A stretch of 64,000 bases of DNA from Streptomyces palmae (GTDB taxonomy: Bacteria > Actinomycetota > Actinomycetes > Streptomycetales > Streptomycetaceae), in contig NZ_SRID01000003.1 in assembly GCF_004684805.1 (NCBI RefSeq), positions 1 through 64,000 on the forward strand, read 5' to 3'. This document shows, piece by piece, positions 1 through 64,000 of this stretch. The position numbers and the translations under genes were made by a program. The notes beneath the pieces are model-generated. The model ran no database searches, was not told the origin of the DNA, and worked only from the letters and a program-made list of their open reading frames with translations. The stretch's first letter is position 1. Each line of letters begins with the position of its first letter.

Positions 1-2
1 GG

Positions 3-19
3 GTCCCGCCGAGCGGGAC
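3..19. terminator. Stem-loop downstream of the flavoprotein gene
   Basis: A perfect 7-bp stem (GTCCCGC/GCGGGAC) with a 3-nt loop lies about 40 nt beyond the stop of the minus-strand flavoprotein gene. It could terminate that transcript. There is no T-run, so the call rests on position and symmetry only. Confidence 0.35.
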
Positions 20-59
20 GGAGTCGGCCGGCTGGTGGGTGGTCGGGCCTGACCGGAGG

Positions 60-2081
60 TCACCGGTCCCCCGGGGCGGTGCGGGTGAGCGCCGACCCCG
101 GGCGGGGCCGCGGTGCCCCGGCTCGCCGGGGGCCGCCGGGCGGCACGGGGGTGCCGGGCAGGTCGAGGACCGCGCGGGCGATGGCGTCGGAGTCGCCGAG
201 GGTGACCGAGTCGACGCCCGGCCGGATCCCCGCGGCGGTCACCCAGTGCACCGCCTCGGTCGGCACGCCGAAGGCGAAGCGGGCCGGGTGCGGCCGGCCC
301 GCGGCGTCCACCACCCGGTAGGGGCGCGGGGTGACGGCGAGCCCGCCGGTGAGATGGCCGCCGCCCCCGCCGGACGGTATCCGGTACGGGCGGCACTGCC
401 CGGTGCCCAGCAGATGGCGCAGCAGCGGATCGGCGGTGCGCCGCAGGTCGGTCTCGGGCAGCCGCGCCTCGACCAGGGCCCTGGCCCGTACCCGGGAGCC
501 GGGCACCGCCGGGGACTCGGCGGTGAACAGTCCCGTCTCCGGATCCGCCCAGGCCCGCGTGCCGGGGCCGAGGACCCGCACCACCCCGGCCTCCAGCAGC
601 GCGATCAGCTGCTCGATCCGGGCGGCGGGCGGGCCGATGGAGAGATAGGCGTTGAGCGGGGTGTACCAGCCGTCCAGGTCCTCGCGGTGCGAGTCGCCGT
701 CCAGCCCGCAGTGGTCCACCAGTTGACGTATCTCGTTGCGCAGGTCCCGCAGCACGTCGAGCGCGGCCTTGAGCGGGCCGCTGACGTTTCCCGCGCGGGC
801 CGCGGCGAGGTCCTTGCGCAGGTGGTCCACCAGCCAGTCGTGGAAGTCCTCCGGGTCCGTGAACCGCCGGTCGCGGTAGGGGCGCTGGACCAGCTCCCAG
901 TCCCAGCGGTCGGCCGGCGCCACCCCGAGCCGGGTGAGCAGCCGGTCCTCCTCGCCCCCGTCTCCGCCATCCGGCTCGCAGACCGGGTAGAGCTCGCGCA
1001 GCTCCCGGGCCCGTTCCGGTTCCCCGCGCGCGGTGAGCAGCGCGGCGTAGTACGCCGTCTCCACTTCCTTGGCGACCAGCGGCCACAGCACCTCGCGGAA
1101 GTCGATCCCGGTGCCGGCCGCCGCCGCCCGGTCGCGCACCTTGGCGATGAAGTCGGGGGTGAGCAGCAGCGGCTGATGCCGTCCGGAGACGCCCTTCTCG
1201 TTCTCGCCGCGCGAGTGGTACGGCACCCCGCGCCGGGAGCCGGCGAAGAGCCGCGGTTCCCGGCCGGACGGCAGGTACACCAGCCGGCCGCCGCGGCGTT
1301 CGTACCGTCCACCGCGCCCCTCGGTGAACAGCGCCATGTGGTCGAAGAAGTTGAGACCCAGGCCGCGCAGCAGCACCGGCTCGTCCGGGCCGACCGCGGC
1401 GAGCCGGTCAACGGTGTCGGCGGGGTTGGAGGGGCCCTGGTGGATCAGGCCGCGCTCCGCCGCGAAGGACGCCAGGTCCCGGTCGGTGGGCGATGCCTCC
1501 AGGTCGAGATGGCCCTGGGCGAGCACCACCGCGTGCAGCGCGGTCAGCGGGGTGCCGTCGGCCAGGGTCACCGTCTGGGTGCCGTCCGCCGCGTCGTCGA
1601 GAGCCACCGCCGCCTGCCGGTGGACGCGCAGCGTCATGGTGCCCGGGGCTCGGGCGACCACCCGGCCGAAGGCCCATTCCAGGTAGCGGCCGTACAGGGC
1701 GCGGGTGGGATAGGAGTCCGGGCCCAGCGCGAGCGCCTCCGCCCGCACCCAGGGCTCCACCTCCGCCTCCTCCTGGGATTCGAACCCGGCGACGGACCGG
1801 GCCCACTCGTACAGGCTCGGCCCGGCCTCCAGCGGCCCGGCCATCGCCACGCTGTCGTCGGTGAAGACCGTCACCTGGCAGGCGACCGTGTTCATCAGCA
1901 GATGGTGGGACTGTCCGGTGCGCCAGACCCGGCCGGCGCCCGCCGCGTACGGGTCGACCACATGGACGGTGATCGCGCGGTGCTCCGCGGCCTGCCGGGC
2001 ATTGGCGCACAGGCGCTCCAACACCGAAAGGCCGCGGGGTCCAGCCCCGACCAGGCAGATATCGAGGCGCGTGGCGCTCAT
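60..2081 (-). CDS. FAD/NAD(P)-binding protein (NAD_binding_9-like)
   Basis: This 673-aa protein opens with a dinucleotide-binding loop (VGAGPRGLSVLERL) 5-18 residues after the start, and has further Rossmann-type strands (VLAQGHLDL near 195-205). This organisation matches the large FAD-NAD(P)-binding proteins of PF13454 type, which often accompany secondary metabolism. The substrate is unknown. An ATG at 2081 is chosen because GGAGA lies just upstream. The frame stays open to 2279, but those 66 codons are low-complexity and have no better ribosome site. It is divergent from the adenylate-forming ligase gene and is the outermost visible gene of the left cluster. An oxidative or tailoring role is inferred from context. 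Confidence 0.8.
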   Translation of the reverse strand: MSATRLDICLVGAGPRGLSVLERLCANARQAAEHRAITVHVVDPYAAGAGRVWRTGQSHHLLMNTVACQVTVFTDDSVAMAGPLEAGPSLYEWARSVAGFESQEEAEVEPWVRAEALALGPDSYPTRALYGRYLEWAFGRVVARAPGTMTLRVHRQAAVALDDAADGTQTVTLADGTPLTALHAVVLAQGHLDLEASPTDRDLASFAAERGLIHQGPSNPADTVDRLAAVGPDEPVLLRGLGLNFFDHMALFTEGRGGRYERRGGRLVYLPSGREPRLFAGSRRGVPYHSRGENEKGVSGRHQPLLLTPDFIAKVRDRAAAAGTGIDFREVLWPLVAKEVETAYYAALLTARGEPERARELRELYPVCEPDGGDGGEEDRLLTRLGVAPADRWDWELVQRPYRDRRFTDPEDFHDWLVDHLRKDLAAARAGNVSGPLKAALDVLRDLRNEIRQLVDHCGLDGDSHREDLDGWYTPLNAYLSIGPPAARIEQLIALLEAGVVRVLGPGTRAWADPETGLFTAESPAVPGSRVRARALVEARLPETDLRRTADPLLRHLLGTGQCRPYRIPSGGGGGHLTGGLAVTPRPYRVVDAAGRPHPARFAFGVPTEAVHWVTAAGIRPGVDSVTLGDSDAIARAVLDLPGTPVPPGGPRRAGAPRPRPGSALTRTAPGDR

Positions 2082-2352
2082 GGCAGGTCTCCATCCCCGT
2101 ACAGCCGTTGACTTCCCCGAGTATGACTCGCGATCGAGATCAGGACAGGATCGGGAGTTCGATCGTGCTCCGGGCCTACGGACCGCCGGAAGCGGCTGAT
2201 TCTTGCTATCCGCCGCACCGGGATTGCCATGCGGATTGCTATGGCCGCCGGCCGCGCCGGTTTTTAGCGTGGACCTCATTCAGCGATGAGCCTCATGGCA
2301 TGCGGGCCATTGTCGGCTCCTGAATGTCAATTCGGTGATGGGGAAGGCTGAA
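2082..2352. promoter_or_regulatory. Divergent promoter region with 12-bp-spaced direct repeat
   Basis: This 271-bp gap separates the divergent flavoprotein and ligase genes and is less GC-rich than its flanks. Two direct repeats, GGATTGCCATG (from 2221) and GGATTGCTATG (from 2233), follow each other with a 12-bp period. A short GC stem (CCGGC-CGC-GCCGG, 2248-2260) followed by five T (2261-2265) could act as an attenuator toward the ligase. Direct repeats of this kind are typical of SARP operators, and a SARP is encoded at 24.0-25.0 kb. The link is inferred. Confidence 0.45.
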
Positions 2353-3981
2353 ATGATATTTCGTAAGCACCCGGAGCATTTGGGAGTGCTGTTCGACTGG
2401 CATGCGGAATCCGCCCGGCAGACCGTCGCCCACCTCGACCGGCCCTTCGACATCGCTCCGGACGGCGGTGTGCGGTACACCGGCGACCAGCTGGCCGCGC
2501 TCGTCCGGGACTTCTCCGCCCGGCTGTACGCCGCGGGCGCGCGGCGCGGCGACCGGGTGGCCATCGTCAAGGACAACCACCTCGACCTGGTGATCGCCGC
2601 CGCCGCGGCCTGCCGCATAGGCGCCCTGCCGGCCACCATCTCCGCCGTCAACAAGCCCGAGGCGCACCGGAAGATGATCGAGCGGCTCACCCCCTCGGTG
2701 CTGGTGGTCTCGCCGGGCCCGCTCGCCCGTGCGGCGGCGGCCGGGGTCGAGTTGGCCGGTCCGGACACCCGCGTGCTGCTCCTGGGCGAACCGGGCGAGT
2801 TGGGTGACGAGGCGCCGAAGGAGGCCCTCACCCTCGCCGACCTGGACGGCGCGAAGGCCCCGCCGGTGCACATCGGGGGCCGCCACGAGCCGATGCTGGT
2901 GATGCACAGCTCGGGGACCACCGGTACGCCGAAGCTCGTCGTCCACTCGGCCGCCACCCTGCTCCACGGCGTCGCCAAGATGGAACGCATCCGCTTCCCG
3001 GTGCTGGCGAGCAAGCACCGGGACGTGGCGGCGAGTTCCATCTCCTTCGCCCACGGCCGCTCGGTCTCCTGGCTGACCGGGCAGTTCGTGCTGGCCCCGG
3101 AGAAGATCGTGGTCATCTCCCGCCACGACCTGGAGACCGCGGCCCGGATGATCGACCGGTTCCGGCCGACCACCCTGGAGGCGTGCCCCAACGTCTTCCA
3201 GCGGTGGGAGGAGATCGCCCTGGACCGGCCGGAGCTGTTCGCCCGGGTCCGGCTCTACGTGGGCACCTTCGACGCGGTGCACCCGCGCACCGTCCGCACC
3301 TTCCTCAACGCCTCCGGCCGCCGCTTCCCGACCTGGCTCCAGGGCTGGGGCCAGAGCGAGGTGGGGCCCATGTGCTTCACCCTCTTCACCCGGGGCCGGA
3401 TGCGCAGGATCTCCGAGGACTCCTCGGTCACCAGCGACATCGGCTGGCCCTCGCCCGGCCTCACCCAGGTCAAGCTGGTCGACATCGAGACCGGCAAGCC
3501 GGTGGGCCGGGGCCGGCCGGGCCTGCTGCTCGCCGCCACCAAGGCCCGCTGCCTGGACTACCTCGGCGAGTCCGACCGGCACCAGGAGAAGGTCCTGGGC
3601 AAGTGGTGGAACACCGGCGACGTGGGCGAGCGCGGCAGGTTCGGCCGGCTGAAGCTGGTCGACCGCGAGGTGGACATCATCCCGGGCACCAGCGGCATCG
3701 AGTTGGAGAGCATCCTGCTCGACCGGCTGCCGCGGGCCAGTGATGTGACGGTGCTGGGGGTGCCGGGCCGGCCGCCCGTACCGGTGCTGTGCATGAACGA
3801 CAACCGGCTCGACCCTCAGGAGTGGGCGGCGGCGACCCGGGGCCTGCCGCAGCTGGACGAGCCGCGCCTGGTCCCCTTCGACGAGGTGCCGCGCACCGCC
3901 ACCTGGAAGGTGCGCCGCCTGGACCTGCGGGAGCAGGTGCTGGGCAGCAAGGAGGCCATCGGCAGCGGTCGTTGGACCTGA
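2353..3981 (+). CDS. Adenylate-forming acyl/aryl-CoA ligase (AMP-binding enzyme)
   Basis: This 542-aa ANL-superfamily enzyme would activate a carboxylic acid as an acyl-AMP and pass it to CoA or a carrier. Visible motifs are the phosphate loop HSSGTTGTPK (near 195), the GWGQSEVGPM segment (near 335), the hinge region LVDREVDII (near 440) and a C-terminal lysine in TATWKVRR (near 520). I prefer ATG 2353 over an in-frame ATG at 2335, because GGGAAGG lies about 5 nt upstream. A perfect hairpin follows the gene at 4010-4048. No free-standing carrier protein is visible in the left region, so a CoA ligase is the more likely role. The acid substrate is not predictable by eye. Confidence 0.85.
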   Translation: MIFRKHPEHLGVLFDWHAESARQTVAHLDRPFDIAPDGGVRYTGDQLAALVRDFSARLYAAGARRGDRVAIVKDNHLDLVIAAAAACRIGALPATISAVNKPEAHRKMIERLTPSVLVVSPGPLARAAAAGVELAGPDTRVLLLGEPGELGDEAPKEALTLADLDGAKAPPVHIGGRHEPMLVMHSSGTTGTPKLVVHSAATLLHGVAKMERIRFPVLASKHRDVAASSISFAHGRSVSWLTGQFVLAPEKIVVISRHDLETAARMIDRFRPTTLEACPNVFQRWEEIALDRPELFARVRLYVGTFDAVHPRTVRTFLNASGRRFPTWLQGWGQSEVGPMCFTLFTRGRMRRISEDSSVTSDIGWPSPGLTQVKLVDIETGKPVGRGRPGLLLAATKARCLDYLGESDRHQEKVLGKWWNTGDVGERGRFGRLKLVDREVDIIPGTSGIELESILLDRLPRASDVTVLGVPGRPPVPVLCMNDNRLDPQEWAAATRGLPQLDEPRLVPFDEVPRTATWKVRRLDLREQVLGSKEAIGSGRWT

Positions 3982-4009
3982 TCGGCCCCGCGCACGCCGC
4001 CGACCGGAG

Positions 4010-4048
4010 GCTCCCGGGGCCCGCACGGAACCGCGCGGCCCCGGGAGC
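4010..4048 (+). terminator. Terminator hairpin after the ligase gene
   Basis: Perfect 12-bp inverted repeat (GCTCCCGGGGCC / GGCCCCGGGAGC) with a 15-nt loop, 28 nt past the ligase stop. It lacks a U-tract, as is common in Streptomyces. Confidence 0.65.
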
Positions 4049-4170
4049 GTCCGAGTCGACCGACCGCCCACTGCGCCCCCGGTCGCGGACCACCCGGCGC
4101 CGGTGGACCCAGCACGCCCGATGCACCCAGCACACGCAGGAACACGAGGAAGGCCGAGAAGGGGAGAGCA

Positions 4171-5505
4171 GTGACCGACATCGACATCGCCGTGATCGGC
4201 GCCGGGATCGCCGGACTGACCACCGCATACCGGCTGGCCCGGGAGGGCCACCGGGTCGAGGTGTTCGAGTCCGAGGACGAGCCCGGCGGAAGGATGCGCT
4301 CCGCCCGGATCGACGGCTACACCATCGACCGCGGCGCGGAGACCCTGAGCCCCTACGGCTACCCCGCCACCTGGGAGTTCATCGAGGAACTCGGGCTGGA
4401 GCGGCGCGGCATGCTGCACCGCATCCAGCACCCGGTCGGGCTGTGGCGGCAGGGCCGGACCCACCCGTGGGTGGGCCACCCCAAGTCCGTACTGCAGGGC
4501 GCCGGACTCAGCTGGCGCGGCCGGGCGCAGCTGGTGCGGATGCTGCTGACCGGCCGCGGCCGGGGCGCGGTCGACCCGGACCGGCCGGAGGACTCGGTGT
4601 ACGGCGGCATGACGCTCGCCGAGTTCGGCAGGCGGCACGGCGACGAGCTGGTGGACCGGTGCCTGGGTCCGGTGGCCTCCGCGGCCTTCGGGTGGCTCCC
4701 CGAACGGAGCGCGGCGGCCCCCATGCTGGCGCTGATGCAGGGCACCCGGGGCATCTACCGCTGGCACACCTACCGGGACGGCCAGGACACCATGGCCCGG
4801 GTGCTCGCCGAGCGGCTCAAGGTCCATCTGTCGACCTCGGTGCGGTGCGTGGAGCGGGACGGCAAGGGGGTCAGGCTGAGCTTCGCCGACGGCACCTCGG
4901 TGACCGCCCGGGCCGCCGTGCTGGCGGTGCCGGCACCGGAGGCCGCCGGGCTCCACCCGGGCGCGCCGGAGGAGGAGCGGGCGTTCCTCCAGGCGTCCAC
5001 CTTCACCACCATGATCCGGGTCAGCGTCATGCTGGACCGCCCGCTGGAGCCCCGGCGCACCTCGGGGCAGCCGCACCTGTACGCGTTCGTGATGGCCGCC
5101 GGCGAGGACTCACTGCTCTCCGGGGGTACCGCCGAGCACAACAAGTGCCCCGAACGCGTCCCCGCCGGGCGCGGCCTGGTCACCCTGCTGGTCTCGCCGC
5201 GGCGCGCCGCCGAGGTCTACGACCTCCCCGACGAGCAGGTGCTGGAGCGGGTCCTGGACGAGAGCGAGCGATTCATCGACGGGATACGCGGGGCGTACGT
5301 GGGGCACCAGGTCACCCGCTGGCGCCACGGGCTGCCGGAGGCGCCGCCGGAGGCGCTGGCGCTGCGCGGCCGGTTCGTGGACCGGGCGGCGCAGCCCATC
5401 GAGTACGCGGGCGACTGGCTCTACCTTCGGCCCAGCAGCGAGGCGGCGATCGCCTCCTCCAAGCTCGCGGTCGACCGGGTCCACGGCTGGCTCGCGGACA
5501 GCTGA
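4171..5505 (+). CDS. Protoporphyrinogen-oxidase-like FAD-dependent oxidoreductase
   Basis: This 444-aa flavoprotein of the amine-oxidase/HemY superfamily begins with the FAD-binding motif IGAGIAGLTTAYRLAREG and the following acidic strand end and GGR segment (VFESEDEPGGRMRS). A C-terminal FAD-contact region lies near YAGDWLYLRPSSEAAIASS. Relatives oxidise protoporphyrinogen, amines or polyenes. In a gene cluster the likely role is desaturation or oxidation of the product, not haem synthesis, because no other haem gene is nearby. GTG 4171 is preceded by GGGGAGA. The gene follows the ligase across a terminator-like hairpin, so it probably has its own promoter in the 189-bp gap. Confidence 0.8.
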   Translation: MTDIDIAVIGAGIAGLTTAYRLAREGHRVEVFESEDEPGGRMRSARIDGYTIDRGAETLSPYGYPATWEFIEELGLERRGMLHRIQHPVGLWRQGRTHPWVGHPKSVLQGAGLSWRGRAQLVRMLLTGRGRGAVDPDRPEDSVYGGMTLAEFGRRHGDELVDRCLGPVASAAFGWLPERSAAAPMLALMQGTRGIYRWHTYRDGQDTMARVLAERLKVHLSTSVRCVERDGKGVRLSFADGTSVTARAAVLAVPAPEAAGLHPGAPEEERAFLQASTFTTMIRVSVMLDRPLEPRRTSGQPHLYAFVMAAGEDSLLSGGTAEHNKCPERVPAGRGLVTLLVSPRRAAEVYDLPDEQVLERVLDESERFIDGIRGAYVGHQVTRWRHGLPEAPPEALALRGRFVDRAAQPIEYAGDWLYLRPSSEAAIASSKLAVDRVHGWLADS

Positions 5506-5590
5506 GGGGCTGCCCCGCACACGGCACGCACGGACGGCGGCGGGTCCCGGTACCCGCCGGTGGGCGCCGGCGGCCGGTCCGGGCCCGGAT

Positions 5591-5638
5591 ACGACGTCGG
5601 CCTTCACGACCCCTGGGGGTGGTGGAGGCCGGCGTCGT
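5591..5638. terminator. Long hairpin between convergent genes
   Basis: Left arm 5591-5603 and right arm 5626-5638 pair over 13 bp with one G-T, and the pairing continues imperfectly inward. It lies between the end of the oxidoreductase gene and the convergent epimerase remnant, so it probably terminates the plus-strand transcript. Confidence 0.65.
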
Positions 5639-5672
5639 CCTCGTGTCCGGCCGAGCGGTCAGGGGCGGGGCC

Positions 5673-6236
5673 TCACCCCAGGGCCGCCACGAGCGCGCGT
5701 TCGGTCTCCGCGGAGAGTCCCGCCCGGCGGGTCCGGTGGAGGCCCTGCTCGCGCTCCCAGCGCAGGGTGTCGGCGAGGAGCTCGGCGCGGGAGCGGTGGC
5801 GCAGGCCCGCCGCGGTGGCGGCCGATCCGTCGCGCGCCGACCAGCCCTCCCAGCCCGGATCGACCACCCACAGGGGCAGCGAGTCCTGGCCCATGTACTG
5901 GGTCACCCCGTGCGCGAGGAGCTTCTCGGCGGCGACCGCGACGACCGGTCCGGTGTGGCCGCCGACGTCGCGCGACAGCTCGATCCACTCGGCGAGCGGC
6001 ACCATCGGGCCGACCGCGTTGAAGGTGCCGGTGACGCGTCGCTCCGCGGTGTCGAGGAGCCAGCTCGCCAGGTCGCGTACGTCGATGGCCTGCGTCGGCA
6101 GCTCGGGGGTGTCGGGGACGAGCAGCGGCGCCCGGGGGTCGCGGGCGGCGCGGGCGACCCAGTAGCCGGAGCGGTCGCTGCGGTCACCGGGCCCGCCGAT
6201 GAGCCCCGCGCGTGCGACCAGCAGCCGGTCGGCCAT
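5673..6236 (-). pseudogene. NAD-dependent epimerase/reductase, C-terminal remnant
   Basis: The 187 residues match the C-terminal half of an extended short-chain dehydrogenase/epimerase. A strand reading [18 protein letters not shown] is followed by the conserved [11 protein letters not shown] and GTFNAVGP segments. The N-terminal Rossmann half, with GxxGxxG and the YxxxK active site, is missing. The first ATG (6236) has no Shine-Dalgarno sequence, and the frame begins right next to the mmpL terminator hairpin (6260-6290). Full-length relatives are usually about 320-340 aa. A deletion that fused the mmpL terminator to the middle of an epimerase gene is the simplest reading. A cryptic short protein cannot be excluded. 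Confidence 0.7.
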
Positions 6237-6259
6237 CAGGGTGGCCCGGGAAAAGGGGG

Positions 6260-6290
6260 TGGCCGCCCGGGCGGGGGACCCGGGCGGCCA
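6260..6290 (-). terminator. Terminator of the mmpL gene
   Basis: Perfect 12-bp stem (TGGCCGCCCGGG / CCCGGGCGGCCA) with a 7-nt loop, directly downstream of the mmpL stop. On the minus strand it is followed by CCCCCTTTT, giving a short U-run. Confidence 0.8.
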
Positions 6291-6311
6291 CAGGGGAGAT
6301 GGTTCGTGGGG

Positions 6312-8579
6312 TCAGGTACGGCCGGTCAGGTGCTCCTGCCGCTCCCCGACCGCGGCCGAGGACCGGGCCCCCGGACCGGCCGGCTCGGTGCCGGACTCGC
6401 TGATGCCGTAGCGGTTGTGGAGGCGGCGCAGCGGACCCGGGGCCCACCAGCAGACCTTGCCGAGCAGCCGCATCGCCGCCGGGAGCAGGATGCCTCGGAT
6501 GAGGGTGGCGTCCAGCAGGATCGCCAGCGGTACGCCGAGGCCCAGGGCCTTCATGTAGCTGATCCCGGAGGTGATCATCACGATGAAGACCAGGGAGAGG
6601 ATGACGGCCGCGTAGGTGACCACCTTGCCGACCCGCTCCAGGCCGGTCGCCACCGCGAGTTGGTTGTCCCCGGTGCGGTCGTACTCCTCCTTGACGCGGG
6701 AGAGGATGAAGACCGCGTAGTCCATGGAGAGGCCGAAGGCGAGGGTGGCGATGAGGATCGGGGTGGTCCAGGTGATCGCGCCGGTGTTGATGAAGTCGCC
6801 GACCAGCCACTGGAGATGGCCGTCCTGGAAGACGAAGACCAGCGAACCGAAGGTGGCGCTCAGGCTGAGCACGCTCAGCAGCATCGCCATCAGCGGCAGC
6901 AGCAGGCTTCCGGTGAGCAGGAAGAGCAGGATGTAGGTGCCCAGGCCCAGGATGGTGAGCAGGTAGGGCAGCTTCTCGCCCACCAGGTCGAAGGTGTCGA
7001 CGGAGATGGCCGGCTGGCCGCCGACGGTGACCGAGAACGGCGCGTCGGTCTCACGTACCCGGTCGACCAGGGCCTCACCGTCGTCGGAGAGCCCGTCCAC
7101 CGCGGGCACCACCGACAGATAGGTGGACTTCTCGCTGGCGAACTGCTTGGCGAGCGGGCCGGCCGGGGCGATCTGCTTGCCCTTGACGTAGGTGCCGGTC
7201 AGGGCGTCCACCCGGGCCACGTCGGAGAGGGCGGAGAGCTTGGCCGCGTACGAGGCGATCTCCTGCTGGTGCTCGGCGGGGGCGCCGATGTTCCGCGCCA
7301 CCACCGGCATGGCCTGCGCCTCGCGGTTGTTGAAGTTCTCCGCCACCACCTTGGCCACCTGCGCGGACTGGGCGGACTTGGGCAGCATCTGCTCGTCCGC
7401 CAGCCGCATGTTGAGGTCGACCACGGGGGAGGCGAGGAAGGCCATCAGCACCAGCACGCCGGCGGCGAGCGGCACCGGGCGGCGCATCACCACGGTCGCC
7501 AGGCGGTGCCAGAAGCCCTCGCCCTCGGCCGCCTCGGCCTTCGGCTTGCGGCGGATGAGCCGCAGCTTGTCGATGCGCGGCCCGGCCCAGGCGAGCAGGG
7601 CCGGCACGATGAGCAGGGTGGCGACGGCGGCGGCGAGGGTGGTCACGGTGCCGCCGACGGCGATCGACTGGAACATGCCGAACGGCATGACCAGGAGGGA
7701 GAGGAACGCCACCGCGAGGGTGACGGCGGAGAAGGAGACGGTCCGGCCGACGGTGCGCATGGTCGCCCGGATGGCGTCGTCCCGCGCGATGTCGCCCTTG
7801 GCCAGCTCCTCGCGGTAGCGGGTGATGAAGAGCAGGCTGTAGTCGATGGCGAGGCCGAGGCCGAGGAAGGTGGTGATGTTGACGAGCAGGTTGTTCGCCT
7901 CGAACACGAAGGTGAGGGCGAACATCAGGCCGAACACCAGCAGCATGGTGGCGAGCGCCACCGCGAGCGGCAGGGAGGCGGCGACCAGCGAGCCGAAGAT
8001 GACCACCAGCACGATCAGGACGAGCGGGAACACCAGGCTCTCGGCGCGCGAGGCGTCCTTGGCGGCCGTCTCGGTGTTCTCGTAGTTCATCAGGGCCAGG
8101 CCGCCCAGCTTGATGTCGAGGCCGTCGACCTTCCCGGTGTAGGTGTCCTTGAGGTCCTTCACCCGGTCGTTGACCTCGTCGAAGTCGCCCAGGACGGTGC
8201 CGGTCACCATCGCCTGGTCACCGGAGGAGCTGCGCATGGTGGGCGTCTTGCCGAGCGACCAGTAGGAGGCGACGCCCGCGACGTACTTGTTGTCCTCCAG
8301 CTCCTGGGTGAGCTTCAGACCGGCCTGGGTGACGGCCGGGTCGTCGACGCCCCGGGAGTCCTTGACCACGAGGGTCAGGTTGGGCCGGCCCTGGCCGAAG
8401 TCCTTCTCCAGTACGGACTGGGTGCGGCCCGACTCGGTGTCGTCGTTCTCGTACCCGCCCATGGTCAGCCGGTCGGTCAGACCCATCGACGCGCCGCCCA
8501 CACACAGGACGATGATCAGCACGGCGAGCAGGATCTTCTTCGGCCTGGGAAGGATCAGATTGGCTAATCTGTCGAGCAT
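6312..8579 (-). CDS. MMPL/RND-family membrane transporter
   Basis: This 755-aa protein has the two-fold RND architecture. A first membrane helix (ILLAVLIIVLCVGGA) is followed by a large extracytoplasmic domain, six clustered helices, a second loop domain and six more helices. Each helical bundle carries the MMPL proton-relay signature (GLAIDYSLLFITRYREE and GLSMDYAVFILSRVKEE). Family members export lipids and hydrophobic natural products, so it is the best candidate exporter of the left cluster. ATG 8579 has AGGAGA upstream; the open frame extends 46 codons further without a ribosome site. It ends in the hairpin at 6260-6290. Confidence 0.92.
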   Translation of the reverse strand: MLDRLANLILPRPKKILLAVLIIVLCVGGASMGLTDRLTMGGYENDDTESGRTQSVLEKDFGQGRPNLTLVVKDSRGVDDPAVTQAGLKLTQELEDNKYVAGVASYWSLGKTPTMRSSSGDQAMVTGTVLGDFDEVNDRVKDLKDTYTGKVDGLDIKLGGLALMNYENTETAAKDASRAESLVFPLVLIVLVVIFGSLVAASLPLAVALATMLLVFGLMFALTFVFEANNLLVNITTFLGLGLAIDYSLLFITRYREELAKGDIARDDAIRATMRTVGRTVSFSAVTLAVAFLSLLVMPFGMFQSIAVGGTVTTLAAAVATLLIVPALLAWAGPRIDKLRLIRRKPKAEAAEGEGFWHRLATVVMRRPVPLAAGVLVLMAFLASPVVDLNMRLADEQMLPKSAQSAQVAKVVAENFNNREAQAMPVVARNIGAPAEHQQEIASYAAKLSALSDVARVDALTGTYVKGKQIAPAGPLAKQFASEKSTYLSVVPAVDGLSDDGEALVDRVRETDAPFSVTVGGQPAISVDTFDLVGEKLPYLLTILGLGTYILLFLLTGSLLLPLMAMLLSVLSLSATFGSLVFVFQDGHLQWLVGDFINTGAITWTTPILIATLAFGLSMDYAVFILSRVKEEYDRTGDNQLAVATGLERVGKVVTYAAVILSLVFIVMITSGISYMKALGLGVPLAILLDATLIRGILLPAAMRLLGKVCWWAPGPLRRLHNRYGISESGTEPAGPGARSSAAVGERQEHLTGRT

Positions 8580-8792
8580 TGCGGGGTCTCCTGTCGGCGA
8601 CGCGCGCGGCGGTGCGCCGCACACGACGGTCGGGTTCGAGTGTTGACGAGCCGTGTGGAACAGTCTGTACCGGAAACTGGGTGTGGTGCAAGCCGTTCCA
8701 CACTTCTGGCGTGCCATCAGGCGACCGGCGCGGGCCCGGTCCTGCGCCCCGCGCGGCCGTACGGCGCCGGCGGCGCTGCCTCGCGCGCCTGG
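8580..8792 (-). promoter_or_regulatory. mmpL upstream region with a spaced inverted repeat
   Basis: A perfect 9-bp inverted repeat, GTGTGGAAC (8653-8661) and GTTCCACAC (8695-8703), flanks a possible minus-strand promoter (TTGCAC, 16 nt, TACAGA). This is the arrangement expected for a repressor that controls an efflux gene. No TetR- or MarR-type gene is adjacent. The rest of the gap shows nothing else. Confidence 0.45.
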
Positions 8793-9743
8793 TCAGACGT
8801 GCAGCGCCAGCGCGTTGGCGAGCATCAGGACCGGTACGCCCCAGCGGTGCAGCCGTATGCCGAGCAGCCGCGCCACCAGCACATCGCGCCGCAGCAGCCC
8901 GGCCCGTATCTGCGCCACCCGGCCCGCCAGCAGCGGAAGGAGCAGCAGCGCGAACCACGCCGGGACGGCGCCGGCGGCGATGGCCACCGCGATCGCCGCG
9001 GGCTCCAGCAGATGGAAGGCCACCACGATCCGCCGGTAACCGGCCTCCGTGCTGAGGGTGGCGAGGTTGCGGCGGCCGGCCAGCCGGTCACCCTCGACGT
9101 CGTTCATGTTGGAGTAGGCGGACACCAGCAGGCTCCACAGCCCGAACAGCACCGTCTCCAGCACGATCAGGCCGGTCACCTCGCCGGTCAGCAGGGCGTA
9201 CGGAAGGAGCACCGCGAGCCCCGGGCTGAGCAGGATCAACTCCTGGCCGCCGTGGTAGCTGAACTTCAGCCCGTACGAGTACTGCGCGTTGGTGACCAGC
9301 ACCAGCAGCATCGCCACCGCCGTCCACGGGCCATTGTGCGGAGCCACCGCGAGGGTGACGGACCACAGCACCGCCCCCCACACCGCCGCGCCCCAGCCGA
9401 ACAACTCGGCCTGACGCACCGAGAGCGCCCCGCTCAGCAGCGGCTTGCGGCTCAGATCCCGCAACGCGCCGTTCTCCGGCGTGTAGTTGCGCGCGTCGCT
9501 GCCGTCCCGGATGCCGGTGACGTCGTCCAGGGCGACGGTGGCGGCGACCACACCGACGTAGCCGGCTGTGTAGAGGAGGAGGACAGCGAAGGTCCTGCCC
9601 TCCCACAGCGCCGCGCCCGGGAGCGCGCACCACACCAGGAAGGCGCTCAGGTAGTAGTCGTAGAAGGAGAGTTTGCCCAGTCTGACGTAGGCCCTCAGCC
9701 GGCCTCGGACGTCGGGCGGCGACGCCGTACTCACTGCGGACAT
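8793..9743 (-). CDS. UbiA-family prenyltransferase
   Basis: This 316-aa polytopic membrane protein has the two aspartate-rich motifs that bind Mg-prenyl diphosphate: DDVTGIRDGSD near 75-85 and NDVEGD near 212-217. The remainder forms about eight hydrophobic helices. UbiA enzymes transfer prenyl groups to aromatic or other acceptors, and some cyclise terpenes. The Dxs and IspG genes about 8-10 kb away suggest this enzyme uses the extra isoprenoid flux. ATG 9743 has AAAGG upstream. The methyltransferase gene lies 75 nt upstream on the same strand, so the two are probably co-transcribed. Neither the acceptor nor the chain length can be read from the sequence. Confidence 0.88.
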   Translation of the reverse strand: MSAVSTASPPDVRGRLRAYVRLGKLSFYDYYLSAFLVWCALPGAALWEGRTFAVLLLYTAGYVGVVAATVALDDVTGIRDGSDARNYTPENGALRDLSRKPLLSGALSVRQAELFGWGAAVWGAVLWSVTLAVAPHNGPWTAVAMLLVLVTNAQYSYGLKFSYHGGQELILLSPGLAVLLPYALLTGEVTGLIVLETVLFGLWSLLVSAYSNMNDVEGDRLAGRRNLATLSTEAGYRRIVVAFHLLEPAAIAVAIAAGAVPAWFALLLLPLLAGRVAQIRAGLLRRDVLVARLLGIRLHRWGVPVLMLANALALHV

Positions 9744-9818
9744 GCGGAAGCTGCCTTTCGGTGATCAAGGGCTGGGGGAGCGGGGACACCGGCGCGGCCG
9801 GCCGGGACGGCGGGTGGC

Positions 9819-10658
9819 TCAGCGCGGCCTGCGGCCGACGGTCGAGATCAGCACCTGGGTCAGCCAGCGGTTGCCCGGGTCGGCCATCTCCCGCAGCGCC
9901 TCCTCGATCCGCGCCTCCTCCAGCAGCCCCTCGGCGAGCAGCCGGGGCCGCAGCGACTCCAGCCAGAGCATGTAGTGCCGCGCCTGGCGGGAGCCGCCGT
10001 GCACCATCACCGCCCGGCCCTCCGCCGAGACCTCCTCCAGGCCCTGCGCCAGCACGGCCTCCAGGTCGAAGTGGCCGCCGCGCGGCTCATGCCCGGAGCG
10101 CCGCATCAGCCCGTACCCGGCCGCCTTCACATCCGCCAGGAAGTCCTCCGCGACCGCACTGCGGAACAGCGGCAGCGAGTCGGTGTCCTCCAGGAACAGC
10201 ACCCCGCCGGGCTTGACCGCGCGCACCAGGCGGGCGATGGCGCCGGCCCGGTCCTCCAGGTGCTGGACGACCATCCGGGCGTGCACCACGTCGAAGGCGG
10301 CGGCCGGCAGCTCCTCGTGGCGGAGGTCCAGGGTGACGGCCTCGACGTTCGGAGTCCCGCGCAGCCAGTCGAGCCGCGAGGTCTCCAGATCGACGGCCAT
10401 CACCCGGCCCCGGGGGCCGACCCGGTCCGCCAGCCATCCGGTGATCGACCCGGAGCCGGCACCGACCTCCAGCGCCGACCAGCCCTCGGTCACCCCGATA
10501 CGCTCCAGGCGTTCTATCGTGCCCGGGTCCCAGATCGCCTCATTGGTGCGCAGCCGCTCGGATTCCCGGTCCCAGGTCTGGTCGAATACGTATTCCTTGG
10601 GCTTTTCGGCCTCCGGGATTCCGACTCCGTTCCGGGTGGCGTTTTCCACCATGCTCAT
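9819..10658 (-). CDS. Class I SAM-dependent methyltransferase
   Basis: This 279-aa enzyme has motif I LEVGAGSGSITGWLA near 63, an acidic post-motif (VMAVDLE) and motifs II/III (FDVVHARMVVQHL and LVRAVKPGGVLFLEDTD). These support a Rossmann methyltransferase of the Methyltransf_11/25 kind, acting on a small molecule. ATG 10658 (GAAGGGG about 6 nt upstream) is preferred over the ATG two codons later. The gene is divergent from the sugar/MEP operon and probably co-transcribed with the UbiA gene. O-methylation of the cluster product is an inference from context. Confidence 0.87.
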   Translation of the reverse strand: MSMVENATRNGVGIPEAEKPKEYVFDQTWDRESERLRTNEAIWDPGTIERLERIGVTEGWSALEVGAGSGSITGWLADRVGPRGRVMAVDLETSRLDWLRGTPNVEAVTLDLRHEELPAAAFDVVHARMVVQHLEDRAGAIARLVRAVKPGGVLFLEDTDSLPLFRSAVAEDFLADVKAAGYGLMRRSGHEPRGGHFDLEAVLAQGLEEVSAEGRAVMVHGGSRQARHYMLWLESLRPRLLAEGLLEEARIEEALREMADPGNRWLTQVLISTVGRRPR

Positions 10659-10844
10659 CGAGCACCCCTTCCACGTTGTCCCATGTCCTCGACCACCCAC
10701 GCTAGGAACCGGTCCGGCGCCCCTGCCATGGCAATTGAGTGCGGGAGGAGGGGGCAGACGCAGGCAGTTATCTGCTACGGACCGCCCGGTCGAGGCGGGC
10801 GTAGCGTGGGCGCTCCACTCCGTGAATTCACCGAGGAGTTCCCG
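10659..10844. promoter_or_regulatory. Divergent promoter region with TGCCATGGCA palindrome
   Basis: The 186-bp gap between the divergent methyltransferase and Gfo/Idh genes contains a perfect 10-bp palindrome TGCCATGGCA (10724-10733). Read on the minus strand with flanks it gives ATTGCCATGGC, which shares nine bases with the repeat at 2221-2243. A common regulator of both divergent promoters is plausible. Confidence 0.45.
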
Positions 10845-11942
10845 ATGTTGCACACACTGCTGGTCGGGCTCGGCCGCTCCGGGCGAGAACTCCATCTGCC
10901 CGTGCTCCGCAGGCTTCGCCAGTCGGACCGCGAGGCGGGCGCGGGGGCCCTGTTCGCACCGGCCTCCCCCCTGGGCTACGACATCGCACCGCTGTCCGAC
11001 GGCACGTCGGTGCCCGGACTGCTCACCGTGCCGTCGCCGGAGGCCGCCCGCACCCACCTCGACCCCGACACCACCGTCGTCCACGTCTGCACCCCGCCGA
11101 CCGAGCGGGTGGAGGTCATCGCCGCCTTCGCCGAACTCGGCTTCCGCCGCTACCTGGTGGAGAAGCCGATCGGCACCGGCGCCGCGACCGTCGACGCGCT
11201 GCGGGACCTGCGCGACCGGTACGGGCTGCGGCTCGCGGTGGTCGCCCCGTGGCTGCACAGCGGCCTCACCGAGCGGCTGGAGCGGATCGTCACCTCCCGC
11301 GGCCTCGGTGGACTGCGCCGGATCACCATCCACCAGCGCAAGCCCCGGCTGCGCCGGTCCCTCGCCACACCCAGCCACCCCACCGCCTTCGACGTGGAAC
11401 TCCCGCACTCGGTGGGAGTGGCGCTGCGGCTGGCCGGTGCGGCCCAGGTGGAGCGGGCGTCGTGGACCGACGCCCGGACCGACACCACCGTCATCCCGCG
11501 GATGGGCACCGCCGAACTCACCCTCCGCCACCACGGCGGGGCGGTGAGCCGTATCGCCACCGACCTCGCCTCACCCTTACGGGAGCGGAGCATCGTCCTG
11601 GACTTCGAGGCCGGCACCGCGGTCGGCCACTACCCGGTCAGCGGCGAGGACCCGTACGCGCACCTGCGGATCGCCCCCACCGGACGCCCCGAACGCCACG
11701 AGGTCTTCCCCGACGAGGCGCTGGACGCCTGTCTGCACCAGGTCTACCGGCGGTTCGCCGAGGGCGCCGACTTCACCGACGACTTCGAACTCCAGGCGCG
11801 GGTGGTCGACGTACTGGAGCGGGCCAAGCACCGCGCCGCCACCGCGGATCCAGCGGACCCCGCGAACAGCACGGCCGGCACGGCCGACGGATCCACGGCC
11901 GCCACCACCGCGACCGGAGAGGAACACCGCCATGTCGCCTGA
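10845..11942 (+). CDS. Gfo/Idh/MocA-family oxidoreductase 1 (TTA-containing)
   Basis: This 365-aa protein starts with an NAD(P)-binding loop (LLVGLGRSGRELHLPVL) and has the family EKP signature in LVEKPIG near 105. The C-terminal half is the beta-sheet substrate domain. Relatives oxidise or reduce sugar and cyclitol hydroxyls. ATG 10845 has GAGGAG upstream and is the first gene of the long operon. Leucine codon 245 is TTA (11577-11579), so full expression should need the bldA tRNA. This puts the operon's first step under developmental control. The last 12 bases overlap the next gene. The exact substrate is unknown. Confidence 0.88.
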   Translation: MLHTLLVGLGRSGRELHLPVLRRLRQSDREAGAGALFAPASPLGYDIAPLSDGTSVPGLLTVPSPEAARTHLDPDTTVVHVCTPPTERVEVIAAFAELGFRRYLVEKPIGTGAATVDALRDLRDRYGLRLAVVAPWLHSGLTERLERIVTSRGLGGLRRITIHQRKPRLRRSLATPSHPTAFDVELPHSVGVALRLAGAAQVERASWTDARTDTTVIPRMGTAELTLRHHGGAVSRIATDLASPLRERSIVLDFEAGTAVGHYPVSGEDPYAHLRIAPTGRPERHEVFPDEALDACLHQVYRRFAEGADFTDDFELQARVVDVLERAKHRAATADPADPANSTAGTADGSTAATTATGEEHRHVA

Positions 11943-12855
11943 AACCCAAGCCCCGCGGCCCGACGGACCCGGGCCCCTCCGCCTTCCCCCCGGCATCCGG
12001 CTGAGCGGCATCGGCGACGAGGCCGGAGCCCCGCTCGCCACCCAGATCGCCGCCCTCACCGCCCTCGGCTGGGACACCGTGGAGCTGCGGACCGTCGACG
12101 GCACCGCGCTGGCCGACCTCGACGAGGCCGCCTTCGAGCGGACCGCCGCGGAACTCGCCGCCGCCGGACTCGGCGTCACCTGCGTCGACTCCCGGATCGC
12201 CAACTGGGCGCGCCCGATCACCGGGGACTTCGAGCTCGACCTGCGCGAGCTGGAGATCCTCGCCACCCGCTGCGCTCGGCTGGGCACCGACCGGATCCGC
12301 GTGATGTCCTACCCCAACGACGGCCTGCCTCAGGACCGCTGGCGGGCCGAGGTGCTCGCCCGGATGACCGAACTCGCCGCCCGCGCCGAGGACGCCGGTC
12401 TGGTGCTGCTCCACGAGAACTGCGCCGGCTGGGCGGGCACCCGCGCCGACCGGATGCTGGAACTCCTCGACCGGGTCGCCAGCCCGGCGCTGAAACTCCT
12501 CTACGACGTCGGCAACGGAGTGGCGTACGGCTACGACGCCTACGACCTGCTGCCCGAGATCGCCCCGCACATCGCACATGTGCACATCAAGGACGCCACG
12601 GGCACCGCCGAGGACGTGCGCTACACCCTCCCCGGGCACGGCGTCTGCCGGGTCTCCGACGCCCTGCGGCTGCTGCTCGACCACGGCTACACCGGGGTGT
12701 GGTCGATCGAGCCGCATATCAACGTACGCCCGCACGAGTCGATCGCCCTGTCCGGCGACGAGGTGCTGGGCGCCTTCATCGCCTACGGCCAGGAGCTGGA
12801 GCGGCTCGCCGACCGGCTGGCCACGGCTGCCGAGGGCCGCGAGGTGGCGGTATGA
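11932..12855 (+). CDS. Sugar phosphate isomerase/epimerase (xylose-isomerase-like TIM barrel)
   Basis: This 307-aa protein has the AP_endonuc_2/TIM-barrel fold. Likely metal ligands are in LLHENCAGW (Glu), LLYDVGN (Asp), HVHIKDA (His) and SIEPHIN (Glu), in the usual order on successive strands. Family members isomerise or epimerise keto-sugars and inositol derivatives (IolE/IolH, hydroxypyruvate isomerase). The start ATG 11932 overlaps the preceding stop by 11 nt, and the stop overlaps the M20 start as ATGA. This indicates translational coupling. With the flanking oxidoreductases it probably reshapes a sugar or cyclitol intermediate. Confidence 0.87.
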   Translation: MSPETQAPRPDGPGPLRLPPGIRLSGIGDEAGAPLATQIAALTALGWDTVELRTVDGTALADLDEAAFERTAAELAAAGLGVTCVDSRIANWARPITGDFELDLRELEILATRCARLGTDRIRVMSYPNDGLPQDRWRAEVLARMTELAARAEDAGLVLLHENCAGWAGTRADRMLELLDRVASPALKLLYDVGNGVAYGYDAYDLLPEIAPHIAHVHIKDATGTAEDVRYTLPGHGVCRVSDALRLLLDHGYTGVWSIEPHINVRPHESIALSGDEVLGAFIAYGQELERLADRLATAAEGREVAV

Positions 12856-14324
12856 CAGCCCCCCGCCCCACCCTCGGCGCGCCACCCGGCACCGCGCCCG
12901 GCGGCCGGGACGGCGCCCGCGCCGCGGGGCGGGTGGCGCTGCTGCCCGCCGAGCGCCGACTCCTGCTGGACCTCATCGAGCTGCGCACCGCGGGACCGCT
13001 GGAGACCGGCGCCGAGGGGCCCCGCCCCCAGCTGTGGGAGGCGCAGCGCGCCTTCGCCGAGGCCGCCGCCGCGATCGGCTTCGGCACGGTGCACCACGCC
13101 GCCCCCGACCCCCGCGTGCTGGACCGCGAGGGGGTGCCGGAAACCGTCCGCGAGGCGGCGGCCACGATGCCGGACTTCCTCGCCTGCCAGCCCAGCATGG
13201 TGCTGCGGCTGGGCCCCGCCCTGCCGACCGAACGCACCGTGATGTTCAACGTCCACCTCGACACGGTGGCGGGCTGGGAGCCCCCGGCCTACCGGGACGG
13301 CCGCTTCCACGGCCGCGGCGCCATCGACGCCAAGGGCCCGGCCGTCGCGCTCCTGGCCGGGCTGCGGCAGGCGGTCGCCACCGTGCCCGGCCTGGGCGAG
13401 ACCACCGGTGTCCTGGTGCAGCTGGTCTCCGGGGAGGAGGGCGGCGCGATGGGGGTCTTCGGCACCCGCCCCCTGGTGGAGGCCGGCCACACCGGGCGGA
13501 TCAACATCTTCTGCGAGCCCACCCGTTCCCGGCTGGTGCCCCGGTCCACCGCCGCCGCCACCGCGCAGATCTCCGTCGCGGGCACCGACTCCATCGACGA
13601 CATGCCCGGCGGCGGGCACAACGCCACGGTGCTGCTGGGCTTCCTCGCCCAGCACCTCGCCGAGCGGCTGCCCGGGCGGGTCGACGGCGGCCGGGTCTGC
13701 GTGGCCGGACTGCACACCGGGGACCTGCACAACAAGGTGTACGGCAGCGGCCGGCTGCTGCTCAACCTCGCCTACGGCACCACCGCCGCCGGGAGCGCTC
13801 TCCAGGCGGAGTTGGAGCGCGAGCTGCACGCCGGCCTCGCCGCCTTCACCGAACGCTTCGCCGACCAGGCGGACTTCGCCCGGACCGCCACCGAGGCCGA
13901 CCGCGTCACCGCCCTGCGGTGGCTCAAGCGCGGACTGCCCGCCCTCGACGACCAGGACCCCTGGGCCGAGCGGCTGCTGGGCCGCACCGCGGGGCTGCCC
14001 TACGCCCCGCCCACCGACCCGGCGTGCACCTGCGACGCCATCTGGATGCACGGGGTGCCCGGCGCCTACACCGCGGTCCTCGGCCCCGGCGACCTGGACG
14101 CCAACAACGCCCACGCCGACGGGGAGTACGCCGACATCGAGGACCTCGAAGGGTTCGCCACCTCGGTCGCCGCCTTGCTGCGGCACTTCACCCGCGAGGC
14201 CGCCGGCCACGCCGAGCGGCACTCCGGCCCGTACACCGCGCACGATGCCGGCACCCGCGGCGCCCAGCCCACCGAACCGCACCCCACACCGCGTCTCGCC
14301 CAGTCCATGGACGGATCATCATGA
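12852..14324 (+). CDS. M20-family metallohydrolase (amidohydrolase/deacylase)
   Basis: This 490-aa enzyme carries the M20 zinc-ligand pattern: NVHLDT near 135, the bridging Asp in GRGAIDAKG, the Glu-Glu pair in SGEEGG, a Glu in FCEPT and a late His in AHADGEYADI. Family members cleave N-acyl or peptide bonds, or remove acyl groups from amino sugars and amino acids. Here deacylation of an amino-sugar intermediate is a reasonable guess. The protein is longer than usual because of an Ala/Arg-rich N-terminus and an insertion at 270-330. It overlaps both neighbours by ATGA and so is part of the coupled operon. Confidence 0.85.
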   Translation: MTAPRPTLGAPPGTAPGGRDGARAAGRVALLPAERRLLLDLIELRTAGPLETGAEGPRPQLWEAQRAFAEAAAAIGFGTVHHAAPDPRVLDREGVPETVREAAATMPDFLACQPSMVLRLGPALPTERTVMFNVHLDTVAGWEPPAYRDGRFHGRGAIDAKGPAVALLAGLRQAVATVPGLGETTGVLVQLVSGEEGGAMGVFGTRPLVEAGHTGRINIFCEPTRSRLVPRSTAAATAQISVAGTDSIDDMPGGGHNATVLLGFLAQHLAERLPGRVDGGRVCVAGLHTGDLHNKVYGSGRLLLNLAYGTTAAGSALQAELERELHAGLAAFTERFADQADFARTATEADRVTALRWLKRGLPALDDQDPWAERLLGRTAGLPYAPPTDPACTCDAIWMHGVPGAYTAVLGPGDLDANNAHADGEYADIEDLEGFATSVAALLRHFTREAAGHAERHSGPYTAHDAGTRGAQPTEPHPTPRLAQSMDGSS

Positions 14325-15481
14325 CGACCACCCTTCCCACACCAGCCACCCACGACGCCGCCGAAGCCCCCGTGCGGGTTTCCCACGACCGACTGCTCAC
14401 CTTCGCCACCGGGGTGTTCACCGCCCGCGGCCTGCCGCCGCACCGCGCACACCGCGCCGCCGAGGCCCTGATCTACGGGGACCTGGCCGGCATGCGCTCG
14501 CACGGCCTGGCCAACCTCACCCGGCTCTACCTGCCGCTGCTCGACCAGAAGCGCGCGGTGCCCGACGCCGAGCCGGAGGTGCTCGCCGACCGGGGCGCCT
14601 CGGTGCTCCTCGACGCCCACCAGGCGCTGGGCCTGTGGCAGGCGGGCGAGGCCCTCGACCTCGCCGCCGAGCGGGCGGCCGAGTACGGGGTGGGGCTGGT
14701 GTCGGTCCGCAACGCCACCCACTTCGGCTGCGCCGGACACCACACCCTGAGGATCGCCGAGCGCGACATGGTGGGCATCCTCGCCTCCAACTGCGGCGGG
14801 CAGCGGATAGCCAGGCCGCCGGGCGGGCGGTGCGCGATGCTCGGCACCAACCCGATGAGCATCGCCGCCCCCGCGGGCCCCGGACTGGCGCCGTTCGTCC
14901 TCGACATGAGCACCACCGCGGTCCCCACCGGGAAGATCCGCGAGGCCGAACGGGCCGGCCGGACCATCCCCGAGGGATGGATGGAGGACGCCGAGGGGCA
15001 CCCGGTCACCGACCCCGGCGCGCTCGACCGGGGAGAGGGCTTCCCGCTCTGGCTCGGCGGACGCCCGGAGACCGGCGCCTACAAGGGGTACGGCCTCGCG
15101 CTGCTCGTCGAGGTGCTCGCCGCCCTGGTGCCGGGCGCCGGTCTCGGCCCCGCCGCCGAGGCGCACGCCGGCACCGGCGGGCCGACCGGACGCGACGACG
15201 ACATCGGCTTCCTGGCCCTGGTCGTGGCACCCGGGGCACTCCGCCCCCTCGACGGCTTCCTCGGCCAGGCCGGCGGGATGTTCCAGGCCCTACTCGACTG
15301 CCCACCGCAGCGCGAGGGGGTGCCGGTCGCCTACCCCGGCACCCGCGAGGCCGCCCTGATCGCCGAGGGACACCGGGCCGGCGTGGCACTCACCCCGGCC
15401 CTCTACAACGAGGTCCGCACCGTCGCCGAGACCCTGGGCATCCCGGCGCCGGCACCGCGGACCGGGGGAGAAGACCTGTGA
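14321..15481 (+). CDS. Ldh2/YiaK-family NAD(P)-dependent dehydrogenase
   Basis: This 386-aa member of the malate/L-lactate dehydrogenase-2 family has the conserved NATHFGCAGHHT segment with the catalytic His. It also has TNPMSIAAP, VLDMSTTAVPTGKI and the C-terminal GYGLALLVEVLAALV region. Relatives include 2,3-diketo-L-gulonate reductase, malate dehydrogenase and ureidoglycolate dehydrogenase, so the likely reaction is reversible reduction of an alpha-keto acid. That fits a sugar-acid pathway ending in the nucleotide-sugar dehydrogenase at 22.6 kb. ATG 14321 overlaps the M20 stop (ATGA), and its own stop overlaps the next GTG (GTGA). Confidence 0.88.
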   Translation: MTTTLPTPATHDAAEAPVRVSHDRLLTFATGVFTARGLPPHRAHRAAEALIYGDLAGMRSHGLANLTRLYLPLLDQKRAVPDAEPEVLADRGASVLLDAHQALGLWQAGEALDLAAERAAEYGVGLVSVRNATHFGCAGHHTLRIAERDMVGILASNCGGQRIARPPGGRCAMLGTNPMSIAAPAGPGLAPFVLDMSTTAVPTGKIREAERAGRTIPEGWMEDAEGHPVTDPGALDRGEGFPLWLGGRPETGAYKGYGLALLVEVLAALVPGAGLGPAAEAHAGTGGPTGRDDDIGFLALVVAPGALRPLDGFLGQAGGMFQALLDCPPQREGVPVAYPGTREAALIAEGHRAGVALTPALYNEVRTVAETLGIPAPAPRTGGEDL

Positions 15482-16476
15482 CCGGACACCACAGCACCCT
15501 GCGGATCGGCATCGTCGGCCTCGGCGTCATCTCACGCTTCTACGTGGCCGCCTTCGAGGAGGTCGACGGCGTGGAACTGGCCGCCGTCTGCGACCTGCGC
15601 CCCGACGCCCTCGCCCCGTTCCAGGGGCGCGCGGCCTGCTACACCGACCACCGGACGATGATCGCCGAGGCGGAGCTGGACGCGGTGGTCGTCAACGTAC
15701 CCAACGACGTGCACGCCCAGGTCTGCGGCGACCTGCTCGCCGCCGGCCTCCCGGTCTGCGTGGAGAAGCCGCTGGCCACCCGGGTCGAGGACGGCCGGGC
15801 GCTGGTCCGCGCCGCGCGCAACGCCGACCTGGTCCTGTTCACCTCCTTCCACCGCCGCTACAACGACAACGCCCTCGCCCTGCTGGAGCGGGTGCGGGAG
15901 CACGGATCCCCCATCGAGTCGCTCACCGTGCGCTACCTGGAGACGATCGAGGAGCACGCCGGCACCGACCACTGGTACCTGGACCCCGAGCGCTGCGGCG
16001 GCGGCTGCGTCGCCGACAACGGCCCCAACGCCTTCGACACCGTGCGCCAGTTCATCGGCCCCACTCAGGTGACGGCCGCGGCCGTGGTCCGGGACCGGGA
16101 CGGCATCGACCGGCAGGCCACCGTCCAACTGCGCTCGGCCGCCGGCGCCACCGCACAGGTCCTGCTCGACTGGTCCTACCCGGGCGAACGGAAGGACATC
16201 GAGGTCACCCTCGCCGACGGCACCCACCTGGCCGCCGACATGCTCGGCGGCCACCAGGGCTTCAAGCAGTCGCTCTGGCACGAGTACGCCGGGGTGCTGC
16301 GCGAGTTCGCCGACGCCGTACGGTCCGGCGAGGACCGCGCCGCCGGCGGGATCGCCGCCCTGGAACTGGTCGCCGACGTCTACCGGCGGGAGGCCGAGGC
16401 CCGCCCCGGGTACGGCGCGGACTCCGCCCGAACCCAGCCGCGCCAGGCGGCGCCGACCACCGGAGCCCGGTCGTGA
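15478..16476 (+). CDS. Gfo/Idh/MocA-family oxidoreductase 2
   Basis: This 332-aa protein has the nucleotide-binding motif GIVGLGVISRFYV at 10-22, the signature VEKPLAT near 97, and the typical H-x-R region (SFHRRYND). It also has a C-terminal domain with the WYLDPERCGGG turn of substrate-binding family members. It is clearly a different subfamily from the first Gfo/Idh gene, so two distinct sugar or cyclitol redox steps are expected. GTG 15478 overlaps the previous stop as GTGA. The C-terminal 30 residues are Ala/Arg/Pro-rich and probably disordered. Its stop overlaps the following GTG. Confidence 0.88.
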   Translation: MTGHHSTLRIGIVGLGVISRFYVAAFEEVDGVELAAVCDLRPDALAPFQGRAACYTDHRTMIAEAELDAVVVNVPNDVHAQVCGDLLAAGLPVCVEKPLATRVEDGRALVRAARNADLVLFTSFHRRYNDNALALLERVREHGSPIESLTVRYLETIEEHAGTDHWYLDPERCGGGCVADNGPNAFDTVRQFIGPTQVTAAAVVRDRDGIDRQATVQLRSAAGATAQVLLDWSYPGERKDIEVTLADGTHLAADMLGGHQGFKQSLWHEYAGVLREFADAVRSGEDRAAGGIAALELVADVYRREAEARPGYGADSARTQPRQAAPTTGARS

Positions 16477-16871
16477 ACCCGGCGGAGGACGGCGCCAAGC
16501 GCCCGGTCTTCGGCAGCCTGGTGAAGGTCCTCGTCCACCGCCGGGAGGACCGCGGCATGGTGCTGGAGGAGTACGCCAGCCGCTGCGTGCGCCGGGAGGA
16601 GATCCACGAGCTGGTCACCACCGACCAGCACGACCCCACCCCCGGCGCCGTCGTCGACCGGGTCGGCTTCCTCGGCTTCGTGGAGATCGAGTCCGGCGGC
16701 GTCATCGACCGCGGCGACGAGGTACGGATCGACGGGCAGCTCGTCGGCACCGTCCTGGGCTTCGACGCCTGCCACTTCCCCAACCACTACAACGTGCTGA
16801 TCGCCGTCGACCGCACGACCACCGGCCCGGACCTCGGGCTCAAGCCGACCATGGGGGTGTGCTTTGGCTAG
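16473..16871 (+). CDS. Small conserved protein of unknown function (132 aa)
   Basis: I do not recognise this protein with confidence; it may belong to a DUF6917-like family. It is 132 aa, acidic and soluble, with alternating beta-strand patterns ([54 protein letters not shown]). It carries a conserved-looking end, [14 protein letters not shown]. This pattern suggests a small beta-barrel, perhaps an enzyme subunit or a small-molecule-binding protein. It sits between the second Gfo/Idh gene (GTGA overlap) and dxs (8-nt overlap), so it is made with the pathway enzymes. Confidence 0.75.
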
Positions 16872-18774
16872 GCCGCTGCTCGAGAACGTCACCGGGCCCG
16901 AGAGCATACGGAACCTCAACGTCGCCCAACTCGACCAGCTCGCCGTGGAGATCCGCGACTTCCTGGTCGAAGCGGTGACCCGCACCGGCGGCCACCTCGG
17001 CCCCAACCTCGGCGTGGTCGAACTGACCCTCGCCCTCCACCGGGCCTTCGACTCCCCGCGGGACCGCCTGCTGTGGGACACCGGCCACCAGGCGTACGTC
17101 CACAAACTGCTCACCGGGCGGAAGGACTTCTCCCGGCTGCGCAGCCGCGGCGGGCTCTCCGGATACCCCAGCCGGCAGGAGTCCGAGCACGACATCATCG
17201 AGAACAGCCACGCCTCCACCGCGCTCAGCTACGCCGACGGCATCGCCAAGGCCCACCGGCTACGCGGCCGCACCGACCGCCATGTCGTCGCGGTGATCGG
17301 CGACGGCGCCCTCACCGGCGGCATGGCCTGGGAGGCGCTCAACAACATCGCCGCCGCCAAGGACCTGCCGCTGGTCATCGTGGTCAACGACAACGGCCGC
17401 TCCTACGCCCCCACCAGGGGAGGGCTCGCCGACCACCTCACCACCCTGCGCACCACCCGCGGCTACGAGCGGTTCCTCCAGTGGGGCAAGGACCGGCTGC
17501 GCGACCGCCCCATCGGCGGCCCGATCTACGAGGCGCTGCACGGCGCCAAGAAGGGGCTGAAGGACTTCGTCGCCCCGCAGGGCCTCTTCGAGGACCTGGG
17601 CCTGAAGTACGTCGGACCCGTCGACGGGCACGATGTGCAGGCGATGGAGACCGCGCTGCGCCGCGCCAAGTCCTTCGGCGGGCCGGTCATCGTCCACTGC
17701 ATCACCCGCAAGGGCCACGGCCACGCCCCCGCCGAGGCCCATGAGCTGGACCGCTTCCACGCCATCGGCGCGGTGAAGAGCGGCGCCGCCGCCCCCGCCG
17801 GACCCTCCTGGACCTCGGTCTTCGCCAAGGAGATCGTCTCGGTGGGGGCCGAGCGCCCGGACGTGGTGGCGATCACCGCCGCGATGCTCCAACCGGTCGG
17901 CCTCGACGGCTTCGCCGACGCCTACCCCGACCGGGTCTTCGACGTAGGGATCGCCGAGCAGCACGCGGTGACCTCGGCAGCCGGCCTCGCCATGGGCGGC
18001 CTCCACCCGGTGGTCGCGGTGTACGCCACCTTCCTGAACCGCGCCTTCGACCAGGTCCTGATGGACGTCGCCCTGCACCGCTGCCCGGTCACCTTCGTCC
18101 TGGACCGGGCGGGCGCCACCGGGAACGACGGGCCCAGCCACAACGGCATGTGGGACCTGTCCTTCCTCCAGGTCGTCCCCGGCCTGCGGATCGCCGTGCC
18201 GCGCGACGCCGGCCGGCTGCGCCGCCAACTGCGGGAGGCGCTGAAGGTCTCCGACGCGCCGACCGTGGTCCGCTTCCCCAAGGGCACCGTCGCGCGGGAC
18301 GTGGAGCCGGTCGCCACCATCGCCGGAATGGACGTCCTGGCCCGCCCCGCGCCCGGTACCTCCCCCGAGGTGCTGCTCGTCTCGATCGGGGCGATGGCGG
18401 ACGTCGCCCTCGCCACCGCCGAGCGGCTCGCCGCCGAGGGGGTCGGCACCACCGTGGTGGACCCCTGCTGGGTCAAGCCCGTCAACCCGGCCCTGGTGCG
18501 GCTCGCGGCGGAACACCAACTGGTCGTCACCGTCGAGGACAACGGCCGGGTCGGCGGCGTCGGTACCGCCATCGCCCAGGCGGTCCGGGACGCGGGCGTG
18601 AACACCCCGGTCCAGGTGCACGGCCTGGCCCAGAAGTTCTTCGACCACGGGAGCCGCGCCGAAGTCCTCGCCGAATCCGGCCTCACCGCCGCCGACCTGG
18701 CCCTCGCCATCAGCATGGAGAACAGCGGTACGCCGGCGCCCACCGGCGTACCCCGACTGAAGGATGTCTCGTGA
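16864..18774 (+). CDS. dxs: 1-deoxy-D-xylulose-5-phosphate synthase
   Basis: This 636-aa thiamine-diphosphate enzyme condenses pyruvate and glyceraldehyde 3-phosphate, the first step of the MEP isoprenoid pathway. Recognisable Dxs blocks are [33 protein letters not shown], the ThDP motif [16 protein letters not shown] and the C-terminal domain [16 protein letters not shown]. The length and sequence are typical for Streptomyces. A TTG start at 16864, with a G5 ribosome site 6 nt upstream, overlaps the previous stop. The stop overlaps ispG. Its location in a sugar operon points to a cluster-dedicated copy that raises prenyl diphosphate supply, not the housekeeping gene. That is inferred. Confidence 0.95.
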
Positions 18775-19925
18775 CCGCCGTTTCCCTGGGAACACCGTCC
18801 GTCCCGGCGCGGCTGGCCCCGCGTCGCGCCAGCCGCCAGATCCATGTGGGACCGGTCGCCGTCGGGGGCGACGCGCCGATCTCGGTGCAGTCCATGACGA
18901 CCACCCTGACCGCCGACGTCAACGCCACCCTGCAGCAGATCGCGGAGCTGACCGCGGCCGGCTGCCAGATCGTACGGGTCGCCTGCCCCTCCCAGGACGA
19001 CGCCGAAGCGCTGCCGCAGATCGCGAAGAAGTCCAAGATCCCGGTGATCGCGGATATCCATTTCCAGCCCAAGTACGTCTTCGCCGCGATCGACGCCGGA
19101 TGCGCGGCGGTGCGGGTCAACCCCGGGAACATCCGGGCGTTCGACGACAAGGTGAAGGAAATCGCCAAGGCCGCTTCCGACGCCGGCGTCCCGATCCGTA
19201 TCGGGGTGAATGCCGGATCGCTCGACAAGCGGCTGCTGGAGAAATACGGAAAGGCGACACCGGAGGCGCTGGTGGAATCGGCGCTGTGGGAGTGCTCGCT
19301 CTTCGAGGAACACGGTTTCCGGGACATCAAGATCTCGGTGAAGCACAACGACCCGGTGGTGATGGTGAACGCCTACCGGCAGCTCGCCGCCCAGTGCGAC
19401 TACCCGCTCCACCTCGGGGTCACCGAGGCCGGCCCGGCCTTCCAGGGCACCATCAAGTCGGCGGTCGCCTTCGGGGCGCTGCTCAGCGAGGGGATCGGCG
19501 ACACCATCCGGGTCTCGCTGTCCGCGCCGCCGGCCGAGGAGGTCAAGGTCGGCGCCCAGATCCTGGAGTCGCTCAACCTGCGGCAGCGGCGCCTGGAGAT
19601 CGTCTCCTGCCCGTCCTGCGGACGCGCCCAGGTGGATGTGTACAAGCTGGCCGACCAGGTCACCGCGGGGCTGGAGGGCATGGAGGTGCCGCTGCGGGTG
19701 GCGGTGATGGGCTGTGTGGTCAACGGTCCCGGTGAGGCGCGCGAGGCCGACCTGGGCGTGGCCTCGGGCAACGGCAAGGGGCAGATCTTCGTCAAGGGCG
19801 AAGTGATCAAGACCGTCCCGGAATCCCGGATCGTGGAGACCCTCATCGACGAGGCGATGAAGATCGCGGAGGAGATGGAGCGCAACGGGGTCGCCTCCGG
19901 ATCCCCGGTCGTCACGGCCGCCTAG
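18771..19925 (+). CDS. ispG: 4-hydroxy-3-methylbut-2-en-1-yl diphosphate synthase
   Basis: This 384-aa enzyme converts MEcPP to HMBPP using a [4Fe-4S] cluster, the penultimate MEP step. The N-terminal TIM barrel begins with [20 protein letters not shown], and the cluster cysteines are visible in [11 protein letters not shown] and [15 protein letters not shown] 18771 overlaps the dxs stop as GTGA. Pairing dxs with ispG, while the other MEP genes stay elsewhere, boosts the two steps often considered limiting. A hairpin follows at 19935-19979. Confidence 0.95.
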
Positions 19926-19934
19926 CGGACCCGA

Positions 19935-20023
19935 CAGGCCCCTCCCGGAGCCGGCCGCACCGACCCCGGGAAGGGCCTGCGCAGCCGAAACCGCCCCTGG
20001 CGCGACGCATGTCGGGCCAGGGG
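19935..20023 (+). terminator. Tandem hairpins closing the dxs-ispG operon
   Basis: The first hairpin pairs CAGGCCCCTCCCGG (19935-19948) with CCGGGAAGGGCCTG (19966-19979), one wobble. The second pairs CCCCTGGC (19994-20001) with GCCAGGGG (20016-20023). The rest of the gap to 20170 would hold the promoter of the aminotransferase pair. It contains a GTTCCGC/GCGGAAC inverted repeat around 20103-20147. Confidence 0.6.
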
Positions 20024-20170
20024 CCGCGCCGTATCCGGCCGCACCCGGCCGGAAGGCGGTGCGCACCGCCGCATGACCCGTGACTGCCAGTCGGGTCCGG
20101 TCGTTCCGCGTCGACCCGGCAATTTCTTGTCCGTAGCGGCGGAACAGCGCTCTTTCGTAGCGTCATCGCC

Positions 20171-21358
20171 ATGCCGACCACGCCAACCGAGAAATCCAGC
20201 CCGCCCGTTCCGTTCTTCGACCAGTCGCAATCCTTCAAGGAACTCTGGCCGCTCCTCGACCGGCACATCGACGACGTATTCGACCGCGGGAAGTTCTCAC
20301 ACGGCCGGAAAGTCGCGGAACTGGAACGGGCCATCGCCGAATACACCGGCGCCCGGCACGCCGTGGCCGTCAACAGCGGCACCGACGCCCTGGTCATCCT
20401 GCTGCGCGCGGCCGGCATCGGCCCCGGCGACGAGGTGATCGTCCCCACCTTCACCTTCTTCGCCTCCGCCTCCGCGGTGAGCATGACGGGCGCCACCCCG
20501 GTCTTCGCCGACATCACCGCGGACGGCGACTACGGCATGGACGCGGCCAGTGCCGAGGCGGCGATCAGCGAACGCACCCGCGCCATCATGCCGGTCCACC
20601 TCTTCAGCCAGCCCGCCGACATGGCCGCCCTCACCGCGCTCGCCGAACGCCGCGGACTGACCGTGCTGGAGGACAGCGCCGAAGGCATCGGGATGCGCTG
20701 GGACGGCACCCACGCCGGGCTCCTGGGGGCCGGCGGGGTCCTCTCCTTCTTCCCCACCAAGACCCTGGGCGCGCTCGGTGACGCCGGGATGATCCTCACC
20801 GACGACCCGAAGATCGCCGAACAGGCCGGTGTGCTGCGCCACCACGGTCGGATGGGCAAGACCATCGACCACATCGCGGGGATCTCCAACCTCTCCGGGA
20901 TCTCCGGCACCAACAGCAAGATGGACGACGTCCAGGCGGCCGTGCTCATGGCCAAGTTGAGCCGCCTCGACCAGGACATCGCCCGCCGCCGGGAGCTGGC
21001 CGAGGCCTACACCGAGCGGCTCACCGGCGCCGACGGCGTCACCGCGGTGCCCCGGCTGGTGGCCCGCGAGGTCCCCGTCGACCCGGTCTTCTACGTCTAC
21101 CTCATCGAGGTGGAGCGGCGTGACGAGCTCGTCGCCCACCTCGCCGCCCGCGGGATCGGCACCGAGACGTACTACCCCAGGCCGCTGCACCTCCAGCCCG
21201 TCTACGCCGACCGCCCCGGCCATCGGCCCGGCGCCTTCCCGCACGCCGAGGCCGCCTGCGAGCGCACCCTCGCGCTCCCGCTCTACCCGGACCTCGACGA
21301 GGCCGGCGTCGACACCGTGTGCTCCGCGATCTCCGACTTCTACGCCGGGAGGCAGTGA
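20171..21358 (+). CDS. DegT/DnrJ/EryC1/StrS-family PLP aminotransferase 1
   Basis: This 395-aa fold-type I PLP enzyme has the substrate-binding start AVNSGTDALVILLRA, the PLP aspartate region VLEDSAEGIG and the internal-aldimine lysine in SFFPTKTLGALGDAG (about 198). Family members aminate keto-sugars bound to nucleotides, or cyclitols. The first 12 residues are Pro/Thr-rich and variable. The gene is preceded by its own promoter region and followed 2 nt later by a second family member. Two aminotransferases imply two amination events, or one amination plus a dehydratase-type reaction. Confidence 0.92.
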   Translation: MPTTPTEKSSPPVPFFDQSQSFKELWPLLDRHIDDVFDRGKFSHGRKVAELERAIAEYTGARHAVAVNSGTDALVILLRAAGIGPGDEVIVPTFTFFASASAVSMTGATPVFADITADGDYGMDAASAEAAISERTRAIMPVHLFSQPADMAALTALAERRGLTVLEDSAEGIGMRWDGTHAGLLGAGGVLSFFPTKTLGALGDAGMILTDDPKIAEQAGVLRHHGRMGKTIDHIAGISNLSGISGTNSKMDDVQAAVLMAKLSRLDQDIARRRELAEAYTERLTGADGVTAVPRLVAREVPVDPVFYVYLIEVERRDELVAHLAARGIGTETYYPRPLHLQPVYADRPGHRPGAFPHAEAACERTLALPLYPDLDEAGVDTVCSAISDFYAGRQ

Positions 21359-21360
21359 CG

Positions 21361-22476
21361 ATGACCATCCCGTTCTTCCCCCCGGACCTCTTCGAGCAGG
21401 ACCGGCGGGCCTTCAAGGAGCTGCTGTACGAGGTCGGCACCGACCCGGAGCAGAAGTTCATCCTGGGCCGGCGCACCGCCGAGCTGGAGGACGAGCTGCG
21501 CGCCAGCACCGGCGCCGAGCACGTCATCGCCTGCTCCAGCGGCACCGGCGGCCTCAACCTCGCCGTCCAGGCGCTCGGTGTCGGCCCGGGCGACGAGGTG
21601 ATCGTGCCCGCCTTCTGCTGCCAGCCGGTGGCGAGTTCGGTCGCCAACCTCGGTGCCACCCCGGTCTTCGCCGACGTCGACCCGCACACCATGGTCATCG
21701 ACCCGGACTCCGTCGAGAAGCTGATCACCGAGCGCACCCGGGCCGTGATGCCCGCCCATGTGTTCTCGATCATGGCCGACATGCCGCGCATCAACAAGAT
21801 CGCCCGAGCCCATGGCATCAAGGTCATCGAGGACGCGGCGGTGGCCGAGGGCGCGGTGCTGGACGGGGTCCCCTCCGGTCGCTGGGGCGACCTGGGCGTC
21901 TTCTCCTTCTTCCAGGTCAAGGCGTTCGGCACGGCCGGTGAGGGCGGCGTGGTCCTCACCGACGACCCCGAGCTGGCCCGTACCGTGCGCATGCTCCGCA
22001 ACCACGGCCAGGACGGCGTCAACCGCTTCCTGCACCACCGGATCGGCCAGAACAGCCGGTTCGACGAGATCCTCGCCGCCTTCCAGCTCCACCGGCACGC
22101 AGGATTCGAGGACCGGCTGGAGCGGCGGGCGCGGATCGCCGACTACTACACCGAACGCTTCGCCCCGCTCGCCGACCGCGGCGTCCTCGCCCCGCCGGCC
22201 GGCCGCAACGGGCGCTGCTACTACGTCTACTCCCTGCTGGTCCGGCGCCGGGGCGACCTGCGCTCCTGGCTGATCGAGAAGGGCATCGGCAGCCACGTCT
22301 ACTACCCGGTGCCGCTGCCCCGCCAGCCCGCCTTCGCCGCCTGGGCCCCGCAGGGCGCCGAGTGGCCCGGCGCCCAGTACGCCAGCGACCACAACCTCGC
22401 CATCCCGATCTGGCCGCACCTCAGCGACGAGCAGGTGACCTACATCGCCGACTCGGTCTGCGAGTTCTTCGACTGA
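21361..22476 (+). CDS. DegT/DnrJ/EryC1/StrS-family PLP aminotransferase 2
   Basis: This 371-aa paralogue of the preceding gene is clearly divergent. It has IACSSGTGGLNLAVQAL, the PLP-contact VIEDAAVAEGAV and the Schiff-base lysine in SFFQVKAFGTAGEGG. The motif GDEVIVPAFCCQPVASS replaces the usual FxxxA/S segment, so its substrate pocket differs. ATG 21361 lies 2 nt past the previous stop, so the two are translationally coupled. A 100-bp gap separates it from the nucleotide-sugar dehydrogenase gene. Confidence 0.92.
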   Translation: MTIPFFPPDLFEQDRRAFKELLYEVGTDPEQKFILGRRTAELEDELRASTGAEHVIACSSGTGGLNLAVQALGVGPGDEVIVPAFCCQPVASSVANLGATPVFADVDPHTMVIDPDSVEKLITERTRAVMPAHVFSIMADMPRINKIARAHGIKVIEDAAVAEGAVLDGVPSGRWGDLGVFSFFQVKAFGTAGEGGVVLTDDPELARTVRMLRNHGQDGVNRFLHHRIGQNSRFDEILAAFQLHRHAGFEDRLERRARIADYYTERFAPLADRGVLAPPAGRNGRCYYVYSLLVRRRGDLRSWLIEKGIGSHVYYPVPLPRQPAFAAWAPQGAEWPGAQYASDHNLAIPIWPHLSDEQVTYIADSVCEFFD

Positions 22477-22576
22477 GCCGCGCCCCGCACCGAGCGGCTC
22501 CGCCGAACCGCCGGCCAACCGACCCAGCACCAGCGCGTCCCGTCCCAGCACGTCGTTACGGGTTGAGGAGATCCGG

Positions 22577-23839
22577 ATGACCACCAAACTTGTCGTCATA
22601 GGCCAGGGTTACGTCGGTCTGCCGCTGGCCGTCGCAGCAGCCGAGGAGGGATTCCACGTCGTCGGCTACGACATCGACGAACGGCGGGTGAAGAAGCTCG
22701 CGGTCGGCGAGTCCTATGTGGGGGACATCCCCGCGGAGCGGCTGCGCGCCATCCTGGACCGGGGGACGTACCGCCCCAGCATCGACCCCGATGACGTCGA
22801 GGGCTTCGACATCGCCGTCATCACCGTGCCCACCCCGCTCCACGAGGGTGTGCCGGACCTGTCCTTCATCGAGTCGGCCGGCGAGCTGCTCGCCTCCCGG
22901 CTGCGCCCCGGCGCCACCGTGATCCTGGAGTCGACCAGCTACCCGGGGACCACCGAGGAGGTGCTGGCGCCGCTGCTCCACAAGGGCTCGCTGCTGGAGC
23001 CCGGCACCGACTTCCACCTCGGCTACAGCCCCGAGCGCATCGACCCGGGCAACACCCGGTGGACCTTCGAGACCACCCCCAAGGTGGTCTCCGGGATCGA
23101 CGACCGCTCGCTGGCGAAGGTACGGGGCTTCTACGAGCGGATCGTCGCGGAGGTGGTGGTCGCCCCCTCGCCGCGCGTCGCGGAACTGGCCAAGGTCATG
23201 GAGAACACCTTCCGGCACGTCAACATCGCGCTGGTCAACGAACTCGCCACACACGCCGAGGGGATCGGGGTCGACGTCTGGGACGCCCTGGACATCGCCT
23301 CCACCAAGCCCTTCGGCTTCATGCGCTTCACCCCGGGACCCGGCGTCGGCGGCCACTGCCTCCCGGTCGACCCGCTCTACCTCTCCTGGAAGGTGGAACG
23401 CACCCTCAGCAAGCGGTTCCGGCTGGTCGAACTCGCCGACGAGCTGAACAACCAGATGCCGGAGTACGTGGTCCGCCGGCTCACCCGGGGCCTGGACCGC
23501 CGCCGGCAGACGGTCACCGGCGCCCGCATCCTCATCCTGGGGCTGGCGTACAAGGCGAACACCGGTGACGTGCGGGAGTCCCCGGCGCTGCCGATCGCCC
23601 GGATGTTCATCGAGGCGGGCGCCACGGTACGGGCCGCCGACCCGCATGTCACCGAGAGCCCCGACATCCCGGGGCTGACCCGGGTCGACCTCACCGCGGA
23701 GGAACTGCGCGAGGCCCACGCGGTGCTGGTCGTCACCGACCACGACGCCTTCGACTACGACCTGGTGGCCGCCGAGGCGCGGTACGTCTTCGACTGCCGC
23801 CACCGGATCGCCGCCGCGGAGCACATCGAATCGCTGTGA
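22577..23839 (+). CDS. UDP-sugar 6-dehydrogenase (WecC/WbpA-like)
   Basis: This 420-aa NAD-dependent enzyme oxidises C6 of a nucleotide sugar to the uronic acid. It shows IGQGYVGLP at 8-16, the YSPERIDPG block near 150, the linker ELAKVMENTFRHVNIALVNE and the catalytic cysteine in PGVGGHCLPVDPLYL near 262. The sequence is closer to the UDP-HexNAc dehydrogenases (WbpA/WecC) than to glucose-specific Ugd by general look, but the sugar cannot be fixed by eye. WbpA-type enzymes commonly work with a Gfo/Idh oxidoreductase and a DegT aminotransferase to make 3-amino-uronic sugars, and all three families occur here. Confidence 0.9.
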   Translation: MTTKLVVIGQGYVGLPLAVAAAEEGFHVVGYDIDERRVKKLAVGESYVGDIPAERLRAILDRGTYRPSIDPDDVEGFDIAVITVPTPLHEGVPDLSFIESAGELLASRLRPGATVILESTSYPGTTEEVLAPLLHKGSLLEPGTDFHLGYSPERIDPGNTRWTFETTPKVVSGIDDRSLAKVRGFYERIVAEVVVAPSPRVAELAKVMENTFRHVNIALVNELATHAEGIGVDVWDALDIASTKPFGFMRFTPGPGVGGHCLPVDPLYLSWKVERTLSKRFRLVELADELNNQMPEYVVRRLTRGLDRRRQTVTGARILILGLAYKANTGDVRESPALPIARMFIEAGATVRAADPHVTESPDIPGLTRVDLTAEELREAHAVLVVTDHDAFDYDLVAAEARYVFDCRHRIAAAEHIESL

Positions 23840-23978
23840 GCGCGGCACGGGACGCGGTGGCCGCCGTGGCGCCGTACGGGCCGGCGGCCCCGCACCCGGT
23901 TCCGGCGCGGGACACCGCCGGCACCGGTGCGCCGCGAGCCGCGCTCAGGGTCGCGGTACACCGCCGCGCCCGGGCGGC

Positions 23979-24012
23979 AAAACCGGCCGCGGCGGACCGG
24001 CGGCGCGGCCGG
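23979..24012 (-). terminator. Terminator of the SARP gene
   Basis: An 8-bp stem, CCGGCCGC (23983-23990) / GCGGCCGG (24005-24012), is followed on the minus strand by TTTT (23979-23982). It lies about 40 nt beyond the SARP stop. The rest of the 23840-24047 gap has only further GC-rich short stems, such as 23859-23889. Confidence 0.65.
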
Positions 24013-24047
24013 GGCGCTACCGGCCGGGGTCGGCGGTCCCTCCCCGG

Positions 24048-24992
24048 CTAGCTTCCCCAGCTACTCCTGGGGGTGCCCCCAGGGTGCCCTCCGGGGGCGC
24101 TTCCGGGGTGTCCCCAGGAGGTGCCACCATCGCCGGCGAACATCCCCGGTCCGCCCTGGCACCGGGCGCCGGCCGCCTCGGCGCGGCTCGCCAGGTCCAG
24201 GACCGAATCGGGGCCCGCGGGGGTGTCGATCACCGGGTCGCAGGCGAGGACCGCCTGGTGGAGGCTGTGGATCCGGGGCGAGGGTTCCAGTCCCAACTCG
24301 TCGTGCATCACCCGCCGCAGCCGCTGCGCCACCTCCAGCGCCTGGGTGCGGCGCCCGGACCGGTAGAGCGTCACCATCAACTGTGCGTGCAGGTACTCCT
24401 GCGTCGGATACATGGTGGTGAGCGCGCTCAGCTCGCCGATGAGGTCATGGTGGCGGCCCAGCCGCAGATCGGCGTCGATCCGCTGCTCCTGGACGCTGAT
24501 CCGGTCCTCCTCCAGACCGACCAGATGGGCCCGGAGCACCGGGCCGACCTGGACGTCGGAGAGGGCCGACCCCTGCCACATCCGCAGGGCGCGGCCGAGC
24601 AGCTCGGAGGCGGCGGCGTCGTCCTGGTGCAGTTGGACCCGGCCCTGGCGGACCAGCGCGGTGTAGGCGTTGACGTCCAGCTCGTCGCTCCGGACGACCA
24701 GCAGGTAGCCGCCGTCACGCGTCTCCAGCACGCGCCGGGCCGCCTGCAGACTGCCGATCTGCGGAATCCTCCCCAGCGCGCGGCGCAGCTGCAGGACGTA
24801 GGACTGGATCGTGGACAGGGCGGAGTTCGGCGGGGCGTCCTCCCACAGTTCCTCGATACAGGTGCGGGTGGAGACGACCTGGTTGGCATTGAGGAGGAGA
24901 AGGGCGAGCAACTGGCGTTGTTTGGGGGCTGTTGGCGTATAGGAACGCCCCTGCTCGCTGACCTGAAGAGGTCCAAGGACGGCGAATTCCAT
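24048..24992 (-). CDS. SARP-family transcriptional activator
   Basis: This 314-aa protein has an OmpR-type winged-helix domain starting MEFAVLGPLQV and containing TPTAPKQRQLLALLLLNANQVV and the WEDAPPNSALSTIQSYVLQLR recognition region. A bacterial transcriptional activation domain (DVNAYTALVRQGR to GLEPSPRIHSLHQAVL) follows. It has no NB-ARC or TPR part, so it is a small, pathway-specific SARP and the likely activator of the left cluster. ATG 24992 fits the family's start; the open frame extends 23 codons further. The last 25 or so residues (GGTSWGHPGSAPGGHPGG) are unlike other SARPs and come from a palindromic repeat. Confidence 0.92.
   Translation of the reverse strand: MEFAVLGPLQVSEQGRSYTPTAPKQRQLLALLLLNANQVVSTRTCIEELWEDAPPNSALSTIQSYVLQLRRALGRIPQIGSLQAARRVLETRDGGYLLVVRSDELDVNAYTALVRQGRVQLHQDDAAASELLGRALRMWQGSALSDVQVGPVLRAHLVGLEEDRISVQEQRIDADLRLGRHHDLIGELSALTTMYPTQEYLHAQLMVTLYRSGRRTQALEVAQRLRRVMHDELGLEPSPRIHSLHQAVLACDPVIDTPAGPDSVLDLASRAEAAGARCQGGPGMFAGDGGTSWGHPGSAPGGHPGGTPRSSWGS
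24060..24122. repeat. Palindromic GC-rich repeat inside the 3' end of the SARP gene
   Basis: The core CCTGGGGGTGCCCCCAGG (24066-24083) is a near-perfect palindrome. Larger arms CTCCTGGGG (24064-24072) and CCCCAGGAG (24112-24120) enclose it. The form resembles the short dispersed palindromic units scattered through Streptomyces genomes. Here it is translated as the tail of the SARP. Confidence 0.6.
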
Positions 24993-25221
24993 GGTGTACT
25001 CGTACACCTTCCAGGCAAGCGTGGTGAAAGTCTCCGGATGAGGCGCTGTATCGGCGGTCACAAGGCGAACAGGTGCCGAGATGGCGAGAGTCTAGGTCTA
25101 CTCCTGACGGACCTTCAACTGGTTGAGTTAAGAAGCATTACTTCCGTTTACACCGTCCGCGGATCGGAACAGGGGCCCCGGGTGTGCGGCGGACGCACTC
25201 CCGCCGCACGGCGCGGGCGAC
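24993..25221. promoter_or_regulatory. SARP promoter region
   Basis: The gap upstream of the SARP (also downstream of the hemerythrin gene) is comparatively AT-rich. It contains a small palindrome TCAAC-TG-GTTGA (25115-25126) about 120 nt before the SARP start. This is a candidate operator. No other structure stands out. Confidence 0.35.
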
Positions 25222-25920
25222 TCAGGCGGTGACCGCGGGCCGCCAGCGGTGCCGCTGCTCGTAGCGCGGGCGCCACCGGGTGTGGAAGGCCAGCCGGCGC
25301 GCCACCGGCAGCAGCCGCAGGGCCTCCCGGTGGGTGGTGTCGGAGGCCCCGTCGAGCAGCCACGGGTAGAACTCCGCGGCCCAGTCGGCCCCCAGCTGCC
25401 GCCGCTGCTCGCGCTCGAAGAGCGCCCACTCCCGTGCCGAGACCGCCGACATCGCCAGCGGCAGCACCTCCGCCTCCTCGCGGTCGAGGTGGGCGAGGAG
25501 GAATACGCAGAAGTCCTCGGTGCTCCGCCGCAATTCACGGCCATCGGCCGCGGCGAGAGCGCGGTCCACCTGTTCGGTCAGGGGGTGGAGCCGGTTGTGG
25601 TCGTCCTCCATGGCATCCAGGGACCGGGTGTGCCGGGAATCGATCCGGGGATTGGCCCGGACCGCCGGCCACAGCACGATGTCCTCGGCCAATTGGTGCA
25701 TGGTCAGATAACGCCTGAACGTCTCCCATCCGGCGCGGATTCCCGATAAGTCGTCCGTTTCCCCGCCGGTCGGGGTGCCGTTCCCGTCCGCCGCTCGCTC
25801 GGTCAGGTCCCATACGGCCGACATCAGCAGTGCCACATCCCGCCGGAGGGCGTCATGGAGGGCGGTGATCATCGTCAGGCGCGTTTGGAGGTGCGGGCGC
25901 GGTGTCGCGTTGGCACTCAA
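25222..25920 (-). CDS. Hemerythrin HHE-domain protein (TTA-containing)
   Basis: This 232-aa four-helix protein shows the di-iron ligand pattern of hemerythrin-like domains: an early His in ALHDALRRD, HQLAEDIVLWP, EDDHNRLHPL and HLDREEAEVLPL. Such proteins bind O2 or NO or act in redox and iron sensing. TTG 25920 is chosen because GAGGAG lies 6 nt upstream; the in-frame ATG at 25872 has no ribosome site. Codon 58 is TTA (25747-25749), implying bldA-dependent translation. It is probably not part of the biosynthetic operon. Confidence 0.85.
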   Translation of the reverse strand: MSANATPRPHLQTRLTMITALHDALRRDVALLMSAVWDLTERAADGNGTPTGGETDDLSGIRAGWETFRRYLTMHQLAEDIVLWPAVRANPRIDSRHTRSLDAMEDDHNRLHPLTEQVDRALAAADGRELRRSTEDFCVFLLAHLDREEAEVLPLAMSAVSAREWALFEREQRRQLGADWAAEFYPWLLDGASDTTHREALRLLPVARRLAFHTRWRPRYEQRHRWRPAVTA

Positions 25921-26346
25921 AGCTGGCTCCTCGCAGGGGTGGGTACACGGGACGGCGACCGTGCGGCATGCGGCGGCGAGCGGCGGTGCGGCGAGCGGCG
26001 ATGGATCCAGGCTCGCGTGAAGAAGGTGCGGGGAGGATCAGAGAGAACGGCGAAGGTTCGGTGCAGATTGCTCCGAAACCCCGGGAAAAGTATCCGCCCT
26101 CTCACTCTCCGGTGCAAGTTGTTCCGAAGTTCGGGGCAGGGTGATCCGCCGCGCCGCGGTGCCCGCACGGCGGCGCGGCGACGGGTGCGGGGGAGGGCCC
26201 GGCCGCACCACCTCGGCGATCCGGGCGGCCGACCGCCCGGGAAGGGCCGCGTCGTCGCGCGGCGGAGGGCCCGGGCGGCCCGGCTCCCCGGCCGAGCGAG
26301 CCGGGCCGGCCCCTGGATCCCGGGCCCGCGTGCCGTTCGACCTGCG
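25921..26346. promoter_or_regulatory. Intergenic region: tandem 51-bp repeats and two hairpins
   Basis: No gene is visible in this 426-bp gap. The left half, upstream of the hemerythrin gene, contains two imperfect direct repeats of about 42 bp, 51 bp apart (26058-26100 and 26109-26150), sharing GGTGCA, TTG-TCCGAA and ATCCGCC blocks. The right half, downstream of the ATPase gene, holds two perfect hairpins: CCGGGCGG-CCGA-CCGCCCGG (26221-26240) and CGGCCCGGCTC / GAGCCGGGCCG (26276-26308). The hairpins likely terminate the three-gene minus-strand module. Confidence 0.6.
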
Positions 26347-29300
26347 CTAGTTGTGGGTGAGCGAAGCCTTCACCTCGTGCCACCGTCGCGCCTGCTCGGG
26401 GCCGAGGGTCCCGCGCAGCTCGGCCAGTTTGAGGAGGTTGGCCTCGGCGTCCCGGGTGAGGGTCTGCGCCTCCCCGAGGTAGTGGTCGTCGATCAGGGCT
26501 TCCACCTCGGCGGTGTTCATCATGGGCAGGATGCGTTCGGCGAGCCTGTTGGTGTTGCGGTACGAGCCCTGGAGCCGGAAGGGCGGTTCGGTGCGCGAGG
26601 AGTCGTCCTGCGTGGCGGAGGCGATGTACGCCCGGTTGACGGCGAGCACGGTCTCCTGGACATGGAGCAGGGTGCTCAGGACGGACAGCACCTGCTCCAG
26701 TTCGGCGGGGGAGTACGGGTGGCCGAGCCGGTCGGCCCGTACCGAGTCCTCGCCCCGCGCCATGCGGACCAGGAGGGGGATGTCGGCTCGGTCGCGGGCG
26801 GCGAGGGGCGCCAGGACCGGGTTGGCGGTGAGGGCGTTCTCGATGTGGCTGAGGGCGAAGAGGTCCTCCTTGCCGTTGAGCACGTCGCCGAGGTTCCACA
26901 CATCGGCCCGGTTGGCGAGCATGTCCGGGATCCGGAAGAGGCGGCCCGACTCGGTGTAGGGGTTGCCGGCCATGCACACCGCGAACCGCTTGCCCCGCAG
27001 GTCGTAGGTGCGCGCCTGGCCATCGCGGACGCCCTCCATACGCCGCCCGGCATCGCACAGCGGGATGAACTTCTGCAGCAGTTCGGGGGCGGTGTGCTGG
27101 ATGTCGTCCAGGTGGAGGAGGACGTTGCCGCCCATCGCGAGGGCGAGGTTGATCTTCTCGACCTCGCGGCGGGCGGCGGCGTCGGGTGCGGCGGCCGGGT
27201 CCAGGGAGACGGTGCGAGGGCCGAGCGCCGGGCCGTCGACCCTGACGAAGAACAGTCCGAGGCGGGCGGCGACGTACTCCATGAGCGTGGTCTTGCCGTA
27301 GCCGGGCGGCGAGAGCAGCAGGAGCAGCCCCTGGTTGTCGGTGCGGCGGCCTTCCCCGGCCGCACCCATCTGCCGGGCGAGGTTGTCGCCGACGAGAGGC
27401 AGGTAGACCTCGTCGACGAGGAGGTTGCGGACGAAGGCGGACATGACCTGGGGCCGGTGGGCGTCGAGGTCCAGCCGTGCGCGTTCGGCGGCAAGCAGCT
27501 CCTCGCGCCGCCGTGTGCAGGCGCGGTGGGCGGGGACGCGGTGGCGGCGGAAGCGCGCGGTGCGGGCCAGGATCTCGTCGAGCCGCAGGTCCAGGCTGCC
27601 GTCCTCGGAGATGAGCGGATGCGTGCCCAGCAGTCCGCCGACCCGGGTGGTGAGCGGCCGGTCGACGCCGCGCCGTTCGATCGCCTCCCCGCACAGCTCG
27701 ATCGCCAGGGCTTCGGGCAGGTCGAGGGCCGAGTACGGGGCGTCGGCGGCCGGTGCCGCCCGGACGTGCCCGCTCAGCCAGGCGTGCAGCAACTGGTGTC
27801 GGCCGCCCAGGTCGTCGAGCGCCCGCAGCTCCTCGGCCAGCTCCTTCACCGCTGCCGCGTGCTCGCCGCCCAGCGCGGCGCGGAACCCGGCGAGCAGTCG
27901 GCGGGCGGGCCCGCTGGTCGCGAACCGCGGGACCTCGGCGGCCGCCAGCTCCTCGAACAGGTAGGCGCCGATGTCGCGGCGGTCCTCTCCGGGCGCCGGC
28001 AGGTCCGGGACGGCGGCGTGCAGGAAGTCGGCGGCGCGGTCGGCGAGTTCGCCGACGAGGTCCTCGATCGCCGGTACGGGCCCGAAGGTTCCGCGGGCCC
28101 GGCCCAGGGAGCGGGCGCGCAGGGACCAGCGCGTACGGGCGCGGTCATCGGGGCCGTGGGCCCAGAAGATCTGGGCCGCCGCCCGGACCTCGGGGAGGTA
28201 GCGGAGCAGCCCGGCGTCCGAGCGCAGGCGCAGCAGCGCGCTGAGGATGGCGGCGGCGTCATGGTCGTGGACCCCGCGGTCGTACCCCTCGTCGTAGCGG
28301 GACTCGGCGGCCCGGCGGACCTCGCCGAGCAGTTCGGCCTGGTCCGCCCCGGTCAGCGCGTCCGGCGTCGGTCCGGGTTCGCCCGCCTCGGCCCGGGCCA
28401 GCAGGCTCGCCGCCAGGTGCTCGGCCCGGTAGACCTCGGGGGACTCGGAGACCAGCGGCTGGTCCCACAGCGCCCGGTGGGCGGCCAGGGCGGGGTCGGT
28501 CACCGGTGCGCGGTAGTCGGTCCCGGTGATCGTGAAGGCCAGGGTGCCGTCATGCGGGACCAGGGCCAGTTCGAGGGGCTGGGTGTTGACCGCGAAGCGG
28601 TGCCGCCCGAGCCGCACGGTGCCGTCGGTGTCGTACAGCTCGGAGCGGTCGCGCAGGGCCCGGTCGGCCTCCTGGCGCGCGGCCTTCAGCCTGCCGTCGA
28701 GTTCGTCGGCGCGTCCGGTCTCGCCCAGGTCCCTCAGCTCGGCGGCGGCGGCCCGGACCTTGGCGACCAGCGGGTCGGAGGCGAAGTAGGTGGCGCTCGC
28801 CTCCGGGGAGGACAGCGCTGCGGCGCGGCGGGAGACGGCGGCCATGACCCGCTGGGCCGAGTCGGCGATCCGCCGCGCGTGCCGGGCTCGGGTGTCGAGC
28901 TGCTGCTGCTTGCGGGCGGAGAACGCCGCGTGGATCTCCTCGCGCTGGGCGGCGGTCCGCTCCCTGCGGGCTTCGGTGGCGCCGAAGCGCGCCTCCAGGC
29001 TCTCCACCTGCAAAAGCAGCCGGCCCAGTTGCTCGTCGCACTCCTCGGGCGTGGCGGCCGCGGCCAGCGCGCCCGCCACCGACTGGCCGAGCAGGGCGAG
29101 TTCGGCGGCGAACTCGGCGCGGTCCTCCGCCTCCCGGAGTGCGCGGCGGCGGGCGTCCAGGGTGGCGCGGGCCCTGTTGACCGCGCCGAGGACCTCGCCG
29201 GCGCGGGCGAGGACCTGGGTGCGCACGGTCGCGTCGGTCAGCTCCAGCGAGGCGATGACCTCGGTGACGGCGCGGAGCCGGTCGGCGTGTCCGCTGATGC

Positions 29301-31176
29301 GCTCCCCGACCGGGGCGGCCTGTGCGACGGTGGTGATCCGGGCCGCCTCGTCGGCGAGCGCGGCGACGGCCTGGCCGATGCCGGCGAAGGCGTCCTCGCC
29401 GCTGAGGAAGGCCGCCGCGCGGCGCCCGGCCGCGGCGAGGTCCTCGGCCAGTTCCGCGGTGAGCGCCTCCAGCCGCGCCAGGTCCAGGTACCGGATCTCG
29501 CGCAGGGTCTCCAGGCGCCCCTGCTCCTGGCGCAGCTCGGCGAGCCGGTCCGCCCAGCCTTCGGCGTCATCGGGCTGTTCGCCGCGGATCCGGCGGACCA
29601 GCGCGGTGACGCGGGCGCCCGCCTCCGCCAGGGCGTCGGCGGCCTGCCGCCGCAGCGCGGTGACCCGCCGGAACTCCTCGATGACCTGGGCGGCGGTGGC
29701 CCGCAGCGTGTCCGCGGGCTCCGCGAGCGAACCCAGCGCGGGGTCGGTCAGCCAGGGGTAGCCGTCACCGACGCGGGTGGCGGCGGTGGTGATCGCCGTG
29801 AAGACGGCCTCGGTGGGCGTCAGGTCCTCGGCCATTCGCGCCAGGGAGAGGCAGTCGGAGATGCCGCGCACCAGCTCGGCGTCGCCGATCCGGGCGAGCG
29901 GACCGGTCGCGGCGGGCGGCACCGCCGCCTGGGTCTCGGAGACGTACGGGGTCGCCCACAACTGGAGTGGGTGCAGGCGGGCGGGGTCGGCGGAGGGCGC
30001 GCGGAGGACGGCGAGGGTGCCGTCGTCGAAGAGCGCCCAGCCGTCCGCGGCGATGGGGGCGGCGGCCTCCTCCCGGATGACGTCGTACGGCAGCAGCAGG
30101 CTTCGGCCCCGCGCGGGCGCGTGGAAGGCGTACAGCACGCTTCCGCCGTTGGGCGCCGCCAGGGTCCGGTCGAAGGCCAGGCCGGTGATGTCGGTGTCAA
30201 AGGTCCTGGCGGTGCCGGCGACCGGGTAGTAGCCACCGGGGAAGACGATGCCCTGGCCCTGGGGGAGGCGGCGGCAGCCGTGGCCGATGCCGTCGACGCG
30301 GCGCACCTGGCCGGTACGGGTGTCGCAGACCAGGTGCCGCCAGGCGGTCTCGTTGTAGGGGCGGACACGCAGCAGGAGGAGCGGGCCGATCCGGGCGTGG
30401 GCGACCTCCGCGTCGGCCAGGGACTGCCGGGCGTCCTCCACCGGTTCGCTGTGGACGCCCTCGCCGGTCTCGGTGTCGTCCTCGGTCTTGACGGTCAGCC
30501 GGCCGCCGACGGTGGAGACGTAGACGGCGTCGTCGATCCGGATGTGCGGGTGCCGGCCGCGCACATGGTCCTCGCGGGTGGCCGCGGTCCAGGTGAAGTC
30601 GTGTGCCGGCGCACTGGTGTGGTCCCGTTCGCCCTTGTCGTCGAGGTACGCCGGGGTGCCGTCGGCGGCGATCCGCCAGCGCAGCACGCGGATGTCGGTG
30701 AGCCGCTCGCCGGTCTGGAAGACGGCGAGCAGATACGGGCCGGTGCGGCGCAGCCGGAGCAGGCGAGCGGCGCGGTAGTAGCGGTGCAGGTCGGTGAAGT
30801 CCCGTCGGAACGCGGGGTCGTCCAGCAGTCCGGGCACGGCGTCGAGCCCCGCCCGCTCGATGCCGCCGTCCCCGCGCCGGTAGAGCGCGAAGACGTCCGC
30901 CACCTCGGTGACCGCGCCGGAGGCGGGGGCGAACCCGAACAGCAGCAGCCCGCCGATCTGCACGAGGTCCCGAGGGACGACCGGCGCTTCGGTGTGGAGA
31001 CTGCCGGCGCCGGCCAGGCCCAGCTCGCCGCCCCCGAAGGTCTGCGTCCGCCGCGCGTCGAGGGCGCGCGCCCGCTCGGCCAATTCCCGGGCCGCGCCGA
31101 CCATCCGGTCGCGCAGCACCTCGTACGTCCCTGCCTCGGGCCCGGCCTGCGCACCCCGCCCGGCCTGCTCCGCCAC
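26347..31176 (-). CDS. Large coiled-coil AAA ATPase ('DNA repair ATPase', DUF3686-like)
   Basis: This 1,609-aa protein has an N-terminal beta-rich region (about 20-450) with no motif I can name, long Ala/Arg/Glu coiled coils (about 480-860), and a C-terminal AAA domain. Walker A is in SPPGYGKTTLMEYVAARL (near 1295) and a Walker B-like strand is in GGNVLLHLDDIQH. The architecture matches a family annotated as DNA-repair ATPase with DUF3686. Experimental function is poorly known. GTG 31176 has AAGGAGG 7 nt upstream and lies 2 nt past the flotillin stop, so the two are coupled. The neighbours suggest a membrane-tethered ATPase machine, perhaps stress- or conflict-related. Confidence 0.85.
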   Translation of the reverse strand: MAEQAGRGAQAGPEAGTYEVLRDRMVGAARELAERARALDARRTQTFGGGELGLAGAGSLHTEAPVVPRDLVQIGGLLLFGFAPASGAVTEVADVFALYRRGDGGIERAGLDAVPGLLDDPAFRRDFTDLHRYYRAARLLRLRRTGPYLLAVFQTGERLTDIRVLRWRIAADGTPAYLDDKGERDHTSAPAHDFTWTAATREDHVRGRHPHIRIDDAVYVSTVGGRLTVKTEDDTETGEGVHSEPVEDARQSLADAEVAHARIGPLLLLRVRPYNETAWRHLVCDTRTGQVRRVDGIGHGCRRLPQGQGIVFPGGYYPVAGTARTFDTDITGLAFDRTLAAPNGGSVLYAFHAPARGRSLLLPYDVIREEAAAPIAADGWALFDDGTLAVLRAPSADPARLHPLQLWATPYVSETQAAVPPAATGPLARIGDAELVRGISDCLSLARMAEDLTPTEAVFTAITTAATRVGDGYPWLTDPALGSLAEPADTLRATAAQVIEEFRRVTALRRQAADALAEAGARVTALVRRIRGEQPDDAEGWADRLAELRQEQGRLETLREIRYLDLARLEALTAELAEDLAAAGRRAAAFLSGEDAFAGIGQAVAALADEAARITTVAQAAPVGERISGHADRLRAVTEVIASLELTDATVRTQVLARAGEVLGAVNRARATLDARRRALREAEDRAEFAAELALLGQSVAGALAAAATPEECDEQLGRLLLQVESLEARFGATEARRERTAAQREEIHAAFSARKQQQLDTRARHARRIADSAQRVMAAVSRRAAALSSPEASATYFASDPLVAKVRAAAAELRDLGETGRADELDGRLKAARQEADRALRDRSELYDTDGTVRLGRHRFAVNTQPLELALVPHDGTLAFTITGTDYRAPVTDPALAAHRALWDQPLVSESPEVYRAEHLAASLLARAEAGEPGPTPDALTGADQAELLGEVRRAAESRYDEGYDRGVHDHDAAAILSALLRLRSDAGLLRYLPEVRAAAQIFWAHGPDDRARTRWSLRARSLGRARGTFGPVPAIEDLVGELADRAADFLHAAVPDLPAPGEDRRDIGAYLFEELAAAEVPRFATSGPARRLLAGFRAALGGEHAAAVKELAEELRALDDLGGRHQLLHAWLSGHVRAAPAADAPYSALDLPEALAIELCGEAIERRGVDRPLTTRVGGLLGTHPLISEDGSLDLRLDEILARTARFRRHRVPAHRACTRRREELLAAERARLDLDAHRPQVMSAFVRNLLVDEVYLPLVGDNLARQMGAAGEGRRTDNQGLLLLLSPPGYGKTTLMEYVAARLGLFFVRVDGPALGPRTVSLDPAAAPDAAARREVEKINLALAMGGNVLLHLDDIQHTAPELLQKFIPLCDAGRRMEGVRDGQARTYDLRGKRFAVCMAGNPYTESGRLFRIPDMLANRADVWNLGDVLNGKEDLFALSHIENALTANPVLAPLAARDRADIPLLVRMARGEDSVRADRLGHPYSPAELEQVLSVLSTLLHVQETVLAVNRAYIASATQDDSSRTEPPFRLQGSYRNTNRLAERILPMMNTAEVEALIDDHYLGEAQTLTRDAEANLLKLAELRGTLGPEQARRWHEVKASLTHN

Positions 31177-31178
31177 GC

Positions 31179-33239
31179 TCAGGCCTCCTTCGCGCCGCGC
31201 GCACCGTCCAGCGGCGCCGGGGCCGGCGCCGGGTCCGGTGCGACCGGGTCGGCCGGCCGGGTGCCGCCGAGGCCGGCGGCCCGTGCGGAGGCGAGCAGGC
31301 CCTCCAGCGCGCCCGCCGCCGGCCCCTCGGCCGCCCCCGGCCGGGTCAGTGCGCCCGCCAGTGCCAGGTCGCGGACACCGGCCGCGCCCAGACCCCCGAC
31401 CATCGCGCCCAGATCCCTGGTGAAGGTGGAGGCGTCCTTGTCCAGCCAGGGACCGGCCATCGCCTGGACGGTCTCGGAGCGGTCGACGAAGGCGTCGACC
31501 CCCTTGCCGAGCGCGATGGAGTTCACCAGCCGGTCGAAGAAGACGCTCTCGCCGCCCACGATGTCGATCTTCGCGTTCTCCAGTCCGGTGGCCAGCACGG
31601 TGGCCTGGGCCTCGGCGACCTGCCGCTGGACGTCGATCCCGGCCAGCCGGATGTCCTTCTCCGCCTCCAGTCGGAGCCGGAACTCCTCGTGATCCCGACT
31701 GGTGGCGTCCAACGCGGCCATGGCCGCCGCCTTCTCGGTCAGCCCCTCGGCCTCCGCCTTCAGCTTCTCGCGCAGCCCGTCGGCCCCGGCGAGCGCCTTC
31801 TCCTTCTCCACCCCCGCCTCGGCGCGGCCGACCTTGGTGATGGCCTCGGCCATCCGCTCCTGGACCTCCGCCTCCGCGAGCCCGGCGGCGGCGGTCTCCG
31901 CGCGCTTGCCCTCGGCGAGCCGGACGGCGGACTGCGCGTCCAGGTCGGCGGCCTTGCGCCGCGCCTCGGCCAAGGTCAGCTCCCGCGCCGCCTGGTGGTG
32001 TGCGGCCTGCTCCGCGGCCTCGGCCGCCTTGATGTCCTTGACCAGGCGCTCCTGCGCCTCGGCCTCGGCGCGGATGATCAGGGCCTGGCGGTCGCGCTCG
32101 GCTTCCTCCACCGTGCGCAGCTTCTTGATCTCCTCCTCCTGCGCGGCGACGGTCCGCTCCACCGCGATGCGCTCGCGGACGACGTCGGCGATCTCCCGCT
32201 TCTCCGCCTCGACCTCCTTGTCCGCCGCGATGCGCCTCAGCTGGGTCTCCCGGTCCCGGGCGATGACCTCCAGCAGCCGGTCCTTCTCGATGCGCTCGTT
32301 CTCGATGGCGATGACGCGTTCGCGGTTCTTCTGCGCCACCGCGATCTCGCGCTCGCGGTTCTCGTTCTGGATGCCCAGCGCCTCCTCGGTCTTCAGGTGG
32401 GCGCTGTGCGCGCGCAGCCGCTCCTCGGCCTGGACACGCGCGGTCTCGGCCTCCTCCCTGGCGCGTACCGTCTCGATCTCCCGCTGCTGCCTGATCTCGG
32501 CGTCGGACTGCCTGCGCTGAAGCTCCAGGACCGCCTCCCGGGCCTCGACGTTCTGCCGGGTGATCTCCTTCTCCTCGGTGCGCTGGTACTCGTTGGTGCG
32601 CACATGCTCGATCGCCGTCAGCTCGGTGATCTTCCGGATCCCCTGGGCGTCGAGGATGTTGGCGGCGTCGAGCTGGTTGAGCGGGGTCTGCTCCAGGTAG
32701 TCGATGGCCGCGTCCTCCAGGCTGTACCCGTTGAGGTCGGTGCCGATGACCGCGATGATGCGGTCCCGGAACTCGTCCCGCTTGGTGTACAGGTCGGCGA
32801 AGTCCAGTTGCTTGCCGACCGTCTTCAGCGCCTCGGAGAACTTCGCGTTGAACAGCTCCTGGAGGGTGCGCGGGTCGCTGGCGCGGGCGGTGCCGATCGC
32901 CTGGGCGACCTTCACCACGTCCTCCGCGGTCTTGTTGACCCGTACGAAGAAGGCGATGCGGATGTCGGCGCGGATGTTGTCCTTGCAGATCAGGCCCTCC
33001 CGGCCGGTGCGGCCGATCTCGATGGTCTTCACCGAGATGTCCATGACCTCGGCCTTGTGCAGCACCGGCATCACCACCGCGCCGGTGAAGGTCACATCGA
33101 CCTTCCGGTACTTGGACACGATCAGCGCCTGGCCCTGCGGCACCTTGCGGTACAGCCGGGTGACGGTCAGGAAGAGCACGAGCACGATGAGCAGGACGAC
33201 GGCGACGAGCACGCCGATGCCTACGGCGATGGCATCCAT
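31179..33239 (-). CDS. SPFH-domain flotillin-like protein (YqiK type)
   Basis: This 686-aa protein has one N-terminal membrane anchor (GVLVAVVLLIVLVLFLTVTRLY, 8-30) and an SPFH domain (about 35-210: VSKYRKVDVTFTGAVVMPVL, DISVKTIEIGRTGREGL). An extended Glu/Arg/Ala coiled coil (about 250-560) is followed by a disordered Ala/Gly/Pro tail. Flotillins assemble in membrane microdomains and scaffold other proteins. The ATG at 33239 has AAGGGA upstream. The gene sits between a YqiJ/NfeD-like membrane gene (47-nt gap) and the AAA ATPase gene (2-nt gap), a constellation that suggests one complex at the membrane. Confidence 0.92.
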   Translation of the reverse strand: MDAIAVGIGVLVAVVLLIVLVLFLTVTRLYRKVPQGQALIVSKYRKVDVTFTGAVVMPVLHKAEVMDISVKTIEIGRTGREGLICKDNIRADIRIAFFVRVNKTAEDVVKVAQAIGTARASDPRTLQELFNAKFSEALKTVGKQLDFADLYTKRDEFRDRIIAVIGTDLNGYSLEDAAIDYLEQTPLNQLDAANILDAQGIRKITELTAIEHVRTNEYQRTEEKEITRQNVEAREAVLELQRRQSDAEIRQQREIETVRAREEAETARVQAEERLRAHSAHLKTEEALGIQNENREREIAVAQKNRERVIAIENERIEKDRLLEVIARDRETQLRRIAADKEVEAEKREIADVVRERIAVERTVAAQEEEIKKLRTVEEAERDRQALIIRAEAEAQERLVKDIKAAEAAEQAAHHQAARELTLAEARRKAADLDAQSAVRLAEGKRAETAAAGLAEAEVQERMAEAITKVGRAEAGVEKEKALAGADGLREKLKAEAEGLTEKAAAMAALDATSRDHEEFRLRLEAEKDIRLAGIDVQRQVAEAQATVLATGLENAKIDIVGGESVFFDRLVNSIALGKGVDAFVDRSETVQAMAGPWLDKDASTFTRDLGAMVGGLGAAGVRDLALAGALTRPGAAEGPAAGALEGLLASARAAGLGGTRPADPVAPDPAPAPAPLDGARGAKEA

Positions 33240-33286
33240 GTGGCGATCCCTTGGTAGGACGGGATGTGAGAGAGGGAGAGGGGAGG

Positions 33287-33871
33287 TCAGCCGACCGGGC
33301 GGTAGGGGTCCAGCGCACTGTCGAAGCGCGCGACCCGGAAGAACTCCCCGTCGGCGTCGTAGTGGAAGATGAGCGCGCGCGAGCCCGCCATGAGCCCCGG
33401 CTCGTCCGTGCGGACCTGGACGATCGCGGAGGACCCGTCCTCGGCGGTGACCTCGGCCTGCCCGAAGTCGGGCCCGACCCGTCGGGTGCGGATCACACAG
33501 GTACGGCCCACGAAGTCCTCGCGCGAGGGGCTGCGTTCAGGCGGCAGCAGCAGCCGGCCGAGTCGCCGCTGGATCCCCATGCCGAGCCAGGCCGCGCCCA
33601 GCGCGGCGGGGAGCACGGCCATCCGCAGCCACGGCCGGTCGGTCAGGGAGGTGCCGAGCAGGCTCACGAACCAGGCAATGAGCACCCCGATCGAGACCAG
33701 TACCGCGACCGGGACACCGGCGGCCCCGGCGTCGACGCCATCTCCCCCGTCGAAGGCGTCTGCGCCGGCGCCGCCCAGCAGCACCAGTAGCCAGAATCCG
33801 GCCACGATCAGCAGCGCGAAACTGAACAGGACCGCCGGGAAACCCAGCGCCGAGCGTATGAAGTCGCCCAT
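33287..33871 (-). CDS. YqiJ/NfeD-like membrane protein with OB-fold domain
   Basis: This 194-aa protein has three or four transmembrane segments (FPAVLFSFALLIVAGFWLLVLL; VAVLVSIGVLIAWFVSLLGTS; WLRMAVLPAALGAAWLGMG). A cytoplasmic beta-rich OB-type domain follows (FVGRTCVIRTRRVGPDFGQAEV to FRVARFD). NfeD/YqiJ proteins pair with flotillins almost universally. ATG 33871 has GGGGGCGG upstream; the open frame extends further 5' without a ribosome site. It is the promoter-proximal gene of the module and is preceded by a strong palindrome at 33935-33953. Confidence 0.85.
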   Translation of the reverse strand: MGDFIRSALGFPAVLFSFALLIVAGFWLLVLLGGAGADAFDGGDGVDAGAAGVPVAVLVSIGVLIAWFVSLLGTSLTDRPWLRMAVLPAALGAAWLGMGIQRRLGRLLLPPERSPSREDFVGRTCVIRTRRVGPDFGQAEVTAEDGSSAIVQVRTDEPGLMAGSRALIFHYDADGEFFRVARFDSALDPYRPVG

Positions 33872-33934
33872 CGTTCCGCCCCCCGTTCCGCGCTTGGTGC
33901 GCCGCCATGGTGGCATCACAGGGGGGTGATCGAC

Positions 33935-33953
33935 ATTGCCGGTTTCCGGCAAT
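33935..33953. promoter_or_regulatory. Perfect palindrome upstream of the NfeD-flotillin-ATPase module
   Basis: ATTGCCGG-TTT-CCGGCAAT is a perfect 8-bp inverted repeat with a 3-nt centre, 64 nt upstream of the first gene of the module. It sits in an otherwise AT-richer stretch. It is a good operator candidate for a dimeric repressor; a terminator is also possible. Confidence 0.55.
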
Positions 33954-34005
33954 CTTTATGCGTCCTTGACGTCCCGTTAATGGGCGCCGCGACACGACCA
34001 CGCTG

Positions 34006-34410
34006 GTGCGCGAGCGGCTGAGCCGGGCCGCCGTGAACGCGGCGCTGCGCGACCTGGACCTGGCGCAGTCGGTGAAGAAGAAGCGGGTCGGCGTCTACCT
34101 GGCTGAACCCATGCTCGCTGTCTACCTCTCCGCCGAGGACGCCATCGCGGCCGTCAAGGCGATGCCGAAGAACGAGCGCCTGAACGGGTCCGGCTTCGTG
34201 GAGCGCTACCGGAAGGCCGTGGCGGGCGTGCGGCTGGGTGCTGGCGAGGGCCGGCTGGCGTGGCCCCGGCTGGGGCGCCGGTGCTGCCGCTGGAGCGGGC
34301 GCTGGACGCGGCCGAGCAGCCGGGGTGCGGCTGTGTGCTCGCTGTGCGGCGCGGCCGCGGAACTGGACCCCGTCCTCAAGGACTTCGAGCAGGGCTTCGG
34401 CGAGCAGTAA
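34006..34410 (+). pseudogene. Fragmentary hypothetical ORF
   Basis: I do not recognise this 134-codon frame. The first 75 residues (RERLSRAAVNAALRDLDLAQ, YLSAEDAIAAVKAMPKNE) look like a real helical protein and are less Arg/Pro-rich than random frames here. The frame continues in-phase upstream to a stop at 33967 without a convincing start. After about codon 80 the coding character seems to jump to another frame and back (the end ELDPVLKDFEQGFGEQ again looks genuine). A truncated and frameshifted gene is the best explanation. It ends about 100 bp before the group II intron. Confidence 0.4.
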
Positions 34411-34484
34411 CCGGTGGCGCCGGGACGGCGTTGAACACGGCACGCGTGCATGGACATCCGATCCCCACGGACACGCGAGCGAGC

Positions 34485-34506
34485 CCCGGACCGTCGCTGG
34501 TCCGGG
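34485..34506 (+). terminator. Hairpin at the group II intron insertion point
   Basis: Perfect 8-bp stem CCCGGACC / GGTCCGGG with a 6-nt loop, ending 4 nt before the intron boundary. It may be the terminator of the fragmentary ORF. Confidence 0.5.
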
Positions 34507-34510
34507 TGTG

Positions 34511-37054
34511 GTCGGGTAGCCGGAGACCATTACTGATCCCCGGCCCCCTCAGAACCGGACGTGCGAGCTTTCCCCGCATCCGGCTCAAGCAAGCCCCTTG
34601 GGCTTCGCAGGTCAGCAGGGTTATGTGGCCCGTTTGCCGTCGCCAGCGTGGTGCTGGCGGTGGCATTCGGAGTGCACGAGGCGAAGGTTGTTCCGTTCGT
34701 CCGTGCCGCCGTCTCGTCGGTAGGTGAAGTGGTGCTTGTGGAGCATCTTCTTCGAGGCCGCGAACCAGTTGATCCACTCGCGTGGGCTATCCGGTTCGTA
34801 CTCGGCTCCGACGATCAGCGCCTGCTTGCAGAGAGGACAGAGCCCCTGCTGCCGGACCGCCAGGAGAAGACTCGTCTTGTCCATCGGCGGTGGCGCTTTC
34901 CTGCGGCGGCGGTCCCGCCAATACTCGGTCAGCGCGGGATCGTCCGGGGACGCCCCGCCCTTGACGAGTTGGTGGCGGACGATGCCGGTCCAGGCGAATT
35001 TGATGAGGAAGGCGCCGCTGTCGCGGTCGCCGAACACCCACCGATCTCGCCGGGACGGGTGGAATCTGCCGAAGTACCGGGCCACGGCCCAGTACCTCGA
35101 CTTGTTGCGGTGGCTTCGCCTGGCCCATTTGAAGGTCAGCCGCCACATATAGTGATCCAGCGACGAGAACGTCGTCGTGGATGCCACCGCCCGGTAGTAA
35201 GCCGCCCAACCGCGAACGATCGGGATCAGCCTGCGCAACACGGCCTCGGCATTGGCGCCGTGAAGGGCCTTCACCTCGGTCCGCAGTCGCGCCCGGAGCC
35301 TCTTGCAGGCCGCTGTGCTCGGGGTGATGATCAGTTTCTTCTGGGCCTTCCGGCGGACGTTGAAGCCGAGGAAGTCGAACCCCTTATCAAGGTGGACGAC
35401 CTGGGTCTTCTCCTCGTTGAAGCGAAGACCCCTCGGCTCCAGCCACTCCTCCAGCTGGGCCCTGACCTGGTGCACCTGTTCCTCGTCGTGGCAGAGCACG
35501 ACGAAGTCGTCGGCATACCTCACCAGCACCGGAGTGCCCGGCATCGCGCCGGGCTCGCGCCCGGCCCGCACCGTGTATTGGCACCCTGCGGCCTGCTCCA
35601 GTCCGTGCAGAGCAACGTTCAGCAACAGCGGGCTGATCACACCGCCTTGGGGAGTTCCCTCCTCGGTCGGTGCGAACCGGCCACGGTCGATCACACCCGC
35701 CTTCAGCCAGCCGCGGACCAGGTCCCTGGCGGGGAACTGTCCGAGCATGGTCATGAGGTGGCCGTGGTCGATGCGGTCGAATGCCGCCGGCAGGTCCGCG
35801 TCCAGGACCCACAGACGCTTCGGGTTCTTGCCCTTCACCGTCCAGAAGATCGCTTGGATCGCGTCCTGGCAGCTGCGGCCGGGCCGGAAGCCGTAAGACC
35901 TCGGCTCGAACCGCGCTTCCCACTCAGGCTCCAGCGCGTTCTTCACGCGGGCCTGGAGCACCCGGTCACGAATGACCGGGATGCCGAGCGGTCGCTGTTT
36001 CCCGTTGCTCTTCGGGATGAACACTCGCTTGACCGGCCTGGCCTTCCAGGGCTTCGACGACCGATGGACCTCAGCCGCCAAGGTGCCTCTCGCCTTCGGC
36101 GTGAGGGCCCGTTCCCCGTCAATGCCAGCGGTCATGCGACCACTGCTCTGCTGCGTCACCCGCTTCACGCTCACCAGCGTGTTGCTGCGGCTTCGCAGCA
36201 TGAGCTTCTGCAAGCTGCGGACCTTCCTCAGGTCCCCATCCTGCGTCGCCTTGAAGATCCTCTGCCTCAGCCGCCGTACGTTCTCCTCGCACTCGGCCCA
36301 GTCGATGCCGTGCCAGTCGAGTGAGTCGTCCTCAGGTCCGTTCACCGCAGGCGAGGGTGACACGACAGGTGCCGTGATCTCCATGTTCGCCTCCGGTGTC
36401 TAACTTGTCCCTCGGTTCCGGCTTCCTTGCAGTGGTGACTTCAAAGGCTCACCTGATCCACGTGGGCGCCCTTTCGGGCCGGGCCATCAGGGCCCCTATC
36501 CGGCGAGTTATGCGAGGGACGGATGAAGGTCCCACCTCTCGGCTTCCTCTGGCCTTTCGGCCTGCCGGCCTTCGCTTCTTGGATCTTCCTTCTCCCGCTG
36601 GGGAGTTCAGCCTTCCTTGCGGTCGACCTACCAAGCCGAGGCTTGGACCCTGTCGGGGTTTCCACGTTCCGCACCAGTAAGACGCGGCTGGGGTGGGCGC
36701 CCCCTCTACCCCGGGACCAGCGGTGTCCTCCCCTCGGGCTCAGTTACCCGAAGGTCGCTTGGTGCCTTTCAGCACCGGGTCCTGTGACCGCCGCCAACAC
36801 GCCATCGACGCGGTCTTAAAGTCACGAGGCATCATCGAGGGTTCACTTGCGTTCGCCCGTCCAGCCTTCCCCTCACCTGTTGCACCCCGATGGCCGGGAC
36901 GCCCTTGGGCTTGAACACTCCGCTTCACACCTCGCCGTTACCAGCAACGCATGGGAGCGCGGGGACGGGCCCTGGACACTGACCCGAAGTTCAGCCGATC
37001 GATACCTCCTTCACGTGGCTGTCCTTACTTACCTGGAGCGACTTCGTGTCGCAC
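34511..37054 (-). mobile_element. Complete group II intron with maturase ORF
   Basis: The element is about 2.54 kb and reads on the minus strand. The 5' end is GTGCGACACG at 37054, matching the GUGCG consensus. Domain V (34586 down to 34552) begins GAGCCGGATGCGGGGAAA, with the AGC triad and GAAA tetraloop-type turn. A domain VI-like helix follows, and the 3' end is CTACCCGAC at 34511. The seven exon bases before the 5' junction (GCTCAGT, minus 37061-37055) are perfectly complementary to ACTGAGC in domain I (minus 36744-36738), as expected for IBS1/EBS1. The ORF occupies domain IV. The 36385-37054 stretch is the structured domain I-III RNA and holds no gene. GC content is visibly lower than in flanking genes, suggesting recent arrival. 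Confidence 0.92.
34621..36384 (-). CDS. ltrA: Group II intron reverse transcriptase/maturase with HNH endonuclease
   Basis: This 587-aa protein has all the parts of an active intron-encoded protein. RT blocks start with KRVFIPKSNGKQRPLGIP (about 115). The first metal-binding Asp is in WVLDADLPAAFDRIDH and the catalytic box in LVRYADDFVVLCH (about 300). The maturase X domain has RGWAAYYRAV. A C-terminal HNH nuclease carries CPLCKQAL, LHKHHF and LVHSECHRQHH, so target-primed retrohoming should be possible. ATG 36384 has GGAGG upstream. No frameshift or stop interrupts it, so the element is probably functional. Confidence 0.95.
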   Translation of the reverse strand: MEITAPVVSPSPAVNGPEDDSLDWHGIDWAECEENVRRLRQRIFKATQDGDLRKVRSLQKLMLRSRSNTLVSVKRVTQQSSGRMTAGIDGERALTPKARGTLAAEVHRSSKPWKARPVKRVFIPKSNGKQRPLGIPVIRDRVLQARVKNALEPEWEARFEPRSYGFRPGRSCQDAIQAIFWTVKGKNPKRLWVLDADLPAAFDRIDHGHLMTMLGQFPARDLVRGWLKAGVIDRGRFAPTEEGTPQGGVISPLLLNVALHGLEQAAGCQYTVRAGREPGAMPGTPVLVRYADDFVVLCHDEEQVHQVRAQLEEWLEPRGLRFNEEKTQVVHLDKGFDFLGFNVRRKAQKKLIITPSTAACKRLRARLRTEVKALHGANAEAVLRRLIPIVRGWAAYYRAVASTTTFSSLDHYMWRLTFKWARRSHRNKSRYWAVARYFGRFHPSRRDRWVFGDRDSGAFLIKFAWTGIVRHQLVKGGASPDDPALTEYWRDRRRRKAPPPMDKTSLLLAVRQQGLCPLCKQALIVGAEYEPDSPREWINWFAASKKMLHKHHFTYRRDGGTDERNNLRLVHSECHRQHHAGDGKRAT

Positions 37055-37170
37055 ACTGAGCTCTTCAGTTTGCCAGTTGAGCGCAGGAGTGCCGACCGTT
37101 GGGGCAACAATGGAACCCGACACGGGCGGCGGTCTGATGATGCCGTTTCGCCAGGACTGCAGGGGGGCGT
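37055..37170 (+). promoter_or_regulatory. Leader between the intron and the EACC1 gene
   Basis: These 116 bases are all that separates the 5' end of the antisense intron from the EACC1 start. They must hold the promoter of the EACC1-caspase pair, unless transcription begins within the intron. No clear -10/-35 pair stands out. Confidence 0.35.
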
Positions 37171-37656
37171 GTGCGCGTACGCATCGGAGACAACGGATTC
37201 GCCAGGGAAAGTGTAGGCAGCGGTGGTGCGGACCTGACCAGCCGCTTCGCGGACTGGATCACCAGGGACCGGACCGTGGGCCGGTACGTCGCGGTGACCC
37301 GTGAACGCTCGGGCACGGCCGACGGCGGGATGTCGGGGGACCTCCTGGAGTGGATCGGCCTGACCTTGAGCACCGGTTTCTCCACCGCCAGCCTGATCTA
37401 CTCCCACCTGAACTTCCGCGCCTCTCTTCCGCCGCGCCAGCGGGCCGGCGCGCGCATGGTGGTCGAGCACAACGGTGTGCGCGTGGTGATCGAGGATGGC
37501 GGGGCAGAGGACGTCGCCCGCCTCGCTCTTCTCTTGGGCACCGCGCCGGGGAGCGATGAAGGAACGTTGACCGACCACACGGGCCGGGCTAGCGGGGACA
37601 GTGCCGGGCAATGTACCGGCGGCGACAGCGAAGGGGCGGCAAGTGGTGCTTCCTGA
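37171..37656 (+). CDS. Effector-associated constant component (EACC1-like) protein
   Basis: This 161-aa protein matches the EACC1 pattern of actinobacterial conflict systems. An N-terminal strand region precedes a Gly-rich turn (GGMSGDLLEWIGLTL), a helix (STGFSTASLIYSHLNF), a strand pair (MVVEHNGVRVVIEDG) and a final helix (AEDVARLALLLG). The last 30 residues are disordered. EACC1 proteins are thought to be the fixed partner of variable effectors, often caspases. GTG 37171 has AGGGGGG just upstream. The gene overlaps the caspase gene start by about 14 nt, so the two proteins are coupled. Confidence 0.75.
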   Translation: MRVRIGDNGFARESVGSGGADLTSRFADWITRDRTVGRYVAVTRERSGTADGGMSGDLLEWIGLTLSTGFSTASLIYSHLNFRASLPPRQRAGARMVVEHNGVRVVIEDGGAEDVARLALLLGTAPGSDEGTLTDHTGRASGDSAGQCTGGDSEGAASGAS

Positions 37657-40318
37657 TCCGGGCAGGAGCCGTGCGGTGCTGGTCGGGATCGGTGACTACG
37701 CGCACGCCGACCTGGCAGCCATGCCGGCGGCGGTCACGGGCGCGGACCGCCTGGCCCGACTGCTCCGCGAGCCGTCGATCTGGGGACTCCCACACGAGTA
37801 CGTCACCGTTCTTGGCACCGACACCACGCAGGAACGGATTCTGACGGCGGTCAGGGATGCCGCGCTGGCCACGGAAGACACGTTGGTGGTGTACTTCGCC
37901 GGGCATGGACTGCGGGATCCAGGGGAACGCCTCCACCTGGCATTGGTCGACGCCGACCCCGACTACCCCCAGATCGGCACCCTGCCCTACCGCCAACTCC
38001 GCGACCTGATCAGGCAAGCCGGCCACCGAGCCAAACACCGCGTCACCGTCCTGGACTGCTGCTACAGCGGCATCGCCGGCGGCATGTCCCACGCCACGGC
38101 CCCGACCCGCGACGACCTGGCCACCGCTCTCGACGAGCACGGCCACGCACATGCCACCGATGGGGACGACGGGGTGCGGCACGGGCCGGATGAGGACGGC
38201 TACGGGGACTGCGTTCTGACCTCGGCACCACCGCAGAGCCGTTCGTTCGTGCGTCCTGGAGCTTCGTTTCCCGAGTTCACGGGTGAGTTGATCGCCACGC
38301 TGGAAGCGGGCATCACCGGAGTCGGACCCGCGATCAGTCTGGAGCATGTTTGGCACAGGGTTCGCAACCGCATGCGCGACCGCGAAAGTCCAGAGCCACA
38401 GCTGTTCGCACAAAACAATGCTACTCGCCACATTCACTTCCTCAATCGCGCCCCCCACCGGGACGGGGAGCACGGTGCGGCTCCCGATCCGGATCCCGGC
38501 CCATCAGCCGCGCACCTCGCGGCGCGGGACGCTGCCGAACACGCCGCCCGCGCTCTGCCGGACGTTTTCCACAGCATGTCCGTGCTGGCTGAGATCGCGG
38601 CCGCAACAGTCAGCGTCGATCCCGGCAAGGCCAGGCAATTGGTCGACGAAGTCCTACAGGCCAGCCACGAAATCACTGACCCCGACCAGCGTGCTCGCCT
38701 TCTCACAAGTGCCGCCACCTGCCTGGCCTCTCTCGATCGACCAGGCGCACGGCACCTCGTGGACGAGGCCGAAGAATTCATTCTGGGCACAACAGACCCC
38801 GCCTCGCTGATTGGCGGGCTGGCCATCCTGGCAGACGCAGTGGCCGCCACGGACCGTGACCGGGCAACCTGGCTCCTGGAAAAGGCGGAGGAAACCGCAC
38901 AGAACCTGCCTGACAAACAAGATCAGGCCATCGGGCTCAGCATTCTGTCGTACTCCAGGCTGTTAGACGACGCTCCGGAATGGCGGCGGCGCCTCAAGGA
39001 CACCTCCGAACATCTCGAAAGAGCTGTCAAACAGGGCAAGCTGTTCGACGAAGCCTCACGTAAATCGCCGGAGGGCTCGCGTCGGGCCGACGAAGTGAGA
39101 GCCACCCCCGACACGCGGTGGAAAGTGGTGGAACTGGTCAAGATCGCGGAGAACCTGAACTGTTGGGAACACCCCCACCAGGCGGTGGAACTAATGGAGG
39201 AGGCCGAACAAACCGTCCGGAAGATCGGCCTTCACGAGAGGGACGAGAGGGGGGAGGCGCTGAGTGCACTCACCCGCGCCCTGCCCCTTTGTGTTCACCA
39301 GGCAGCCAGGACCATCCCCGACCGTGTCGGCGACCTTATTGCGAAGGTACGGCACGCCGTCAACGACCTCGCCGACCACGCGCAGGCCGACCGGCTGACG
39401 GACCTTGCCTGGACTCTGGCCAATATCGCACAAAGCCTGGCCGAAACAGACCCCCGTCGAGCGGTCGAGCTTATCCGCGAGGCGCAGTCCATCACGCCCC
39501 AGCCCCCCGGCGGGAGGGGCCCCTTCCTCCACCACGCTGTCGTACAGGCGCTTACCAGCGTCGGGCTCGGCCTCGCCCCCTTTGACGCCGAGCAGACGGT
39601 GGCCCTCGCACATGAAGCGAGGGACATCGCCCGCACACTTGACGACGACTTGGTTCGGGTGCACACGGAGGTCGCGGCCGTGCGAGCGCTGGCGCTGGCC
39701 GGGCAGCACCTGGCCAGAACCGGCCTGAACCGGGCGGAAGACCTCCTCCGTGAGTCCGAGTCCCTCGCCCGCCGCCTCCCCGAGTCGGAACGAGCACAGG
39801 CGATGGCGCCTGTCTCGCGGGCGCTGACCGAGGCTGGGAAAGCCATCGCGGGCACAGACCCCGACCGGATGGACACGTTCTTCCAGCAGTCCGAACGCCT
39901 CGCGCGTGACCTCTCAGAGGAGGACAGAAGTTACTGTCTGCCGCTGCTCGCCCACGCCCTGATTGACACCGGAAATGCTCAGGTCGACAGCGATCCGGAC
40001 CGGGCGACGGTCTACGCTCGCGAAGCCGAACGCATCGTTCGCCAGACCCCCGAGGACGAGCAGCGACGTAACTTGCGGCTACTACAGCTCATGCGACTGC
40101 AAGCCGAAATCGTCGAACGCACACCAGCCTACGCCGACCGTGCCAGACGGACCGCGGAAAGAATCACCGACGACGTGTTCAAGGCGGTTGCCCTGAAGGA
40201 CCTGGTCGTAGCGCTGGCCCCTGCCGATACCGAGCACGCCGAGCGCATCGCGCAGGACATCACCGACGCCAGATGGCAGGCGCACGCCCTGGCATCGATC
40301 GCGAAAGCTCGGCTGTGA
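37643..40318 (+). CDS. Caspase-like protease with C-terminal helical repeats (TTA-containing)
   Basis: This 891-aa effector has an N-terminal C14 peptidase fold (about 5-250). The first strand is RAVLVGIGDY, the catalytic His is in VVYFAGHGL (H88) and the catalytic Cys in VTVLDCCYSG (C140). A specificity strand follows (CVLTSAPPQSRSF). Residues about 300-890 are many 35-40-residue helical repeats of TPR-like type, recurring as AxxLLxEAExxAR, probably a sensor or scaffold. GTG 37643 is chosen for GAAGGGG 6 nt upstream; an upstream in-frame GTG at 37601 is weaker. Leucine codon 441 is TTA (38963-38965). The repeat part is less GC-biased than neighbouring genes, which suggests horizontal acquisition. 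Confidence 0.88.
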   Translation: MVLPDPGRSRAVLVGIGDYAHADLAAMPAAVTGADRLARLLREPSIWGLPHEYVTVLGTDTTQERILTAVRDAALATEDTLVVYFAGHGLRDPGERLHLALVDADPDYPQIGTLPYRQLRDLIRQAGHRAKHRVTVLDCCYSGIAGGMSHATAPTRDDLATALDEHGHAHATDGDDGVRHGPDEDGYGDCVLTSAPPQSRSFVRPGASFPEFTGELIATLEAGITGVGPAISLEHVWHRVRNRMRDRESPEPQLFAQNNATRHIHFLNRAPHRDGEHGAAPDPDPGPSAAHLAARDAAEHAARALPDVFHSMSVLAEIAAATVSVDPGKARQLVDEVLQASHEITDPDQRARLLTSAATCLASLDRPGARHLVDEAEEFILGTTDPASLIGGLAILADAVAATDRDRATWLLEKAEETAQNLPDKQDQAIGLSILSYSRLLDDAPEWRRRLKDTSEHLERAVKQGKLFDEASRKSPEGSRRADEVRATPDTRWKVVELVKIAENLNCWEHPHQAVELMEEAEQTVRKIGLHERDERGEALSALTRALPLCVHQAARTIPDRVGDLIAKVRHAVNDLADHAQADRLTDLAWTLANIAQSLAETDPRRAVELIREAQSITPQPPGGRGPFLHHAVVQALTSVGLGLAPFDAEQTVALAHEARDIARTLDDDLVRVHTEVAAVRALALAGQHLARTGLNRAEDLLRESESLARRLPESERAQAMAPVSRALTEAGKAIAGTDPDRMDTFFQQSERLARDLSEEDRSYCLPLLAHALIDTGNAQVDSDPDRATVYAREAERIVRQTPEDEQRRNLRLLQLMRLQAEIVERTPAYADRARRTAERITDDVFKAVALKDLVVALAPADTEHAERIAQDITDARWQAHALASIAKARL

Positions 40319-40504
40319 GCCCGACATCCCCCGGGGCGACCTGAGCGAGCGCGAACCGCACCTCGGCGGCCCGGCGGGAACGAACCACTCCCGCGGGGAC
40401 CGCGTCCGCCCGATCCCCGCCCGGCCGGAAGACCCCGCGGCTCCCGCGCGAAGCAGAGGACCGCGCTGCGGCTCTCGACGCTGCAGGACGGCCGGACAGG
40501 AGCT

Positions 40505-41611
40505 TCAAAGCGGCTTCTCCGGCCAGCCGAGTAGCCGGGCGCCCATGGCCGCCGTCTCCAGCGTGAAGCGCTGCAGCGCGTCGTCGGTGTCGTAGCCGGT
40601 CAGGGTCCTGATCCGCTCCAGGCGGTAGGAGAGGGTGCGCACGCTGATCTTCAGCCGGCGGGCCGCCTCGGCGTTGACGTAGCCGGCCGCCGCACAGGCC
40701 GTCAGGGTCTCCAACAGCGGCCCGGCTCCACCGCGCGACGCGGTGAGGGGGCCCAGCACGGTCTGGACCAGGTCGGCCATGGCCGCGCGGTCGCGCAGCA
40801 GCACCGGGAAGACCAGCAGGTCCGAGGCGCGCAGCACCGTCTCGGGGAGGTCGAGCCGGTTCGCGAGCTCCAGGGCGGCGAGGGCCTCCTCATAGGAGCG
40901 CACCACTCCGCCGGCCCCGGAGTGCTCCCGGCCGAACGCGACCCGCCGGGTGCCCGCCGAGCCGCCCTCCGGCGACCCGGTGTACGCGGCGAAGGCGTCC
41001 AGCACATTGCGCTCGCTGCTCGCGGCGATACACACCAGCCGCCCGTCCTTGGTGGTCAGCAGCACATCGTGGTCACCGAAGCGGGCGATCAGCTCGCGCT
41101 CCACGCGACGCACCACCGGATGCACATCGTCGTACGGCTCCTCGCCCTCGGCCACCGCGACCGCGTGCGAGCGCGCCAGCCGCAGACCGAACCGCTCGGC
41201 GCGCGCCACCAGCCTGCCCACGTCGCTGCGCCCGTACAGCAGGTCGTCGATGAACTCGCGGCGTGCCGTCTCCTCCTTCCGCATGGCCAGCCGCTGCGCC
41301 CGCTCGTGCCCCTCGCCGAGCGCGCCGATCGCCGCGTTCACGGCGGCCAGCAGGGAGTCGTCGGCGCGGGCGCGCTGAGCGGCGGTGGACGCTCGCACCA
41401 GTCCCGGCAGAGAGCCCCAGGTACGGCGGGTCTCGTCGAGGTAGAGGGCGGTCAGCTCCCGCAGGCCGTGGCCGGCCTCCGCGGCCCGCTCGCCCAGGGC
41501 CCGCAGGGCGTCCAGCTCGGCGCGGCGCAGCAGCCGTCCACTCAGGGAGACCTCGGTGAGCAGCTCCGTGTAGCCGTCCAGGAACTCCGGCGGTATGCCG
41601 CTGCCCTTCAC
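40505..41611 (-). CDS. PucR/CdaR-family transcriptional regulator
   Basis: This 368-aa protein has an N-terminal helical sensor segment (LTALYLDETRRTWG), a central GGDEF-like regulatory region (about 130-250: HAVAVAEGEEPYDDVHPVV) and the C-terminal HTH_30 domain (LTACAAAGYVNAEAARRLK, ISVRTLSYRLERIRTLTGYD). Such regulators respond to small molecules and often control adjacent genes. GTG 41611 has GGGAGGA upstream. A perfect palindrome (CGAACGCGTTCG) lies 47 nt upstream and may be its operator. The target is unknown; the membrane protein gene is divergent. The 186-bp gap downstream to the caspase gene shows nothing clear. Confidence 0.88.
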   Translation of the reverse strand: MKGSGIPPEFLDGYTELLTEVSLSGRLLRRAELDALRALGERAAEAGHGLRELTALYLDETRRTWGSLPGLVRASTAAQRARADDSLLAAVNAAIGALGEGHERAQRLAMRKEETARREFIDDLLYGRSDVGRLVARAERFGLRLARSHAVAVAEGEEPYDDVHPVVRRVERELIARFGDHDVLLTTKDGRLVCIAASSERNVLDAFAAYTGSPEGGSAGTRRVAFGREHSGAGGVVRSYEEALAALELANRLDLPETVLRASDLLVFPVLLRDRAAMADLVQTVLGPLTASRGGAGPLLETLTACAAAGYVNAEAARRLKISVRTLSYRLERIRTLTGYDTDDALQRFTLETAAMGARLLGWPEKPL

Positions 41612-41657
41612 ATGTCCTCCCGCGTCCCTCGCCCGCCCGAACGCAGGTCAGGGTATG

Positions 41658-41669
41658 CGAACGCGTTCG
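41658..41669. promoter_or_regulatory. CGAACGCGTTCG palindrome in the PucR/membrane-protein divergent region
   Basis: A perfect 12-bp palindrome lies in the 260-bp gap between two divergent genes, 47 nt from the PucR start and about 200 nt from the membrane-protein start. The half-sites resemble those of LexA, but the spacer is 2 instead of 4, so a different regulator is more likely. Autoregulation by the PucR protein is plausible. Confidence 0.45.
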
Positions 41670-41871
41670 AGTCGCGGGGATGGCGCCGCCCTTGGGGTCA
41701 GCGGACCCGCCGTCCGCCGGGCGACGCCGCGGGTGGTCCGGTGCGCCCGCAGGGACGACGCGGTACGGCCGGTCGGGTCATTCCGCGGTGGTTCCCCGGC
41801 ACCGGCCTGAGAGGGAATTGAGAAATTGCCGTGCCAGGCTGACGCCCCCAGCCAGCTCAAGGAGTGCACAG

Positions 41872-42381
41872 ATGAGTACGATCGACGGCTTGCCCGCCCA
41901 TGTCCTGCTGGTCCACATGATTGTCGTGCTGGTGCCCCTCACCGCCGCGGCCCTGGTGGCGGCGGCACTGTCGCCGTCGGCCGCCCGGCGGCTGGGCCTG
42001 GTGCTCCCGCTGCTGGCCCTGGCCGTCCTGATCGCCGTACCGGTGACCACGGACGCGGGGGAATGGCTGGAACGGCACGTGGACGACAACGCCCTGGTGC
42101 GCCGGCACACCGAGCTGGGGGACACCCTGCTGCCGTGGGTGGTGGGCCTGTTCGTGATGGCGGCGGTCGTGTGGTGGCTGGGCAGGCGCGCCCAGGCGGA
42201 AGCCGGCGGGGCGGGCGGCTCGGCGCGGCTCGCCACGCCGGTGCGCCTGGTCGTCGCCCTGCTCTCGCTGGGCGTCGCGGTGGGGGCGGTCGCGGACGTC
42301 TACCGGATCGGTGAATCCGGGGCCAGGGCCGCCTGGCACGACTCCTTCTCGACGTCGGGGCCGGAGCGGGGGGACGACTGA
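41872..42381 (+). CDS. Four-helix membrane protein (DUF2231-like)
   Basis: This 169-aa protein has four predicted transmembrane helices: HVLLVHMIVVLVPLTAAALVAAAL, LVLPLLALAVLIAVPVTTDAG, LLPWVVGLFVMAAVVWWLG and LVVALLSLGVAVGAVADV. The conserved-looking polar motif HVDDNALVRRHTELGD lies between helices 2 and 3. The initial GLPAHVLLVH and the HxxLG pattern resemble DUF2231 proteins, which may bind haem or iron. ATG 41872 has AAGGAG upstream. No function can be assigned. Confidence 0.75.
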   Translation: MSTIDGLPAHVLLVHMIVVLVPLTAAALVAAALSPSAARRLGLVLPLLALAVLIAVPVTTDAGEWLERHVDDNALVRRHTELGDTLLPWVVGLFVMAAVVWWLGRRAQAEAGGAGGSARLATPVRLVVALLSLGVAVGAVADVYRIGESGARAAWHDSFSTSGPERGDD

Positions 42382-42575
42382 CCCGAGCGGGCCCGGCCTC
42401 CCCGCGCCCGCCTCCGCCCACCGCCGTGAGCGGCGCCCTCCCGCGGCCGTCGCGCGGGTGCGCCCTGCGTCAAGAAGTGTGCGCGCACCGCCAAGGACAG
42501 GTGCCGGCCGGTTCAGCAGACTCACCTGTACGAGGAGGTGCGGCAGTCGCCGCCCTCGCCACCCAGGGGGAGCGC

Positions 42576-42749
42576 ATGACAGGAAGTGAACCGCAGGCGG
42601 CCGCGGCGGCGGCCCAGCCGGAGGCGGTGGAGCCGCGCGGCGGCGCCGGAGTGTTCGATGTCGACCCGGACCAGTCCGCCGTGAGCCAGGACCCGGGTGT
42701 CGCCGTGAAGGGCGACATCGACGCCTTCCCCGAGAACGGCGAGGTGTGA
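42576..42749 (+). CDS. Small acidic protein of unknown function (57 aa)
   Basis: The product is Ala/Pro/Glu-rich, strongly acidic and lacks hydrophobic helices (VFDVDPDQSAVSQDPGVAVK). GGGGGAG lies 5 nt before ATG 42576, a good ribosome site. It is 1 nt away from the lysin gene, so it is co-translated with it and may be an antagonist, chaperone or export partner. It is too hydrophilic to be a holin. Confidence 0.6.
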   Translation: MTGSEPQAAAAAAQPEAVEPRGGAGVFDVDPDQSAVSQDPGVAVKGDIDAFPENGEV

Positions 42750-42750
42750 C

Positions 42751-43749
42751 ATGGGGTCCGTGGAGGGGATGCTCGCGCAGATGCGCAAGCTGCTGGGGAC
42801 CGGCGAGAACCCGCCCGGCTCCAACCGCAACGCCATCACCAAGTGGTACGGCTTCAGTGGCCCGTGGTGCGACATGACCGTCAGTTACGCCGCCGCCCAC
42901 TCGGACAACCTCAGCGCGGTCTGCGGCAAGTACGCCTACACCGTCGCACACGCCCAGGCGTTCCGGTCCAAGGGCCGCTGGCACTACGGGCTCGGCGGCG
43001 TCCGACCGGGCGACATCGTCTTCTTCGACTGGAGCGGCAGCCGGTCCATCGGCGCCATCGACCATGTCGGCGTGGTGGAGGCGGTGCACTCCAACGGCAC
43101 CATCACCACCATAGAGGGCAACACCAGCAACCTCTGCCAGCGCCGCCGCCGCAACTCCAGCACGGTCGTGGGGTACGGCCGCCCGGCCTACGGCGACGCC
43201 AAGCCGCTGCCCCCGAACGACGGCATCCTGCGCCTGGGCTCCACGGGGCCCGCGGTGAGGACCCTCCAGCAGAACCTCAACACGGTCATGAAGACCACGC
43301 TGGTCGTCGACGGGGACTTCGGCCAGGCCACCGACGAGGCCGTACGCGCCTTCCAGAGGAAGTACGGCCTCGCGGTGGACGGCCAGTACGGCCCGTCGGC
43401 CGCGGCGGTGATGAAGTCCGCGCTCAAGGGCGGCACCAAGCCGCAGGTTCCGGCGCCGCGACCGCCGTCGGCCGGGAAGCTGGCCGTGGACGGCGCCTTC
43501 GGCCCGGCGACCTGCGCGGCGATGCAGCGGGCGCTGAACAGGCACGGGGCGAAGCTGTCGGTGGACGGCTCGTTCGGCCCGCTGACGAAGAAGGCGCTGC
43601 AGGGCTATCTGAAGGTGGCCGTGGACGGCGCCATCGGCCCGAACACGGTCAGGGCCCTGCAGAAGAAGGTCGGCGTGGGAGTCGACGGCCAGTGGGGCCC
43701 CGACACCACGCGCCACCTTCAGCAGGCCCTGAACGCGGGGACCTTCTGA
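42751..43749 (+). CDS. CHAP amidase/endopeptidase with three peptidoglycan-binding repeats
   Basis: This 332-aa cell-wall hydrolase has an N-terminal CHAP domain (about 1-140) with catalytic Cys40 in GPWCDMTVS and His105 in AIDHVGVVEAV. PG_binding_1-like repeats follow (LRLGSTGPAVRTLQQNL, LAVDGAFGPATCAAMQRAL, VAVDGAIGPNTVRALQKK), each with the DGxFGPxT signature. There is no signal peptide or N-terminal anchor, so it resembles a phage-type endolysin or an intracellularly stored lysin. The preceding 57-aa gene ends 1 nt before it. No other phage gene is near. Confidence 0.88.
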   Translation: MGSVEGMLAQMRKLLGTGENPPGSNRNAITKWYGFSGPWCDMTVSYAAAHSDNLSAVCGKYAYTVAHAQAFRSKGRWHYGLGGVRPGDIVFFDWSGSRSIGAIDHVGVVEAVHSNGTITTIEGNTSNLCQRRRRNSSTVVGYGRPAYGDAKPLPPNDGILRLGSTGPAVRTLQQNLNTVMKTTLVVDGDFGQATDEAVRAFQRKYGLAVDGQYGPSAAAVMKSALKGGTKPQVPAPRPPSAGKLAVDGAFGPATCAAMQRALNRHGAKLSVDGSFGPLTKKALQGYLKVAVDGAIGPNTVRALQKKVGVGVDGQWGPDTTRHLQQALNAGTF

Positions 43750-43933
43750 CGGCCGTGTGAGGGCCGCCGGCGCCCCCGGCCCGTGCCGCGCCGAAGACGG
43801 TGGGCACGGGCCGCGGGCGATCCCGGTGTCCGCTCGTCCCCGGTGCGCGAGGCCCCGGTGCGCGAGGCGCCGGGCGACAGTGGACACGGCTGCCGCCGGG
43901 TGGGCCCGGTCAGCGCCGGCGCGGGGGAACATC

Positions 43934-43970
43934 GGCCCGCCGGCCGGGGAGGCGCCCCGGCCGGCGGGCC
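43934..43970 (-). terminator. Strong terminator of the synthetase operon
   Basis: Perfect 16-bp stem (43934-43949 with 43955-43970; GGCCCGCCGGCCGGGG on the left) and a 5-nt loop, just past the last gene of the minus-strand operon. It can also stop the convergent lysin transcript. The rest of the 43750-43977 gap shows nothing. Confidence 0.85.
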
Positions 43971-43977
43971 TGGGGTG

Positions 43978-44769
43978 TCAGCGGTCGGAGGCGCCGTGGT
44001 CCGCGGTGAGGAAGTCGACCGCGCGGCGGACCACGGAGTCCTCGCGCAGCACCCGGGTGTGGCCCAGGTCCACGACCCTGACCAGCTCGGACGGTGCCGC
44101 CCAGGCCGCCACCAGGGCCTCGCTGTCCGCGATCGGCGACTCCGGGTCGTGCTCGTCGTGGACGACCAGCAGCCGGCTGGAGAAGCCCGTCGCCGCGAGG
44201 GTCGGCTCGATGGCGTCGAAGGACACCCCGAGCCATTCCTCCGCCCGGGCCCGGACGGTCCCGATGACCTCCGGCGACACCCGCATCACCTCGCCGGAGC
44301 GCCGCCACAGGCTTGTGTAGCTGCTGATGGGATTGACGAAGACGACCCTCTCCGGGGCGACCCCGTGCGTCATGGCGTGCGTGGTGGCCGCGGCGCCCAG
44401 CGAGTGGGCGACGACCGCGTGGAAGGGGCCGAACCGCTCCTGCGCCGCCTCGATGGCCTTGGCGAAGTGGATGACGGAGGACTCCGCTCCCTCCGACTCC
44501 CCGTGGCCGGGCAGGTCGGCCACGACCACCGTGCATCCCGCCCGGGCGAGCGCGTCGGCCAGTACGGCCAGGTGCCCGGCGTTGCCCGACCAGCCGTGGA
44601 CCAGCAGGACCCGCCGTTCCCCCTCGCCCCAGACGCGGTGGACCACCTTGCCGCCGTCGACCACCTCGACCTCGCGGGCGGCCCGGTCGAGGGTCTCCCG
44701 GGTCGCGTTCGGAGGCTGGGTCCGCATCGGGGTGAAGGCCAGCCGCCGCAGTTTCTCTGTCATGTCCAT
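43978..44769 (-). CDS. Alpha/beta hydrolase 2 of the synthetase operon
   Basis: This 263-aa serine hydrolase has the oxyanion-hole strand LLVHGWSGNAGH near 55, the nucleophile elbow VAHSLGAAA (Ser near 122), the acid region LLVVHDEHDPESPI and the final His in DLGHTRVLRE. The fold is complete, so it should be active. It is the last gene of the operon, 10 nt after the other hydrolase gene, and ends in a strong hairpin. Possible roles are editing, ester or formamide hydrolysis, or product release. Sequence alone does not decide. Confidence 0.87.
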   Translation of the reverse strand: MDMTEKLRRLAFTPMRTQPPNATRETLDRAAREVEVVDGGKVVHRVWGEGERRVLLVHGWSGNAGHLAVLADALARAGCTVVVADLPGHGESEGAESSVIHFAKAIEAAQERFGPFHAVVAHSLGAAATTHAMTHGVAPERVVFVNPISSYTSLWRRSGEVMRVSPEVIGTVRARAEEWLGVSFDAIEPTLAATGFSSRLLVVHDEHDPESPIADSEALVAAWAAPSELVRVVDLGHTRVLREDSVVRRAVDFLTADHGASDR

Positions 44770-44779
44770 TGAGCGCCCC

Positions 44780-45562
44780 TCATTCCGTGTTCCGCAGATG
44801 TGCGGAGATCATCTTCCGCACCGCGGGTGACTCCACGATGTCGAAATGGCCGGCGCCCTCCACGAGTTCCAGCTCCGACCGCCGCCAGCTCGCGTGCAGC
44901 TCCTCGGCGTGCCCCGGCGGCACGAAGTCGTCGGCCGACCCGTGGATGACCAGTCCGGGCACGTCGAGCGTCCGGGCGGCCTCCAGCGCCGAGTACTCGG
45001 ACCAGACCGTCTCGCCGAAGCCGTCCTCGATGCGCTCGACCAGCCCCTGGACCCGTTCGCTGTCCAGCCCCTCCAGCTCGGCGAACTTCTCGACCAGGAA
45101 CATCGTGGAGGGCGGGGAGGAGATCGACACCACGGTCCGAGCGCCCACCTCGCCGTGCCAGGCGGTGAGGGCCCACAGCCCGCCCATGGAGTGGCAGACC
45201 ACCGCGTGGAGATCGGTGAGCCGGCCGTACAGTCCGCGCAGCACGGCGCGGATCTCGGTGGGATCACCCGCCGTGCCCAGGGCCTCGCCGTGGGCCGGCA
45301 CGTCGAACAGCACCACGCGATAGCCCTGGGCGAGGAGGTCCTCGGCGATGGCCACCATGCTTCCCAGGTTGGTGTGCAGGCCGTGGACGAGGAGAACGGT
45401 CGGTCCCTTGCCGCTCTGGAAGTACTTGTAGAACCGGCCGTTCACCTTGAGGGTGTGCGACTGGCACCGATTGAGGAACGCCTTCGCGAACGGATCGTGG
45501 GGAAGCTTCACGACCGCGTAGAACTTCTCGAAGAGGTCGTCCACGGATGGGGCTTGGCTCAC
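44780..45562 (-). CDS. Alpha/beta hydrolase 1 of the synthetase operon
   Basis: This 260-aa hydrolase has LLVHGLHTNLGSM near 57, the nucleophile elbow VVCHSMGGLWAL (Ser near 124), the acid in VIHGSADDFVPP and the His in GAGHFDIVES, making a complete triad. It is paralogous to the next gene in the operon, but the two are clearly different in sequence. GTG 45562 has GAGGA 9 nt upstream. It lies 54 nt after the oxygenase-like gene. Two hydrolases in one operon with a reductase-terminated synthetase is notable, because no thioesterase is needed for release. Confidence 0.87.
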   Translation of the reverse strand: MSQAPSVDDLFEKFYAVVKLPHDPFAKAFLNRCQSHTLKVNGRFYKYFQSGKGPTVLLVHGLHTNLGSMVAIAEDLLAQGYRVVLFDVPAHGEALGTAGDPTEIRAVLRGLYGRLTDLHAVVCHSMGGLWALTAWHGEVGARTVVSISSPPSTMFLVEKFAELEGLDSERVQGLVERIEDGFGETVWSEYSALEAARTLDVPGLVIHGSADDFVPPGHAEELHASWRRSELELVEGAGHFDIVESPAVRKMISAHLRNTE

Positions 45563-45616
45563 GATGCGGTCCTCAATCGGTGTCGGTGACGTGCCAGGTG
45601 CGTTTCCTCGGTGCCC

Positions 45617-46927
45617 TCAGCCGCTCAGCGCGTCCAGGCACTGCCTCGCGCGGTCCGGGAGGACGTACTCCCCGTCCTTGGCGATGCGGTCGTACAGGTT
45701 CTCGACCCGCTCGTAGTGGGCGTCGAGGTTCTGGTCCAGCAGGTGGTACTCGGACTTGTTGTAGATGCCGAACTGGAGGTCCGTCATCAGTCCGAAGGGG
45801 TCGATGTCCGCCGCGCGCCGGGTGCCGCCGAACACGAGCCGCAGGAACTCGTCGACGCTCTCGTAACCGAGGGTGGCCAGGAGGAACTCGATCGACGCCC
45901 ACTTGCGCTTGACCTGGTAGGCACGCTCGTCCGGGTCGACGATGAAGTCCAGACCGGAGTCCATGCCCCGCGGGTAGTGCACCTTGTTGAAGCACCGCAG
46001 GTCGATGGTGAGGCGGTCCTTGGTGGTGAGGGGCAGGGTGCCGTCGGCGTGCGCGCGGTAGTTGTCGAAGACCAGCGCGTCGCCCACCCGGCTGTCGCAG
46101 TAGTAGCCGGGGGAGGGGGTGTCCGCGTAGGTCTTCGCCCAGTACATCGCCATGATGAAGTCCCGCACGGTGGGCAGGTCGATCTCGGACAGCTTCCCCT
46201 CCAGGAAGAGGTAGAGCGCCTTGTCGACCGCGGCCTTCTCCTCGCCCTCCAGGCCGTACTCGAGCATCTTCCCGTACACGTACTGCAGGTTCGGAGCCTC
46301 CAGCTCGGCCTCCTCGAAGATCACGAAGGGCTGCCGGTCCAGCGGCGTCGGCGTCAGCGCGGTGTGGAAGCTGCGGTACTCGGTGGGGAACCCGAGCTGC
46401 TTCTTCACCAGCGAGGGGATCTGCAGGGCGATCGAGCTGGCCGCGTGGGTGCCGTACGGCCGCTTGTTCGCCGGCACGATGAAGGCGTTCACCACCGCCG
46501 TCTCGACCTCGGGGAAGTGCTCCTGGACGATGTCCTGGTTCAGGTCGTAGAAGCGCTTGGCCGAGGGCACGAACAGCACGCAGTTCTCGAACATGGTGGA
46601 GACCGGGAAATAGGCTCCGAACGAGGCGTCGTTGAAGCTCTCCTGGATCATCGCCTGGCACCGCAGCTGGCGCGCCAGGTTCTCCGCGAGGTCGTCGTCC
46701 AGGTTCATCCGGACGACCTCGGTGGGGTGTGCCTCGGGCCGGAAGCAGCTGGGGTTCAGTGCCCGGTGCGGAGGCAGCCGGGACTCCATCTCCTCCTTGT
46801 CCGCCTGGTACTTGTCCAGCACCGGCGCCAGTTGCTCGGCGTGCGCGGCCGCGGAACTGTGCAGGAAGGTGCCGGTCTTCTGGTAGGTGCCGGTGACCGT
46901 GGTCTCGTCCACTGTTGCGTCACTCAT
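45617..46927 (-). CDS. Putative non-haem iron oxygenase-like protein
   Basis: I cannot place this 436-aa protein firmly. The segment SRVGDALVFDNYRAHADGT, followed by KDRLTIDLRCF, closely resembles the distal His/Arg region of Fe(II)/2-oxoglutarate oxygenases. A SFHTALTPTPLD stretch upstream might supply the first ligands. The length exceeds most such enzymes, and the N-terminal 100 residues are unassigned. It starts by an ATGA overlap with the synthetase stop, so it is translationally coupled. Hydroxylation or oxidative cleavage of the synthetase product is inferred. Confidence 0.55.
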   Translation of the reverse strand: MSDATVDETTVTGTYQKTGTFLHSSAAAHAEQLAPVLDKYQADKEEMESRLPPHRALNPSCFRPEAHPTEVVRMNLDDDLAENLARQLRCQAMIQESFNDASFGAYFPVSTMFENCVLFVPSAKRFYDLNQDIVQEHFPEVETAVVNAFIVPANKRPYGTHAASSIALQIPSLVKKQLGFPTEYRSFHTALTPTPLDRQPFVIFEEAELEAPNLQYVYGKMLEYGLEGEEKAAVDKALYLFLEGKLSEIDLPTVRDFIMAMYWAKTYADTPSPGYYCDSRVGDALVFDNYRAHADGTLPLTTKDRLTIDLRCFNKVHYPRGMDSGLDFIVDPDERAYQVKRKWASIEFLLATLGYESVDEFLRLVFGGTRRAADIDPFGLMTDLQFGIYNKSEYHLLDQNLDAHYERVENLYDRIAKDGEYVLPDRARQCLDALSG

Positions 46928-49900
46928 CGCTTCTCGATCTCCGCTCGGTCCGAAGAGGCTGGCGTGCGGTCAGCCGCGTACGTCGTGTTGATGCGGTCCA
47001 CGTAGTTCCGGACGAACTCCTCGTCGACCGGCGGGGACGGGTGGTGCTCCGCGCCCAGGACGGCGCCGCCCACCGGCAGGCTCGCGAACATGTCCGCCAG
47101 CCCCTCGGCCGTGAGGCCGTCCACCAGGGCGGCGATCCGGGCCAGCGGGCCCGTCGGGTGGGCGGCGGCGAAGTCCAGCGCCTGCTGCCGCCACGCGTCG
47201 AAGGGCACGATCTTCGCCCCGCCGCCGGCGGCGCCGACCATCTCGAAGAAGTGGTCGAAGGCCGGGGCGTCGGAGTTGACGAAGTCGTAGTCCCGGCCGA
47301 TGTGCTCCGGATCGCCGGTCACCATCGCGGCGATCGTCCGGCACAGGTAGTCGACCGGCAGCACCGCCGTGAGGTCGGCGTCCAGTGAGGGGAAGCTCCC
47401 CATCGCGAGGCAGCCGGTGATCAGGTTGTGCAGGAAGTCACCGCGGTCCAGCCGGAAGTGCCCGGTGCCGGTCGAGGCGCCCACGAACGGCAGGCGGTAC
47501 GTCGACGCCCTGGCGCCGCGCCAGCGGGCGGCCGCGACCATCTGCTCCGCCTGCCACTTGGAGGTCAGATAGCCGTACTCGCGGTCGTCCTCGCTGACCT
47601 CGTACCCCAGGTACTTGGGCAGCGTGGCGAAGGTGGAGACGAAGTGGACCGCCTTGCCGCGACCGCGCGAGGCCAGGCGCAGCGCCTCGTGGGTGCCGAC
47701 CACGTTGGGACCGATGTAGTCCTCCAGCGGCCGCATCCAGTCCACCAGCGCGCCGGAGTGACAGACGGCGTCCACCTGGTCCGCCAGCTGGTCGAAGACC
47801 TCCTCGTCCAGACCGAACAGCGGCCGGGTCAGATCGCCCACCACCGGGTTGAGCAGCGGCGCGTACTCCTCCTTCCACAGGCCGTAGCCCTCCAGCGTGC
47901 CGACCAGCCGCTCCATGGCCCCGCGGGCGTCGTCCGCCCGCACCAGGCAGTACGCGACCACCTCGGACGCGAGCAGCTCGTGCAGCAGGAAGGCCCCGAC
48001 GAACCCGGTGGCGCCGGTCACGAAGACAGCCTCCGGACGCGACGGCTCCGCGGCCGCGTTGTCGAAGCGCAGGTCGGGGTGGAGGCAGCCCTTCCGGGCG
48101 GTCGCCAGGTCGGGATCGGCGGCACCGGCCTCGTCCGCCCCGGGGGTCGCCGCCTCGGCGGCGGGCCCCGCCGGTGCGTCCAGCCCCGCCTCGCGCAGCT
48201 TGACCAGCAGGAACTCACCGAGCGACAGCAGGCTCGGGTGATCGAAGGCGATCTTGGCGGGCAGCGCCAGGCCGGTCAGGTCGGCCAGCTGGTTGCGCAT
48301 CAGCACCGCGGTGAGCGAGTCGATGCCGATGTCCTGCAGCGGCAGGTTGACGTCCACGTCCTCCGGTGAGGCGAAGCCCAGGGTCTTCGCCACCTCCTGG
48401 CGGACCATGTCCAGCACCACGGCCGCGTGCTCCTCGGGGGCGGCCTCGCTCAGCAGCTTGCGCAGGTCCGTACCGCCGCCGCCCCGGGCACGCCCGCCGG
48501 AGTTGCCGCTGAGCAGCGCGCGGAACAGCGGTGGGATGCCGCCGCGGCTCTCGTAGTAGTGCTGGACGCGGTTCAGGTCCAGCGCGGCGGCCATGGTCAG
48601 CGCGCGGCTGCTGCGGACCGCGAGTTCGACCAGCTCCAGGCCCTCCTCGGGCGCGAGCCGGTCCAGGCCCAGCTGGGCGAAGCGGGCGCGGTCCACCTCG
48701 CTGAGCCCGGCGGCCATGCCCTCGCCCTCCCAGGGGCCGAACGCCACCGAGGCGGCCGGCAGGCCCTTGGCCCGGCGCAGATGGGCCAGCGCGTCCAGGA
48801 ACGCGTTGGCGGCCGCGTAGTTGCCCTGGCCGGGGGCGCCCATGACGCTCGCGATGGAGGAGAACATCATGAAGAAGTCCAGCTCCAGGTCCTGCGTCAG
48901 CTGATGGAGATGCCACACGCCGTCCACCTTGGGCCGCAGCACCCTCTCGAACCGCTCCGGCGTCAGGGCCGTCAGCGCGCCGTCGTCCAGCACACCGGCC
49001 GCGTGCACCACACCGCGCAGCGGCCGCTCCTCGTCGAACTGGGCCATCACCGCGGTGACCTCGTCCAGGTCGGCCGCGTCGCAGGCCACCACGGTGGCCG
49101 TGGCGCCCAGCTCCGCCAGCTCGGCCACCAGCGACCGCGCCCCGGGTGTGTCCATCCCGCGACGGGAGGTCAGCACCAGATCGCGTACGCCGTGGGTGCC
49201 CGCCAGCCACCGGGCCACCCGCCTGCCCAGATCGCCGACGCCGCCCGAGACCAGCACCGCGCCGTCCGACCGGACGAACGGCCGCTGCTCCGACGGGACC
49301 AGCACCACCTTGCCCACATGCCGCGCCTGGGCGATGAAGCGCAACGCGTCGGAGGTGCGGGCCATGGGGAACGCGCGCACCGGCAGCGGCGCGAGGCTGC
49401 CCTCGGTGAACAGTTCGGCGAGGGAGACCAGCATCCGCTGGATCAGGTCGGGCCCGGCCTCGGGCAGGTTGTAGACCGTGTAGGTCACGCCCGGGTGGCT
49501 CTCGTCGATGGCGGACTGCTCGCGCACATCGATCTTGCCCATCTCCAGGAACCGGCCGCCGCGCCCCAGCAGGCCCAGGCTCGCGTCGATGAACTCCGTC
49601 GCCAGGGAGTTCAGCACGACGTCGAAGGGCTTGCCCGAGGCGCCGCCGTCGGCCCCGCCACCGCCGAAGTGCTCGACGAAGTCCAGGTCGCGCGAGGACG
49701 CGAGATGGGCGTCGTCCAGCCCCAGCTCCCGCAGCGCCGGCCACTTCGGCCGGCTGGCGGTGCCGTAGACCTCCGCGCCGTGGAGCCGCGCCAGCTGCAC
49801 GGCCGCCATGCCCACACCGCCGGCCGCGGCGTGCACCAGCACTCGCTCGCCCGGCCGCAGCGAGCCCAGTTCGTGCAGGCCGTACCAGGCGGTGAGGAAG

Positions 49901-52900
49901 GTCATCGGGATGGTGGCGGCCTCCTCGAAGCTGAGCCGCTCCGGCATCCGCACCACCTGGCGGGCGTCCGTGACGACCTCGGAGGCGAAGGAGCCGCGGG
50001 CCAGGCCCAGCACGGGGTCGCCGACCCTCACATGCTCCACGCTGCCGCCGACCTCGGTGACCACGCCGGCGAACTCCAGGCCGAAGGCGGGGATCTCCAC
50101 CATGCCGAGGGCGTTGAGCACGTCGAGGAAGTTCACTCCGGCGGCCTTCACCTCGGCCCGTATCTCGCCCGGCGCCACGGTCCGCCCCGGCAGGGTCTTG
50201 ACCGTCAGCGGTTCGTCCAGGCGGCCCTTGGCGGTGATCTCCAGCTGCCACCGCTCCCCGGCGGGAATCTCCAGGTCGCCGGCGGAGCCCGCGCGCAGCA
50301 GCTGCGGCACGAGCACCTCGCCGTGGCGCAGGGCGCACTCCGGCTCGGACTCCAGCATCAACGCCGCGGGCAGCGCGGCGCGGTCCGCCTCCTCCTCGCC
50401 CAGGTCGATCAGGCGCAGGCTCAGCTCGGGGTGCTCGTTGCGGGCGGTGCGCATCAGACCCCACAGCGGACCGGCGCCCGGGTTGGCGACCAGGTCGTCC
50501 GCGCCGGTGCCCACCGCGTGGCGGGTGACCCACACCAGCGGCGTACGGAACTCCGTCGCGACCGTCTGCTGGAGCTGCTCCAGCGCCTTCGCGGTGAAGG
50601 CGTGCGCCTGGGACGGGACGTCCGCCGCGGAGTCCCACAGGCACACCAGGCCGTCCAGGTCCTCGGCGTCCTCCAGCTCCTGGACCTTGATCAGCTGAAT
50701 GCCGGCCCGCGCCAGGGTGGTCCTGACCTCCTTGGCCCAGGCCACGTCCCCGGCGGGGGTCATCAGGCCCCAGGAGCCGCCCATCTCGACGTTCCCGGTG
50801 TCGATCTGGCGCCAGTCGACGTCGAACTGGAAGCGGTCCACGCCCGCCGCGGCCAGTCGGCGCAGCACCGCCCGGTCCACCCGGCGCGCATGGAGCCGGT
50901 GGAGCCGGCCGACGCACGCGCCGTCTGAGTCGTGGATGTCGAGCGAGGCCCAGAACTCACCGTCGCCCAGCTCGAAGTCGGCGACCCGGACCCAGATCTC
51001 CGACAGGCCCCTGACCCGCAGCGACAGGCGCTCGGCCTCGAACGGCACGAACAGGTCGTCGCCGGTCTTCTTCAGCAGCCGCTGGGTCAGCAGCAGCGAG
51101 TGCATGGCCGAGTCGAGCAGGGCCGGGTGGAGGACGTACCCGGCGGCGGACTGCTCCGCCCCCTCCGGCAGCGCGGCCCTCGCCCACACCTCCCCGTCGA
51201 GGTGCCAGGCCTCCTTGATGCCCTGGAAGGTCGGGCCGTAGCCGTAGCCGAGGGCGTCCAGGTCGCGGTAGAGAGCGGACGCGTCGAGCTGCTCGGCGCC
51301 CTTGGGCGGGACGGCCACGGTGCGGCCGGCCTCGGCCTCGGCGGGCACGATGCGGCCCTCGGCGTGCAGCTGCCAGGCGCCGTCCTCCCCCTCGGGCGAG
51401 CTGTACACCTGGACGGGACGGCCCGCGCCGGCCGCCGCGCCCACCGTGACCTGTAGCCGGACCGGGACCCCGGAGGCGAGCACCAGGGGCGCGGCGATGA
51501 CCACGTCCGACAGGTCCCACTCGCCGTCCTGCGCGGCGTCCCCCGCGGCCCGCATGGCCTCGAAGAACGCCGTACCCGGCATGAGGACCGCGTCCATCAC
51601 CCGGTGCTCCTGCACCCAGACCGGCTGGTCCGCCGCCACCACGTTGGTGAACAGCGACATCTCGGTGCCGGCGACCTCCACACCGCCGCCCAGGAGGGCG
51701 TGGTCGGTGGCGTTCAGGCCGGCGCCGACCTCGCGGGTCAGCGGCGGCTCGAACCAGAAGCGCTCCCGCTGGAAGGCGTAGGTCGGCAGCGCGACCCGCT
51801 GGCCCCCGAAGGGCGCGAAGTAGCCCTGCCAGTCGACCGCCACCCCCCGCACATGGAGTTCCGCCAGGCTCTTGAGGACGACCGAGGCGCCGTCCTGGCC
51901 CGCGACGCAGGAGGGCACCCAGGACACCGGACCCTCGTCGGCCAGGCAGTCCGCGCCCATACCGGACAGCACGGGCTGCGGACCGAGCTCCAGGAAGGTG
52001 TTCGCACCCTCCCGGCGCAGGCTGCGCATGCCCTCGCTGAAGCGGACCGCGTGGCGTGCCTGGCGGACCCAGTACTCGGGCCGCTCCATCTCGCCCGGTG
52101 CGGCCGGCTCGCCGGTGAGGCTGCTGACCAGGGGAATCGTCGGCGGGTGGAACCGGACGGTGTCCGCCACCGCCCGGAACTCGGCGAGCATGCCGTCCAT
52201 GTGGTGGGAGTGGAAGGCGTGCGACACCGTCAGCCGCTTGGCCTTGCGGCCCCGCGCCGTGAAGTGGGCCGTGATCGCCTCGATCGCGTCCTCGTCCCCG
52301 GAGACGACGGTCTGGGTGGGCGTGTTGAGCCCGGCGACGTCCGCCTTGCCGGTCAGCCCCAGGGTGTCCAGGGCCGCCGCGGCCTCCTCGCCGCCGACCT
52401 CCAGCGAGACCATGGCGCCGCGGCTCGGCAGGGCCTGCATCAACCGGCCGCGCGCCGCGACCAGCCGGCAGGCGTCGGGCAGGTCCAGCATTCCGGCCAC
52501 ATGGGCCGCGGCCAGCTCACCGATGCTGTGGCCGAGCAGCAGCTCGGGCCGTACGCCCCAGCTCTCCCACAGCCGCCACAGCGCCACTTCCAGGGCGAAC
52601 AGCGCGGGTTGGGTGTAGTCGGTCCGGTGCAGCAGGGACGATTCCTCGCTGCCGTCTTCGGCCCACACCACCTGGAGCAGGGGCTTGTCCAGCTCGGTGA
52701 AGTGGGCGGCGATCGCGTCCAGCGCCTCCCGGAAGACGGGGTAGACCTCGTAGAGCTCCCGGCCCATGCCCGCCAGCTGACTGCCCTGGCCGGTGAAGAG
52801 GAGGGCCAGCCGGGGATCCTCGGTGTGGTTTCCGGTGCGTACGGACTCGGCGGGCAGTTCCCCGGTGCGGGCGAAGGAGGCCAGCCTGTCGAGGAGTTCG

Positions 52901-55900
52901 CCCTTGTCCTTGGCCGTCAGGACCAGCCGCCGGCGGAAGTGGGTGCGGGTGGTCGCCAGGGAGCGGGCCACGTCGCCGAGGCGGTCCTGGATGTTCATGC
53001 CCATGTGCAGGTGGAGGTTCTCCACCTGCCGACGCAGGGCGGTGTCGGTGTAGCCGGACACCAGGAAGGGGAGCGCGGGCGGCAGCGGGGCCGGCGCGGC
53101 CTCCTCGCCGTCCCGGGGGCTGAACCGCGGCGGCTCCTCGACGATGACATGGGCGTTGGTGCCGCCGATGCCGAAGGAGCTGACGCCCGCGCGGCGCGGT
53201 ACGTCCTTCGCCGGCCAGGGACGCTGCTCGCGGACCAGCGCCATCCTGGCGCCCGCCCAGTCCACGGCCGGGGTGGGCTCGGTGACGTGCAGGGTGCGGG
53301 GCAGCGCGTCGTGCTGCATGGCCAGGACGACCTTCATCACGCCGGCCAGACCGGCGGCGGCCTGGGTGTGGCCCAGGTTGGACTTGGCCGAACCGACCCA
53401 CAGCGGCGCCTCGTCCCCGTGGCTGCCGCCGAAGACCTCCGCCAGCGCGGTGCCCTCGATGGGGTCGCCCAGCTTGGTGCCGGTGCCGTGCGCCTCCAGG
53501 TAGTCGATGTCGCCCGGCTGCAGCCCCGAGGCGGACAGGGCCGCGCGGATGACCCGCTGCTGGGCCGGGCCGCTGGGGGTGGTCAGGCTGGCGCTGTGGC
53601 CGTCGTGGTTGACGGCGGTCCCGCGCAGCACGGCCAGCACGGGGTCGCCGTCCCGCTGGGCGTCGGACAGCCGCTTGAGGATGACCGCCGCGGAGCCCTC
53701 GCTCCAGCCGGTGCCGTCGGTGTCGGAGGAGAACGACCGGCACCGGCCGTCCGCCGACATGCCCCGCAGCCTGCTGAACTCGACGTGCAGCTCGGGGGTG
53801 AGCATCAGGCTCACCCCGGCCGACACCGCCAGATCGCACTCGCCGCTGCGCAGCGCGTTGCAGGCCAGATGGGTGGTGACCAGCGAGGACGAGCAGGCGG
53901 TGTCCAGGGTGAGGGTCGGACCCTCCAGACCGAACACATAGGACACCCGGCCGGACATGGTGCCGCCCGCGGAACCCGGACCCACATAGCCGTCCAGGTC
54001 GGACAGCGCGCCGGCCATGGTCAGGCCGTACTCGTGGTAGGCCGAGCTCTTGCCGACGCCGATGAACGCGCCGGTCAGGCTGCCGCGCAGCTGCTCCATG
54101 GTGTAGCCGGCGCGCTCGAAGGCCTCCCAGGTGGTCTCCAGGACCATGCGCTGCATGGGGTCCAGGGAGCGGGCCTCGCGGGGCGAGATGCCGAAGAAGG
54201 GCGCGTCGAACAGGTCGATGGGGGTGACGAACCCGCCGCTGCTGCAGTACGACTTGCCGAGCGCGTCCGGGTCGGGGTCGTAGAGGGCCTCGGCGTCCCA
54301 GCGGTCCTTGGGCACCTCGACGATCCCGTCGCCGCCGCGCTCCAGCAGCTCCCAGTACTCCTCGGGGGTGTTGGCGTCGCCGGGGAGCCGGCAGGCCATG
54401 CCGATGATGGCGATCGGCTCGTCGTCCACGGCCCGGCGGCGGGCGGGGACGACCTCCTGGCCGGTCTTGGTGTCGCCGGCCAGGTACGCGGCCAGGGTCT
54501 TGATGGTGAAGTGCTCGAAGAGCTTGGCCCCGAAGAGCGGGCGCCCCAGGAGTTGTTCCAGCCTCGTCTGGACCCGGACGACCCGCAGCGAGTTGCCGCC
54601 GATCTCGAAGAAGTTCTCGTTGACGCCGATCCGGTCGTGGCCGAGCACCTCCGACCAGATGGCCATGATGTCCCGCTCCAGCTCGTTGGCGGGCCTGGCG
54701 GTGGCGTCGACCTCCACCACGGGGTCCGGCAGCGCGCTGTGGTCGATCTTGCCGTTCGGCGTCAGCGGAAGCTCGTCCAGCTCCACGATGAAGGCGGGCA
54801 CCATGTAGTCCGGCAGCCGCTCCGCCAGCCAGGGGCGCAGTACGCGGTGGAGCGGGGTGGCGGGCGGTTCGCCCACCGCGGGCACGTTGGCGTACCCGGT
54901 GAGCGCGCCCCGGTCCATCGGCTCGGCGGGGCGCAGCCTGAGGTCCGGGGGGCCCGGGGTCTGACCGGGCTGCCAGAACAGGGCGTCGCACCGCCAGGTG
55001 TCGCCCGAGCGGCTGGGCATCAGGGCGAGCTCCAGACCGGCCTCGCGGGCCAGGTCGGCGAGGGCGCCGGGGTCGATCCAGGACGTGGGCGCCTGCGGGG
55101 CCCCGTCCAGCGCCGCCCAGACCCGGCCGCACACCTCGCCCAGCCGGCCGTTGGGGATGTCGTTCACCCGCAGCGGCTGGTCGGCCAGGGTGCCCAGCCG
55201 GGCCCGCAGCGCGTCCAGGTCCAGGCCGTCGTGGAGCCAGCTCTGCTCGGCGGCCGGGGTGCGGGGCCGCGCGCCCTCGCCGATGTGCAGCGTGACGTCG
55301 TAGCGGTAGCGCGTCATCTCGTTGGCGTAGGAGCCCTCGCGCAGGGTGATGTCCACCCGGGTGATCTGCGGGAAGAGGCTCGGCAGATCGGCGAAGTAGT
55401 CGCGGCTGAGCACCAGTTCGCGCTCCGAGCGCACGCCGCGCTCGGTGAGGCGGGCCAGCTCCTCGGCGGAGGTCCGGTCGCCCTGGCGGAACTGCGCCAC
55501 GTCCGCGTGGAAGACCTCCAGCAGCGACAGGTCGCGTACGTCGCCGAGGAACACCCGGCCGTCGGTGACCGCCTTGGTCGCCCACTCCAGGACCGAGGTC
55601 AGGTAGTCGACGCTCGGGAAGTACTGGGCCACCGAGTTGATGACCACGGTGTCGAAGGCGCCCTCGGCCACCTCGGGCAGCTCGTGTGCCGCGCGCTGCT
55701 CGCAGACCACCTGGGGCAGGGCGGACAGGTGCCGGCGGGTGATCTCCACGGCCCGGGCGGAGGCGTCCACGGCGTGGTACGTGCGGCAGTGCGGCGCGAG
55801 GCTGAACAGCATCAGGCCGCTGCCGGAGCCGATCTCGAACACGTCCCGCGGCGCGTACGAGAGGATGCGCCGCACGGATCCGCGCTGCCAGTCGCGCATC

Positions 55901-58900
55901 TCCCCGGTGGAGAACGGCAGGCCGTCGTAGCTGTTGCGCCAGCCCGCCAGGTTGAAGGTGGCGTCCTCGGCGCCGTCCTCGTAGGCCCGGTCCCAGGCGG
56001 CGGCCCACTCGGCCAGGGCCGTGCCCTGGTCCGCCTGTGCCCGGTCCGGATCCGCGGCCCGCGCCGACTCGCGCACGCAGTAGGCCACCAGCTGCTCGTC
56101 GCGGCCGACCACCGTGGCGCGGCGGACGTCCTCGTGGCGGCCGAGGACGGCCTCGACGTCGGCCGGCTCGATGCGGTGGCCGCGCAGCTTGACCTGGCGG
56201 TCGTTGCGCCCCAGCAGACTCAGCTTGCCGGGTTCCACGAAGCGGGCCAGGTCGCCGGTCCGGTAGAGGGTGCCGGGATGGAAGGGGTTGTCCGGGAAGC
56301 GCAGCCGGGTCTGCTCGGGGTCGTTGCGGTAGCCGCGCGCCACCCCGGCGCCCCCGACACACAGCTCACCGGGGAAGCCGAGCGGCACCGGCGACAGGTT
56401 CTCGTCGAGGACGTAGACCTGGGTGCCGGCGATCGGGCCGCCGATGAGGATGCCCTCGTCGTCGGCGGACCGCACCTCCCAGGCCGTCGACCACACGGTG
56501 GTCTCGGTGGGGCCGTACATGTTCCACACCGAGGCCCCGGTGGCCACCAGCCGGTCGGCCAGGTGCGCGGGGAGTGCCTCGCCGCCGCAGAGGATCTTCG
56601 TCAGGCTGGGGGTGCCCTGCCAGCCCCCCTCCAGCAGCAGCTGCCAGGTGGCGGGGGTGCCCTGCATCATGGTGACGGCGTGGCGCTCCATCAGCTCGCC
56701 CAGGGCCTTGGCGTCCATGACCTCGTGGGCCTGGGCGATGACCGTGGTCCCGCCGCAGAGCAGGGGCAGGAACAGCTCCAGCACCGCGATGTCGAAGGAC
56801 ACGGTGGTGACGGCCAGCAGCCGGTCCGAGGCCTCGCACCCGGGCTGTGCGCGCATCGAGGTCAGGAAGTTGCACAGCGCCCCGTGGCTGATCTCGACGC
56901 CCTTGGGGCGGCCGGTGGAGCCGGAGGTGTAGATGACGTACGCCAGGTCCTCGGCGTCCACCTCGACCGAGGGGGCGGACGGCCCGCCGTCCGGACCCGC
57001 CTCGACGCTCAGGCAGCGGTCCTGCCAGGCGGCCAGGGCGGAGGGCGCGGCGGCGGGGGTGACGACCAGCCGGGGCTCGGCGTCCTCGATCATCTGGCGG
57101 ACGCGCTCCGCCGGGAACTTCGGGTCGACGGGCACATAGGCGGCGCCCGTCTTCATGGCCGCCAGCAGGGCCACCACCAGGTCGATCGAGCGGTCCAGCG
57201 CCACGCCGACCAGGTCTCCGCGGCCCACCCCGCGCTCGATCAGGGCGTGGGCGAGGCGGTTGGCGCGGGCGTCGAGCTCGGCGTAGGTCAGGCTGGTGCC
57301 CGCGCAGACCAGCGCCGTGTCCTCGGCATGGCCTCGCGCGGTCCGCTCGAAGAGCCGGTGCAGGCTCTCGCCCGGCGCGGCGTCCTCGGCCGGGACCTCG
57401 AACCCGTCGATCAGGGTGGCGCGTTCCTCGGCGGTGAGGACGTCCACGGCTGCCGGCAGCCGGTCCGCGTCGGAGGCCAGCCGCTCGCACCAGGCGCTGA
57501 ACTGCTCCGCCAGACGGGCGGCGTCCCGGGCCCGCAGACGGGTGGCGTCGTAGTGGAAGGCGACGGTGCCGTCCTCCTGGAGGTGCACTTCCAGCCTCGG
57601 GCGAAGGCCCGCCGCCTCGGGGTCCCGAGCGCCCCAGGAGACCAGTACGTCCGGCATCGGCGCGCCGCCGCTCCACTGCTGCCCGAGCGCCTCGTCACGG
57701 CCGACGAGGTCGCGGCGGAGCCACCCCCGCTCCTGTCCCAGGGTGAACTCACGGCTCAGCGCCCGCAGGTTCTCCGCGATCGTCCGGTCGGCCTCGACGC
57801 GGCACGGCAGCGGGAGCCAGGCGGAGAACAGCTCCCTGTACTCCGGGTCGACCCCCTCGCGGGGGGCGGCCATCGCCAGGAGGAGGTCGCTCCCGCCGCC
57901 GGCGCGGCTGAGGAACGTGCCCAGGGCGGCGGCCAGTCGGGCCGCGGATGCCCCCGTACCGTCCTCCGGGACCGGGAGGGGGCACCGTACGAGGACGGGA
58001 GCCGCCTCGGTCTCGCCTCCGGCGCGGGGCGGCGTGTGGGGCAGGCGGTAGGGCCGGCCCCGCTCGGTCAGCCGCGCCCGCCAGCGGTTCTCGGCCTTGG
58101 ACGCCTTGAGGCCCGCCTCGGTCAGGCGGGTCCGCGCGTCCTCGTCGGGGGAGCCGAGGAGCGTGCCGGGCCCGATCCCGTGGGCCTCGGCGAGGGCCGC
58201 GACGGTGTGCGCCTCGCCTTCCAGGGTGGTCAACCGGGTCAGCCACACGCTTCCGGAACCCGCGGCCACCCGCAGGCCCGAGGCCTCGTCGCGGGAGAGG
58301 ACCGTGCCGGGCGCCGCCCCCTCGGCCGATGCCTCGCACCGGGCCTCCCGGACGGCGTAGAAGTGCCCGCCGAGGCTCACCTTGGGCCACACCAGCGGGC
58401 TGCCGAACGGACCGTAGTCGGTGGCCCGCACCATGGCGGTGATCCGTTCCGCGGGCAGGCTCCAGTCGATCAGCCCCTCGGCGGCCGGCTGGGCGTGCCG
58501 CGAGAAGTAGCGCCGGCCGGCCGCGTCCTGGGGCGTCGCGGTCTCGCGGCCCTCCGCGATCTCGTCGAGCAGCTCGCCCACGCTGGCGACGGCGGCGTCA
58601 TCGCACTTCAAACCCAGTGAAAGAGCGGTGTCCTCGGGGCCGATCGGCACCGGCAGGCGCTTGAGCACCTCGCCGCCGTCGACGAGTTCGGCCATGCGGT
58701 GCCAGGTGATGCCGTACGCACTCGCGCCCTCGGCGATGGCCCAGGACGGCGCGTGCAGACCCGCGTACTCGGGGAGCGGTCCGTAGTGGTAGTTGATGCT
58801 CGCGCGGCTCGCGCATGCCAGCAAGGCATCGGGAACCACCGCGTAGTTGCCGATGCTGAGCAGGAGGTCGCAGGACAACCCGGGTGCCAGCGCCACGGCC

Positions 58901-59064
58901 TCGTCGAGCCCATGGTGCGGGATGCCCGCCTTGACCGCCCAGGCCCGGGCCGTGGCGTCCGGCGTCACCACGGCCTTGATCCGGTGCCCCTTCGCCATGA
59001 GGACCTCGCCGCAGCGAGCGAGCACACTTCCACCACCGACCAGCACAGAACTCAAAGAAGTCAT
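46924..59064 (-). CDS. Hybrid NRPS-PKS: FT-(half C)-A[MT]-PCP-KS-AT-DH-ER-KR-ACP-TR
   Basis: A single protein of about 4,046 aa. Approximate domains: formyltransferase 1-300 (INYHYGPLPEYAG); C-terminal half of a condensation domain 340-560, no HHxxxDG; adenylation 570-1000 (YTSGSTGRPKG), split after A8 by a methyltransferase 1030-1330 (EIGSGSGLML), resuming 1405-1450 (LPDYMVPAF, NGKID); PCP 1465-1530 (IGGNSLR); KS 1545-1975 (DTACSSS); AT 2090-2425 (GHSIGE; HAFHSH, malonyl type); DH 2445-2730; ER 2940-3255 (HAAAGGVGMAAVQ); KR 3260-3480 (LDD motif); ACP 3545-3620 (DIGIDSL); thioester reductase 3675-4030 (VTGATGFVG, YLTSK). The A pocket reads DILQLGMVWK, glycine-like. ATG 59064 is favoured over 59070 by GGGGAGG spacing. 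Confidence 0.93.
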   Translation of the reverse strand: MTSLSSVLVGGGSVLARCGEVLMAKGHRIKAVVTPDATARAWAVKAGIPHHGLDEAVALAPGLSCDLLLSIGNYAVVPDALLACASRASINYHYGPLPEYAGLHAPSWAIAEGASAYGITWHRMAELVDGGEVLKRLPVPIGPEDTALSLGLKCDDAAVASVGELLDEIAEGRETATPQDAAGRRYFSRHAQPAAEGLIDWSLPAERITAMVRATDYGPFGSPLVWPKVSLGGHFYAVREARCEASAEGAAPGTVLSRDEASGLRVAAGSGSVWLTRLTTLEGEAHTVAALAEAHGIGPGTLLGSPDEDARTRLTEAGLKASKAENRWRARLTERGRPYRLPHTPPRAGGETEAAPVLVRCPLPVPEDGTGASAARLAAALGTFLSRAGGGSDLLLAMAAPREGVDPEYRELFSAWLPLPCRVEADRTIAENLRALSREFTLGQERGWLRRDLVGRDEALGQQWSGGAPMPDVLVSWGARDPEAAGLRPRLEVHLQEDGTVAFHYDATRLRARDAARLAEQFSAWCERLASDADRLPAAVDVLTAEERATLIDGFEVPAEDAAPGESLHRLFERTARGHAEDTALVCAGTSLTYAELDARANRLAHALIERGVGRGDLVGVALDRSIDLVVALLAAMKTGAAYVPVDPKFPAERVRQMIEDAEPRLVVTPAAAPSALAAWQDRCLSVEAGPDGGPSAPSVEVDAEDLAYVIYTSGSTGRPKGVEISHGALCNFLTSMRAQPGCEASDRLLAVTTVSFDIAVLELFLPLLCGGTTVIAQAHEVMDAKALGELMERHAVTMMQGTPATWQLLLEGGWQGTPSLTKILCGGEALPAHLADRLVATGASVWNMYGPTETTVWSTAWEVRSADDEGILIGGPIAGTQVYVLDENLSPVPLGFPGELCVGGAGVARGYRNDPEQTRLRFPDNPFHPGTLYRTGDLARFVEPGKLSLLGRNDRQVKLRGHRIEPADVEAVLGRHEDVRRATVVGRDEQLVAYCVRESARAADPDRAQADQGTALAEWAAAWDRAYEDGAEDATFNLAGWRNSYDGLPFSTGEMRDWQRGSVRRILSYAPRDVFEIGSGSGLMLFSLAPHCRTYHAVDASARAVEITRRHLSALPQVVCEQRAAHELPEVAEGAFDTVVINSVAQYFPSVDYLTSVLEWATKAVTDGRVFLGDVRDLSLLEVFHADVAQFRQGDRTSAEELARLTERGVRSERELVLSRDYFADLPSLFPQITRVDITLREGSYANEMTRYRYDVTLHIGEGARPRTPAAEQSWLHDGLDLDALRARLGTLADQPLRVNDIPNGRLGEVCGRVWAALDGAPQAPTSWIDPGALADLAREAGLELALMPSRSGDTWRCDALFWQPGQTPGPPDLRLRPAEPMDRGALTGYANVPAVGEPPATPLHRVLRPWLAERLPDYMVPAFIVELDELPLTPNGKIDHSALPDPVVEVDATARPANELERDIMAIWSEVLGHDRIGVNENFFEIGGNSLRVVRVQTRLEQLLGRPLFGAKLFEHFTIKTLAAYLAGDTKTGQEVVPARRRAVDDEPIAIIGMACRLPGDANTPEEYWELLERGGDGIVEVPKDRWDAEALYDPDPDALGKSYCSSGGFVTPIDLFDAPFFGISPREARSLDPMQRMVLETTWEAFERAGYTMEQLRGSLTGAFIGVGKSSAYHEYGLTMAGALSDLDGYVGPGSAGGTMSGRVSYVFGLEGPTLTLDTACSSSLVTTHLACNALRSGECDLAVSAGVSLMLTPELHVEFSRLRGMSADGRCRSFSSDTDGTGWSEGSAAVILKRLSDAQRDGDPVLAVLRGTAVNHDGHSASLTTPSGPAQQRVIRAALSASGLQPGDIDYLEAHGTGTKLGDPIEGTALAEVFGGSHGDEAPLWVGSAKSNLGHTQAAAGLAGVMKVVLAMQHDALPRTLHVTEPTPAVDWAGARMALVREQRPWPAKDVPRRAGVSSFGIGGTNAHVIVEEPPRFSPRDGEEAAPAPLPPALPFLVSGYTDTALRRQVENLHLHMGMNIQDRLGDVARSLATTRTHFRRRLVLTAKDKGELLDRLASFARTGELPAESVRTGNHTEDPRLALLFTGQGSQLAGMGRELYEVYPVFREALDAIAAHFTELDKPLLQVVWAEDGSEESSLLHRTDYTQPALFALEVALWRLWESWGVRPELLLGHSIGELAAAHVAGMLDLPDACRLVAARGRLMQALPSRGAMVSLEVGGEEAAAALDTLGLTGKADVAGLNTPTQTVVSGDEDAIEAITAHFTARGRKAKRLTVSHAFHSHHMDGMLAEFRAVADTVRFHPPTIPLVSSLTGEPAAPGEMERPEYWVRQARHAVRFSEGMRSLRREGANTFLELGPQPVLSGMGADCLADEGPVSWVPSCVAGQDGASVVLKSLAELHVRGVAVDWQGYFAPFGGQRVALPTYAFQRERFWFEPPLTREVGAGLNATDHALLGGGVEVAGTEMSLFTNVVAADQPVWVQEHRVMDAVLMPGTAFFEAMRAAGDAAQDGEWDLSDVVIAAPLVLASGVPVRLQVTVGAAAGAGRPVQVYSSPEGEDGAWQLHAEGRIVPAEAEAGRTVAVPPKGAEQLDASALYRDLDALGYGYGPTFQGIKEAWHLDGEVWARAALPEGAEQSAAGYVLHPALLDSAMHSLLLTQRLLKKTGDDLFVPFEAERLSLRVRGLSEIWVRVADFELGDGEFWASLDIHDSDGACVGRLHRLHARRVDRAVLRRLAAAGVDRFQFDVDWRQIDTGNVEMGGSWGLMTPAGDVAWAKEVRTTLARAGIQLIKVQELEDAEDLDGLVCLWDSAADVPSQAHAFTAKALEQLQQTVATEFRTPLVWVTRHAVGTGADDLVANPGAGPLWGLMRTARNEHPELSLRLIDLGEEEADRAALPAALMLESEPECALRHGEVLVPQLLRAGSAGDLEIPAGERWQLEITAKGRLDEPLTVKTLPGRTVAPGEIRAEVKAAGVNFLDVLNALGMVEIPAFGLEFAGVVTEVGGSVEHVRVGDPVLGLARGSFASEVVTDARQVVRMPERLSFEEAATIPMTFLTAWYGLHELGSLRPGERVLVHAAAGGVGMAAVQLARLHGAEVYGTASRPKWPALRELGLDDAHLASSRDLDFVEHFGGGGADGGASGKPFDVVLNSLATEFIDASLGLLGRGGRFLEMGKIDVREQSAIDESHPGVTYTVYNLPEAGPDLIQRMLVSLAELFTEGSLAPLPVRAFPMARTSDALRFIAQARHVGKVVLVPSEQRPFVRSDGAVLVSGGVGDLGRRVARWLAGTHGVRDLVLTSRRGMDTPGARSLVAELAELGATATVVACDAADLDEVTAVMAQFDEERPLRGVVHAAGVLDDGALTALTPERFERVLRPKVDGVWHLHQLTQDLELDFFMMFSSIASVMGAPGQGNYAAANAFLDALAHLRRAKGLPAASVAFGPWEGEGMAAGLSEVDRARFAQLGLDRLAPEEGLELVELAVRSSRALTMAAALDLNRVQHYYESRGGIPPLFRALLSGNSGGRARGGGGTDLRKLLSEAAPEEHAAVVLDMVRQEVAKTLGFASPEDVDVNLPLQDIGIDSLTAVLMRNQLADLTGLALPAKIAFDHPSLLSLGEFLLVKLREAGLDAPAGPAAEAATPGADEAGAADPDLATARKGCLHPDLRFDNAAAEPSRPEAVFVTGATGFVGAFLLHELLASEVVAYCLVRADDARGAMERLVGTLEGYGLWKEEYAPLLNPVVGDLTRPLFGLDEEVFDQLADQVDAVCHSGALVDWMRPLEDYIGPNVVGTHEALRLASRGRGKAVHFVSTFATLPKYLGYEVSEDDREYGYLTSKWQAEQMVAAARWRGARASTYRLPFVGASTGTGHFRLDRGDFLHNLITGCLAMGSFPSLDADLTAVLPVDYLCRTIAAMVTGDPEHIGRDYDFVNSDAPAFDHFFEMVGAAGGGAKIVPFDAWRQQALDFAAAHPTGPLARIAALVDGLTAEGLADMFASLPVGGAVLGAEHHPSPPVDEEFVRNYVDRINTTYAADRTPASSDRAEIEKR

Positions 59065-59574
59065 CGTCATGCCTCCCCGTAGTCACCCGCAGAGCGTTCG
59101 ATGAGCGCAACCGATTCCGGAACCAGGGCAGCGGCACCCGAGGCAGCCCGATGAAGGCATGCCAGGTGCCGGATCCAAGAGCGCGTCGCACAGGGCAAAA
59201 CCCCGTGTTCCCGTTTCACATCCCCCCGAGATTCAGCGACGCCTGCCTTTCGGCATTTTCGTGGAATCAGCTGCGCCGTAAGTCGTTTGCGCTGTCAGGA
59301 ATGAAGTGCCAATACGCCTCGGGGGCATTCCTGGCAGACCAGGACTTCCCCAAGGCGTCACGCCACATCATTGGCGTGCCCCGAGAGCCACCGCAAGGCA
59401 TGGCACCAAGATCGGTCCCACGAGTCAGAGTGATTGTCATCACACGTGTCGATTACGCACTTCTGCCCGTCACCGACGTCGGGCGGGCAGACTTGCATCG
59501 GTCCAACCACCCGTTCGCCATGCCGAGTTGGACCGCAGGCGAGTACGACGACGCACACGACCCGAAGGGCTGGC
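59065..59574. promoter_or_regulatory. Divergent promoter region of synthetase and MFS genes
   Basis: No gene is seen in this 510-bp, less GC-rich region. It contains several operator-like symmetries: CAGGAATG (59296-59303) with CATTCCTG (59326-59333); the odd palindrome GGCGT-C-ACGCC (59354-59364); ACACGTGT (59442-59449); and GGTCCAAC (59500-59507) with GTTGGACC (59527-59534), the last ending 40 nt before the MFS start. The cluster has no regulator in the window, so these sites probably serve a factor encoded elsewhere. Confidence 0.5.
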
Positions 59575-61032
59575 ATGTCCGATTCGGCCGAGCGCACGCG
59601 CAATCCGGAGAAGGTCGACCCAGCTCGCGTCCTGGCGCTGTGCAGCGGCGCGAGCTTTATGGCGTTCCTGGACCTCTCGATCATCAGCATCGCCTTCCCC
59701 GACATTCTGGATGACTTTCCAGGCACCTCGCTCAACACCATGACCTGGATCCTCAGTGGTTACTCGGTCATGCTGGCGGCGGTCCTCACCCTCGCGGGAC
59801 GGATCGCGGACAGCGTCGGCCGGCGAACCGTCTTCCTGTGGTCGCTGGCCGCCTTCACCGCCTCCTCGCTCGTGTGCGCCCTGGCGCCGTCCGTCGGATG
59901 GCTCGTCGCCGCGCGGTTCGTCCAGGGCGGCGCGGCCGGAGGCATGATCCCGGCGGCCCTGGGCCTCATCCTCTCCACCACGCCGCGGGAGCGCATCGCC
60001 CGAGCGGTCGGGACCTGGTCCGCGGTGGCCGGCTTCTCCGCCGTCTTCGGGCCGGCCGCCGGCGGGCTGCTGCTGCGCGCCTTCGGCTGGCGCTCGGTGT
60101 TCTACGTCAACCTGCCGCTGTGCGGGGCGATGCTGATCGCCGCCGTGGTGATGCTGCCCCGGCAGCTGCGCGGCACCGGCGACCGGCTGCCGGACGCCGT
60201 GGGAAGCGTCGCGCTCGCCCTGGGCATCGCCGGGGTGGTGAGCGCGCTCACCGAGGGGGACGCCTGGGGGTGGGGCGATGTGCGCACGATCGGACTCGGC
60301 GGGGCCGGGATCGCCCTGGTCGTCGGCGCCGTACTGCGTTCGCGTACGCACCGGGCCCCGGCCCTGGAGACGACGGTCTGGCGCAGCCCCGTCTTCCGGA
60401 CCGCCAACGTCGGCCTCGGCCTGCTCAACATGACGATGTACGCGTGGATGCTGGCCGCCCCGCTGTTCGCCGCCGACATCTGGCACTGGTCGGTCCTGGA
60501 GACGGCCGGGGCGCTCAGCGTCGGCGCGGTCTCCTCGATGGTCGGCTCGCTGGCCGCCGGCCGGCTCACCCGGCCGGCGGCCCAGGTGAAGGTCACGGTG
60601 CTGGGCGCGCTCTCCTTCGCGGGCAGCAACGCGATCTGGGCGTCCAGCCTGTTCGGATCCACGCCGAACTTCTGGGGCGCCTGGCTGCCGGCCGCGATCC
60701 TCGGCGGAGGCGGGCTCGGCCTCGCCATCACCTGCCTGTCCACCATGGCGGCCGGGACCGTGCCCCCGCTGAAGTTCGCGGGCGGGCTCGGCATGACGTT
60801 GACCGTGCGCCAGGTCGGTGGTGCGATCGGCGTCGCCGGATTCGCCTCGATCACGGCGTCGAGCGCGGACCCCGGCAGCGTCTCGTCCTTCCACCATGTG
60901 TATGTCGCCGCGATGATCGTCAATATCGTGGGCGCGCTGGTCATCTGCACGATGCTCCGCACGCTGCGGACCCCTCGGCCCTCCGGGACGGACGCGGCGC
61001 CCGTGGCCGACGGCGCCGCGCCGGTCTCCTGA
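59575..61032 (+). CDS. MFS drug/product exporter (14-TMS DHA2 type)
   Basis: This 485-aa transporter has about 14 membrane helices. Motif A-like LAGRIADSVGRRTVF lies between helices 2 and 3, and the motif C region is FSAVFGPAAGGLLL in helix 5. These mark a proton-driven exporter of the DHA2/EmrB type. It is divergent from the giant synthetase and likely exports its product or gives self-resistance. ATG 59575 has AAGGGC upstream; a longer in-frame start at 59434 would add an unlikely Ser/Thr-rich leader. A 23-bp bidirectional terminator follows. Confidence 0.92.
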   Translation: MSDSAERTRNPEKVDPARVLALCSGASFMAFLDLSIISIAFPDILDDFPGTSLNTMTWILSGYSVMLAAVLTLAGRIADSVGRRTVFLWSLAAFTASSLVCALAPSVGWLVAARFVQGGAAGGMIPAALGLILSTTPRERIARAVGTWSAVAGFSAVFGPAAGGLLLRAFGWRSVFYVNLPLCGAMLIAAVVMLPRQLRGTGDRLPDAVGSVALALGIAGVVSALTEGDAWGWGDVRTIGLGGAGIALVVGAVLRSRTHRAPALETTVWRSPVFRTANVGLGLLNMTMYAWMLAAPLFAADIWHWSVLETAGALSVGAVSSMVGSLAAGRLTRPAAQVKVTVLGALSFAGSNAIWASSLFGSTPNFWGAWLPAAILGGGGLGLAITCLSTMAAGTVPPLKFAGGLGMTLTVRQVGGAIGVAGFASITASSADPGSVSSFHHVYVAAMIVNIVGALVICTMLRTLRTPRPSGTDAAPVADGAAPVS

Positions 61033-61069
61033 CCCGCGGCGGTGGAGGGCCGGCGGCGCCCTGACGGCG

Positions 61070-61123
61070 AACGGGCCCCTCGCCCGCGCGGCTGACAGGT
61101 GCCGCGCGGGCGAGGGGCCCGTT
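61070..61123. terminator. Bidirectional terminator between MFS and thiolase genes
   Basis: Perfect 23-bp inverted repeat (61070-61092 with 61101-61123) with an 8-nt loop, between two convergent genes. The arm starts AACGGGCCCCTCGCCC, giving A/T at the outer end. Confidence 0.9.
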
Positions 61124-61144
61124 CCGGTCCGGATGCCCCGACCG

Positions 61145-62335
61145 TCAGGCGGTCGGCACGCGGATCAGCAGTGCGTCGCCCTGGCCGCCGCCACCGCACA
61201 GGGCGGCCGCGCCGAGGCCGCCGCCGCGGCGGCGCAGCTCATAGGCGAGGTGCACGATCAGCCGGGCCCCGGAGGCGCCGATCGGGTGACCGAGCGCGAT
61301 CGCCCCGCCGTCGACGTTCACGATGTCCGGGCTGATGCCCAGCTGCTCGGTGGAGACGATGCCGACCGCGGAGAACGCCTCGTTGATCTCCACCAGGTCC
61401 AGGTCGCCGGGCTCCAGCTTGGCCTTGGCCAGCGCCGCCCGGATCGCGTTGGACGGCTGCTCGTGCAGGCTTCCGTCCGGCCCGGCCACCACGCCGTGGG
61501 CGCCGATCTCGGCGATCCAGTCGAGTCCCAGCTCCTCGGCCTTGGCCTTGCTCGCCACCACCACCGCCGCGGCACCGTCGGAGATCTGCGAGGCCGTCCC
61601 GGCCGTGATGGTGCCGTCCGCGCTGTACACCGGGCGCAGCTTGGAGAGGATCTCGACCGTGGTGTCGGGCCGCACCCCCTCGTCGGTGTCGAAGACCACC
61701 GGGTCGCCCTTGCGCTGCGGGACCGTCACCGGCACCAGCTCCTCGGCGAACCGCCCGGCGGCAGCGGCGGCGGCGGCCTTCTGGTGCGAGGCGGCGGCGA
61801 AGGCGTCCTGCTTCTCACGGGTCAGCCCCGCGTAGCGGCTGTTGTACTTCTCGGTCGACACCCCCATGCCCAGCTGGTCGAACGGGCAGAACAGGCCGTC
61901 GTGGACCATGTGGTCGACGAGCGGTACGTCGCCGTGCTTGAAACCGGCGCGCGACTTGCCCAGCAGGTGCGGCGCCTGTGTCATGGACTCCTGGCCGCCC
62001 GCCACCACCAGGTCGAACTCGCCGGCCCGGATCAGCTGGTCGGCCAGCGCGATCGAGTCGATCCCGGAGAGGCACACCTTGTTGACGGTCAGCGCGGGGA
62101 CGCTCATGGGGATGCCGGCGGCCACCGCGGCCTGACGGGCCGGGATCTGGCCGGCGCCCGCGGTGAGCACCTGCCCCATGATCGTGTACTCCACTTGCTC
62201 CGGCGCCACTCCGGCCCGCTCCAGGGCCGCCTTGATCGCGATGCCTCCCAGCTGGACACCGGAGAAGTCCTTCAAACCCCCGAGCAGGCGACCGGTGGGG
62301 GTGCGGGCCCCGGCCAGGATGACGGATCCGGACAC
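61145..62335 (-). CDS. Thiolase (acetyl-CoA acetyltransferase)
   Basis: This 396-aa thiolase has the acylated cysteine in [11 protein letters not shown] (about 88), the [10 protein letters not shown] His near 349 and the C-terminal catalytic Cys in [11 protein letters not shown]. All are in place for Claisen condensation or thiolysis of acyl-CoAs. GTG 62335 has GGAGG 5 nt upstream and matches the usual start [15 protein letters not shown]. The longer frame lacks thiolase similarity. Biosynthetic or degradative direction cannot be told. It may be a primary-metabolism gene at the cluster edge. Confidence 0.95.
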
Positions 62336-62782
62336 GACGTCCTCCGTGGGTAGAAGTTGTAGGTCACAACGTCCCCACAGTACCGACGAGTTGGGTTTTC
62401 GCAGCGTGGCCTTCGGCTGTGTGAGCGATGGCACAGCCGCCCTCCCGTGCGGGTACGGACGGACCCGCGGCGCCGCACTTCACCCGTTCGGGCGCCACCG
62501 GCCCGGCAGCACGGAAGAGGCCGCTCCGCACGGCCGACGGGATGCCGCTTCCCGGGCCCGGCAACACCCTCCTCCCGCCGTCCCCGCCACCCCCGAAAGG
62601 CCGGGGGAGGACCCTGCTCCCGGACCGTCGACGCGCGGGATTCTCCGATCGTCAAGCAGGGCGTATATCGGCTGTATGCGCACCATATAAATTCCGTCCA
62701 ACGGCTCCCGCTACGTTTCCGCCATCGCGTTGGTTCGCCCATGCGGCCGTCCCTGGAAACCCTCCAGAGAAAAGATCGGGAA
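62336..62782. promoter_or_regulatory. Divergent region upstream of thiolase and the small peptide gene
   Basis: The thiolase-proximal part carries GTTGT-GACCT-ACAAC on the minus strand (62356-62370), a possible operator 21 nt upstream of the thiolase start. The other end is AT-rich for this genome and has a -10-like TATAAA (62686-62691), 92 nt before the small ORF, without an obvious -35. Nothing else is seen in this 447-bp stretch. Confidence 0.4.
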
Positions 62783-62926
62783 ATGGACCTGCGAGACGGG
62801 AACCTCCGCGCGGCCTCCATCGTCGACAGCCCGCGCGCGTTCGGCGCCGCCGCGGGCGGCGAGAAGAGTCGGACGTCCACCCAGACCGGTATCACCTTCC
62901 CCGAGAGCGGCTCCCCGCTTGACTGA
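62783..62926 (+). CDS. Small Ser/Thr-rich peptide (47 aa), possible RiPP precursor
   Basis: The predicted peptide has a charged leader-like half (MDLRDGNLRAASIVDSPRAF), a Gly/Ala hinge (GAAAGGEK) and a Ser/Thr/Gly-rich C-terminal half ending TGITFPESGSPLD. It has no Cys. The ribosome site is weak (GGGAA close to ATG 62783); an alternative ATG at 62741 gives 61 aa. It is 67 nt upstream of an M1 aminopeptidase gene. The precursor idea rests on composition and the peptidase neighbour only; no modifying enzyme is in the window. Confidence 0.4.
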   Translation: MDLRDGNLRAASIVDSPRAFGAAAGGEKSRTSTQTGITFPESGSPLD

Positions 62927-62993
62927 GCGATCCACGGGAGCGCCGGCCGAACTTTTCCGGCCGGCCCGGCACCTTCGGCCCGTGGACGCGGCC

Positions 62994-64000
62994 ATGACAC
63001 ATACCGTTGCCCTCGAATGCAGCGACTTCCTGGCGCGCTACGGGCCCACCTCGCAGGCCATTTCCTGCATCCGCCGCGAAGAACCGCCGGCGGTGCGCTC
63101 CACGCTGTCGGCGGGCGGCCGGAACGCACCGCGGCAAGACCGGCTCGCCGAACTCCGAAGCGATATCCGAAAGCTGTACACGGCCGGTTCCCCGCAGGAC
63201 GGCGAATCGATGCCATGGCGGCGGCCGTCGGAGCCTTCCCGCTCCACCTGGCCCGGCACACCGGCCGGCCCGAGCGGCGTCCAGGTGGCCTCCCGCGTCC
63301 ACGGCATCGAGCTGAACGGCCGCGCACTCGATCCCGCCGTCTGCTGGACCGGCAGCCGGATCCTGCTCCACGACCTCGGCGAGGACAACGAGCTGCGGGT
63401 CACCGCCGACTGCCCCTACGCCGCCTCGGGCGAGGGACTCCAGCGCACCGTCGACCCGGACGGGACGGTCCACCTCCACACCCAGTTCGAGGTGTGCGCG
63501 GCCCGCCGCGTCTTCGCCGTCTTCGACCAGCCCGACCTGAAGGCGCCGCTGCGCCTGACCGTCACCGCGCCGGACCACTGGGAGGTCTTCTCCAACTCCC
63601 CGACACCGCGCCCCCGGCCGGCCGGGCCGTCGACCGCCCGCTGGTCCTTCCCCGCCACCCCGCCGCTGCCCTCCTACGTCATGGCACTGGTCGCGGGCCC
63701 CTTCCAGGTGTACCGGTCCCAGGCCGTCGTGCGGGGCAGAGCGATACCGCTCGCCCTCGCGGCGCGCGCCTCGCTCCTGGAGGCCTCCGAGGTGGGGGAG
63801 ATCCTCGAGGTGACCCAGCGGGGCATCGAGTACTTCTCCACCGTGTTCGGGCAGGAGTACCCGTTCGCCAAGCACGACCAGATCTTCGTCCCCGACCTCG
63901 TCCCCACCGCGATGGAGAACGCCGGTTGCGTGACCCTCGGCGAAGAACTGCTGCCCCACCCGAGGGCGACCGAGGCCCTTCGCGAGCGCCGGGCGGAGAC
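62994..64000 (+). CDS. Divergent M1-family aminopeptidase (PepN-like), 5' part
   Basis: The gene runs off the window after 335 codons with no stop. From about residue 105 it matches PepN closely: VHGIELNGRALDPA, GEGLQRTVDPDGTVHLHTQF, RRVFAVFDQPDLKAPL and the substrate-binding motif TAMENAG, where the usual GAMEN Gly is Thr. The first 100 or so residues (YGPTSQAISCIRREEPP) do not look like the normal first beta-strands of PepN, so the N-terminal domain is replaced or degraded. The zinc site (HExxH) would lie outside the window. ATG 62994 is the only plausible start but has a weak ribosome site. It could mature a peptide from the preceding small ORF. Confidence 0.75.
   Translation, partial: MTHTVALECSDFLARYGPTSQAISCIRREEPPAVRSTLSAGGRNAPRQDRLAELRSDIRKLYTAGSPQDGESMPWRRPSEPSRSTWPGTPAGPSGVQVASRVHGIELNGRALDPAVCWTGSRILLHDLGEDNELRVTADCPYAASGEGLQRTVDPDGTVHLHTQFEVCAARRVFAVFDQPDLKAPLRLTVTAPDHWEVFSNSPTPRPRPAGPSTARWSFPATPPLPSYVMALVAGPFQVYRSQAVVRGRAIPLALAARASLLEASEVGEILEVTQRGIEYFSTVFGQEYPFAKHDQIFVPDLVPTAMENAGCVTLGEELLPHPRATEALRERRAE

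What the first reader, a model, noticed from the sequence alone, without database searches (positions are those of the whole stretch)
46924..59064. One-protein FT-A(Gly)-MT-PCP-PKS-TR assembly line for a reductively released C4 amino unit
Directly visible: formyltransferase, adenylation domain with inserted methyltransferase, PCP, one fully reducing malonyl-type PKS module and a terminal thioester reductase in a single ORF. Known logic: FT domains formylate the starter amino acid (as in LgrA), and TR domains release aldehydes or alcohols. Inference: the product is 4-(N-formyl-N-methylamino)butanal or its alcohol, or the beta-hydroxy/ene variant if DH or ER is inactive. I do not know a described pathway with this exact order.
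Basis: partly seen in the sequence, partly recalled or inferred. Interest (0 to 1): 0.88.

Follow-up and report, generated by a model that had tools for sequence, protein, structure and literature searches.

The report
Conserved single-protein assembly line, unknown product
A single giant Streptomyces enzyme appears built to turn glycine plus one small carbon unit into a capped four-carbon amino aldehyde or alcohol; closely similar enzymes, beside one uncharacterised partner protein, turn up in very distant bacteria, but the product is not yet known.

Summary
One 4048-residue ORF (59070-46924, minus) carries FT-A-MT-PCP-KS-AT-DH-ER-KR-ACP-TR. Its A-domain code, DILQLGMVWK, is one residue from DILQLGMIWK, reported as glycine-activating (PMC12283262). 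The FT, KS, AT, DH, KR and TR active-site residues checked are in place. The "one-protein" picture is incomplete: beside it lie an orphan 436-residue protein (P0002), two alpha/beta hydrolases, a divergent MFS exporter and a thiolase. I collected 27 clusters by searching with P0002, from Streptomyces to Nocardia, Actinospica, Achromobacter, Pseudovibrio and two MAGs. The code is identical in all 25 that are fully readable. ER is present in 24 of 27; a thiolase is present in 23 of those 24 and in none of the three without ER. P0002 has no Pfam, NCBIfam or PDB sequence match; weak profile and structural evidence suggests a divergent Fe(II)/2-oxoglutarate enzyme with HxA in place of HxD/E. Best reading: the line makes 4-(N-formyl-N-methylamino)butyryl-ACP, released by TR as aldehyde or alcohol. 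The product is inferred, not shown. Ten paper searches of an open-licence library listed no pathway of this order. New variant of a known kind.

The parts
46924..59070 (-). NRPS-PKS megasynthase, 4048 aa (start at 59070 or 59064)
58051..59070 (-). formyltransferase domain (N and C parts); Asn93, His95, Asp131
   Evidence: Pfam; ArnA FT best PDB match; triad identical in 26 of 26 readable clusters of 27
57436..58017 (-). stretch of about 195 aa between FT and A, no Pfam match; by eye like the C-terminal half of a condensation domain
   Evidence: 0 families at E 0.01
56056..57393 (-). adenylation domain, code DILQLGMVWK (last K in the C-terminal subdomain)
   Evidence: code compared with PMC12283262
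55201..55893 (-). methyltransferase inserted in the A domain
54721..54873 (-). A-domain C-terminal subdomain after the insertion
54466..54693 (-). PCP
   Evidence: Ser in 26 of 26 readable clusters
53131..54429 (-). ketosynthase (Cys-His-His present)
51826..52818 (-). acyltransferase, GHSIGE and HAFH (malonyl-type motif, recalled)
50851..51708 (-). dehydratase (His and Asp present; HxxxD where the usual motif, recalled, is HxxxG)
49291..50223 (-). enoylreductase (active site not checked residue by residue)
   Evidence: absent in 3 of 27 clusters
48721..49278 (-). ketoreductase (Ser-Tyr-Asn, LDD)
48151..48378 (-). ACP
   Evidence: (second PP-binding stretch)
47101..48048 (-). terminal thioester reductase (Ser-Tyr-Lys)
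45617..46927 (-). P0002, orphan 436-aa protein, overlaps the megasynthase stop by 4 bases; possibly a divergent Fe(II)/2OG enzyme with HxA
44780..45562 (-). alpha/beta hydrolase 1
   Evidence: in 22 of 27 clusters
43978..44769 (-). alpha/beta hydrolase 2
   Evidence: in 20 of 27 clusters
59434..61032 (+). MFS exporter, divergently transcribed (5' end of the ORF probably over-long)
   Evidence: homologue of at least 60% identity in 14 of 27 clusters, the window included
61145..62434 (-). thiolase (acetyl-CoA acetyltransferase type), beside a 72-73% identical copy elsewhere in the genome

Best explanation
The protein is a complete, self-releasing NRPS-PKS line. The A domain loads glycine on the PCP, the inserted methyltransferase N-methylates it and the FT domain N-formylates it, giving N-formylsarcosyl-PCP. 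The PKS module adds one malonyl unit and fully reduces it to 4-(N-formyl-N-methylamino)butyryl-ACP, and TR releases it as 4-(N-formyl-N-methylamino)butanal (C6H11NO2) or the alcohol (C6H13NO2). The formyl cap would also stop the 4-amino thioester from closing to a lactam before reduction. P0002, perhaps a divergent Fe(II)/2OG enzyme, modifies the chain or the released product; an exporter removes it. Shown: domain order, active-site residues, code, conservation. Inferred: every catalytic step, the order of methylation and formylation, the product and the role of each partner gene.
For: Domain order in one frame. Code DILQLGMVWK identical in the 25 fully readable clusters of 27; one more has a single unread position and one is frameshifted. 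DILQLGMIWK is reported as glycine-activating in PMC12283262 (passages seen). FT triad in 26 of 26 readable clusters, aligned with ArnA. MT inserted as in 5wmm, query 11-469 on chain 475-924. TR closest to MxaA, E 1.5e-55. The KS, AT, DH, ACP and TR catalytic residues checked do not vary in the readable clusters; KR Ser is Thr in one. Of 32 window ORFs scanned with Pfam no other shows a PKS module, PCP or condensation domain; the only other AMP-binding protein (2335-3981) stands alone about 43 kb away.
Against: No product, transcript or activity is known. A single PKS module can act iteratively, which sequence does not exclude. The code is one residue off the published one. Three of 27 clusters lack ER, so the saturated product cannot hold for all. 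In Nocardia the line is split over two ORFs within the A domain and in Streptacidiphilus it is frameshifted. The thiolase and the hydrolases have no place in this simple scheme.
Confidence: 0.68

Rival explanations
1. Thiolase as self-resistance (not exclusive of the best explanation): the released electrophile, or its P0002-modified form, inhibits the housekeeping acetyl-CoA acetyltransferase, and the cluster carries a resistant second copy.
For: At my thresholds a thiolase of one of three types lies in 23 of 24 ER-containing clusters and 0 of 3 ER-less ones. The window's copy is 72-73% identical to a copy elsewhere in its genome; G009, a genome of the same genus without P0002, has a 72% copy and no closer one. 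In a tree with 10 of the cluster copies these are not one clade: four label changes, two forced by well-supported branches. One of four exporter types is seen in 25 of 27 clusters.
Against: A biosynthetic thiolase could also be recruited repeatedly, and the tree does not exclude one recruitment followed by reversal. The Achromobacter and Pseudovibrio copies are of other types on long, unsure branches. In the Solirubrobacteraceae MAG only a fragment is seen. Inhibition is not known.
Confidence: 0.3
2. Route to an N-methylpyrrolidine: a hydrolase removes the formyl group, 4-(methylamino)butanal closes to N-methyl-1-pyrrolinium, and acetoacetyl-CoA made by the thiolase adds to it, giving a hygrine-like alkaloid, convergent with the plant tropane route.
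For: Carbon skeleton of the predicted aldehyde; two alpha/beta hydrolases with Ser/Asp/His motifs by eye; thiolase tied to the ER-containing form. N-methylpyrrolinium is the plant tropane precursor (PMC6731253, start of abstract in the listing).
Against: Both hydrolases are absent in two clusters that have ER and thiolase (S. G340, Actinospica). No deformylase family match. The listing (15 of 23 papers shown) held no bacterial pathway by title. Purely chemical reasoning.
Confidence: 0.1
3. The line does not stop after one extension (iterative module), or the released aldehyde is only a building block for another pathway.
For: In Streptomyces sp. DSM 110735 an SHMT/fluorothreonine-transaldolase-like enzyme follows P0002 (TIGR04506 6.5e-55, below its cut-off; Pfam SHMT 3e-23) and NRPS-like ORFs are nearby, as if the aldehyde were condensed with an amino acid.
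Against: Seen in 1 of 27 clusters, and that one lacks ER. The window has no such neighbour.
Confidence: 0.2

Closest known systems
Conglobatin CongA / oxazolomycin OzmO loading modules (FT-A(Gly)-PCP feeding a PKS)
   Same: Formylated glycine starter handed to a KS; in Streptomyces (PMC4504003, passages seen).
   Different: Those make an oxazole, with CongE/OzmP proposed for cyclodehydration, and feed multi-module lines; here an inserted MT is present (an N-methyl group would block an oxazole, inference) and one module ends in TR. The CongE motif SGGKDS occurs in no frame of the window.
Linear gramicidin LgrA
   Same: FT domain at the N-terminus of the starter (passage in PMC4504003); LgrA chains are the best PDB matches of the A domain.
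   Different: Peptide line without PKS (recalled); LgrA is not among the 42 FT matches, where ArnA leads.
Rhizopodin, tolytoxin and relatives (N-formyl-N-methyl amine terminus; recalled)
   Same: N-formyl-N-methyl amine end of a polyketide (recalled); an F domain in rhizopodin is stated in PMC4504003.
   Different: Tolytoxin lines are trans-AT (PMC5772238, passages); this protein has its own AT and a single PKS module.
Interrupted A domain 5wmm (TioS, name recalled)
   Same: A-MT-A with the MT in the same place.
   Different: No FT in the matched chain; peptide context (recalled).
MxaA thioester reductase (myxalamid, recalled)
   Same: Closest solved TR.
   Different: Very different upstream chain; 4-electron release by MxaA is recalled.
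PhyH-type Fe(II)/2OG enzymes (FtmOx1, AsqJ, CurA halogenase) and ThoJ, for P0002
   Same: Many of the structural matches of two low-confidence models and a local profile match at the distal-His segment.
   Different: No significant sequence match; conserved HxA instead of HxD/E; all scores weak.

Membership tests
FT-initiated NRPS/PKS starter module | FT domain with Asn-His-Asp triad before A-PCP | tested here: met
   (26 of 26 readable clusters of 27)
FT-initiated NRPS/PKS starter module | formyl transfer from N10-formyl-THF to the PCP-bound amino acid | not testable with these tools
   needs an enzyme assay
Glycine-activating A domain | published glycine specificity code | tested here: inconclusive
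   DILQLGMVWK against DILQLGMIWK, 9 of 10 positions; positions placed against the GrsA pattern from memory
Interrupted N-methylating A domain | MT inserted between A subdomains | tested here: met
   alignment over the whole insertion with 5wmm. That it methylates nitrogen is inferred
cis-AT fully reducing PKS module | KS-AT-DH-ER-KR-ACP with active-site residues | tested here: met
   (ER active site not checked residue by residue)
Reductive (TR) release | C-terminal NADPH-binding TR with Ser/Thr-Tyr-Lys | tested here: met
   number of electrons not testable
trans-AT actin-binding macrolide lines (rhizopodin, tolytoxin) | no integrated AT, many modules | tested here: not met
   integrated AT 2091-2411, one PKS module
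Oxazole-forming formylglycine lines (oxazolomycin, conglobatin) | CongE/OzmP-like partner with SGGKDS | tested here: not met
   motif absent from all six frames of the window; partner genes are P0002, hydrolases, MFS, thiolase
Fe(II)/2-oxoglutarate enzymes (P0002) | sequence or fold match | tested here: inconclusive
   no Pfam, NCBIfam or PDB sequence match; hhalign with 29 PhyH sequences E 0.019, probability 2.4%, at 277-310; VIA-align: ThoJ Z 6.1 first; 25 of 45 rows Fe/2OG, Z up to 4.9, two unrelated rows above; Foldseek alone nothing
Fe(II)/2-oxoglutarate oxygenases (P0002) | HxD/E upstream of the distal His | tested here: not met
   no invariant HxD/E upstream of His293 in 20 aligned members; invariant His161-x-Ala163, kept in a 31% identical homologue. 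That His161 and His293 are metal ligands is inferred

The most novel reading that the evidence does not exclude
P0002 founds a new branch of Fe(II)/2OG halogenases (HxA in place of HxD/E) dedicated to this line. It halogenates the N-formyl-N-methylaminobutyryl chain on its carrier, or the released aldehyde, and the exported halogenated C4 amino aldehyde or alcohol is a thiolase inhibitor against which the cluster keeps a resistant thiolase. The whole unit has spread between phyla.
Probability: 0.1. Interest if true: 0.85.

Novelty: new variant of a known kind. Interest (0 to 1): 0.58.

Why it matters
If the reading is right, one protein makes a defined, capped C4 amino aldehyde from glycine and malonate: a compact model for formylated starters, inserted N-methylation and reductive release in a single chain. 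The unchanged code and active sites from Streptomyces to Pseudovibrio suggest a product useful enough to be kept after transfer between phyla. P0002 is an unassigned protein family tied to it, and the extra thiolase gives a concrete, testable guess at a target.

Tried and rejected
Tried without result: P0002 against Pfam, NCBIfam and PDB sequences. Two AlphaFold models (mean pLDDT 63.9 and 63.4) gave nothing at E 0.001 by Foldseek. hhalign of P0002 with single TauD and PhyH reads was no better than with an unrelated window hydrolase (best E 0.061 for the TauD set, 0.069 for the hydrolase; the third TauD read was evidently in the wrong frame). In one search the PF13640 set (23 sequences) scored 17.6, also above its reversed (12.7) and shuffled (9.7-13.1) versions, but at residues 352-403, where I see no 2OG motif: so beating shuffles is by itself weak evidence, for the PhyH set too. 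My first guess that His188-Thr-Ala190 is the metal motif was dropped, because a 31% identical homologue keeps His161-x-Ala163 but not His188. Viral contigs gave no relative. Paper searches returned nothing; 29 (15 of 24 papers shown), 55 (2), 56 (15 of 23), 68 (1), 87 (8 of 1,602) and 91 (5) listed no pathway of this order by title or start of abstract.

Rejected: chance or misassembly (same order in many genomes); a trans-AT or oxazole line; recent transfer read from base composition (the G+C of the PKS is near that of its surroundings in Pseudovibrio and A. pestifer, so transfer is inferred from distribution and identity alone). The idea that a hydrolase must deformylate the product was weakened by two ER-plus-thiolase clusters without either hydrolase.

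Limits: the 27 clusters were found through P0002, so 'PKS always with P0002' is circular. The reverse was tested only on plasmids, where the single FT match above 60% identity (290 records matched in all) also has P0002. The identity thresholds are mine. Absences hold only for the stretches fetched; in the MAGs above all they may be contig ends. Streptacidiphilus was kept in the counts although its PKS and P0002 are frameshifted. Alignment A2 holds P0002 and 19 of the 23 loci; the tree holds 10 of the cluster thiolases.

Full report
Observation. The window is contig C352 of a genome of 7.5 Mb in 801 contigs. The genus is inferred to be Streptomyces: G220 bears the same genus label and its contig has the length of the S. 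mutomycini record. The ORF at 59070-46924 on the minus strand is 4048 aa with the codon-position G+C of other called genes. Pfam and NCBIfam give FT-A-MT-A'-PCP-KS-AT-DH-ER-KR-ACP-TR.

What the domains say. FT: best PDB match is the ArnA formyltransferase domain; Asn93, His95 and Asp131 align with its Asn-x-His...Asp (that these are catalytic is recalled). A: closest to the A domains of LgrA. I placed the ten code positions by motif against the GrsA pattern from memory: DILQLGMVWK. PMC12283262 reports DILQLGMIWK in four glycine-activating domains (passages). MT: the stretch from the A domain through the MT to the A C-terminal subdomain aligns end to end with 5wmm. AT carries HAFH, the malonyl-type motif (recalled). 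TR: closest solved relative MxaA, E 1.5e-55.

The cluster. Downstream on the same strand are P0002 (436 aa, overlapping by 4 bases) and two alpha/beta hydrolases; upstream are a divergent MFS exporter and a thiolase. A P0002 search of 394 genomes of the family hit 8, the window's own included. A scan of genome contigs gave 23 loci: Streptomyces, Streptacidiphilus, Actinospica, Nocardia, a Solirubrobacteraceae MAG, a Ramlibacter MAG, five Achromobacter and Pseudovibrio. The plasmid collection gave one, a linear plasmid of Streptomyces sp. Caat 7-52, where thiolase, MFS, PKS, 'hypothetical protein' and two hydrolases stand together. Without overlaps these make 27 clusters: 23, G263 and G340, the plasmid and the window.

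Conservation. The FT and linker region was found in 22 of 22 genomes tested (the frameshifted Streptacidiphilus was not among them). The order was read in the long loci, some of which end within the gene; in Nocardia the line is split over two ORFs within the A domain. Over 27 clusters: the code is identical in the 25 that are fully readable (S. NBC_00083 has one unread position, Streptacidiphilus is frameshifted); FT triad 26 of 26 readable; the DH motif is HxxxD in 23 and HxxxG in 4; the KR Ser is Thr in S. iranensis; the other checked residues do not vary where readable. Identity to the window in the seven proteobacterial clusters is 77-81% for KS and 67-71% for P0002.

Variants. ER is missing in three (S. 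antioxidans, S. iranensis, S. DSM 110735); in the stretches fetched these also lack the thiolase and both hydrolases and share another MFS gene. A thiolase of one of three types is in 23 of 24 ER-containing clusters (in the Solirubrobacteraceae MAG as a fragment; not seen in the Ramlibacter MAG) and in 0 of 3 others; hydrolase 1 in 22 of 27, hydrolase 2 in 20 of 27; a Rieske oxygenase in the 7 proteobacterial clusters, a LysE-type exporter in 6 of these; one of four exporter types in 25 of 27. In DSM 110735 an SHMT/transaldolase-like enzyme follows P0002.

P0002. No curated family or PDB sequence matches. Of 396 sampled genomes of the phylum only the window's own has it; of 385 of the Pseudovibrio class, that one and one with a distant homologue; of 399 of the Achromobacter order, one. 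Three weak lines suggest a PhyH-type Fe(II)/2OG enzyme. First, hhalign of 21 P0002 relatives with 29 PhyH sequences puts its best local match on 277-310, the segment with His293 and Arg305: E 0.019, probability 2.4%, score 24.6, against 16.6 for the reversed alignment and 11.7-13.5 for five shuffles. A PF13640 set also beat its shuffles but in a place that makes no sense, so this test is soft. Second, VIA-align of the full model ranks ThoJ, a non-heme monooxygenase, first at Z 6.1 with 162 residues, the next row (GIG2, DUF1479) being 3.3. Third, for the trimmed model 25 of 45 rows are Fe/2OG enzymes, six distinct proteins, with Z at most 4.9; the two top rows, Z 5.4 and 5.1, are unrelated. The tool warns that Z under 8 can be a common arrangement, and both models are of low confidence. 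The 31% identical homologue keeps Gly159-Thr160-His161-x-Ala163, His293-x-Asp295, Arg305 and Arg311. If His161 is the first ligand, the acidic ligand is missing, as in Fe/2OG halogenases (recalled).

Thiolase. The genome has a second copy at 72-73% identity, and G009, without P0002, has a 72% copy and no closer one. In a maximum-likelihood tree of 24 proteins the 10 cluster copies need four label changes, two of them forced by well-supported branches. Recruitment more than once is the simplest reading, though one gain with a reversal is not excluded, and the Achromobacter and Pseudovibrio branches are too long to place. This suits either a self-resistance copy or a repeatedly recruited biosynthetic enzyme; it does not decide.

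Mechanism. The cap may also prevent lactam formation on the ACP. All chemistry is inferred. What follows release is open: P0002 action, thiolase as target copy or as partner, hydrolases optional. Of 32 window ORFs scanned with Pfam none offers another PKS module, PCP or condensation domain.

Known or new. Formylated glycine starters feeding a PKS are known (PMC4504003, passages), as are interrupted A domains and TR release. Ten paper searches of an open-licence library listed no line with this order, judged from titles and starts of abstracts of the papers shown. MIBiG was not searched. I file it as a new variant of a known kind, with an orphan partner family as the most unusual part.

Noticed in passing
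window 60-25061: A separate group of biosynthetic-looking genes: AMP-ligase, amine oxidase, MMPL, UbiA prenyltransferase, MocA-type oxidoreductases, DXP synthase, two DegT aminotransferases, UDP-sugar dehydrogenase and a BTAD regulator.
   Followed up: no
L040:11366-12559 (+), L077/L063: In Streptomyces sp. DSM 110735 an SHMT/fluorothreonine-transaldolase-like enzyme, then an ATP-grasp-like ORF and MFS genes (by eye), follow the ER-less megasynthase and P0002; NRPS-like ORFs lie nearby.
   Followed up: partly
L097:1357-2985 (-); L099/L100: A 31% identical P0002 relative in a 1.3-Mb genome of the Pseudovibrio class (locus 34% G+C), beside a 2648-aa ORF; no PKS seen by eye in 40 kb.
   Followed up: partly
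L066, L067, L068: Separate clusters with FT-A-PCP proteins (FT 37-42% identical) next to KS proteins; in L066 and L067 no AT matched, as in trans-AT lines.
   Followed up: no
L057:5601-8381 (-): In Achromobacter pestifer a CoA-ligase-like protein and a different thiolase, and by eye a TRAP transporter, are divergent from the megasynthase.
   Followed up: partly
window 34621-36384 (-): Group II intron reverse transcriptase/maturase with HNH (Pfam).
   Followed up: no
window 42751-43749 (+): CHAP plus peptidoglycan-binding protein, lysin-like.
   Followed up: no
window 37601-40318 (+): Protein with an N-terminal caspase-like (Peptidase_C14) domain and a long helical-looking remainder (remainder by eye).
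   Followed up: no
window 26347-33239 (-): DUF3686 ATPase-like ORF next to a flotillin-like protein at 31179-33239 (by eye; no Pfam match at 0.001).
   Followed up: no
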